In this document: positions 1 to 33,909 of the stretch, piece by piece
Layout of the letters: each line of letters begins with the position of its first letter
How positions within the stretch are numbered: the stretch's first letter is position 1
NCBI GenBank assembly: GCA_004212735.1
Contig: SHBD01000002.1
Span: forward strand, 220,323-254,231
Length of the DNA: 33,909 nucleotides
Direction of reading: 5' to 3'
Origin: SAR116 cluster bacterium
Lineage (GTDB): Bacteria > Pseudomonadota > Alphaproteobacteria > Puniceispirillales > Puniceispirillaceae
Position numbers and translations under genes: made by a program
Notes under the pieces: generated by a model
Databases searched by the model: none
What the model was told of the DNA's origin: nothing
What the model saw: the letters and a program-made list of their open reading frames with translations, nothing else

Positions 1-1051
1 GAGCGGCGATGGGAATCAATTCGATCAAATCGGCTGCGAATAGAATAAAACTCAGCAGAAACAGGGCCGCAGCAATACCTGAGATTCGCGTGCGTCCGCC
101 GGATTTTACATTGATCATCGACTGGCCAATCATTGCGCAGCCACCCATACCACCAAAAAAACCGGTTGCAACGTTAGCGACGCCCTGCGCAAGGCACTCC
201 TGTGATGCACCACCACGCTGGTCTGTCAGATCACCGACAAGGTTTAAGGTCAACAGGCTCTCGATAAGGCCAATGGCCGCAAGAATGAATGCATAAGGAA
301 AGATGATGGTCAGGGTTTCAAGGGTGACTGGAACTGTGGGCAAACTGAAGGTTGGCAACCCACCGGCGAGGCTGGCAAGATCACCAACGCGCGGCACATC
401 AATATCGAAACCAAGAACGACTGCAGTCACCACCCCGATTGCCAATAACGGAGCGGGCACGATCCGGGTCATACGTGGAGCAAGCCAGATCAGAGCCATA
501 GTCGCAAAGACCAGACCAAGTGTGATGTAAAGCGCCATGCCACTCATCCAGACGGAACCACCACCCTGAGATGTGAGTTTGAATTGCTCGAGCTGCGCGA
601 GTCCAATTACAATGGCAAGACCATTCACGAACCCCAGCATCACTGGATAGGGCACCATGCGGATAAATTTTCCCCATCGCAACGCACCGGCAATTAGTTG
701 CAATAGCCCCATTAAAACAACCGTTGCAAACAAATATTCAACCCCGTGCTGCGTCACCAGCGAGACCATGACAACGGCCAGCGCACCGGTCGCACCCGAA
801 ATCATCCCGGGTCGTCCCCCGATTAATGCCGTGATCAGACCAACGATGAAGGCAGCGTAAAGACCCACGAGCGGCGCAACCCCGGCGACAAAAGCAAAGG
901 CAACAGCTTCCGGCACAAGAGCCAATGAAACAGTAAGGCCAGCCAGGATGTCAGTGATCGTCTGACGCCAGGACAGTGAATGAGGCTCGTCTCCACGATG
1001 CGATGAGCCGAACAGCAGGTTTGAAATCCTGCCCGAAATAAAAGAGGTCAC
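1..1051 (-). CDS. SulP/SLC26-family anion transporter, C-terminus cut by window edge
   Basis: This is an inner-membrane transporter of the SulP family, which moves sulfate, bicarbonate or other anions. About 350 codons are open from a GTG at 1051 to the window edge, so the C-terminus, including any STAS domain, is not visible. Translated by hand, the protein has family hallmarks: [19 protein letters not shown] in the first membrane pair (about residues 41-60), [20 protein letters not shown] near residue 127, and [12 protein letters not shown] near residue 300. An in-frame stop lies about 20 codons upstream of the GTG and no ATG falls between them, so GTG is the best start, although its ribosome binding site is weak. 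The transported ion cannot be told from the sequence. The gene shares a strand with the MmgE/PrpD gene but lies 130 bases beyond it, so an operon is uncertain. Confidence 0.88.
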
Positions 1052-1181
1052 GATTGGCGATCTTTGTTCTGGAGTATGGGATGCCCTTTTATAGATGAAA
1101 TTGAGGACAATGAAACAACAAAGTCACCACATGCCCCAAAAACTCGAATTGGCAGGCGGCGTCTTGCAATAATTCAGTCGG

Positions 1182-2525
1182 CTATGTCAGCGCTTGGTCA
1201 GCGATCCAGAATGAGGGCAATTGCTCACCCAACCCCACCTTCTGCCAAAGTGAGTCAGCTTCACCCGCACCAATTAGACTTGCGGCCTTCGCCCTGACAC
1301 GTGCTTCGCGCGCAGGAAGTGACATCGGGTCAGTCAGATTGAATGACTGGCTGTGCTGGTCACCATTGGCCAGTTTGAGATCAACCGTTGCCGCCGAATC
1401 GGAAATCCCCGCGTCAGTGGCAACAATAACCTTTTCGCGCAGCCGCAGCACGTCCTTATCCTGACAGATCATATCATTATAGGTTTCAATCCGTGCCGTA
1501 TCGTGTCCATGCATGAACATCGCAGCCACAAGTCGATAACTGAACTTTGCTTCAAGCCCCGTCACCGGAGACGCAATGTTGCAGACATTCAGATATTGTG
1601 GATTCACAGTAATCACCAATTCGGCAATCTCTTCCGGTTGCACGGAATATCTCTCACGCAGGATGGCCAACGCCTCCAAGGTTGCGTGAATGCCGTGACA
1701 ACAGGCATGGAATTTATGGCTGACCCGCTCAAAGACAAAATCATCACCCAGACCATCGAATGCCCCGGTGTCGCCCGCACCGTGATGCGTTGGTGAGAAA
1801 CCCTGCTCGCCCTCCAGACCATCATGTGTGGAAACAAATCCGTCGCGGGCGAGAAGCGCAGCATCAACACCGGCATGGGCCGCCAGCCCTGCGTGCAGCG
1901 GCTTCCCCATAGTGCCAAATTGTGTCTTGATGCCACTCGCCATCGAGGCAGCGATGCCAAGTGCATGTCTGGTCCGTTCAGATGAGAGGCCAAGGATACG
2001 CGCCGATGCCATCGCAGCGCCAAAAGTGCCTGCCGTCGCCGTCATGTGAAAACCAGCATGATAATGGGACCGGCCTAGCCATGCCCCAATCCGCACAGCC
2101 AATTCGACCCCAATCAGAACAGCCTCGAGAAATGCTTTGGGCTGTGTAGACATCTTATCAGCAAGCGACAGTGCTGCTGGAATCACGGCAACAGAGGTAT
2201 GCCCCATAGAGTCAAAATGCGTATCATCATAGTCGAGCGCATGTGAGAGGGTGCCATTGATCTTGGCAGCCATCCGGGCCGGCAACCTGTGGCTACATCC
2301 AACCACAAATGCCTCGGGTGTGCCGCCTTCATCCTCGCCAATTTTCTGCAGAATACGGGCAACAGGTTCGTTCCGCCCAGCAACCGACACCGCCACCCAG
2401 TCAACCAGCGACAGGCGCATGACATGGCGTGCGTCATCCGGTATCGCTGTCCCCTCAAATTCACAGACAAACTGGACGATCTGATCCGAAATGCTACCCT
2501 TGTCAGCCTTGCTGTCTGGCTTCAT
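1182..2525 (-). CDS. MmgE/PrpD family protein
   Basis: This protein of about 447 residues belongs to the MmgE/PrpD family, whose characterised members include 2-methylcitrate dehydratase and cis-aconitate decarboxylase. The family pattern is seen in NGTLSHALDYDDTH (about residues 90-103), followed by GHTSVAVIPA, and the length is normal. I start it at the ATG at 2525. That ATG overlaps the stop of the upstream CoA-transferase gene as TGATG, and an AAGGAG lies 8 bases before it, so the two genes are translationally coupled. A TTG one codon earlier is less likely. No other methylcitrate-cycle gene is present, so it should not be called prpD. Its pairing with a CoA-transferase suggests that it dehydrates or isomerises a polycarboxylic acid feeding the CoA pathway next door, but that is inference. 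Confidence 0.87.
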   Translation of the reverse strand: MKPDSKADKGSISDQIVQFVCEFEGTAIPDDARHVMRLSLVDWVAVSVAGRNEPVARILQKIGEDEGGTPEAFVVGCSHRLPARMAAKINGTLSHALDYDDTHFDSMGHTSVAVIPAALSLADKMSTQPKAFLEAVLIGVELAVRIGAWLGRSHYHAGFHMTATAGTFGAAMASARILGLSSERTRHALGIAASMASGIKTQFGTMGKPLHAGLAAHAGVDAALLARDGFVSTHDGLEGEQGFSPTHHGAGDTGAFDGLGDDFVFERVSHKFHACCHGIHATLEALAILRERYSVQPEEIAELVITVNPQYLNVCNIASPVTGLEAKFSYRLVAAMFMHGHDTARIETYNDMICQDKDVLRLREKVIVATDAGISDSAATVDLKLANGDQHSQSFNLTDPMSLPAREARVRAKAASLIGAGEADSLWQKVGLGEQLPSFWIADQALT

Positions 2526-3646
2526 CAACTAAACTCCTTGCGAATTGCCGCACTATGCTGGCCAATATCTGGTACCCGATATGGTGCCTCACCTTTAGTC
2601 TGGACCGGCAACGCCGCCATGGAAATCTGAGACTCGCCGATCAGTGCTTTCTGGTTTCGCAGGAATTTATGCTCCGAAAGATCGGCAACGGAATTCAACC
2701 TTGCATTTGCAATGTTGGCATCATCGAGCCGGTTGAGGACCTGTTCAGCCGTTAATTCGCCAAACACATTGTCAATCATCCCGTTCAACGTATCGCGGTT
2801 GGCGAACCGGTCTGGATTATCGACAAAGCGTGGATCATCTGCAAGCGCAGTATCAGTCAATACGATTGCACAAAATGACCTGAATTCCCGGTTGCTTTGA
2901 ACTGACAGCAGAACCTGCCCGCCATCACCACAGGCAAACGCCCCATAAGGCGCGACAAAGGTGTGTTTTAACCCCATACGCTTGGGTGCCCCACCCGAAT
3001 AGCGATGTGCCATCAGCGGCATGTTCATCCAATCTGCCATAACATCAAACATGGAAATTGAAATATCGATTCCCTCACCGGTCCGGCCGCGCTGGATCAA
3101 TGCTCTCAGGATTGCCGAAAACGCCGTCATCCCCGTGGAGATATCAGTGATGGAGACACCAACGCGGGAAGGGCTGTCTTCTGTACCGGTAACCGAACAG
3201 ATTCCGCTCTCGCCTTGCACCAGAAAATCATAGGCCTTCTTCGTCGCGGCCTCTCCTGTCTCACCATACCCAGTCACCGCGCAGGTAATGAGGCCGGGAT
3301 TCTGTTGCCGCAGATCGGCGCCAACAAGCCCCATCCGGCCCAACGCGCCCGGTGCCAAGTTAGAGACCAGCACATCAGCCTTGCCAAGCATCCGGCACAA
3401 CAACGCCTTATCCTCATCTGCCTTCAAATTCAGGCAGACTGACTCCTTGCCACGGTTCAGCCACGCAAAGATGGCGCTTTGACCATCGGCGCCCGAGTCA
3501 TAACCTCTTGCAAAATCTCCCTCCGGACGCTCAACCTTGATCACCCTTGCTCCTGCATTGGCCATTAGCAAACCGCAATAGGGCGCGGCAACTGCCTGTT
3601 CCAATGAAACAACAAGGATCCCTGAGAGCTCAGTATCAAGACCCAT
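2525..3646 (-). CDS. Class III (CaiB/BaiF) CoA-transferase
   Basis: This 373-residue protein is a family III CoA-transferase, which moves CoA between carboxylic acids through an aspartyl-CoA thioester. The N-terminal fold segment GILVVSLEQAVAAPYCGLLM, the KVERPEGDFARGYD segment (residues 37-50) and the AYDFLVQGESG stretch (138-148) match the family. Asp168 in SITDISTGM sits where the catalytic aspartate of formyl-CoA transferase (Asp169) is expected. The ATG at 3646 has AAGGGG five bases upstream. It overlaps the MmgE/PrpD gene by three bases and diverges from the hydratase/lyase pair. Human SUGCT, which makes HMG-CoA or glutaryl-CoA from succinyl-CoA, is in this family, so activation of a C5-C6 dicarboxylate would fit the neighbours; the substrate is not shown. 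Confidence 0.88.
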   Translation of the reverse strand: MGLDTELSGILVVSLEQAVAAPYCGLLMANAGARVIKVERPEGDFARGYDSGADGQSAIFAWLNRGKESVCLNLKADEDKALLCRMLGKADVLVSNLAPGALGRMGLVGADLRQQNPGLITCAVTGYGETGEAATKKAYDFLVQGESGICSVTGTEDSPSRVGVSITDISTGMTAFSAILRALIQRGRTGEGIDISISMFDVMADWMNMPLMAHRYSGGAPKRMGLKHTFVAPYGAFACGDGGQVLLSVQSNREFRSFCAIVLTDTALADDPRFVDNPDRFANRDTLNGMIDNVFGELTAEQVLNRLDDANIANARLNSVADLSEHKFLRNQKALIGESQISMAALPVQTKGEAPYRVPDIGQHSAAIRKEFS

Positions 3647-3823
3647 ATTTACCCCTTACCTGACAACGCCGTGCGAATTAAAAAGTTTTGGCCAGAAGAA
3701 TTAGGTCAGAAAAATTTGACTCCATCCAAGAAATGATAGTGTGATTGTTGCTGGCTTGCAATTCTGCTCCACAAAGAACAGACAAATCAATTTCACCGCC
3801 ATTGGCACTACAAGGGGTCTCTC

Positions 3824-4618
3824 ATGCCACAATCGACCGACACGTTGAACGTTGCCATTATCGATGATCATATTCTCAGCGTGACGCTGGACAGGCCAGA
3901 GGCATCGAACGCCTTCAACACGCAAATGGCTTGGGATTTGATATCACTTTTTGAGGAACTAGCGGTGGCACCCGATAATCTGAGGGTTGTTGTTATCACG
4001 GGCGCAGGCGATCGGGCCTTTTGCGCTGGAGGCGATCTGAAAGAGCGTAATGGTATGACTGACCGGGAATGGTTTGCTCAGCATCTGGTGTACGAGCGGA
4101 TGGTGCGTGCCGTGGTGGGCTGCCCCCTGCCACTAATTGGGGCGATAAATGGTGCCGCATATGGCGGTGGGTGCGAGTTGGCAGCCGCATTGGATTTCAT
4201 CTACGTAAGTGAGACCGCACGCTTTGCCCAGACAGAAACAAGACTAGGCATCATCCCGGGTGCAGGTGGTACGCAAAATCTTGCTCGCGCAGTGGGCGAA
4301 AAAAGGGCGATGGAATTGATCCTTTCGGGCGCAGTCTTTTCTGCTGAGGATGCCGTTGCTTGGGGACTCGCAAATGCCATTTGCAAACCAGATGAATTGA
4401 TGGACGCCACACTCAGAGCCGCACGCGCCATCGCCAATAATGCGCCTATCGCCGTTCGGCAGGCAAAACAGGCCATCCATAAAGGCCTGCAAATGGGGTT
4501 GCTGGATGGTATGGCGTTTGAGATCGAGGCTTATAACCGCACTGTCTCAACAGCCGATCGCCGCGAGGGTGTGCTGGCTTTCAATGAAAAGCGTAAAGCC
4601 ATTTTCAAGGGAGAGTAG
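3824..4618 (+). CDS. Enoyl-CoA hydratase/isomerase, AUH (methylglutaconyl-CoA hydratase)-like
   Basis: This 264-residue crotonase-fold enzyme hydrates an enoyl-CoA. The oxyanion-hole segment FCAGGDLKERNGM (residues 66-78) closely resembles the CAGADLKER signature of AUH-type 3-methylglutaconyl-CoA hydratases. The two catalytic glutamates are present: Glu118 in GGGCELA and Glu138 in AQTETRLGIIPGAGGTQ. The ATG at 3824 has AAGGGG seven bases upstream. The lyase gene follows after two bases, so they form one operon. With an HMG-CoA-lyase-type partner, conversion of 3-methylglutaconyl-CoA to HMG-CoA is the simplest reading. No methylcrotonyl-CoA carboxylase or isovaleryl-CoA dehydrogenase is in the window, so leucine breakdown is not established. 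The 177 bases upstream, shared with the CoA-transferase gene, must hold a divergent promoter; TTGACT at 3716 is a possible -35 with no convincing -10. Confidence 0.88.
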   Translation: MPQSTDTLNVAIIDDHILSVTLDRPEASNAFNTQMAWDLISLFEELAVAPDNLRVVVITGAGDRAFCAGGDLKERNGMTDREWFAQHLVYERMVRAVVGCPLPLIGAINGAAYGGGCELAAALDFIYVSETARFAQTETRLGIIPGAGGTQNLARAVGEKRAMELILSGAVFSAEDAVAWGLANAICKPDELMDATLRAARAIANNAPIAVRQAKQAIHKGLQMGLLDGMAFEIEAYNRTVSTADRREGVLAFNEKRKAIFKGE

Positions 4619-4620
4619 TT

Positions 4621-5523
4621 TTGTCAGACCGGGTCATTCTGCGTGAGGTGGGCCTGCGAGATGGTTTGCAACTAATCAAATCTCGGCTAGACACCAACAC
4701 AAAGCTGGCGTGGATCAAAGCGCAGGCTGAGGTTGGCTTCACCGAAATTGAAGTGACTTCTTTTGTTCCAATATCTGTTTTGCCTCAATTTGCCGATGCC
4801 GCCACAGTCTTGGCGGGAGCAAAGAAAATTGACAATCTTTTGCCAACTGTATTGGTTCCCAACCTGCGCGGCGCGGTAATGGCAATGGATGCCGGCGCCA
4901 AAAAAATTACCTTTGTTCTGTCAGTGAGCGACTCGCATAACAGAGCGAATGTAAGACGAAGCACTGATGAGTCGCTTGCCATGTTGCGGGAGGTAGTCGC
5001 GGAACGTGACAATCGACAGGACATCACGCTTGTCACCGCGCTTGCCACCAGTTTTGGCTGCTCAATGGAGGGTGCGGTGAACGACGCTCGTGTCACCCAG
5101 ATCGCGGAATTTCTGGCGAATGAAGGGATAGACGAAATTAATCTCGCTGATACTGTCGGTTATGGTGATCCGATACAAGTCAGGCGTATCTTCACGGATG
5201 TTAAGACCGCCGTTGGTGACTTGCCACTTGCTGCACATTTTCATGATACACGTGGACTAGGTCTGGCCAATGTGATGGCCGCACTGGACGCCGGTGTTCG
5301 TCGTTTTGACTCCGCTCTTGGAGGGCTTGGCGGATGCCCCTTTGCCCCCGGCGCATCAGGTAACATCGCCACCGAGGACACGTTGCATTTGTTCGACAGG
5401 TTGGGCGTTGATACTGGGATCAACCTTGGGGCTTTGCTTGAGGTACGTCGCCACCTTGCCGAATGGCTGCCTGGGGAAAAACTGGAAGGACGCTTGCTTG
5501 GCGCCGGTCCGGCCAACAGATAA
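4621..5523 (+). CDS. Hydroxymethylglutaryl-CoA lyase family protein
   Basis: This 300-residue DRE-TIM metallolyase of the HMG-CoA lyase type would cleave HMG-CoA to acetoacetate and acetyl-CoA. It shows LREVGLRDGLQ (residues 7-17, with catalytic Arg13 and Asp14), IEVTSFV with Glu44, LADTVGYGDP with Asp177, metal ligands His206 and His208 in AHFHDTRG, and the lyase cysteine loop GGLGGCPFAPGASGN with Cys239 followed by Glu252. These match the catalytic set known in human HMGCL. The start is a TTG at 4621, three bases after the hydratase stop, with AAGGGAG at the end of the hydratase gene as ribosome binding site; no ATG is suitably placed. It is translationally tied to the hydratase. Lyases for related 3-hydroxy-3-methyl acyl-CoAs belong to the same family, so the exact substrate could differ. 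Confidence 0.9.
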   Translation: MSDRVILREVGLRDGLQLIKSRLDTNTKLAWIKAQAEVGFTEIEVTSFVPISVLPQFADAATVLAGAKKIDNLLPTVLVPNLRGAVMAMDAGAKKITFVLSVSDSHNRANVRRSTDESLAMLREVVAERDNRQDITLVTALATSFGCSMEGAVNDARVTQIAEFLANEGIDEINLADTVGYGDPIQVRRIFTDVKTAVGDLPLAAHFHDTRGLGLANVMAALDAGVRRFDSALGGLGGCPFAPGASGNIATEDTLHLFDRLGVDTGINLGALLEVRRHLAEWLPGEKLEGRLLGAGPANR

Positions 5524-5530
5524 TCCCAGC

Positions 5531-6358
5531 CTAGTGCGCGGCAACCGGGGTAAGTGGCTCGCGTCTGCCATAGAACAATTCCCGCACAGCCGGGCTGTTG
5601 GTTACACCCGGCCTGTCACGATAGCAAAGCGTAGTAATATAGCGCGTCCGTGACCCTTCAACGCCGGTCACCCTATGCAAGAGATTTCGTCCGCCAAACA
5701 GCAATAATGCCCCCGGGGTTATTGGAATTGTTGTGGTATCCTTCGCTGTACCGGCAAGAACCTTGCCCAGACGGTCATAATTATCATCACCACTGTCACG
5801 AAGGCCCCGAACAAACTCAAACTGTCCGCCGGCATCCGGTGCCTGTAACATGACCGAGACGGTAAACATCGCCTCATCATAATGCCAGCCATGCCCGTCT
5901 CCCTCATTCATCACATTGATGGTCATCGCTCCGATAGGGTCGGCAAAACGGTGAAAATCCTCGTAACCTAAAACAGCACCAATGAAATCACGTAACGGAT
6001 CCCAGCCATAAAGACTCCAAAGCGCACTGTTAGGTATCAGTTGATCACACCCAACAACATCAAGACGCGTGAGCTGACGCTGTCGGCGCGGATGATCGGC
6101 GGGCAGGCTGGTATCATCCTGCTCCAAATAGGCATTGTGCGTTTCATCACAATGGTAGGCATCGACCGACGCATTTTCGGCTTCGGCTGCCATCATGTTG
6201 ACAGCCGCATCGGTCAGGAAGCCCGGCATCAGACACACACCGTCACGCGCATAGATGCGTCCCATCTCCTCAACGAGTGCCTGGCGGGCAGGACTTGCCC
6301 GATCTGCAATAGGGTAGGCCTCCAGATTGACCAGCTGGTCCATTGCCTTCACCGTCAT
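5531..6358 (-). CDS. Phytanoyl-CoA dioxygenase-like Fe(II)/2-oxoglutarate oxygenase
   Basis: This 275-residue protein resembles PhyH/ArpA-like 2-oxoglutarate-dependent oxygenases that hydroxylate small molecules. The iron triad is visible: His159 and Asp161 in HGWHYDE, and His228 in LLHRVTG. Arg239 in SRTRYI would bind the 2-oxoglutarate carboxylate. Because the HxD aspartate is present, this is expected to be a hydroxylase rather than one of the related halogenases, which carry glycine or alanine there. The ATG at 6358 has an excellent AGGAGG six bases upstream. It converges on the HMG-CoA lyase gene with only seven bases between. The acidic, polar substrate side (YHCDETHNAYLEQDD, residues 68-82) suggests a polar substrate, but none can be named. 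Confidence 0.8.
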   Translation of the reverse strand: MTVKAMDQLVNLEAYPIADRASPARQALVEEMGRIYARDGVCLMPGFLTDAAVNMMAAEAENASVDAYHCDETHNAYLEQDDTSLPADHPRRQRQLTRLDVVGCDQLIPNSALWSLYGWDPLRDFIGAVLGYEDFHRFADPIGAMTINVMNEGDGHGWHYDEAMFTVSVMLQAPDAGGQFEFVRGLRDSGDDNYDRLGKVLAGTAKDTTTIPITPGALLLFGGRNLLHRVTGVEGSRTRYITTLCYRDRPGVTNSPAVRELFYGRREPLTPVAAH

Positions 6359-6380
6359 TTTTGTCCTCCTATTTCAACCA

Positions 6381-6388
6381 TTTGCAAA
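6381..6388. promoter_or_regulatory. TTTGCAAA element upstream of the oxygenase gene
   Basis: A palindromic TTTGCAAA lies 23 bases before the oxygenase start. RamB-type regulators, the family of the XRE protein encoded at 8922, are known to bind sites containing TTTGCAA in actinobacteria. One eight-base match can occur by chance, and I saw no second copy in the promoter regions I examined, so this is only a candidate. Confidence 0.2.
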
Positions 6389-6507
6389 ACTGCAGATAAT
6401 GAAACGGTAGGTCAAAAAAATTTGCATGAAAAGCCGCTTCTTTAAATAAGCTGGCTCACCACCACCCACATCCCCAAATGATCACCGTCCTTGCACGACC
6501 CAATATC

Positions 6508-7404
6508 TCAGACATTCTGAGGCAATGGCTTTCCTGTATGTAGGCGGCGTTCTCTGATCCAGACATAAATGCCTGCGACAACAATCAAGGCTCCCCCAAA
6601 ATAAGTCATAAAATCAATTGTTTCTCCAAGGATCATCACGCCAACCGCCGACGCAAAGAAAATTCTTGTGTAACGAAAGGGGCTGATAACCGACAATTCA
6701 CCAATCCGGGTCGCCGTTGTCAGAAGGACAAGGCCAACCCCACCAAGGACAATCATCCCGAACAGATAGAGCCATGTCTGACTGTTTGGCCATAGCAACC
6801 CCTCTGTGCCGTATAGCATGCCAACCCCGGTAAGCGTAACAAGGAGGCTTGAATAGAAAGACAGCAGAATTGTTGAAATGGACTTCCGCGTAAGACGCGA
6901 ACCAATGTCACGCATCGACATTCCCAGAACACCAAAAACCGCAATCAAACTATAAAGGTTGAAATCATCCATACCTGGACGAATGATCATCAACACACCA
7001 ACAAAACCCACGGCAACGGCGCTGATACGGTGGACGCCGATCGACTCTTTGAGAAACAGAAAGGCAAAGAGTGTGAGCACCAACGGAAGGGTCTGCATGA
7101 TCATGGACACTAGTGACAATGGCGCATAGGCGAGCGCAACGAAAATGCCGATCGTGGCCACAACCTCACCAAAATTATGCAGCACCACACTTGGCTCAAA
7201 GAACGCGCGATTCCAGACACGCTCACCCCGCTGGTAAAGTATGAGGTAGAAACCGATGGCGCACCCAATTCCAAACGCCATCATGACCTCACCCGTCGGT
7301 AGGGATTCGGTTGACAGCTTGAGAAAAAGGTCAGCAAAAGTGAAACTCGCCATGCTGGCCACCATCAAGAGGATACCGCGCAGATTTTCAGATTGTAGGG
7401 CCAT
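6508..7404 (-). CDS. EamA/DMT-superfamily transporter
   Basis: This 298-residue integral membrane protein has two EamA repeats and about ten hydrophobic helices, the usual length for drug/metabolite exporters. The first repeat ends with the typical LKESIGVHRISAVAVGFVGV segment, and the second with LGETIDFMTYFGGALIVVAG. A basic C-terminal tail (WIRERRLHTG) suggests a cytoplasmic end. The ATG at 7404 has a GGAG five bases upstream. It sits between an oxygenase gene and an aminotransferase gene on the same strand, 149 bases from the former and 154 from the latter, so each probably has its own transcript. Such proteins often export amino acids or metabolites, but the substrate cannot be read from sequence. 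Confidence 0.87.
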   Translation of the reverse strand: MALQSENLRGILLMVASMASFTFADLFLKLSTESLPTGEVMMAFGIGCAIGFYLILYQRGERVWNRAFFEPSVVLHNFGEVVATIGIFVALAYAPLSLVSMIMQTLPLVLTLFAFLFLKESIGVHRISAVAVGFVGVLMIIRPGMDDFNLYSLIAVFGVLGMSMRDIGSRLTRKSISTILLSFYSSLLVTLTGVGMLYGTEGLLWPNSQTWLYLFGMIVLGGVGLVLLTTATRIGELSVISPFRYTRIFFASAVGVMILGETIDFMTYFGGALIVVAGIYVWIRERRLHTGKPLPQNV

Positions 7405-7472
7405 CCCAGCTCCGAAGGAGAAACTTGAAACCCTACTCTACAGCAACCTGTGCTAGCCATCCAGACACGAAA

Positions 7473-7505
7473 AACGGCGATGCATGGGGAGAGGGCAACG
7501 CCGTT
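7473..7505 (-). terminator. Candidate intrinsic terminator downstream of the aminotransferase gene
   Basis: AACGGCG at 7473-7479 pairs perfectly with CGCCGTT at 7499-7505 across a 19-base loop. On the minus strand the stem runs into a run of five T residues (CGCCGTTTTTCG). It lies 54-86 bases after the aminotransferase stop and before the EamA start. The long loop makes it weaker than a textbook terminator. Confidence 0.45.
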
Positions 7506-7524
7506 CACGGGGTAGTAAGTCGCG

Positions 7525-7543
7525 GTTTGGCTAAAAGCCAAAC
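7525..7543 (-). terminator. Perfect 8-bp hairpin just after the aminotransferase stop
   Basis: GTTTGGCT (7525-7532), loop AAA, AGCCAAAC (7536-7543) forms a perfect hairpin beginning 16 bases after the aminotransferase stop. No T-run follows on the minus strand. It may protect the 3' end or work with the second hairpin at 7473-7505. Confidence 0.4.
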
Positions 7544-7558
7544 AGGGATGTGTTCTTG

Positions 7559-8770
7559 TTACTCAGCGGCCATCAAAACCTGTTTCTGAGGCGAGGTGAA
7601 GTGCATGACCGCCGCACCAACGCCGCTGCCAGCCTCGAAGGGGATGCCAGCATCACGCATCGCAAGCTCAGCTCCGCCAAGCGCCTGCAACACCATTGCC
7701 TCGTTCAGCCATCCAAGATGACCAATGCGAAACACCTTGCCAGCGACCTTGCTCAAGCCAGCGCCAAGGGACACGCCATAATTGTGGTAAGCGGCTTGGA
7801 TGACATCATTTGCGTTAGTGCCGTCTGCAACGCGAATTGCCGTCACAGTGTCGGAATGAATATCCGCTGTTTCTGCACAGGTACGCAGTCCCCAGGCTGT
7901 AACAGCGCGGCGGACACCCTCGGCAAGGCGGTGGTGACGCGCAAAAACGTTGTCGAGACCCTCTTCGAGCAACATATCAACCGATGTACGCAGTCCACGC
8001 AGTAGCGTTGCGGCAGGCGTGTACGGGAAATAGCCATTATCGTTGGCCGTTGCCATGTGCGTGAAGTCGAAATAGCCACATCCGAGATAAGTGTCCCCGG
8101 GACGCAGCGATACGTTCTTAATCTGGTACAACACTTTTTCGCTGACACCGACAATCGCCAAGCCAGTAGGCAGCATGAAGCCCTTTTGTGAACCTGAAAC
8201 GGCAACATCGACGCCCCACTGGTCCATATTGAATTCGATTGACCCTATTGAGCTGACTCCATCAACGAAAAGTAACGCTGGGTGATCCAAATCATTAAGC
8301 ATGGCGCGAACTGCAGCCACATCACTGGTGACCCCAGTGGCTGTTTCGTTGTGGCATACAAGCACGGCCTTAATGCTGTGGCGGCTGTCGGCCTCCAGCG
8401 CCTGTCTGTACGAATCAAGCGGCGTTGCCCGTCCCCAGGTTTGGTCAAAACAGGTCACGTTCAGATCGAGTTGGCGGCACATCTGCACCCAGAGATCAGA
8501 AAATTGGCCGAAAGATGATGCCAAAACACCATCACCAGCGCTGAGCGTGTTGCGAAGCGCTGCTTCCCAGCCACCTGTGCCAGACCCCGGGAAGACAAGA
8601 ACCCTGCCGGTCTCAGTGCGGAACACCTTTTTCAGATCAGCTAATAACGGCGTCACAAAATCTGGGAAATCAGGGGCACGATGGTCCTCCAGCGGGATTG
8701 CCATCGACTGCGCGATGCGGGACGGCATATTCGTTGGTCCGGGAACTGCAAGCGTTTTGTTACCAATCAT
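7559..8770 (-). CDS. Class V aminotransferase, BhcA / serine-glyoxylate aminotransferase type
   Basis: This 403-residue PLP enzyme belongs to the glyoxylate aminotransferase group that includes BhcA (aspartate-glyoxylate) and SgaA (serine-glyoxylate). Hallmarks are VPGPTNMP at 9-16, GSGTGGWEAALRNTL at 62-76 (phosphate cup), HNETATGV at 140-147, Asp170 in FVDGVSSIGS for the pyridine nitrogen, and the Schiff-base Lys196 in SGSQKGFMLP. By memory the sequence order and motifs resemble Paracoccus BhcA closely, but none of bhcB, bhcC or bhcD is in the window, so the activity could equally be serine- or alanine-glyoxylate transamination. The ATG at 8770 has AAGGAG six bases upstream. It is divergent from the XRE regulator gene, which probably controls it. 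Confidence 0.88.
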   Translation of the reverse strand: MIGNKTLAVPGPTNMPSRIAQSMAIPLEDHRAPDFPDFVTPLLADLKKVFRTETGRVLVFPGSGTGGWEAALRNTLSAGDGVLASSFGQFSDLWVQMCRQLDLNVTCFDQTWGRATPLDSYRQALEADSRHSIKAVLVCHNETATGVTSDVAAVRAMLNDLDHPALLFVDGVSSIGSIEFNMDQWGVDVAVSGSQKGFMLPTGLAIVGVSEKVLYQIKNVSLRPGDTYLGCGYFDFTHMATANDNGYFPYTPAATLLRGLRTSVDMLLEEGLDNVFARHHRLAEGVRRAVTAWGLRTCAETADIHSDTVTAIRVADGTNANDVIQAAYHNYGVSLGAGLSKVAGKVFRIGHLGWLNEAMVLQALGGAELAMRDAGIPFEAGSGVGAAVMHFTSPQKQVLMAAE

Positions 8771-8876
8771 CGGAATCTCCTTTTCGTTTCCTCATTTCCA
8801 GCATTAAGGCGTGCAGAAAAAAAATTCACCTGATTTAGTGTTGTTGTGTTTATTGTGTTACTAACAACTTTTATTT

Positions 8877-8894
8877 ATGTTAATTTGTTAACAT
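8877..8894. promoter_or_regulatory. 18-bp dyad, candidate operator of the XRE regulator
   Basis: ATGTTAA (8877-8883), spacer TTTG, TTAACAT (8888-8894) is a perfect seven-base inverted repeat. It ends 27 bases before the XRE start, within an AT-rich 151-base divergent region shared with the aminotransferase gene. A second looser dyad, GTTGTT...AACAAC, lies at about 8840-8867. Autoregulation is common for this family; the assignment is inferred from position and symmetry. Confidence 0.4.
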
Positions 8895-8921
8895 TGATGT
8901 AAATTGTGACCGGAGACAATC

Positions 8922-10328
8922 ATGCAAAAGGCTTTTGTCGGCTCGAAGCTGCGACAACTTCGTCGCGACAGGGGGCAAACCCAGGCAGAGATGGCGGCTG
9001 TGCTCGGGATCAGCGCCGCCTATGTCAATATGCTAGAAAAGAACCAACGCAGCCTCTCGGTCAGCGTTCTCATGACGCTGTCTGACAATTACGGCGTTGA
9101 TTGGAGGGACCTTGTTTCTGACAAAAGTTCGGCCGTTCTCGCAGATTTGCGTGCCGCCATTCAGGATCCGTTTTTTAGCGTCAGTCGCCCAGATTTAGAT
9201 GAGTTAAGGGCCGCTGTAGATCAATCGCCACTTCTGGTTGAGGGGTTTTTGAAACTTTACAAAAGCCATCATACGACACTTGAAAAAATGATGCAGCTTG
9301 GCACGGAGCGAATGCCAGAGGAGCTTTTGCGCTCCTCGCCCGAAACAACCATCCATGATTTTTTCCGTGACAATTCAAATCATTTTGACCTGCTGGAACA
9401 AGCCGCAGAATCACTGGCGCGCGAAGAACCCCATGAGCCAGATGACGTGCAATTTGTCTTGAAACGACGGCTGCAGCAACGTCACGGGTTCTCCGTTATG
9501 ACCAGCCCTGTCGAAAAGATGGGAGATTCGCTCAGGATTTTTGATGAGGAGCAGAAGATCATCCGCCTGTCAGAAGCACTGGATCATCAGAACAGAACCT
9601 TTCAACTGGCTCATATTCTGTGTTTCACCGAATTTGGTGACATTCTGAATACATTGACGACCGATGCCAATCTGTATTCGCCAGCGAATGTAAAACGTTG
9701 TCATGTGGAACTTGCCAACTATTTCGCCGCCGCTTTTTTAATGCCATATGAGACCTTCATCACCCGGGCAGAGGAAACACGGTACGATTTGGACCGAATC
9801 GCTTCCGCCTTCTCAGTGTCATGCGAGCAGGCCTCACAGCGATTGACCACCCTGCAGCGCGATGGACGGCGTGGTGTTCCCTTCTTTTTTCTTCGTGTGG
9901 ACAAAGCGGGCAATGTCACCAAGCGGTTCAACGCGACCTCGTTCAGCATCGCCGAGCATGGGGGCGCCTGCCCGGTATGGAACCTCCATACATCGTTCCG
10001 CACGCCTGGTGTGATCTTGCCGCAAATTGTCGAATTACCCGATGGTGAGCGGTTTCTGACTTTAAGCCGAACCACGGAACGTCCAGTCTATTCAATGGAA
10101 ACGCAGGACCGCAGACTTGCCATTTCACTTGGCTGTGAGATCAAGCATGCTCGCAAGATCATCTATTCTAGCGCGATAGACTGGTCCGAAGATGAAAATG
10201 TCAGCAAGATCGGCATTAATTGTCATCTATGCCCCCGGCGAAACTGCGCGCAACGGGCGCACGATCCGATCATCACTGAGCTTTCGACAAATACGAACCG
10301 ACGCGGAGAGACACGTTACGAGAGTTAG
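8922..10328 (+). CDS. XRE-family regulator with IrrE/ImmA-like and DUF2083 C-terminal regions (ScfR/RamB type)
   Basis: This 468-residue transcription factor resembles the short-chain acyl-responsive ScfR/RamB/PrpR group that controls acetate, propionate or glyoxylate metabolism. Residues 8-60 form a helix-turn-helix (LRQLRRDRGQTQAEMAAVLG then SAAYVNMLEKNQRSLS). The middle region corresponds to the ImmA/IrrE-like domain (RTFQLAHILCFTEFGDIL, later HVELANYFAAAFLMPYE), but I see no HExxH zinc-protease motif, so proteolysis is unlikely. The C-terminus has the family's cysteine cluster, INCHLCPRRNCAQRA. The ATG at 8922 follows CGGAGA. It is divergent from the aminotransferase gene and converges on the methyltransferase gene, whose stop codon it overlaps. 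A CoA ester or glyoxylate-pathway metabolite as ligand is inference. Confidence 0.88.
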   Translation: MQKAFVGSKLRQLRRDRGQTQAEMAAVLGISAAYVNMLEKNQRSLSVSVLMTLSDNYGVDWRDLVSDKSSAVLADLRAAIQDPFFSVSRPDLDELRAAVDQSPLLVEGFLKLYKSHHTTLEKMMQLGTERMPEELLRSSPETTIHDFFRDNSNHFDLLEQAAESLAREEPHEPDDVQFVLKRRLQQRHGFSVMTSPVEKMGDSLRIFDEEQKIIRLSEALDHQNRTFQLAHILCFTEFGDILNTLTTDANLYSPANVKRCHVELANYFAAAFLMPYETFITRAEETRYDLDRIASAFSVSCEQASQRLTTLQRDGRRGVPFFFLRVDKAGNVTKRFNATSFSIAEHGGACPVWNLHTSFRTPGVILPQIVELPDGERFLTLSRTTERPVYSMETQDRRLAISLGCEIKHARKIIYSSAIDWSEDENVSKIGINCHLCPRRNCAQRAHDPIITELSTNTNRRGETRYES

Positions 10329-11908
10329 AAATCGGTTGGCGCGCCGCCTTCAGCCTTGCGCCGTTCGACAAAATCGGCGAGTGCCTCACGTCTGCTTTCT
10401 TCAAGAGGCGGAGCTTCAAATTCCTCAATAATCTGCTTGAAGAGTTTGTTTGCCCGCTCTGGCGTTCGCACACCACCTGACGCGTTCCACGCTTCAAAAT
10501 TCCGCCAATCGCTGACGAATGGCTCATAAAAGGCAGTCTGATAACGATCCTGGGTGTGCTGGATACCGAAGAAATGGCCTGATGGCCCAACCTCGTTGAT
10601 GGCATCAACGGCGATGGCGTCAGGTGAAGCATCCCATACGCTGGGTTCCATGTAACGCTGGATCATCTGCAGCATCTCACAATCCATAATCAACTTCTCG
10701 GGGCATGCAATCAGGCCGCCCTCCAACCAGCCGGCAGCATGATAAACCATGTTGGTGCCAGACTGCACCGCCGACCACAGCGAGTTTGATGTCTCCCAAA
10801 TGGACTGTCCGTCCGGCACATTGGCAGCGCAGACGCCCGATGCACGCATTGGCAAGCCATAAAAACGCGCCATTTGACCAGTGATCTGTGTGGCGCGCAT
10901 ATATTCAGGCGTGCCAAAGGCCGGTGCACCTGATTTCATGTCCACGTTTGATGTGAAGGTTCCGATAACACAGCAACAGCCCGGCTGCACATATTGAAAC
11001 AAGGTGATCGCCGCCAGAGCTTCGGCGATGGAAAGCGTCACAGCACCAGTCATGGTTACAGGTGCCATTGCTCCGGCAAGGGTGAACGGCGTTACGATCA
11101 CTGCCTGTCCGCGCCGGATCAGGCGCAGACACCCATCAATCATCGGTTGGTCATGTTTGAGCGGGGACGTTGAATTGATATTGGTAAACATGTGGGGCTT
11201 TGCGGAAAATTCCTCCTCGTCCAATCCACCTGCAATTTTCACCATCTCCATCACATCTTCGACTCGCTCCTTGCCCAGAGAATAGGCGTGCGCAACCTTG
11301 TCGGTCAGCAACAGTTTGTCATATAGAACATCCAGATGCCGCACAGAGGCATGAATATCCACCGGCTCCACCGGATAGCCGCCAACAAAATGGATGCAGT
11401 TGAAATATTGGGACAGTTTGATGAGATTTGCGCATTGTTCGCGGGTTCCGGGCATTTTCTGCCCGAGATCAACATCATAGTAGTTCGGTGGCGATGAAAC
11501 ATTGCCAAAGAGAATATGTTTGCCACCTATGACAAGTTCGCGATCAGGGTTGCGCGGGGTAATGGTAAACTCGTCCGGTGCCTTTGGGATCATTTCCATC
11601 ACCCATTCCCGGTCCATTTTTACATTGGTGCCATCAACCAGGCATCCAGCCTCGCGGAAGAGTGCCTGCGCCTCCTCATTGAGAAACTCGATCCCCGTTT
11701 CTTCCAGGATTCGCATTGCGCCGTCATGGATCGCCGCGACGCCCTGTTCGTCCAGAGGTTCGGTCGGTTGATCATAATTGACTGGCAGACGCCATGGCAT
11801 CTGCTTGAACAAGTCTTCACCTCGGCGCGCCGCGTTTGCCGCGCGGCCACCCGAACGCACCCTGCGTCCCCCGCGGCCACCGCCAACGTCGGGTAATTTG
11901 TCGTCCAT
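10325..11908 (-). CDS. Trimethylamine methyltransferase (MttB) family protein, non-pyrrolysine
   Basis: This protein of about 527 residues belongs to the MttB superfamily (COG5598), whose non-pyrrolysine members demethylate quaternary amines such as glycine betaine, proline betaine or carnitine and pass the methyl group to a corrinoid protein. The whole frame is open without an internal TAG, so no pyrrolysine is used. Recognisable parts are the N-terminal Gly/Arg-rich stretch (GGGRGGRRVRSGGRAA), AIHDGAMRILEETGIEF near residue 60, and VGPSGHFFGIQHT near the C-terminus. I prefer the ATG at 11908 over one ten codons upstream because GGGGGA sits six bases before it. No corrinoid protein or methylcorrinoid:folate methyltransferase gene is nearby, so partner and substrate are unknown. 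Its stop codon overlaps that of the convergent regulator gene. Confidence 0.87.
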   Translation of the reverse strand: MDDKLPDVGGGRGGRRVRSGGRAANAARRGEDLFKQMPWRLPVNYDQPTEPLDEQGVAAIHDGAMRILEETGIEFLNEEAQALFREAGCLVDGTNVKMDREWVMEMIPKAPDEFTITPRNPDRELVIGGKHILFGNVSSPPNYYDVDLGQKMPGTREQCANLIKLSQYFNCIHFVGGYPVEPVDIHASVRHLDVLYDKLLLTDKVAHAYSLGKERVEDVMEMVKIAGGLDEEEFSAKPHMFTNINSTSPLKHDQPMIDGCLRLIRRGQAVIVTPFTLAGAMAPVTMTGAVTLSIAEALAAITLFQYVQPGCCCVIGTFTSNVDMKSGAPAFGTPEYMRATQITGQMARFYGLPMRASGVCAANVPDGQSIWETSNSLWSAVQSGTNMVYHAAGWLEGGLIACPEKLIMDCEMLQMIQRYMEPSVWDASPDAIAVDAINEVGPSGHFFGIQHTQDRYQTAFYEPFVSDWRNFEAWNASGGVRTPERANKLFKQIIEEFEAPPLEESRREALADFVERRKAEGGAPTDF

Positions 11909-12039
11909 GGATAGTCCCCCATCTTGGCGATGCACCATGTCTTAAACACTGCAACCACATCACCGACAAATCTTGATTACGCTTTTCGCCGCTTGTCAAA
12001 CATTTCTGATTAAAGTTACCAGAATTAAATAGTTTGGGG

Positions 12040-12825
12040 TCATGTCAATCTGAGCGACAAACAGGACATGCCCCCATCAATTTTTGCGCATTCGCTGTTG
12101 TTGACGGGTCTGACATTAAAGCCAGCAGACTCAAGGCGTGCTTTGGTCGCTGGAAACCCAGCCGGCATGATCACCAGGTCATTGAAGCGGATGGCATTGG
12201 CTGCTGCCTCTTCGCCCTCGCAGGTCAGAATGACCTCATAAGCGGAGAAACAGCCAGACGAAGCAAGCCTTGGTGTCGAGAGGACAACACCATCATCCAG
12301 AAGAGAACAATCGGTCTTGAAATGCAGTACACCCGGCGGCGTATTGACTGTGCGAACGTAATAGCCCCACTCACCCACAATCTGCGTCAAAGCGGCAATG
12401 CCGTCAGCATTGGTCCGCTCGGAAGTGCCTACGAGAATTTCAGTGCCAGTAATCAAAATGTCGCCACCTTCAATATTGGCAGGGCGAGAGATTTGATGCG
12501 TCTCATCAAACAGATGCGCAATATCAGCACGCATCGATGCCACTTCACCAGCCCGAGATGGGGCACCGGGCGACATGAAGATAACCCCTTCAGGAAGGCA
12601 CAAAGCCGTGTCCTCGACAAAATGCGCATCGGGGAAAGCCGGCAATGCCGGTAGGGTAATCACATCGGCGCCAGTGCTGGCCAGCACAGAGCGGTAATCG
12701 ACATGATCAGCCAACATTTGATCAATGGATGGCATGCCCTGATCGACCGCCCGCAAGCCATCAACCGCATTTTGGCAGGGTAAACGCGTAATCGCCGTTG
12801 CAAACCTTGTAACGCCGGCTGTCAT
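12040..12825 (-). CDS. Dimethylarginine dimethylaminohydrolase family (amidinotransferase fold)
   Basis: This 261-residue enzyme of the guanidino-modifying superfamily most resembles DDAH, which hydrolyses N-omega-methylated arginines to citrulline and mono- or dimethylamine. Active-site elements are all visible: FVEDTA with Glu71 and Asp72, the NIEGGDIL substrate loop (117-124), catalytic His168 in GVLHFKTDCSLL and nucleophile Cys255 in GGMSCLSLR. The length fits DDAH better than arginine deiminase (about 400). The ATG at 12825 has GGGAG ten bases upstream. It lies upstream of the MttB-family gene on the same strand in separate transcription order (the methyltransferase start is on its far side), with 131 bases between them. 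A role in methylarginine use as nitrogen source is likely but inferred from the family. Confidence 0.86.
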   Translation of the reverse strand: MTAGVTRFATAITRLPCQNAVDGLRAVDQGMPSIDQMLADHVDYRSVLASTGADVITLPALPAFPDAHFVEDTALCLPEGVIFMSPGAPSRAGEVASMRADIAHLFDETHQISRPANIEGGDILITGTEILVGTSERTNADGIAALTQIVGEWGYYVRTVNTPPGVLHFKTDCSLLDDGVVLSTPRLASSGCFSAYEVILTCEGEEAAANAIRFNDLVIMPAGFPATKARLESAGFNVRPVNNSECAKIDGGMSCLSLRLT

Positions 12826-12934
12826 ATTGCCAAATCTCCCTGTTCAAAAGTAGCTTTCGCTGCGACTATCCAAGCGCGCCTTCCGCGTGTTTGCATCAGA
12901 TTTTTTTATCTGTCATTGTCATTGATACCCTAGG

Positions 12935-14113
12935 ATGCAAATGGTCGAACTGGATCGAGTCATTGCAATGACCCCACCACATTCTTTCACCCTTGATGTT
13001 CCAGAAAAGACGATTGCCAAAATCAAAAAACGGGTCGCCACTTTTCCCTGGCATGAAATGCCGGATGACGGAGGCTGGGAGTACGGGGTCAATCTCAATT
13101 ACATGCGTGAATTCTGCACCTATTGGGTTGAGAATTTTGACTGGTTTAAACAACAGGATGCGATCAATCGCTTCAATCATGATAGCACAGCTATTGATGA
13201 AATCGATTTACATTTCATTCATGAAAAAGGCAGTGGTGAAAATGCCAACCCCTTGATCATCAGCCATGGCTGGCCCGGATCGGTGGTTGAATTCATCGAT
13301 TTCATCGATTTGTTGGCACATCCTGAACGCCATGGCGGTAATATTGAGGATGCCTTTGATGTGGTTGCACCATCATTACCCGGCTTTGGCTTTTCCGGCC
13401 GCCCTCCCCGTCCGTGGGGACCGCGACGCATGGCACAAACCCTCAACAGTTTGATGACCAAGACTTTGGGATACAACAGCTACATTGCTCAGGGCGGCGA
13501 CTGGGGCGGTGCGATCTCCAGCTTTCTTGGCTTTGATCACGCACCAGCCTGCCGAGCCATCCATATCAATATCTTGACAATGCGCCATCCCGGCGGCCCG
13601 CAAACACCCGCAGAGGTGATGTGGGAAAGACAATTCAAAGAGGATCAGATCGTGGAAGATGGCTACCGGACACAACAAGCAACCAAACCACAGACGCTGA
13701 GCTATGCGATGATGGACAGTCCTGTCGGTGTCGCCGCCTGGATTCTTGAGAAGATGAATTCATGGTCGGATACAGTCGGCGATGACGTAGAGAGCGTTTA
13801 CACTAAAGACCAGCTACTGACCAATATCATGGTCTATATAGTCACCCGCACCTTCAACACGGCTTCTTGGATATACTATGGACGGCGCGAAGAGGGTGGG
13901 AGAATCCTCTCGCCGGAAGGACATCGCGTTGAGGTGCCAACTGCCTGCGCGCTGTTTCCCAAAGAATTATTGAGCTGGCCGCCGCGTAGCTACGCCGAAC
14001 GCCTCTACAACATCCGACAATGGACAGAAATGCCACATGGCGGACATTTTGCGGCGATGGAACAACCAGAGTTGTTGGTCGATGATATCCGAAAATTTGC
14101 CCGCAACCTCTAA
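12935..14113 (+). CDS. Epoxide hydrolase, EHN-type alpha/beta hydrolase
   Basis: This protein of up to 392 residues has the N-terminal epoxide-hydrolase domain followed by an alpha/beta-hydrolase core, and would open epoxides to diols. The oxyanion element HGWPGS is at 111-116. The nucleophile is Asp189 in QGGDWGG and the base is His371 in HGGHFAAMEQPELL. SLPGFGFSGRP (147-157) is typical of the microsomal-like group. Three starts are possible: ATG at 12935, 12941 and 12968. The second has AGGA five bases upstream and the third places the N-terminus at TPPHSFTLDVP, where homologues usually begin, so the annotated start is uncertain. It is divergent from the DDAH-like gene and converges on the ABC-F gene with 17 bases between. 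The substrate is unknown. Confidence 0.9.
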   Translation: MQMVELDRVIAMTPPHSFTLDVPEKTIAKIKKRVATFPWHEMPDDGGWEYGVNLNYMREFCTYWVENFDWFKQQDAINRFNHDSTAIDEIDLHFIHEKGSGENANPLIISHGWPGSVVEFIDFIDLLAHPERHGGNIEDAFDVVAPSLPGFGFSGRPPRPWGPRRMAQTLNSLMTKTLGYNSYIAQGGDWGGAISSFLGFDHAPACRAIHINILTMRHPGGPQTPAEVMWERQFKEDQIVEDGYRTQQATKPQTLSYAMMDSPVGVAAWILEKMNSWSDTVGDDVESVYTKDQLLTNIMVYIVTRTFNTASWIYYGRREEGGRILSPEGHRVEVPTACALFPKELLSWPPRSYAERLYNIRQWTEMPHGGHFAAMEQPELLVDDIRKFARNL

Positions 14114-14130
14114 TTCAACAGGATGGGATT

Positions 14131-16026
14131 CTATTGTCCAAAGGCCTGTTCCAGTGCTTCCTGTGCCTCCAGCCAGGCTTCCTCAACAGCCACCAACTGG
14201 TCACTGATGGTGGTCATCTCCTGTCCAATATCAGCGATTTCCCCCGCAGTTTTGCTGTCATAGAAGCCAGGCTGCGCCATCAGGGACTGAAGCCGCTCCT
14301 TGCGCACCTGTAAATCCATCATCTCCCGCTCGCACTTGCTTACCGCCATTCGCAGCTGTTTTGTGCCCTGGCGGCGCTCCTTCATCGACGAGCCATGGGA
14401 CCCGGATGACTTCGCCTCGGTTGAAACTTCATCGGCCGCATTGCTTGTCTTGACCTTTCCGCCGCCACGTTGCGAGAGCAACAGGCGCTTGTAGTCGTCC
14501 ATATCACCATCGAAAGGGCTGACTTGGCCATTACGCACAATCCAAAGCGTATCAGCGACTGTTTCAACCAGATGTGGGTCATGACTGACAAGAATGACAG
14601 CACCCTGATAGTCATTGAGCGCATGAACCAGCGCTTCCCGGCTCTCAATATCCAGATGATTGGTGGGCTCATCCAGTATCAAAATATGCGGTGCATCAAT
14701 CGCCGCCATGGCCATTAAAAGGCGCGCCTTCTGACCACCAGAAAGCCGCTCAACGGGGTTTTCAACGATATCCGCGCCAATGCCTGCCGCCCCAAGCCGC
14801 GCCCTAATTTTTGTCGGCACTTCCTTGGGGCGCAAGCGCATCATGTGCCACAGGGGCGTCTCGCCAGGAACCAGCTCGTCAAGTTGATGTTGTGCAAAAA
14901 AACCAACACGCAGCTTGCCAGATTTAACAATGCTGCCGTCAATCAGGGGCAGCCTGTCCGCGAACAATTTTGACAATGTTGACTTGCCCTCGCCATTCGC
15001 GCCAAGAAGCGCGATTCTGTCATCCTGGTCGAGACGAAGATCAAGGCCGCGCAAAACCGGTTTGCCATCATAGCCTACACTGCCCTTCTCAAGCGTCATC
15101 AGCGGAGGCGGCAATGGATCTGGAGTGGGAAAGGCAAAAGACGCCACCGCATTTTCCGAGAGCGCGGCAATCGGTTGCATTTTTTCCAGCTGTTTGAGGC
15201 GGGATTGTGCCTGTCGCGCCTTCGAAGCCTTATACCGGAACCTGTCAACGAAACTCTGAATATGCGCACGCTGGGCATCCTGCTTGCGTTTCATTGATTG
15301 TTGCTGTTCCAGCTTCAACCGGCGCTCGGCGTCAAACTGATCATATGTTCCCGTGTAGTAATGCAATTTCAGATCGGTTAGATGCAAAATGGAGGTGACG
15401 GATTTATTGAGCAATTCGCGGTCATGTGAAATGACAAGCGCGGTGCGCGCATATTTTGCGAGAAAATTCTCCAGCCAGACCGTACCCTCTAGATCAAGAT
15501 AGTTGGTCGGCTCATCCAGCAACAACAAATCTGGCCCTGAGAACAGCACTGCAGCAAGGGCCACCCGCATCCTCCATCCACCAGAAAATTCATGGCACGG
15601 GCGTGCCTGTGCCGCCTGATTAAAGCCAAGGCCCGAGAGAATTGTGGCCGCCCGCGCCTCAGCTGAATAGGCATCAATATCAACAAGACGAAGCTGAATG
15701 TCGGCGATGCGCATTGGATCGGTAGCACTTTCCGCCTCACGCATCAATGCCTGACGTTCGCTATCCGCTGCGAGCACTGTCTCAAGAAGTGAGATATCGT
15801 TTGCTGGCGCCTCTTGGTCGACGCCCCCGATGCGAAATCGTGCCGGAATTTCAATTGACCCAGAATCCAATGCCCATTCCCCGCGTATCAGCCTGAAGAG
15901 CGAGGTCTTACCCGTTCCATTGCGACCCACGATGCCGGCTTTGTGGCCTGTCGGGATGGTCGCCGACGCGTTCTCGAACAGCGGCTTTCCATCGATCGCA
16001 AAGAAAATGTTCTGTAGCTTTAACAT
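14131..16026 (-). CDS. ABC-F family ATPase (Uup/YheS-like)
   Basis: This soluble protein carries two ABC ATPase domains and no membrane segments, as in ABC-F factors that act on ribosomes. Domain 1 has GRNGTGKTS at about 34-42, the signature FSGGWRMR and Walker B LLLLDEPTN. Domain 2 has GANGEGKST, LSGGQKARL and ILILDEPTN. Between them lies a basic linker (RRLKLEQQQSMKRKQDAQRA, the P-site tRNA-interaction motif region). The C-terminus is a predicted coiled coil (KCEREMMDLQVRKERLQSL onward). I start it at the ATG at 16026, where the protein begins MLKLQNIFFA as in relatives; an ATG at 16053 or TTG at 16062 would add 9 or 12 residues. It is a stand-alone gene, divergent from the PLP lyase gene. 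Resistance versus housekeeping function cannot be told. Confidence 0.93.
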   Translation of the reverse strand: MLKLQNIFFAIDGKPLFENASATIPTGHKAGIVGRNGTGKTSLFRLIRGEWALDSGSIEIPARFRIGGVDQEAPANDISLLETVLAADSERQALMREAESATDPMRIADIQLRLVDIDAYSAEARAATILSGLGFNQAAQARPCHEFSGGWRMRVALAAVLFSGPDLLLLDEPTNYLDLEGTVWLENFLAKYARTALVISHDRELLNKSVTSILHLTDLKLHYYTGTYDQFDAERRLKLEQQQSMKRKQDAQRAHIQSFVDRFRYKASKARQAQSRLKQLEKMQPIAALSENAVASFAFPTPDPLPPPLMTLEKGSVGYDGKPVLRGLDLRLDQDDRIALLGANGEGKSTLSKLFADRLPLIDGSIVKSGKLRVGFFAQHQLDELVPGETPLWHMMRLRPKEVPTKIRARLGAAGIGADIVENPVERLSGGQKARLLMAMAAIDAPHILILDEPTNHLDIESREALVHALNDYQGAVILVSHDPHLVETVADTLWIVRNGQVSPFDGDMDDYKRLLLSQRGGGKVKTSNAADEVSTEAKSSGSHGSSMKERRQGTKQLRMAVSKCEREMMDLQVRKERLQSLMAQPGFYDSKTAGEIADIGQEMTTISDQLVAVEEAWLEAQEALEQAFGQ

Positions 16027-16167
16027 GGCCGAAGAAGTGACGCGGTTTGTCATCTTTGTCAATCATGGCTGTACTGTCGCGGTCAATATCCGAATGGAAA
16101 ACAGCCAGCCTTGACTTACAAACCCTGTTGGGTGCAATCAGACACCACGCATGAAGGAGATTGATAC

Positions 16168-17331
16168 ATGGATTGGCGCACGAAACTTCTGGACCCCACA
16201 CCCCGATCGCGACGCGACTACAGATCGTTGGCAACGCCTGTTTACCGGGGTTCAACGGTGGTTTTTGACAATCAGGAGTCAGTCCAGGATGGGTGGCAAC
16301 AGGAAAAGCATGGCTACTCCTACGGCCTATATGGGACGCCAACATCACTCGAACTTGCCGCACGGATCACTCATCTAGAAGGCGCGCACAACAGTTTCAT
16401 CGTGCCCGGTGGGCAGGCAGCGATCGCTCTCGTCTACATGGCCTATTGCCGCGCCGGCAGTCATGCTTTGGTGCCGTTCTCCGCCTACGGCCCCAACAAG
16501 GAGATGGCAGAGGGCATTCTGCGCAATTTTGGCATCGAGGTTGAGGTCTATGACCCCCTGATCGGCGCAGGCATTTCGTCCTTGATCCGGGAAAACACAA
16601 GCCTGATCTGGTGCGAGAGTCCAGGCTCGGTGACGATGGAAGTTCAGGATGTGCCGGCGATAGTGCTAGCAGCGCAAGAAAGAGGTGTTGCCGTTGCACT
16701 TGATAACACCTACGCCGCTGGAGTGATGTTCGATGCTTTTTACCACGGAGTTGATGTCAGCATCCAGGCGCTGACCAAATATATTGGGGGGCATAGCGAT
16801 TTGCTTCTTGGCTCGGTTTCGGTCCGCGATGAGAGTGCCTTTGAGATGTTTGGGCCAGTTTATCGGCAATTGGGCCTGGCTGTCTCACCGGATGAGTGCA
16901 GTCTCGCGTTGCGTGGATTGCAGACCCTGCCAGTGCGACTTGGGCAACTTGAAACATCAACGCTGGAGGTTGCCTATTGGTTGGCAGAAAACCCACATAT
17001 CGCCACTGTCTATCATCCAGCTCTGCCATCCTGCCCTGGGCATGCGCATTGGAAGCGCGATTTTACCGGCTCGGCCAGCGTCTTTTCGTTTCTGCTCAAG
17101 GATCATTGTTCAACCCAACAGGCACAGGATTTCCTCAATAGATTACAAATTTTCAAGATTGGTCTAAGCTGGGGAGGTGTGAACAGTTTGGCCGTGGTTT
17201 ATCCAGATCTCGACCGGCCCGGGCAGGATTTTGGTGGGCGCCTTGTGCGCCTCAATATTGGCCTTGAAGCACCCTCAGACCTGATCGCCGATCTCGAGGC
17301 CGCTCTCGCCGGTATACCATCAGCTGGATAG
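16168..17331 (+). CDS. metC: Cystathionine beta-lyase-like Cys/Met metabolism PLP enzyme
   Basis: This 387-residue enzyme of the Cys/Met-metabolism PLP family most resembles alphaproteobacterial cystathionine beta-lyase, which forms homocysteine, pyruvate and ammonia in methionine synthesis. Motifs are LATPVYRGSTVVF at 21-33, YSYGLYGTPTSLELA at 50-64, Asp179 in ALDNTYAAG, Schiff-base Lys204 in QALTKYIGGHSD, and SWGGVNSLAV near the C-terminus. The start ATG at 16168 has AAGGAG nine bases upstream. A TTGACT at 16109 could be a -35 element, though no good -10 follows. It is a single gene between the ABC-F gene (divergent) and a small secreted-protein gene (convergent). Other lyases of the same fold, including those acting on cystine, are alternatives, so the symbol is tentative. 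Confidence 0.85.
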   Translation: MDWRTKLLDPTPRSRRDYRSLATPVYRGSTVVFDNQESVQDGWQQEKHGYSYGLYGTPTSLELAARITHLEGAHNSFIVPGGQAAIALVYMAYCRAGSHALVPFSAYGPNKEMAEGILRNFGIEVEVYDPLIGAGISSLIRENTSLIWCESPGSVTMEVQDVPAIVLAAQERGVAVALDNTYAAGVMFDAFYHGVDVSIQALTKYIGGHSDLLLGSVSVRDESAFEMFGPVYRQLGLAVSPDECSLALRGLQTLPVRLGQLETSTLEVAYWLAENPHIATVYHPALPSCPGHAHWKRDFTGSASVFSFLLKDHCSTQQAQDFLNRLQIFKIGLSWGGVNSLAVVYPDLDRPGQDFGGRLVRLNIGLEAPSDLIADLEAALAGIPSAG

Positions 17332-17385
17332 CCGCACTCATCCATCGGCATTGGCAAGCCGCACAATCAGGATCAACTTTCAGAT

Positions 17386-17757
17386 TTACTTGTCCTCGGC
17401 ATCCTTGAACGCCTTTACAAGACTTGCAATTGTCTTGGTCCCGCCTGGATCATAGCGGCAATCCATGGCAGCTGAACAGAAATCGCCAGCCATATTATAA
17501 ACGCCAAGGATTGTCTTGTTGGCACCCTTGTAAACGCATATCTGTTTGCCTTTATAGACGGTCTTGTTGGCAAGACGGCAGGTCGTCATTTTTGGTGCGT
17601 TGGAGAAACCCCGCCAAATTCTTTGCATTTTCTCAAAGCCCAATCCAAGGCCGCTTTTCTGGTCAGCGGCCATCGCGGGCGCATGAGCCACAGCCAATAT
17701 CCACGTCAAAAACAGCAGCTTCACGAGCTTTGACGCACTCATTGGCAAACTAGGCAC
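17386..17757 (-). CDS. Small secreted four-cysteine protein, function unknown
   Basis: I do not recognise this 123-residue protein. It begins with a basic, then strongly hydrophobic signal peptide (KLVKLLFLTWILAVAHAPA) with a likely cleavage after AMA at residue 30. The mature part of about 93 residues has four cysteines at 60, 74, 94 and 100, suggesting two disulfide bonds in the periplasm. It also has a repeated pattern of small residues (NKTVYKGKQICVYKGANKT) that reads as a short beta-hairpin, and a CRYDPGGTKTIASLV end. The start is GTG at 17757 (GGAGG upstream at 12 bases) or ATG at 17742; both keep the signal peptide. The gene stands alone between a convergent lyase gene and the phosphate block. 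A binding or envelope role is possible but unsupported. Confidence 0.7.
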   Translation of the reverse strand: MPSLPMSASKLVKLLFLTWILAVAHAPAMAADQKSGLGLGFEKMQRIWRGFSNAPKMTTCRLANKTVYKGKQICVYKGANKTILGVYNMAGDFCSAAMDCRYDPGGTKTIASLVKAFKDAEDK

Positions 17758-17909
17758 TTCATTCTGACCCCTCCAACGAACCGATTAACAGACCGAGAGT
17801 TATAATCTTGCAGTGGTAGTAGCCTTAGGCGCTTCATGGTATAGATTTTTTTTCCGACAGTCATCCCCCTAACTGGGGTAAAGGCATTTATGAATAGCTG
17901 ATCCGGGCA

Positions 17910-17938
17910 AGAGGAGACGCGTAGACGGCGTCTTCTCT
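17910..17938 (-). terminator. Hairpin downstream of the 5'-nucleotidase gene
   Basis: AGAGGAGACGC (17910-17920) and GCGTCTTCTCT (17928-17938) form an 11-base-pair stem with one G-T wobble and a seven-base loop. It begins 17 bases after the nucleotidase stop on the minus strand. There is no clear T-run, so it may mark the 3' end of the message rather than act as a strong intrinsic terminator. Confidence 0.5.
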
Positions 17939-17954
17939 CCCTTGCTTGTTGTGC

Positions 17955-19778
17955 CTAGTCAGAAAGAGCCTGCGTCGAATATTCAGATTCTGGCAGTTTG
18001 CCAACGCTGCCCCTCTCTTGGACGTAATCGACAAACGACTGAGCGTAGTCGAGATATGTATCAGTATAGCGCCCTTCGTTCTTTACTGTTTTAAAACTGA
18101 GATAGCCATCACGGCCTGCAGCAATGTAGTTGTTTGTAACCAGACGATAGGTCCTGTCCATTTGAAGCGGACTCCACGACTCATCGTCACGGCCTTTGAA
18201 CTCCATCTTGCTCAGACGCTCTCCAAGTGGCGCCGCCAATTTGACATGCCAGCGCAAACCAGCTGCATAGGGATAAGCACCCGTTGAGCCATCTGGCTGC
18301 AGAGCATAGTCAAGGGCCTCCTCCAGAACAGTCTTTATCTCCGCCCCGGTCATATCCATCTCCACAAGGGTATTGGCGAAAGGCAACAATTTATAAGCAT
18401 CACCCATGGTCATTGCACCCTTGGCGATGTCGGTTCTCACCCCGCCCCCGTTCTGAATTGCGATGTCGCTGGCCTTTGCCATCTCACGAAACGCATGTGC
18501 TACCAACATGGAGATATCAGACCCGTTCTTCGCTGTATCCTCGGGAGAACAAATCTTTGAGCGCTTATCCCCAGGAATGCGTGATAGGCATAGGTTTTCA
18601 GTAACCTCCCCCACTTTCAGAGATTGCATCTCCTCAACTTTCACATTGAAAGATGCAAGCAGTGCCGCAGCATCTGCATCTTCTTTCACGATGGACAGCT
18701 TGGGATCAGCCTCGATTTGAGCATAGATTGCATCGCGCGCTACACCCTCAACCTCAACACGGTCGCCATCAGCATTTTTGCGCTTAAAGCTGTCTGCAAG
18801 CATTACATGTGGAACACCGCGACATGACTGGACTTCACCTTTTTCATTGAATGAGATGTCAAGCTCACCAACAATTTGGCTGTATTGCCAGGCAGTAGCA
18901 ACACACACAATGTTGCCACCAACGCCGCGCACCACTGTCGGATAAGGACCAGATGCGTTCAGACCAATAGAATCAAAATCACCCAGAAGTGTGTGTGAGT
19001 CGCCACCGATGATCACATCGACACCATCAATTTTGGCAGCAAGCTCAATTTCATTTTGATAACCGTAATGTGTGAGCAGAATAATATGGTCAATGCCAGT
19101 TTGTTTGAGCTCATCCACCATTTTCTGGGCGGTTTCAACTTCATCAAGAAAGATCGTTGTCTCATCCGGGCTTGAGGAGAGTTTCGTCTTTCGAACGATG
19201 TCGATCCCAACGATTCCAATCTTCATGCCATCTATCTGCATGACCGTATATGGCTGAAAATAATCTCTCTCGCTGTTTGGCGTTAACGCGGAAACGCCAA
19301 CCTCCGGCTTAATATTGGCGGCAAGAACCGGTGTTTTACATTTGCCTGACTTCAAAAAGTCCAGAAACTTTGCAAGACCCGCGTCACCCTCATTGAACTC
19401 ATGGTTGCCAAGTGCGAAAGCATCAAAACAGACCTCATTCATCAAAGCGGCATCAGCCTCACCCTTGAATAGGGTAAAAAACAATGATCCGGACACAGCA
19501 TCGCCTGCATGTAGCTTGAGCACATTATGACTCTTGCTCTGCAGCTCTTTGATTTTAGCCACAACCGATGGCATCCCGCCAGATTTCACTCTGGTAGTTT
19601 TGCCCCCCAGATTGAGGCTCAGCCGTCCATCGGGCTTTAGATGCGAGTGGTGATCGTTGATATGAACAATTTTGAGTTCACCCGCCTGCGCCGCTCCCAT
19701 TGATAGACCCGCAAACAGGGTGACTATCAGCCCACTTTGTCTGAGCATCTTGCCCATTTTATGTCTGAAGATTTTCAT
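17955..19778 (-). CDS. Periplasmic 5'-nucleotidase / UshA-like metallophosphoesterase
   Basis: This exported enzyme of about 607 residues has an N-terminal calcineurin-like phosphoesterase domain and a C-terminal 5'-nucleotidase domain, and releases phosphate from nucleotides. I start it at the ATG at 19778, which has GGAAGG eight bases upstream and gives a clean signal peptide ending near GAAQA; the longer frame adds 24 unlikely residues. Metal ligands are visible in IVHINDHHSHLKPD (Asp42, His44), ALGNHEFNEGD, LLTHYG and GGDSHTLL. The C-terminal domain holds QNGGGVRTDI and NNYIAAGRDGY, the substrate-binding parts seen in UshA. It is on the same strand as pst-phoU, 196 bases downstream of phoU, which suggests co-control by phosphate limitation. 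I saw no convincing PhoB box in that gap. Confidence 0.9.
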   Translation of the reverse strand: MKIFRHKMGKMLRQSGLIVTLFAGLSMGAAQAGELKIVHINDHHSHLKPDGRLSLNLGGKTTRVKSGGMPSVVAKIKELQSKSHNVLKLHAGDAVSGSLFFTLFKGEADAALMNEVCFDAFALGNHEFNEGDAGLAKFLDFLKSGKCKTPVLAANIKPEVGVSALTPNSERDYFQPYTVMQIDGMKIGIVGIDIVRKTKLSSSPDETTIFLDEVETAQKMVDELKQTGIDHIILLTHYGYQNEIELAAKIDGVDVIIGGDSHTLLGDFDSIGLNASGPYPTVVRGVGGNIVCVATAWQYSQIVGELDISFNEKGEVQSCRGVPHVMLADSFKRKNADGDRVEVEGVARDAIYAQIEADPKLSIVKEDADAAALLASFNVKVEEMQSLKVGEVTENLCLSRIPGDKRSKICSPEDTAKNGSDISMLVAHAFREMAKASDIAIQNGGGVRTDIAKGAMTMGDAYKLLPFANTLVEMDMTGAEIKTVLEEALDYALQPDGSTGAYPYAAGLRWHVKLAAPLGERLSKMEFKGRDDESWSPLQMDRTYRLVTNNYIAAGRDGYLSFKTVKNEGRYTDTYLDYAQSFVDYVQERGSVGKLPESEYSTQALSD

Positions 19779-19974
19779 GCCGTCGCCTTCCCAAACAAAA
19801 AAATTACGAAAAAAAACATAAAGCCTTTCTGACATTATTCCAGCACTCACTCAAACCAAACAGTCTGAGGGCCGACCTCGTGGACAGATCGTCAAAAAAT
19901 GCCAGCGGCGTCAACCCGAATACACATTTGCTTATGCTTACCGGGCAACGAGAAGATGTAACGCGGCTCTGCTC

Positions 19975-20679
19975 TCAGGAATTCCAGCTGGTTTTGTCAG
20001 CTTTTGGCCTGAATTCATCAACTAATTCGCCATTTGCCAGAAAATAAACCTGTTCGGCTATGCCTGTCGCGTAATCGCCGATGCGCTCAAAATTCTTGAC
20101 AATGAAAAGCAGATGAACACTGGCAATCATATGATCGGGGTCATTCTGCGCGGCTTTCACCAAGGATCGGTGAATTTTGGTATGTAGCTTGTCAACCTTG
20201 ACGTCACTATTGCGCACCTTGATTGCCAGCTCCACGTCAACCGCGTCAAAGGCAGCCATCACGTCATTCAACATTTCCATTGTAAGCTCAGCCATCTGCC
20301 GCAGATCGCCAACCGGAACAATCGTGGGGCCTTCTGCCAGTATCACCTTTGTCCGGTTCGCCGTATTGCGCGCATAATCACCCATTCTCTCAAGAATGGT
20401 CGCGATCTTTTGGATGACCAGAACAAGCCGTAAATCCTCTGCCCGCGGCGCACGCAAGGCAATGACCTCGACTGCCTGCTCGATAATTTCACTCTCCAGC
20501 TTATCAACTTTCTTGTCGCGCTTGATGAGCTTATCAAGGCCTTTGTCCTCAAGCGTCGAGAGAGACTGCGTTACGGCATTGAGTTGACGTTCGACAAGAT
20601 TAGCCAGACTTCTGACTTTTTCAGACATCTCATGGAGGTCCTGATCAAAGGCCGAGCTAGTATGGTGCGAACTTTGCAT
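19975..20679 (-). CDS. phoU: Phosphate transport/signalling regulator PhoU
   Basis: This 234-residue, wholly helical protein is PhoU, which links the Pst transporter to the PhoR kinase and restrains phosphate uptake. It has the two tandem PhoU repeats, with metal-binding-type motifs seen in EIIEQAVEVIALRAPRAEDL and ERMGDYARNTANR in the first, and KNFERIGDYATGIAEQVYFL in the second. The ATG at 20679 has AAGGAA three bases upstream. It follows pstB after 58 bases on the same strand, the usual pst operon order. Identification is firm from the paired ER(M/I)GDYA motifs and the context. Confidence 0.95.
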   Translation of the reverse strand: MQSSHHTSSAFDQDLHEMSEKVRSLANLVERQLNAVTQSLSTLEDKGLDKLIKRDKKVDKLESEIIEQAVEVIALRAPRAEDLRLVLVIQKIATILERMGDYARNTANRTKVILAEGPTIVPVGDLRQMAELTMEMLNDVMAAFDAVDVELAIKVRNSDVKVDKLHTKIHRSLVKAAQNDPDHMIASVHLLFIVKNFERIGDYATGIAEQVYFLANGELVDEFRPKADKTSWNS

Positions 20680-20737
20680 TTGTTCCTTACCCCGCGTTAA
20701 TTATGACCGTTAATCTGGTTAGCATAGCATACGTAAC

Positions 20738-21571
20738 CTAACCGAATCGCCCAGTAATGTAACTATTTGTAAGCTCGTGCTGTGGATTGGTAAAAATGGT
20801 GGACGTCTCACCAACCTCGATCAACCGGCCGAGATGAAAATAAGCTGTTCTATTCGACACCCTGGCCGCCTGCTGCATTGAATGCGTGACAATGACGATG
20901 GTGAATTCTTCACGTAGCTCAAAAATCAACTCTTCAATTCGCGCAGTTGCAATTGGATCCAGCGCTGAACAGGGTTCATCCATCAATATTACTTCGGGGG
21001 ATACCGCAATCGCACGCGCAATACACAAACGCTGCTGCTGGCCACCCGAGAGACCGGTGCCTGATTGGTCGAGACGGTCAGCGACTTCTTCCCACAATCC
21101 GGCACGGCGAAGCGAGGCTTCCACAATGCCATCAAGTTCATCCTTACTACTCGCCAGACCGTGAATTCTCGGGCCATAGGCAACGTTGTCAAAGATGCTC
21201 TTTGGGAAGGGGTTTGGCTTTTGAAAGACCATACCGACACTGGCGCGCAATGGCACGACGTCTATGTGAGGATCGTAAATATTCTGATCATCCAACTTGA
21301 TCTGGCCTTCCACGCGGCAGCTGTCAATTGTGTCGTTCATCCGATTCAAGCAGCGCAGGAAAGTTGACTTCCCACAGCCAGAAGGACCAATAAAGGAAAT
21401 AACCTGCTTTTCAGCAATATCCAGCGTCACATCATCAATCGCCATTTTGTCACCGTAAAACACATTGACATTCCGTGTCGTCATTCTTGGCGTATCAACA
21501 TAAACGTCCCCAACCGTAAGGTTGGGCAATTTGGACATCTCCATTTCAACAGGTGCTCTCATATTGTCCAT
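20738..21571 (-). CDS. pstB: Phosphate ABC transporter ATP-binding protein PstB
   Basis: This 277-residue ATPase drives high-affinity phosphate import with PstA and PstC. It has Walker [10 protein letters not shown], the Q-loop area [20 protein letters not shown] that is diagnostic of PstB, ABC signature LSGGQQQRL, Walker [14 protein letters not shown] and the switch His in [14 protein letters not shown]. The N-terminus has about 30 residues before the core ([17 protein letters not shown]). The ATG at 21571 is used, with a second ATG three codons later. It lies 38 bases after pstA and 58 before phoU, in one transcript. Confidence 0.97.
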
Positions 21572-21609
21572 CTTTTCGTTTCCACTTTTTTGTTCTCAAC
21601 CGGTCGAGG

Positions 21610-22914
21610 CTACCAGCGACGCTCAAGCCTGTTTCTAATAAAAATTGCAATGGCATTCATGAGGATAAGGAAACCCAGCAAAACGATGATTGCTGCGCTT
21701 GTCTTATGAATGAACATCCGCTCAGCAAAATCTGCCCACATGAAAATCTGCACAGGTAACACGGTGCCGGGATCTGTAACTCCGCCCGGTATGTCAACTA
21801 TAAATGCGACCATGCCGATCATCAACAAGGGTGCCGTCTCACCCAGTGCCTGCGCCATTCCGATAATCGTACCAGTCAGCATCCCGGGCATCGCCAACGG
21901 CAACACATGATGCGTCACAGTTTGTAACCTTGAAGCCCCCACTCCTAATGCTGCATCCCGAATGCTTGGAGGCACTGCCCTGATTGCAGCGCGCGAGGAT
22001 ATAATGATTGTGGGCAATGTCATAAGCGCCAGAACAACGCCGCCTATTAGGGGTATTGAGCGGGGCATACCAAAGATACCGATAAAGACAGCAAGACCCA
22101 GAATGCCGAAAACCACTGATGGCACCGCGGCAAGGTTGTTGATGTTAACCTCAATGATCTCGGTAATCCGGTTCTTTGGGGCAAATTCCTCTAGATAAAC
22201 AGCGGTGGCAACACCCATCGGGAACGCCAGCACCAAGCAAACGGCAAGAGTCAGCATCGAGCCAACGAACGCCCCTTTTATGCCGGCTATCTCTGGATCG
22301 CGTGAGGCACTGCCAAAAATCAAATAATCGCTGAAATCATAGCTGATCAGCTGCAGCTTCTGGAGCTTATTGATAAATTCGATTTGCTTGTCATTGATCC
22401 GTCTGTCCTTCTCAGGAACCGCGCTTGAAATATACCCTCTCAGGAAAGAGTCGGCATCATCATCAAGGGCAAATTTCATTGCCACTGTCTTTCCAAGCAG
22501 AGACGGATCTTTGATGATCGCCTCGCGCAAGCGCTGTTCAGCTCCCTTTGAAATCAATTTTCCCGCGGCTTTGCGACCCGAACGACCCTCAGCGCCGGTG
22601 GCTTTATAGAGCGCATTGCGAATGATGCCCCTCGCATCGCCATCATAGAGAGATTGAACGGATAAATCGCCAGCCGGATCAATTTTTTCCCGATCAACAA
22701 CAACTTCGAGTGTGACATAATATTGAAAAAAGCCGGGTATTCCCTTGGTGAAAATTGAAACAAAGAGAAGTACAAGAAAAGCCAGCGCAATGCCTATCGC
22801 AATACGCCCATATGTGCGGAATCGTCTCTCACCAGCACGCCTCGCCGCAAGGCTTGCGTTAACACGTGAGATCGCTACCTGCGGTGGGATAATGCCTTTG
22901 CGTGGCTCATTCAT
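21610..22914 (-). CDS. pstA: Phosphate ABC transporter permease PstA (long alphaproteobacterial form)
   Basis: This 434-residue permease is longer than the about 300 residues of E. coli PstA. The extra part is an N-terminal domain of the DUF3333 type (a first membrane helix near residues 35-57 followed by a roughly 130-residue soluble region containing EVVVDREKIDPAGDLSVQSL). The C-terminal half has the six-helix permease core with the EAA loop, RDAALGVGASRLQTVTHHVLP. Its start at 22914 overlaps the end of pstC by eight bases, indicating translational coupling. It would pair with PstC in the inner membrane to form the phosphate channel. Confidence 0.95.
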   Translation of the reverse strand: MNEPRKGIIPPQVAISRVNASLAARRAGERRFRTYGRIAIGIALAFLVLLFVSIFTKGIPGFFQYYVTLEVVVDREKIDPAGDLSVQSLYDGDARGIIRNALYKATGAEGRSGRKAAGKLISKGAEQRLREAIIKDPSLLGKTVAMKFALDDDADSFLRGYISSAVPEKDRRINDKQIEFINKLQKLQLISYDFSDYLIFGSASRDPEIAGIKGAFVGSMLTLAVCLVLAFPMGVATAVYLEEFAPKNRITEIIEVNINNLAAVPSVVFGILGLAVFIGIFGMPRSIPLIGGVVLALMTLPTIIISSRAAIRAVPPSIRDAALGVGASRLQTVTHHVLPLAMPGMLTGTIIGMAQALGETAPLLMIGMVAFIVDIPGGVTDPGTVLPVQIFMWADFAERMFIHKTSAAIIVLLGFLILMNAIAIFIRNRLERRW

Positions 22915-24292
22915 ATTGCTCTCTGTATTTTTTCACAATTTGTAACGCACCAAAATTCAGACCCAGCGTAATCACGATCAGCGTCAACGCCAGCGCAAAG
23001 GCTGACAGTGTCTTTGCAGACTCGAATTCTTGGTCACCAACCAAAATTGTCACTATTTGCGAGGTGACAGTTGTGACGGCGTCAAGCGGGTTCAATGACA
23101 GATTGGCTGCCAGACCGGCGGCCATAACCACGATCATGGTCTCGCCAACGGCCCGCGAAACCGCCAGCAAAACCGATGCAACCACACCCGGCAATGCGGC
23201 GGGCAATACCACTTTCCGAATCGCCTCGCTCTTGGTGCTACCCAAACCGTAGGCGGCGTCCCTCAATGATTGTGGGACTGCGTTGATCACATCGTCTGAC
23301 AGTGACGAGACGAAAGGTATAATCATGATACCCATCACCAAACCCGCAGCCAGCGCGGACTCCGAGGCGACATCGAGACCGAGACTCATTCCAGTTGATC
23401 GGATAAAGGGCGCCACAGTGAGCGCCGCGAAAAATCCGTAAACAACCGTGGGAACACCAGCAAGTATCTCCAGCAGAGGCTTGATAATCGAACGAGCCCG
23501 GCTGGACGCATATTCCGAAAGATATATCGCGCTGAACAACCCAACGGGAACAGCAACCGACAAAGCAACAACCGATATCAGGAACGTTCCCATGAACAGA
23601 GGAACAGAGCCGTATGTGGCAAGACCCATCTGCCCGGAACCAGCCCGCTCAGCACCCTCAAATTGTGGGTTCCACGTCAGGCCAAAGAGAAACTCGGTCA
23701 CGGGTACCAGAGCAAAGAAACGAAGCGACTCAAAGACCACCGAAAACACGATACCAATGGTCGTCAGAATGGCTATCGCAGAACTGGACGCCAGAATGGC
23801 GAGGATGATTCGCTCCACCGCGTTGCGGGACCGAAAATCTGGGCCCAATTTCAAAAAGCCAAAGAATCCAGTGATCAGACAGAGGCCTATCACCGAAACG
23901 GTCTTCAGCGTTGTAGCCGTCGCCAGCCAGCCTTTCCAAGCCTCTGCCGCTTGATATATGTAGTCTGCCTGCTCGCCAAAATTAATGCCGTTTACCACAT
24001 TTTCGATCTGAGCAAGAACGATAATTTCCTTAAAACCTTCGGCTGACGACACTGCCTCTGGAACAAATTCAAGCGCTAACCGCTGAAAAACCAAATCATC
24101 GCCAACCGAGAGCGTAACCAAAAGGAGCGATGAGGGCAGGAAGGCGAGAAGCGCCGCATAGAGGCCTGAATAATGGGGGCGAGAATGGTAACGAGATCCG
24201 TTGGGAGCGAGACCACTGGTCAACCTGGTGCCCACAAAAAAATAGCCCAGCGAAATCAACAGGACTATCAAAGCAATGACCGGACTAGACAC
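22907..24292 (-). CDS. pstC: Phosphate ABC transporter permease PstC (long alphaproteobacterial form)
   Basis: This 461-residue permease is longer than E. coli PstC (319 residues). The first half adds hydrophobic helices (VIALIVLLISLGYFFVGTRL at the N-terminus, then SGLYAALLAFLPSSLLLV) and a soluble region, as in the alphaproteobacterial PstC form. The second half carries the permease core, with EYASSRARSIIKPLLEILAG, VPTVVYGFFAALTVAPFI and the EAA-type loop RDAAYGLGSTKSEAIRKVVL. It is 60 bases after pstS, separated by a strong hairpin, and overlaps pstA by eight bases. Confidence 0.95.
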   Translation of the reverse strand: MSSPVIALIVLLISLGYFFVGTRLTSGLAPNGSRYHSRPHYSGLYAALLAFLPSSLLLVTLSVGDDLVFQRLALEFVPEAVSSAEGFKEIIVLAQIENVVNGINFGEQADYIYQAAEAWKGWLATATTLKTVSVIGLCLITGFFGFLKLGPDFRSRNAVERIILAILASSSAIAILTTIGIVFSVVFESLRFFALVPVTEFLFGLTWNPQFEGAERAGSGQMGLATYGSVPLFMGTFLISVVALSVAVPVGLFSAIYLSEYASSRARSIIKPLLEILAGVPTVVYGFFAALTVAPFIRSTGMSLGLDVASESALAAGLVMGIMIIPFVSSLSDDVINAVPQSLRDAAYGLGSTKSEAIRKVVLPAALPGVVASVLLAVSRAVGETMIVVMAAGLAANLSLNPLDAVTTVTSQIVTILVGDQEFESAKTLSAFALALTLIVITLGLNFGALQIVKKYREQYE

Positions 24293-24310
24293 TTTATCCC
24301 CCTATCAGGA

Positions 24311-24337
24311 CGAGACCCACGTGGTACGCGGGTCTCG
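24311..24337 (-). promoter_or_regulatory. Intercistronic hairpin between pstS and pstC
   Basis: CGAGACCC (24311-24318) pairs perfectly with GGGTCTCG (24330-24337), with a further CG/CG pairing inside the loop after one mismatch. It lies wholly in the 60-base gap between pstS and pstC and is not followed by a T-run on the minus strand. Hairpins here are known in other operons to stop part of transcription or to stabilise the upstream message, so that the binding protein is made in excess over the permeases. Confidence 0.6.
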
Positions 24338-24352
24338 CAACTTAGTCCAGTG

Positions 24353-25420
24353 CTATTTAAGCATATCGGCAGTGAGCGCGGGCATATCTGCCATTGCTGC
24401 TTTGTATGTTGCTCGCTCAGCCGATGGCATCGGGATCATTCCAGCGTCTGAAAGCGCGCCATCATCACCCCAGTGCTTCACCCACTCAGCCATGTACTCA
24501 TCAAGTCCGGGAACAACACCCATGTGGGCATGCTTCACGTAGAAATACAGGGCGCGTGACACTGAGTAAGACCCGTTCGCAATTTCTTCAAAAGTTGGGT
24601 TAGTGCCACTGATGACTGCACCCTGCAGAGTGTCGGAATTCTGATCGAGGTATGAGAAGCCAAAAATGCCGTAAGCTGATGGATCCTCCTGCAGCTTTTG
24701 CACGATCAAGTTGTCCTGCTCACCTGCCTCAATAAACGCACCGTCTGTCCGCATTGCACGACAAACTTTTGCCTTGGCACCCGCAGCAGCAAGAGCTGCC
24801 TTCGCCATCTCATCTTTTTTGCAGTAACCTTTTTCGTTAACCATTTCCGCAAAAGATGCTCGTGTTCCAGATGTTGTCGGCGGGCCGTAAACACGGATTT
24901 CCAAGTCTGGAAGCGCCGGGTTAATATCTGACCATTTCTTGAATGGGTTATCAACCATCGTGGTACAATCGAAATTCTGTGAACCATCTGCGCAAGCAGG
25001 CACTTTTGCCGTTAACGCCATTCCCAGCTCTGCTTTGGTCAGAACCAAGGGTGTGCCTTCTTTCGAGTTAGCTACAACGATGCCATCATAACCGACTTTG
25101 ATTTCTGTAACCTTTACACCGTTCGATTCACAATACTCCAGTTCCCCAGCCTTCATCCGTGACGAAGCGTTCCCGATATCAATGAACTCTGTTCCGATAC
25201 CTTCACAAACACCCTTTTTCCCAACGGATGATCCACCAGATTCCACCACTGGCGTTTTAATAGATGGGTTCTTGCCAAGCTGCTCTGCAATAATGGTAGC
25301 AAATGGCAAAACAGTAGAGGACCCAGCGATGCTGATGTAGTCACGTGCCATTGCAATCCCAGATGTAGCTGTAAATGCTGCTACTGCGACTGCGGCTGTG
25401 AGAAACGTACGTTTAATCAT
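24353..25420 (-). CDS. pstS: Phosphate ABC transporter substrate-binding protein PstS
   Basis: This 355-residue periplasmic protein captures phosphate for PstCAB. It starts with a signal peptide (KRTFLTAAVAVAAFTATSGI, cleavage after AMA near residue 25). The mature N-terminus YISIAGSSTVLPFATIIAEQ holds the first phosphate-binding loop, SGGSSVGKKGVC and NASSRMK the next, and GPPTTSGTRASFAEMV the TSGT loop. Cysteines at CEGIGTEF, ADGSQNFDCTTM and KVCRAMRT may form disulfides. The ATG at 25420 has AAGGGC upstream. As the first gene of the operon it should be the most strongly made product. Confidence 0.95.
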   Translation of the reverse strand: MIKRTFLTAAVAVAAFTATSGIAMARDYISIAGSSTVLPFATIIAEQLGKNPSIKTPVVESGGSSVGKKGVCEGIGTEFIDIGNASSRMKAGELEYCESNGVKVTEIKVGYDGIVVANSKEGTPLVLTKAELGMALTAKVPACADGSQNFDCTTMVDNPFKKWSDINPALPDLEIRVYGPPTTSGTRASFAEMVNEKGYCKKDEMAKAALAAAGAKAKVCRAMRTDGAFIEAGEQDNLIVQKLQEDPSAYGIFGFSYLDQNSDTLQGAVISGTNPTFEEIANGSYSVSRALYFYVKHAHMGVVPGLDEYMAEWVKHWGDDGALSDAGMIPMPSAERATYKAAMADMPALTADMLK

Positions 25421-25485
25421 GAGAATAGCCCTTAAATTGGTTGCTTTAATACTGCGGTGTTACGCTTCGAATGTTACAAAAATAT

Positions 25486-25510
25486 TTCACAAACCTTACG
25501 GCTTTGTGAA
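25486..25510. promoter_or_regulatory. Inverted repeat upstream of pstS
   Basis: TTCACAAA (25486-25493) and TTTGTGAA (25503-25510) form a perfect eight-base inverted repeat with a nine-base spacer, 66-90 bases before the pstS start. It is in the right place for an operator or promoter-linked site. It does not match the direct-repeat Pho box (two CTGTCAT-like units 11 bases apart), so PhoB binding is not supported by it. Confidence 0.35.
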
Positions 25511-25675
25511 TTACGTCCCCACCCGCATATCACCCAGTCGGCAAGCCACATTACTGCGTTAAAAAAATCGGAAATATTGGTATGAAATGAAAAATATCGG
25601 CTCACCGAAACAGGCCACCGAATAAAGTGCGGCATCAAATCATCCAAACCAACGCTGATTCTGTCTGTGAGCAGG

Positions 25676-26581
25676 TTAGGAAGAACCTCGGACAACTGGC
25701 CGAATTCCCAAACTGACATAACCACCAACAACGATTAAACCGCCGCCCAAAATCGTGTATCCGTCAGGAACCTCGGAAAAAACGAGATAGCCCACAAATG
25801 TCGTGACTAATATCTCCACATAAACCATCGGTGCAAGCCTTGAGGCCTCGGCGAAACGGAAGGCGACAATGGTCAGAGCATGTCCGATAGCTGAGAGCGA
25901 GCCTAACGCCAGAAACAGCCATATGTGAACCGATTGCGGCGCACTCCATGACAGCCCAGCCTGAGGAGATAGCAGGATAAGGCCAAGGGCTCATTGAAAA
26001 GCAAGCGTTTGAAGAGGGTCACATTTGTCCGCTGCCATGCGGGTGGCAATCAGGTAGAGCGCAAAAAAGAACCCTGCTCCAAATGCCAGAACAACACCTG
26101 AATTCAGTCCAGACTCCGGCCTTAATATCACCAATGTACCAACGAAACCCAGCGCAAGTGCCACGCTTTTTTGGACTGTGATCTTTTCTCCCAGAAAAAG
26201 GATCGACAGTAGCAAGGTGATCAGGGGGCCAATGAAATAGGCGCTGAGCGCCAACGTCAACTGCACCTTGGAAATCGCAAGCAAATAAAGTGTCATCGCC
26301 GCGACAAGAAAAACAGTCCTAAGACTTTGCATAACGAGATCTTGGCGGGAGAACATCTGTTGGCGTAATTGAAACCACGCCAGTGGCAGAACCATGCAAC
26401 TGGCAACCGCGTAGCGTGCCCGACTGATGAACAATGGTGAATAATCCGTACTCAGATATTTCGCGATGCCATCCACAAACGGGATGACTGTCGTGGCAGT
26501 TATCATGGTCAGCACGCCGAATGCGCTTTTATCCCGAGATACGCGAGTTTGCTGGTCCTGATATTGCTTAAATTTCCTCAT
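25676..26581 (-). pseudogene. EamA/DMT transporter gene interrupted by one in-frame TGA
   Basis: The frame from the ATG at 26581 gives a normal two-repeat EamA transporter of 301 codons ending in TAA at 25676-25678, except that codon 197 (25991-25993) is TGA. Reading on in the same frame restores the second half: ALGLILLSPQAGL, then HIWLFLALGSLSAIGHALTI, FRFAEASRLAPMVYVEI and SEVPDGYTILGGGLIVVGG, exactly the usual seventh to tenth helices. No frameshift is needed. The start overlaps the preceding EamA gene as ATGA, so both were made together. As written, the product would be a 196-residue fragment lacking about one third of the protein. A point mutation, a sequencing error, or read-through are the options; the intact downstream frame says any loss is very recent. 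Confidence 0.82.
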
Positions 26582-27516
26582 ATTTTACCTGACAATCTAA
26601 GCGGCTTTATACCAGTAGCCAGAAACCCTGCCCCGGCAATCATAACCATGCCGATAACTGACAGGGCGTCCGGCACTTCGCGAAAGAACACAAAGCCCCA
26701 GAGAGCCGCGAAAAGCAGATAGCTGTAGTCGAACGTGGCAATGATGGCAGAGGGAGCTGACTGATATGCCTTGGCAAGGCCAATACCGATCAGAATGATC
26801 AGAACGGCGAGGATCGCCATCGTGGCCCATTCGCGCTGTCCCATTTCAATCCAGGGGCCGAGCAGAAACGGATAGTGGATGTGATCACTGATCAGGTGCC
26901 CAGCCATCGCCAGCATCCCTGTCGCCACCAACCCAACGCCGACAAGGCAGATATTTAGCGCGGTGGCGAGAACAACGGGCCTTACATTCTGGCATTTGCT
27001 GCGAGTAATTATAGCTACCAGTGCATAGAGGATGGCCGCAATCATCGGGATCAGGATTGCGGGTCGGAATTCATCCGTTGTTGGTTTGATAATCAACATC
27101 ACCCCGATAAATCCGCACATCACTCCCAACCATGCGACTAGCGGCACTCGCTCGCGGTTAATCAAGCCAGAAAATAAAGTGGTGAACAGTGGCCCCGTGT
27201 AGAGTGCGGCCGCGATGACCGAGAGTGCGACAACTGGTGCCGCGGCATAGATCGCGATATACATCAGGGTCAGCATAAGGCTACGCAGGGCAACCCATCT
27301 GGCGAGCCCAACATCAAATTTGGAAAGCCGGCTTCTACACAACAGCAGCAACAAAACGGGCAACGCCAAGCTTGACCGGATGACAAAGACCTGCCAGAGC
27401 GGCAGCTCGTTACTGACAAATTTGATAATCGCGTCAGCAAGCGCCATCATCAAAACTGTGCCGATGATAACCGTCACTCCAAGTGGGATATTGTCAGCTT
27501 GTTCATTCCGTATCAT
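26578..27516 (-). CDS. EamA/DMT-superfamily transporter
   Basis: This protein of about 312 residues has ten hydrophobic helices in two EamA repeats. Repeat 1 contains the conserved area LYTGPLFTTLFSGLINRERV and repeat 2 ends FFREVPDALSVIGMVMIAGA. An ATG at 27516 is chosen; a TTG two codons upstream (27522) has better spacing from AAAGG and is a real alternative. Its stop overlaps the start of the interrupted second transporter gene by four bases, so the pair formed a two-gene operon, possibly a heterodimeric or paralogous exporter. It is divergent from a LysR-type regulator, with clustered CTTTCATT elements immediately upstream, which probably control it. The transported compound is unknown. 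Confidence 0.87.
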   Translation of the reverse strand: MIRNEQADNIPLGVTVIIGTVLMMALADAIIKFVSNELPLWQVFVIRSSLALPVLLLLLCRSRLSKFDVGLARWVALRSLMLTLMYIAIYAAAPVVALSVIAAALYTGPLFTTLFSGLINRERVPLVAWLGVMCGFIGVMLIIKPTTDEFRPAILIPMIAAILYALVAIITRSKCQNVRPVVLATALNICLVGVGLVATGMLAMAGHLISDHIHYPFLLGPWIEMGQREWATMAILAVLIILIGIGLAKAYQSAPSAIIATFDYSYLLFAALWGFVFFREVPDALSVIGMVMIAGAGFLATGIKPLRLSGKI

Positions 27517-27531
27517 CGTCAAGGATTGCGC

Positions 27532-27590
27532 CTTTCATTGTCACCTCAATGAAAGTGCCCCCGTATGAGCGATTTTTTCAAACTTTCATT
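27532..27590. promoter_or_regulatory. Clustered CTTTCATT repeats, candidate LysR operator
   Basis: CTTTCATTG (27532-27540), spacer TCACCT, CAATGAAAG (27547-27555) is a perfect nine-base inverted repeat with LysR-like dyad symmetry. A third copy, ACTTTCATT, lies at 27582-27590. All three fall in the 115-base gap between the EamA operon and the divergent LysR gene, which is the classical arrangement of a recognition site plus an activation site. The dyad is only 10-16 bases from the transporter start, so binding there could also repress it. Confidence 0.6.
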
Positions 27591-27631
27591 ACTCATGTTA
27601 GGGTGAAGGTGTCTCATCATGGAAAATTTAG

Positions 27632-28561
27632 ATGAAAAGAACACTTCCCCCATTCAACTACATTCTGGTCGCGGACGCTGTGTTCAGGAATGGAAGTTTC
27701 AAGGGAGCTGCAAGTGACCTCAACGTCACGCCATCTGCTGTCAGCCATCAAATCAAACAAATTGAGGATTGGCTGGGCTTCAAGTTATTCAACAGACGAA
27801 GAAAAGTAATATCGCCCACCCCGCTTGGTGGAGAATTTCTTAAACGCATAGCCGAACACCTGGACGGAATAGAAGGCGCCACCCTTGACACACGAGAGGC
27901 ACGCGGGACACGCCGGACCGTCAGGATTCAGACGACCGACTCTTTTGCCCGCATGGTTCTGATTAAGCGCGTGGCCAAACTAAGAAACACCGCGCAGAGC
28001 TGTCCAGAAATGCCAATTGCCCGAATTTCAACTTCTGAGTTCACCGAGGCCTTTCGGCTTGCCGAAGCGGACATAGCTATCTTGTTTGGTGACGGTGATT
28101 TTGGGGACCTCAAGATCTTGTTCTCACAGGAGGAGAGGTTGATGCCCGCATGCAACCCCAGCATCCTGTCAACAAACTCCACCCTTACACCATCACAGAT
28201 CCTGAACTTCCCCCTGATTACCGACTATCTTCTTGGCAAAAGCTGGCGGCAATGGTGCCAATTCATGGCTTATACGCCGACAAAGGCAAATCTACAGCAG
28301 ATCGACAGATCACTTCTTGTGAACCATTCACACCTGGCTATCGAAGCCGCCATCGATGGTCAGGGTGTGGCACTTGTCAGCGATATCCTAGCTGGTGATG
28401 CCATCTTGGCCGGACAGCTTGTGCCGCTCACCGATCAGTGGCTGCCAACCGGCAAGGGTTATCACATCGTGACAAAGGCCAATGGCGTTCACCAACTGGT
28501 CACGACCTTTGGCAACTGGCTGGCAAAGGAGCTAAGCACCGGTTTTGTGGACAAAGTGTAA
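27632..28561 (+). CDS. LysR-type transcriptional regulator (GcvA-like)
   Basis: This 309-residue regulator has an N-terminal winged helix-turn-helix (NGSFKGAASDLNVTPSAVSH then KQIEDWLGFKLFNRR, residues about 20-55) and a C-terminal ligand-binding domain. The PSAVSHQIKQIEDWLG segment is typical of the GcvA-like branch of LysR proteins. The ATG at 27632 has GGA eight bases upstream. It diverges from the EamA operon, and the CTTTCATT cluster between them is its likely binding region, so it probably controls export of its own ligand. The ligand is not known. Confidence 0.9.
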   Translation: MKRTLPPFNYILVADAVFRNGSFKGAASDLNVTPSAVSHQIKQIEDWLGFKLFNRRRKVISPTPLGGEFLKRIAEHLDGIEGATLDTREARGTRRTVRIQTTDSFARMVLIKRVAKLRNTAQSCPEMPIARISTSEFTEAFRLAEADIAILFGDGDFGDLKILFSQEERLMPACNPSILSTNSTLTPSQILNFPLITDYLLGKSWRQWCQFMAYTPTKANLQQIDRSLLVNHSHLAIEAAIDGQGVALVSDILAGDAILAGQLVPLTDQWLPTGKGYHIVTKANGVHQLVTTFGNWLAKELSTGFVDKV

Positions 28562-28580
28562 GCAAAAAACCTCTGGCCAA

Positions 28581-28599
28581 CTGACTATTAACTAGTCAG
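28581..28599. terminator. Bidirectional hairpin between the LysR and anmK genes
   Basis: CTGACTA (28581-28587), loop TTAAC, TAGTCAG (28593-28599) is a perfect seven-base stem lying between two convergent genes and overlapping the anmK stop codon. On the minus strand a run of six T residues follows eleven bases later. It can serve transcripts from both sides, though the spacing to the T-run is not ideal. Confidence 0.45.
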
Positions 28600-29749
28600 G
28601 TAATGCAATCCGCCCCCCTGTCATCGGTGCATGAACGCCGGTCGTTTCAGGAAAGCTGATGGCAAGGTCAGAGAGCCGTCGCGCGGCTAGAAAGGCAAAG
28701 CATTCCGCCTCAACCGCGTCGCCGCGCCAGCCAAGATCATCAGCATTTTGCACACTCACACCAGCGCGCGTTGCAACCTCATTCATCAAAACGGGGTTGC
28801 GGCGTCCGCCGCCCGATACAAAAAGCCTGCTTGGTCGAGATGGCAGAAGATCAAGTCCTCGGCCGACCGCGGCACCGGCGAATGCTGTCAACAGAGCCGC
28901 GCCATCCTCTGGAGAACAACCGCTGGCCATCGCCGCCTGAAAATCAAATCGGTCAAGCGATTTTGGAAAGGGCTTTGTGAAATAGGGATGATCCAGCAGA
29001 CGGGCCAATTTTGTCTCGTCAACTTGGCCGGCTTGGGCCAACGCACCCCCGTGGTCCATCTCGCCCAAACCAAGTGATTTGACCCAGTCATTAATCGGCG
29101 CATTTGCCGGTCCCATATCGAAGGCAATGAGCCGACCGTCAGCGCTCCGCCAACTCAGATTGGCAACCCCACCCATATTCAATATCGCCGCATCCGCACC
29201 CACCCCAACTCGTTCAAGCAATGCCGCATGATATGAGGCGCATAGCGGCGCGCCATGTCCGCCCGCCGCAACATCATCGCCGCGTAAATCAAAAACAACA
29301 GGGCGATGAAGATGATTCGCCATCAACTTGCCATCACCAAGCTGCCGGGTGCAGCCATTTTTATCCGCTGTTGGCGCGCGGTGAAGAACGGTCTGCCCAT
29401 GGAACCCAATCGCCGCGAGCGAGGAAAGAGGCAATCCCTGCTTGGTCGCAAGGCTGGCCACGGCATCAGCCTGAGCCAATGTCAGACGCATCTCGGCCTC
29501 GGCAAAAACGGCCGGTTCAGGACCGGTGAAATTCCACACCAAAGCCGCATCCAACGCTCTGGCCAGAAGATCACAGATATCCTGCGGATAGGGGATCAAC
29601 TCAAAGGCACCGAATTCAGTAATTTCCACGCCATCAGTGCGCAGAAAAGCCAAGTCAATATTGCCGTCAAGCACGGTCCCCGTCATCAAACCGGCAAACC
29701 ATTGCGGTGGCATCTGCGCTGTTGTTATGTCCTTCGCGGGGTATGTCAT
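28592..29749 (-). CDS. anmK: Anhydro-N-acetylmuramic acid kinase
   Basis: This 385-residue kinase of the ASKHA fold would open and phosphorylate 1,6-anhydroMurNAc from cell-wall turnover, giving MurNAc-6-phosphate in the cytoplasm. Family elements are GLMTGTVLDGNIDLAFL at 20-36, GFHGQTVLHRAP, LNMGGVANLSW, AFDMGPANAPINDWV and FVSGGGRRNPVLM. The first motif differs from the common MSGTSxDGID form, as in one subgroup of alphaproteobacterial AnmK proteins. The ATG at 29749 has a weak ribosome binding site. A symmetric CTGGTTA repeat cluster lies just upstream. It is near a MurQ-like etherase gene, which uses its product, on the other side of a decayed transporter, and converges on the LysR gene. 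Confidence 0.9.
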   Translation of the reverse strand: MTYPAKDITTAQMPPQWFAGLMTGTVLDGNIDLAFLRTDGVEITEFGAFELIPYPQDICDLLARALDAALVWNFTGPEPAVFAEAEMRLTLAQADAVASLATKQGLPLSSLAAIGFHGQTVLHRAPTADKNGCTRQLGDGKLMANHLHRPVVFDLRGDDVAAGGHGAPLCASYHAALLERVGVGADAAILNMGGVANLSWRSADGRLIAFDMGPANAPINDWVKSLGLGEMDHGGALAQAGQVDETKLARLLDHPYFTKPFPKSLDRFDFQAAMASGCSPEDGAALLTAFAGAAVGRGLDLLPSRPSRLFVSGGGRRNPVLMNEVATRAGVSVQNADDLGWRGDAVEAECFAFLAARRLSDLAISFPETTGVHAPMTGGRIALPD

Positions 29750-29757
29750 TCGCTACT

Positions 29758-29779
29758 CTGGTTACTGGTAACCTGGTTA
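29758..29779. promoter_or_regulatory. CTGGTTA repeat cluster and dyad upstream of anmK
   Basis: Three CTGGTWA units start at 29758, 29765 and 29773. They contain a dyad, GGTTAC TG GTAACC, at 29760-29773. The cluster ends about ten bases before the anmK start on the minus strand, where an operator would sit. GntR- and LacI-type regulators of amino-sugar genes use TGGT/ACCA dyads, but no such regulator gene is in the window. Confidence 0.4.
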
Positions 29780-29862
29780 GACGGGATGATTTCACCAACC
29801 TTGCGACAAAGCTGATCAATTAGTCCTTGGTTCCATCAGCGAGCGGAATTGCCTGCTCGTGA

Positions 29863-29952
29863 AAAGCACAATTCTTTTGCTTACCCATACTCTTGTCTTG
29901 GTATGTTTTCGATGTTCATTCTGCGCTCAACGACCCGCGGGTGACCCAGTGA
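29863..29952 (+). pseudogene. C-terminal remnant of a DppB-type ABC permease
   Basis: After an in-frame TGA at 29860, a short open frame reads PILLSWYVFDVHSALNDPRV near its end and stops with TGA at 29950-29952. The LNDPRV ending after a VFDVHSAL stretch corresponds to the normal C-terminus of dipeptide/oligopeptide permease DppB (…LLVDLLYALLDPRVR). The stop overlaps the ATG of the next remnant as TGATG, the usual dppB-dppC junction. Only about 25 residues remain and nothing upstream is recognisable, so this is the stump of a deleted gene. The match is from memory of the family and is short, but its position immediately before a clear dppC remnant makes it credible. Confidence 0.55.
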
Positions 29953-30289
29953 TGACTATCATGTCTGACATGCTTGTCCGCAACAAGCTGTTTTCCTGTG
30001 CTCTTGTCTTTGTTGCTCTTCAACTATTTCTTTAAGCCTTTTGCCCGAATTGGTTTGATCGCATCATGATGCGGTTTATGGACATGCTTTTCGCATTTCC
30101 ATTCATCCTTCCTGCCACTGGCATCATAGCTGTTCTTGGCCCCAATTTCCTCAGTGCTGCGGTCGGTATCGCCATTGTCCATGTTTCAATCTTCGCCCCG
30201 CTTCTTCGCAGCCCGTTTCTGGTGATTTGCGCAATATGCTTGATCCACGGCTTCGCGCTGGACCACAGACCAGCGTTACGGCAGAATGA
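29952..30289 (+). pseudogene. Degraded DppC-type dipeptide ABC permease
   Basis: Three pieces of a peptide/nickel-type permease are joined in order with the connecting parts missing. Piece 1 starts at the ATG at 29952 and reads MLVRNKLFSCALVFVALQLF, like the first DppC helix, then meets TAA at 30033. Piece 2 continues in the same frame: NWFDRIMMRFMDMLFAFPFI, then LPATGIIAVLGPNFLSAAVG and HVSIFAPLLRS, closely resembling the conserved DppC core. Piece 3, one base out of frame, reads GDLRNMLDPRLRAG from 30221 and stops at 30287-30289; GDxLRDxLDPRLR is the DppC C-terminus. About 110 codons remain of roughly 280. Two internal deletions, a stop and a frameshift mean it is non-functional. Confidence 0.75.
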
Positions 30290-30480
30290 TGCAAAAACTC
30301 CTACCCTAGGTGCAGGCCATGCTTGAGGATCATGATTCCGTGGAGTGTCCAGCCAGCGCGCTTTGCCGCCATCCGGACCTGACAATAATGCTGGACAGTG
30401 CGGCAACCAAGCGTCTTACTGCAAAGGCTCTCAACGGTTTGGAACCAACTTTCACCCCTCCAACAGGCATTGAACGATGA
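30289..30480 (+). pseudogene. Third reading-frame remnant coupled to the murQ-like gene
   Basis: An ATG at 30289 overlaps the dppC-remnant stop as TGATG. The frame reads MQKLLP, then a TAG, then continues without a stop for 56 codons from VQAMLEDHDSVECPASALCR to TFTPPTGIER, where its TGA overlaps the ATG of the next gene as ATGA. In dpp operons an ATPase gene follows dppC, so this may be what is left of one, or the start of one gene fused to the end of another. I do not recognise the sequence. The preserved stop/start overlaps at both ends show that the frame once belonged to a continuous operon. A short peptide from ATG 30319 could still be made and couple translation to the etherase. Confidence 0.4.
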
Positions 30481-31220
30481 CCGTGCAAAATGATACTGAA
30501 GCCCCGCCTGACGCCGGGCAATGGCTCGACCACCTTGATGACGCCACCGCGCTGGCGGTGATGCTGGATGATCAGGCAGAGGCCGCTAACGCCATCAGAC
30601 AAAGTCTTGGTCAAATTGAAAGGGCTGCGGCGGCCATAACCAAAAGAATGGCAGAGGACGATACCGCGCGCATTATCTATGCCGGCGCAGGCGCATCAAT
30701 TCGAATTGCGGTTCAAGATGGGGTAGAACTATTGCCCACATTTAACTGGCCAAGAGACCGGGTTGCCTATCTCGTTGCCGGCGGAACCAAAGCCCTGATT
30801 GAGTCAGTTGAAGATGCAGAGGATGACGAGGCTGCCGCGAGAAGGATGGTTGATGATCTCACACTCTCGGCAAATGACGTAGTCATCGCTATTGCTGCCA
30901 GTGGGCGGACGTCATTTACCTGTACTGTGCTAAGTGAGGCCATCAAGTCAGGCGCCTTTGCCATAGGACTTGCGAACAACCCGGATACTCCGCTTCTGAA
31001 TGAGGCTGATATAGGTATTCCGTTGATTACTGGTGGCGAGGCGCTGGCAGGCTCAACGCGTCTGAAAGCTGCAACCGCACAGAAAATCTGTTTGAACATG
31101 ATATCAACATTGGTGATGACACGTCTTGGTAGGGTGCGAGATGGCAAGATGATTGCGATGCGCCCAACCAATGCAAAACTTCGCGAGCGGTTCTCTCGCA
31201 TCCATGGCGCCGATTCTTAG
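30477..31220 (+). CDS. SIS-domain MurNAc-6-phosphate etherase (MurQ-like, short form)
   Basis: This 247-residue SIS-fold protein resembles MurQ, which splits MurNAc-6-phosphate into GlcNAc-6-phosphate and D-lactate. The conserved segments are YAGAGASIRIAVQDGVELLP (cf. GAGTSGRLG…ELPPTF in MurQ), VAGGTKALIESVEDAEDDEA, AASGRTSFT, IGLANNP and GSTRLKAATAQKICLNMIST. Glu84 and Glu115 fall where E. coli Glu83 and Glu114 act as acid and base. It is about 50 residues shorter than E. coli MurQ and lacks the C-terminal helical domain, as in some alphaproteobacterial members. The ATG overlaps a remnant frame as ATGA. With anmK, the kinase and nagA it forms a muropeptide-sugar salvage route. A divergent SIS function is possible. 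Confidence 0.8.
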   Translation: MTVQNDTEAPPDAGQWLDHLDDATALAVMLDDQAEAANAIRQSLGQIERAAAAITKRMAEDDTARIIYAGAGASIRIAVQDGVELLPTFNWPRDRVAYLVAGGTKALIESVEDAEDDEAAARRMVDDLTLSANDVVIAIAASGRTSFTCTVLSEAIKSGAFAIGLANNPDTPLLNEADIGIPLITGGEALAGSTRLKAATAQKICLNMISTLVMTRLGRVRDGKMIAMRPTNAKLRERFSRIHGADS

Positions 31221-31252
31221 ATCGCCCCGAGACTGTTCCTAAAGCTGCCTTG

Positions 31253-32191
31253 TCACACTGCTTCATCGGGCCATGTCACTTTGAGAAGATCACAGCCAAG
31301 CGCAATGGCACCAATCAGTCCATCACCGTCTGGGCTGGAAATCAGTGCCGCCAGATCATGATCAAATTCATCAGCCACATCATCGACAAGTAGTTCCTTC
31401 AGGCGCTCACCAACACTGCCACACAGAAAAATTCGTCCTGTTTCAGCCGCGTCAAGTGCAATGAGGATGCGCCGCAGATCGGCAATGGCTGTTCCAATAA
31501 TACCATTTGCCACTGTATCTCCGGTCATCTGTGCGGCAAAAATTTCTGGAGCCAATTGGCCAAAATCCTGCGGAGTGGCCGTTTTGGCAAATAGCACAAT
31601 ATTGCCGGGTTGACTGCCAAATCTTTGCATCATATCGCGGGTCAAATCCGTTTCTCCGATTAAACCGTCATTTGCCTTCATCACATGACGGAGCAATTCC
31701 CGGCCAAGCCAGGCACCGCTGCATTCATCGGCAAGCTGCAGACCCCACCCACCGATCTGTTTTGTCCTGCCTTGGCATTGGCTCACAAAAAAAGACCCCG
31801 TTCCCATTTGCGCCAAGGTACCATTTGCTTGGCCCAACACACCGGCGATAGCGATTTCCCGGTCTGAGACAACATAAGTTTTTGCAAAATCGAATGCGCC
31901 AGAAAGTCGCGCCGCGAAATCCCCAAAATTGGCACCGGCAATCCCCAAAACAGCAACATCCCGCTGTAATGAGTCTACAGGCACTTGCGCCGCCTCGTAA
32001 GCGTCGCGGATGGCGGTTTCGATATTGATGCGGCTGGTTTCAAAGTCACTGGTCAAATTTGCAAAGCCACCCTCTATCTGGCTCAAGATCGTGCCATCAC
32101 ACCCAGCCAGTGCAACCCTGCTCCGCGTACCGCCCCCATCAATTGCAAGAATATGCCTGTTTTTCATTGCTTTATTTTGTACTTCCAACAT
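31253..32191 (-). CDS. BadF/BadG-type ATPase, N-acetylglucosamine kinase-like
   Basis: This protein of up to 312 residues belongs to the BadF/BadG/BcrA/BcrD group of ASKHA kinases that includes N-acetylglucosamine kinase and bacterial GlcNAc/MurNAc kinases. It has the phosphate-1 loop DGGGTRSRVAL, GIAGANFGDF, the adenosine-side GTGSFFVSQ, and IGGWGLQLADECSGAWLGRE, typical of sugar kinases of this family. Its own C-terminus FLCGSVGERL is the usual adenosine motif. Two starts are possible: ATG at 32191 or at 32167, where the protein begins MKNRHILAIDGGG. It converges on the etherase gene with 32 bases between. Phosphorylating GlcNAc to feed NagA is the likely role; MurNAc is an alternative. Confidence 0.84.
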   Translation of the reverse strand: MLEVQNKAMKNRHILAIDGGGTRSRVALAGCDGTILSQIEGGFANLTSDFETSRINIETAIRDAYEAAQVPVDSLQRDVAVLGIAGANFGDFAARLSGAFDFAKTYVVSDREIAIAGVLGQANGTLAQMGTGSFFVSQCQGRTKQIGGWGLQLADECSGAWLGRELLRHVMKANDGLIGETDLTRDMMQRFGSQPGNIVLFAKTATPQDFGQLAPEIFAAQMTGDTVANGIIGTAIADLRRILIALDAAETGRIFLCGSVGERLKELLVDDVADEFDHDLAALISSPDGDGLIGAIALGCDLLKVTWPDEAV

Positions 32192-32387
32192 TTGGAATCC
32201 GGGCGATATAGGATCATTTTACCCGGTGAACCCGGCCGTGGATGCCGACACTTATCATTCAACATGATTTCCTGCAGCCGGCAATTGGAAATTATAGAGA
32301 TTATTGACCAAATCACATTCTAGGACCAGAATAAGACATCAATCACATCCAAGCTGGCAGCTTCACGATGATAAAACGGAAGTATAA

Positions 32388-32534
32388 TATTCTGGGCTGA
32401 TCGCTAGTGGTTTGATCACCGTCCGCGAATTTGGTGAGGTCAGTTACACCATCGGTGCCAGAGTCAATCGAAACTTCAAGGATGCGGATTTGCTCTTCTT
32501 TAACAAGGAGGGTAGCAGCCTACGCTGCGGATAG
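32388..32534 (+). pseudogene. Possible C-terminal fragment of an ABC ATPase (TOBE-like), upstream of nagA
   Basis: The 354 bases between the kinase start and nagA hold no complete gene. From 32388, after an in-frame TAA, 48 codons are open to a TAG at 32532. They read LITVREFGEVSYTIGARVNR, then NFKDADLLFFNKEGSSLR. The pattern GARV…F…D..LFF..EG..LR is like the TOBE end of MalK/UgpC/PotA-type ATPases, where the C-terminus usually reads like HLFDAEGRRL. It ends 12 bases before the nagA start, and no start codon or Walker motifs lie upstream. It may be a stump left by deletion. The match is short and from memory, so a chance open frame is possible. Confidence 0.4.
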
Positions 32535-32545
32535 GAAACCAGATA

Positions 32546-33739
32546 GTGACTGCGCCAGCCGACCATAACGCGAACATAAAGCCGAAAGAGCAGTGGGTTT
32601 GGGCCGACAGACTATTTACCGGCAAGGCCCAAACACCGCTGGAAAACCATATTGTAGAGATCACCCATGGCGTGATTTCTGCGATCAAGCCCGCTACCGA
32701 TGAGGATGCAAAGCGCGAATTGCGCCGCTTTCCTATCATTGCGCCGGGTTTTATCGACTTACAAATCAATGGCGCAGGCGGCGTCATGTTCAATGATGAG
32801 CCTGACACCGCCACCATCAATCAGATGGCAATGTCCGCAACTGTCGGCGGCAGTTGTCACATCTTGCCAACATTCATCACCGCGCACGGCAACGCTTATG
32901 AACAAGCCTTGAGGGCGGTTGACGAGTGCGACTGCGCCAATGTTCTGGGTTTGCATCTTGAGGGGCCGTTCCTGTCATCCCAACGTCCAGGCATTCATCC
33001 GGTAGATGCCATTCGCGACATGACCAAAAAAGATGTCGATGTTCTGGTTGACCATCTGACAGCAAAAATGACTCCCCATAACAAGCGATTGATACTGACC
33101 ATTGCACCAGAGCAAGTTGACCCCCTACTTCTGGACCGGCTGATCATGGCAGGGGTGATTGTTTTTGCCGGCCATTCCAATGCGAGCACAACGCAAATGA
33201 TCAAGGCCACCGATCAGGGCGTATCTGGCATCACACATCTGTTTAATGCCTGCTCACAAATCACGGCACGAGCGCCCGGCATCGTCGGCACTGCCCTCAC
33301 TGATCCACGTCTGAGCGCTGGCATCATTGCCGACGGTTTTCACGTCGCTCCGAGATTGCTGAAACTTGCCGCACAGCTGATGACCGATCGGCTCTGCCTA
33401 GTTTCAGACACCATGCCAACCTTCGCCAGTGATTTAACCGGTTTTCGGGTTGGCGAAAATAAGATCAGCCTTTTAGACGGGCGCTTGCAAGCCGAGGACG
33501 GCACACTTGCCGGAGCGCATCTTGGCCTTGATCAGGCTGTCGCAAATATGTGCACCTTGGCTGGCGTCTCACTGGCAGACGCATTAAACATGGCCAGTGG
33601 GGTTCCTGCTAAGATATTGGGGATGACAGATCTGTATGGACAGATTGACGTCGGTCGGCCAGCCAGCTTGACCTGTCTTGCAGAGAATCTGACATGCTTG
33701 GATGTGTTTGTTCATGGCAAACAGCAAAGAAAGAATTAA
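32546..33739 (+). CDS. nagA: N-acetylglucosamine-6-phosphate deacetylase
   Basis: This 397-residue amidohydrolase removes acetate from GlcNAc-6-phosphate to give glucosamine-6-phosphate, the last step here before GlcN-6-P enters wall synthesis or glycolysis. It shows GFIDLQINGAGGVMF at 68-82, Glu139 in HLEGPFLS, metal-ligand His210 in AGHSNAS and His231 in THLFNACSQI, His266 in ADGFHVAP and catalytic Asp288 in VSDTMPTFAS, all at the expected positions for NagA. The start is GTG at 32546 with AGGAAA upstream; no closer ATG fits. No nagB deaminase is in the window. The gene is on the opposite strand to the kinase gene and follows a possible ABC remnant. Confidence 0.94.
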   Translation: MTAPADHNANIKPKEQWVWADRLFTGKAQTPLENHIVEITHGVISAIKPATDEDAKRELRRFPIIAPGFIDLQINGAGGVMFNDEPDTATINQMAMSATVGGSCHILPTFITAHGNAYEQALRAVDECDCANVLGLHLEGPFLSSQRPGIHPVDAIRDMTKKDVDVLVDHLTAKMTPHNKRLILTIAPEQVDPLLLDRLIMAGVIVFAGHSNASTTQMIKATDQGVSGITHLFNACSQITARAPGIVGTALTDPRLSAGIIADGFHVAPRLLKLAAQLMTDRLCLVSDTMPTFASDLTGFRVGENKISLLDGRLQAEDGTLAGAHLGLDQAVANMCTLAGVSLADALNMASGVPAKILGMTDLYGQIDVGRPASLTCLAENLTCLDVFVHGKQQRKN

Positions 33740-33909
33740 CCGCCATCTTACCGTCTCCGTATGGGAAGTGGCCGCGTCTTAGCCCCCTAAAGCTGCACCA
33801 TAGTATTATGGACCGGGGAGGGTTTTAGGGTTGGCGGGGCATCTTGGCAACGCGCTGGCTGCACGGCTGGCATTACTCAGTTTGACTAAAGGCGGGGAAA
33901 TAGATTGAT

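What the first reader, a model, noticed from the sequence alone, without database searches (positions are those of the whole stretch)
1182..5523. Divergent module: MmgE/PrpD, SUGCT-like CoA-transferase, AUH-like hydratase and HMG-CoA lyase
The four genes supply activation of a free dicarboxylic acid, hydration and C-C cleavage. One possible route is 3-methylglutaconate or hydroxymethylglutarate to acetoacetate and acetyl-CoA, without the leucine-pathway carboxylase. The MmgE/PrpD partner is unexpected in that route and could supply the acid by dehydration or decarboxylation. I know of no characterised pathway with just this set.
Basis: inference. Interest (0 to 1): 0.6.

Follow-up and report, generated by a model that had tools for sequence, protein, structure and literature searches.

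The report
Branched dicarboxylate degradation module, HMGL-type
Four neighbouring genes, which in many other proteobacteria stand beside a fifth that this genome keeps elsewhere, look like a separately assembled version of the known bacterial pathway for breaking down methylsuccinate- or itaconate-like acids, with a lyase that is probably mislabelled as HMG-CoA lyase.

Summary
The four genes are real and exactly placed: MmgE/PrpD and class III CoA-transferase on one strand, enoyl-CoA hydratase and an HMGL-family lyase on the other. The set is conserved beyond this genome. Of 80 loci around close HMGL relatives, 17 carry CoA-transferase, hydratase, HMGL, MmgE/PrpD and a fifth gene, an acyl-CoA dehydrogenase. 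That dehydrogenase is in this genome too, on another contig. The set mirrors, step by step, the characterised itaconate/methylsuccinate cluster (Ict, Ich, Ccl, Mcd, Msi; PMC12290011), but four of the five enzymes are different families or distant subfamilies. The lyase keeps the metal and most catalytic residues of HMG-CoA lyase but lacks its critical Tyr167 (0 of 45 such lyases; 4 of 4 leucine/mevalonate-context controls have it). No methylcrotonyl-CoA carboxylase was found in the genome. Most likely route: methylsuccinate (or a close 2-substituted succinate), epimerised by MmgE/PrpD, then CoA ester, dehydrogenation, hydration, and cleavage to acetyl-CoA plus pyruvate. No substrate was measured. 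New variant of a known kind.

The parts
1182..2528 (-). MmgE/PrpD family protein, 448 aa; proposed epimerase/isomerase of a 2-substituted succinate
   Evidence: Pfam PF03972 200.8 bits, PF19305 56.9 bits. Catalytic H96, D99, H110, Y156, H161, K209, K272 present. In a 16-row set (SH-aLRT 99) with the Cupriavidus oxalaticus cluster protein.
2525..3646 (-). class III (CaiB/BaiF) CoA-transferase, 373 aa; proposed activation of the dicarboxylate at the unsubstituted carboxyl end
   Evidence: PF02515 325.5 bits. In 61 genomes (own plus 60 relatives) homologues lie within 5 kb of PrpD in 25 of the 25 genomes that hold both. Only 26% identical to the Ict-type transferase of L062.
3647..3823 (.). divergent intergenic region, 177 bases, likely the shared promoter region
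   Evidence: Blocks of identity kept in two congeneric genomes. No strong inverted repeat.
3824..4618 (+). crotonase-family enoyl-CoA hydratase, 264 aa; proposed hydration of the branched enoyl-CoA to a tertiary alcohol
   Evidence: PF00378 227.1 bits. A hydratase stands with the HMGL in 37 of the 80 loci, the second type and the carboxyltransferase loci left out; best reference match is the window hydratase or the Variovorax one at 52-69% identity.
4621..5523 (+). HMGL-family (DRE-TIM) lyase, 300 aa; proposed 2-alkylmalyl-CoA (citramalyl-CoA type) lyase giving acetyl-CoA and a 2-oxo acid
   Evidence: NF004283 279.3 bits (cut-off 246; two leucine-context controls 449 and 485). AlphaFold2 model pLDDT 89.5; Foldseek rank 1 is 6nds, solved with CoA and 3-methylmalate. 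Human Tyr167 position is Ala.
5531..6358 (-). HalD/PhyH-like oxygenase, convergent neighbour; membership of the pathway uncertain
   Evidence: PF23169 56.8 bits. Next to HMGL at 84-86% identity in G001 and G002; not labelled in the other loci.

Best explanation
The module, with an acyl-CoA dehydrogenase encoded elsewhere in the genome, degrades a 2-substituted succinate, most likely methylsuccinate and perhaps itaconate or mesaconate. MmgE/PrpD interconverts the enantiomers of the free acid. The class III CoA-transferase makes the C4-CoA ester. The dehydrogenase makes the mesaconyl-type enoyl-CoA. The crotonase adds water to give a citramalyl-CoA-type tertiary alcohol. The HMGL-family lyase cleaves this to acetyl-CoA and pyruvate (or another 2-oxo acid). 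It works like the Ict-Ich-Ccl-Mcd-Msi pathway but is assembled mostly from other enzyme families. Shown: gene content, families, conservation, residues. Inferred: every substrate and the direction of every step.
For: Gene-for-gene parallel with the characterised cluster (PMC12290011, introduction, results and discussion read). 17 of 80 loci hold all five genes. Own-genome dehydrogenase 81% identical to the one beside the CoA-transferase in G018. In 61 genomes (own plus 60 relatives) CoA-transferase and PrpD lie within 5 kb in 25 of 25 genomes holding both; the lyase near the CoA-transferase is HMGL in 6 genomes and a CitE-type lyase in 13 others, never both. The CitE lyase of G020 resembles the itaconate lyase RipC model, though below its cut-off (239.7 bits, cut-off 375). 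MmgE/PrpD members act on 1,4-dicarboxylates, and the window protein keeps the residues named for the isomerase mechanism. The lyase lacks Tyr167, called critical for HMG-CoA lyase in PMC6941031 (passage), and the Foldseek-best solved relative holds 3-methylmalate, a C5 acid.
Against: No assay of these proteins was found. PrpD comparators are defined by gene neighbourhood; the assayed Msi sequences were not at hand, and the three comparators from canonical-type clusters are not one group on the tree (3 changes; two of them lie outside the 16-row set). PrpD of the beta-proteobacterial and rhizobial HMGL clusters forms another branch; the Tyr is kept in 10 of 24 HMGL-cluster PrpDs and is absent from the L099 copy, which lies near the window's on the tree. 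In the window genus the dehydrogenase is not beside the module. Three lyases that lie 3-4 kb from a carboxyltransferase of possible leucine type (L131, L139, L141) also lack Tyr167, so its loss does not by itself exclude HMG-CoA. In 8 of the 13 genomes the CitE match near the CoA-transferase is weak, 29-38% identity. A CitE lyase 76-77% identical to the own-genome one sits beside PrpD in two loci that also have HMGL, so HMGL may not be the only lyase. CitE-type lyase PA0883 also cleaves (R)-HMG-CoA (PMC6689899), so the swap does not exclude a C6 substrate.
Confidence: 0.48

Rival explanations
1. C6 route: HMG, 3-methylglutaconate or 3-methylglutarate is activated, oxidised if saturated, hydrated to HMG-CoA and cleaved to acetyl-CoA and acetoacetate.
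For: Family names of hydratase and lyase; lyase above the HMG-CoA lyase model cut-off (279.3 against 246). Dehydrogenase and lyase chemistry fits any 3-branched acyl-CoA. Own genome shows no other HMGL-length lyase among three PF00682 hits. Three lyases near a carboxyltransferase of possible leucine type share the missing Tyr167.
Against: MmgE/PrpD has no obvious task on an achiral 3-methylglutarate and known members use succinate-type backbones. Tyr167 absent in 45 of 45 lyases of this context. CoA-transferase far below the succinate-glutarate model cut-off (218 against 750).
Confidence: 0.22
2. Same chemistry but another branched acid, made in marine relatives from a methylated nitrogen or sulfur compound via an alcohol and aldehyde.
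For: Aldehyde dehydrogenases 75-78% identical to that of L046 stand inside or a few kb from the cluster in L099, L100 and L105, with alcohol dehydrogenase. In L052, and by position L053-L054, PrpD is followed on the same strand by a DmdA/GcvT-like protein, a GbcA-like Rieske oxygenase and a DddP-family protein. Window neighbours include an MTTB methyltransferase and a DDAH-like protein.
Against: Those extra genes are not in the window module; own genome has no copy of that aldehyde dehydrogenase above 48%. Tricarboxylate-type binding proteins occur in 9 of 17 five-gene loci, which suggests uptake of the acid itself.
Confidence: 0.2
3. MmgE/PrpD is a cis-aconitate decarboxylase or citramalate dehydratase that feeds itaconate or a similar acid into the other three enzymes.
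For: Family contains cis-aconitate decarboxylase; structures named IRG1 from Bacillus are the best solved matches (160 bits), though PMC12290011 doubts that name.
Against: Decarboxylases score lower (at most 90 bits) and the one shown has Met in place of the Tyr. The characterised cluster isomerase showed no activity on itaconate, citraconate, mesaconate or aconitates.
Confidence: 0.06
4. Leucine catabolism: the lyase is the genome's HMG-CoA lyase and the rest are unrelated neighbours.
For: It is the only HMGL-length lyase found among three PF00682 hits.
Against: The only full-length carboxyltransferase scores 784 bits on TIGR01117 while three methylcrotonyl-type ones score 300-321. Carboxyltransferase genes occur in only 3 of 80 related loci. 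Model score and Tyr167 set the lyase apart from the leucine-context controls.
Confidence: 0.04

Closest known systems
Itaconate/methylsuccinate degradation cluster Ict-Ich-Ccl-Mcd-Msi (Pseudomonas aeruginosa PA0878-PA0883, Cupriavidus necator; PMC12290011, PMC9875883)
   Same: [quoted passage not shown] in some cases a tricarboxylate-type binding protein near.
   Different: Crotonase instead of MaoC-type hydratase; HMGL instead of CitE-type lyase; dehydrogenase 25-33% identical to two Mcd-type comparators, with its conserved Glu elsewhere; CoA-transferase 26% identical to the L062 one. In the window genus the dehydrogenase is on another contig.
HMG-CoA lyase (human HMGCL, PA2011/LiuE, Bacillus subtilis YngG)
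   Same: Fold, metal ligands and catalytic Arg, Glu, Cys.
   Different: Tyr167 absent, Tyr at the human Val208 position, model score 279 against 449 and 485 for two leucine-context controls.
Acinetobacter baumannii lyase of PDB 6nds (named HMG-CoA lyase, solved with CoA and 3-methylmalate)
   Same: Best solved match by sequence and by Foldseek, 41% identical; tied with human lyase by VIA-align; Thr at the Tyr167 position in the alignment.
   Different: Gene context and activity not examined here.
Mycobacterium tuberculosis Rv2498c (PMC6689899)
   Same: A lyase able to serve both citramalyl-CoA and HMG-CoA, in itaconate and leucine routes.
   Different: CitE family (recalled), specific for (R)-HMG-CoA and (S)-citramalyl-CoA.

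Membership tests
Canonical itaconate/methylsuccinate cluster | Class III CoA-transferase of the Ict type | tested here: not met
   26% identity to the L062 Ict-type protein, which itself scores 458.6 bits on the mesaconate CoA-transferase model (cut-off 700) against 191 for the window protein.
Canonical itaconate/methylsuccinate cluster | MaoC-type itaconyl-CoA hydratase | tested here: not met
   Hydratase gene of the module is ECH_1 (crotonase) family. The rest of the genome was not searched for MaoC.
Canonical itaconate/methylsuccinate cluster | CitE-type (S)-citramalyl-CoA lyase in the cluster | tested here: not met
   Lyase is HMGL family; a RipC-like CitE lyase exists on another contig, 261.8 bits against cut-off 375.
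Canonical itaconate/methylsuccinate cluster | Mcd-type methylsuccinyl-CoA dehydrogenase | tested here: not met
   Dehydrogenase on contig C3 is 28% identical to the L062 Mcd-type protein.
Canonical itaconate/methylsuccinate cluster | MmgE/PrpD methylsuccinate isomerase | tested here: inconclusive
   45% identity and a shared 16-row set (SH-aLRT 99) with the L062 cluster protein; mechanism residues present; assayed sequences not at hand; other canonical-type comparators lie outside that set.
HMG-CoA lyase | Curated model score | tested here: met
   NF004283 279.3 bits, cut-off 246.
HMG-CoA lyase | Metal ligands and catalytic Arg41, Glu72, Cys266 | tested here: met
   All present in the window and in 99 of 99 aligned lyases.
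HMG-CoA lyase | Catalytic Tyr167 | tested here: not met
   Ala140 in the window; 0 of 45 group A, 0 of 43 group B, 0 of 3 near a carboxyltransferase, 4 of 4 leucine/mevalonate-context controls have Tyr.
Leucine degradation cluster | Methylcrotonyl-CoA carboxylase in the genome | tested here: not met
   Only a propionyl/methylmalonyl-type carboxyltransferase and two partial hits in a 96% complete genome.
Methylglutaconyl-CoA hydratase (AUH) | Closer to AUH than to other crotonases | tested here: not met
   AUH structure 149 bits, best enoyl-CoA hydratase 196 bits.
SUGCT (succinate-hydroxymethylglutarate CoA-transferase) | Curated model score and substrate | tested here: not met
   NF052585 218 bits, cut-off 750; substrate not testable here.
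cis-Aconitate decarboxylase | One-base site without the epimerase Tyr | tested here: not met
   Tyr156 present in the window protein; Met in the one decarboxylase shown.

The most novel reading that the evidence does not exclude
A third, independently assembled pathway for branched C5 dicarboxylates (after the Yersinia and Pseudomonas types) is widespread in alpha- and beta-proteobacteria. Its lyase is a distinct subfamily of DRE-TIM enzymes, annotated as HMG-CoA lyase in public records, that cleaves citramalyl-CoA or other 2-alkylmalyl-CoA esters. By analogy with (S)-HMG-CoA lyase it may take the (R)-citramalyl-CoA enantiomer that CitE lyases reject.
Probability: 0.33. Interest if true: 0.7.

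Novelty: new variant of a known kind. Interest (0 to 1): 0.55.

Why it matters
If true, a large set of genes annotated as HMG-CoA lyase serves dicarboxylate degradation rather than leucine or ketone metabolism, and methylsuccinate/itaconate-type acids are used by more bacteria than the known clusters suggest. The same chemical task would have been solved with mostly different enzyme families, which makes substrate specificity of HMGL, crotonase and acyl-CoA dehydrogenase families directly testable. It also gives clear candidates for enzymes that handle the other citramalyl-CoA enantiomer.

Tried and rejected
Rejected: leucine pathway (no methylcrotonyl carboxylase found); AUH identity of the hydratase; orthology of the dehydrogenase with Mcd; cis-aconitate decarboxylase for PrpD. 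Tried without result: Rfam on the window, 0 matches; tRNA scan, none; inverted repeats in the divergent promoter, weak only. An attempt to align the dehydrogenase with an isovaleryl-CoA dehydrogenase used the gene upstream of a methylcrotonyl carboxylase (L180), which has the ordinary Glu position, so it did not serve; that the conserved Glu of these dehydrogenases sits where isovaleryl- and long-chain dehydrogenases carry theirs is recalled, not tested. Paper searches. Those combining HMG-CoA lyase terms with methylsuccinate, MmgE, CoA-transferase or citramalyl-CoA terms were 22 (0 papers), (20 of 66 listed; 20 of 24 listed; 15 of 54 listed); by title and abstract start none of the listed papers describes this HMGL-type set, but the unlisted ones were not seen and only open-licence papers are held. 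The JBC paper on human lyase complexes is not held. The taxon of the genome was not established by any search.

The residue table used 99 lyases: all 80 loci plus 19 others; 2 were in no group. Of the 40 of 80 loci with a hydratase, L131 and L141 (31% hydratase, near a carboxyltransferase) and L146 (second type) were not put in group A, which leaves 37. Aeromonas locus L181 (no annotation) was fetched and not used. In one search the second PrpD of L137 is a distant extra copy; some beta-proteobacterial PrpDs have a Tyr one residue earlier. In one search, 36 dehydrogenases were used; hits under 50% identity were left out. Counts depend on the E-value limits.
Full report
Observation. PrpD and CoA-transferase overlap by four bases on the minus strand; hydratase and lyase lie two bases apart on the plus strand; 177 bases separate the pairs. 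The window is part of a 2.49-Mb, 66-contig genome judged 96% complete.

Conservation near home. In two congeneric genomes (G001, G002) all four genes are kept in the same arrangement at 78-92% identity. In three genomes of another family (L052-L054) the same divergent order holds, with a 385-395-aa acyl-CoA dehydrogenase between CoA-transferase and PrpD. In five genomes of one genus of the window's own family (G013, G020, G025, G030, G034) the CoA-transferase, dehydrogenase and hydratase are kept, no PrpD match was found, and the lyase place is taken by a CitE-type protein; the one tested, of G020, scores 239.7 bits on the RipC itaconate lyase model, below its cut-off of 375. Across 61 genomes (own plus 60 relatives), CoA-transferase and PrpD lie within 5 kb in 25 of the 25 genomes that hold both; HMGL lies near the CoA-transferase in 6 genomes and a CitE lyase in 13, with no overlap. 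In 8 of those 13 the CitE match is weak, 29-38% identity.

Conservation far away. A scan with the HMGL alignment kept the best 80 of 573 relatives. Within these loci (up to 8 kb each side), 40 of 80 hold an enoyl-CoA hydratase as well as the HMGL, 27 of 80 also the dehydrogenase, and 17 of 80 all five genes, in Roseovarius, Pelagibius, Bradyrhizobium, Bosea, Falsochrobactrum, Bordetella, Polaromonas, Ramlibacter and others. Thirty-eight of 80 are of a second type: HMGL with another CoA-transferase, a tricarboxylate-type binding protein in 27 of 38, and hydratase in 1, dehydrogenase in 3 and PrpD in 5 of 38. A carboxyltransferase occurs in 3 of 80. Gene context follows the lyase tree: the 45 lyases of hydratase context (37 of the 80 plus 8 others) need 3 changes on the tree against 32.9 for shuffled labels.

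The fifth gene. The own genome carries the dehydrogenase on contig C3, 81% identical to the one beside the CoA-transferase in G018. Its family is 56-84% identical among the copies compared, and 25-33% identical to two Mcd-type proteins. In 34 of 34 of these proteins a conserved Glu sits in an NAER/NSER motif and none at the position where the two Mcd-type proteins have Glu. This is a different enzyme of the same superfamily in what looks like the same role.

What the parallel suggests. [quoted passage not shown] also passages of PMC9875883). Every step has a counterpart here. The same paper notes that known MmgE/PrpD substrates share a four-carbon 1,4-dicarboxylate and that isomerase members have an added catalytic Tyr. 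The window PrpD has that Tyr and the other named residues. Its highest bit score among the 40 plasmid records listed of 535 is the MmgE/PrpD of a Cupriavidus oxalaticus cluster of the canonical five-gene layout. On the tree it sits with marine HMGL-type clusters (8 rows, support 99) inside a 16-row set (99) that also holds that protein. Against this, the two other comparators from canonical-type clusters (L065, L170) lie outside that set; PrpD of the beta-proteobacterial and rhizobial HMGL-type clusters is another branch; and the Tyr is kept in 10 of 24 HMGL-cluster PrpDs and is His in the L099 copy. So a common PrpD function is not shown.

The lyase. It passes the HMG-CoA lyase model (279.3 bits, cut-off 246), but two leucine-context lyases score 449 and 485, while two further CoA-transferase-context lyases score 283 and 292. 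Metal ligands and Arg41, Glu72 and Cys266 of the human enzyme are kept in all 99 aligned lyases. Tyr167, listed among the most critical residues in PMC6941031 (passage seen), is present in 4 of 4 lyases beside methylcrotonyl carboxylase or degradative HMG-CoA reductase, and in the human and B. subtilis sequences, but in 0 of 45 lyases with hydratase context and 0 of 43 of the second type. The controls are few. A result against a clean split: 0 of 3 lyases that lie 3-4 kb from a carboxyltransferase, on the other strand, have Tyr (L131, L139, L141); that carboxyltransferase is 33-34% identical to the own-genome one and may be of the leucine kind. The AlphaFold2 model (pLDDT 89.5) matches human HMG-CoA lyase and 6nds about equally (Z 41.4 and 41.3, tied); Foldseek ranks 6nds first. 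6nds is titled as an HMG-CoA lyase in complex with CoA and 3-methylmalate.

Stereochemistry. PMC6689899 uses PA0883 as an (R)-specific and PA2011 as an (S)-specific HMG-CoA lyase (section read) and finds that Rv2498c takes (R)-HMG-CoA and (S)-citramalyl-CoA. These two have the same arrangement in space by the naming rules (my inference). An HMGL-type lyase of unchanged handedness would therefore take (R)-citramalyl-CoA. This would fit loci L100 and L101, which hold both lyase types in one cluster. It also warns that the lyase swap alone does not separate C5 from C6 substrates.

C6 route. Three PF01039 hits were found in the genome; the only full-length one scores 784 bits on TIGR01117, whereas three methylcrotonyl-type subunits score 300-321, so the leucine route through methylglutaconyl-CoA appears absent, within the limits of a 96% complete genome. 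It leaves MmgE/PrpD without an obvious task.

Upstream. In L052, and by position in L053 and L054, PrpD is followed on the same strand by a DmdA/GcvT-like protein, a GbcA-like Rieske oxygenase (both below model cut-offs) and a DddP-family protein (667.8 bits, cut-off 600). Aldehyde and alcohol dehydrogenases stand in or near the clusters of L046, L099, L100 and L105. These hint at methylated onium compounds as a source in the sea, but the own genome has no close copy of that aldehyde dehydrogenase (best 48%).

Verdict. A convergent variant of a known kind of pathway, found in many proteobacteria, not described in the papers listed by my searches, with the substrate inferred and not shown.

Noticed in passing
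window 7559-8770 (-) and 8922-10328 (+): Aminotransferase close to BhcA of the beta-hydroxyaspartate cycle (560.9 bits, cut-off 650) beside a RamB/ScfR-like regulator (402 bits, cut-off 700).
   Followed up: no
window 10325-11938 (-) and 12040-12825 (-): MTTB-family methyltransferase (731 bits) next to a DDAH-like protein (192.5 bits, cut-off 450); both point to methylated nitrogen compounds.
   Followed up: no
window 5531-6358 (-): HalD/PhyH-like oxygenase beside the lyase also in G001 and G002 (84-86% identity).
   Followed up: partly
L060 12535-13611 (-), just upstream of the window on the same contig: Tartrate dehydrogenase-family gene (561 bits, cut-off 470) on the strand of PrpD, with a 538-aa ORF between that looks like a SulP permease by eye (untested); an isocitrate/isopropylmalate dehydrogenase-family gene also lies near PrpD in G001 and G002.
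   Followed up: partly
L052 1915-5709, L053 13352-17136, L054 1789-6398: GcvT/DmdA-like, Rieske and DddP-family genes follow PrpD on one strand; families tested in L052 only, the other two judged by position and N-terminal letters; L054 has an extra crotonase among them.
   Followed up: partly
L037 5974-8229; L130; L142: Roseomonas plasmid gene annotated as HMGL is 751 aa, long enough to be a lyase-CoA-transferase fusion, and is followed by an aconitase-family gene; two loci from Limnohabitans also have an aconitase-like gene near the lyase.
   Followed up: no
38 of the 80 loci L098-L177: A second HMGL type with CoA-transferase, a TctC-like binding protein in 27 of 38, and a hydratase in 1 of 38: perhaps direct use of a hydroxy acid such as citramalate.
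   Followed up: partly
L131, L139, L141: HMGL without Tyr167 lying 3-4 kb from a carboxyltransferase on the other strand; whether these serve leucine is open.
   Followed up: partly
window 19975-25420 (-): Phosphate uptake operon: binding protein, two permeases, ATPase and PhoU.
   Followed up: no
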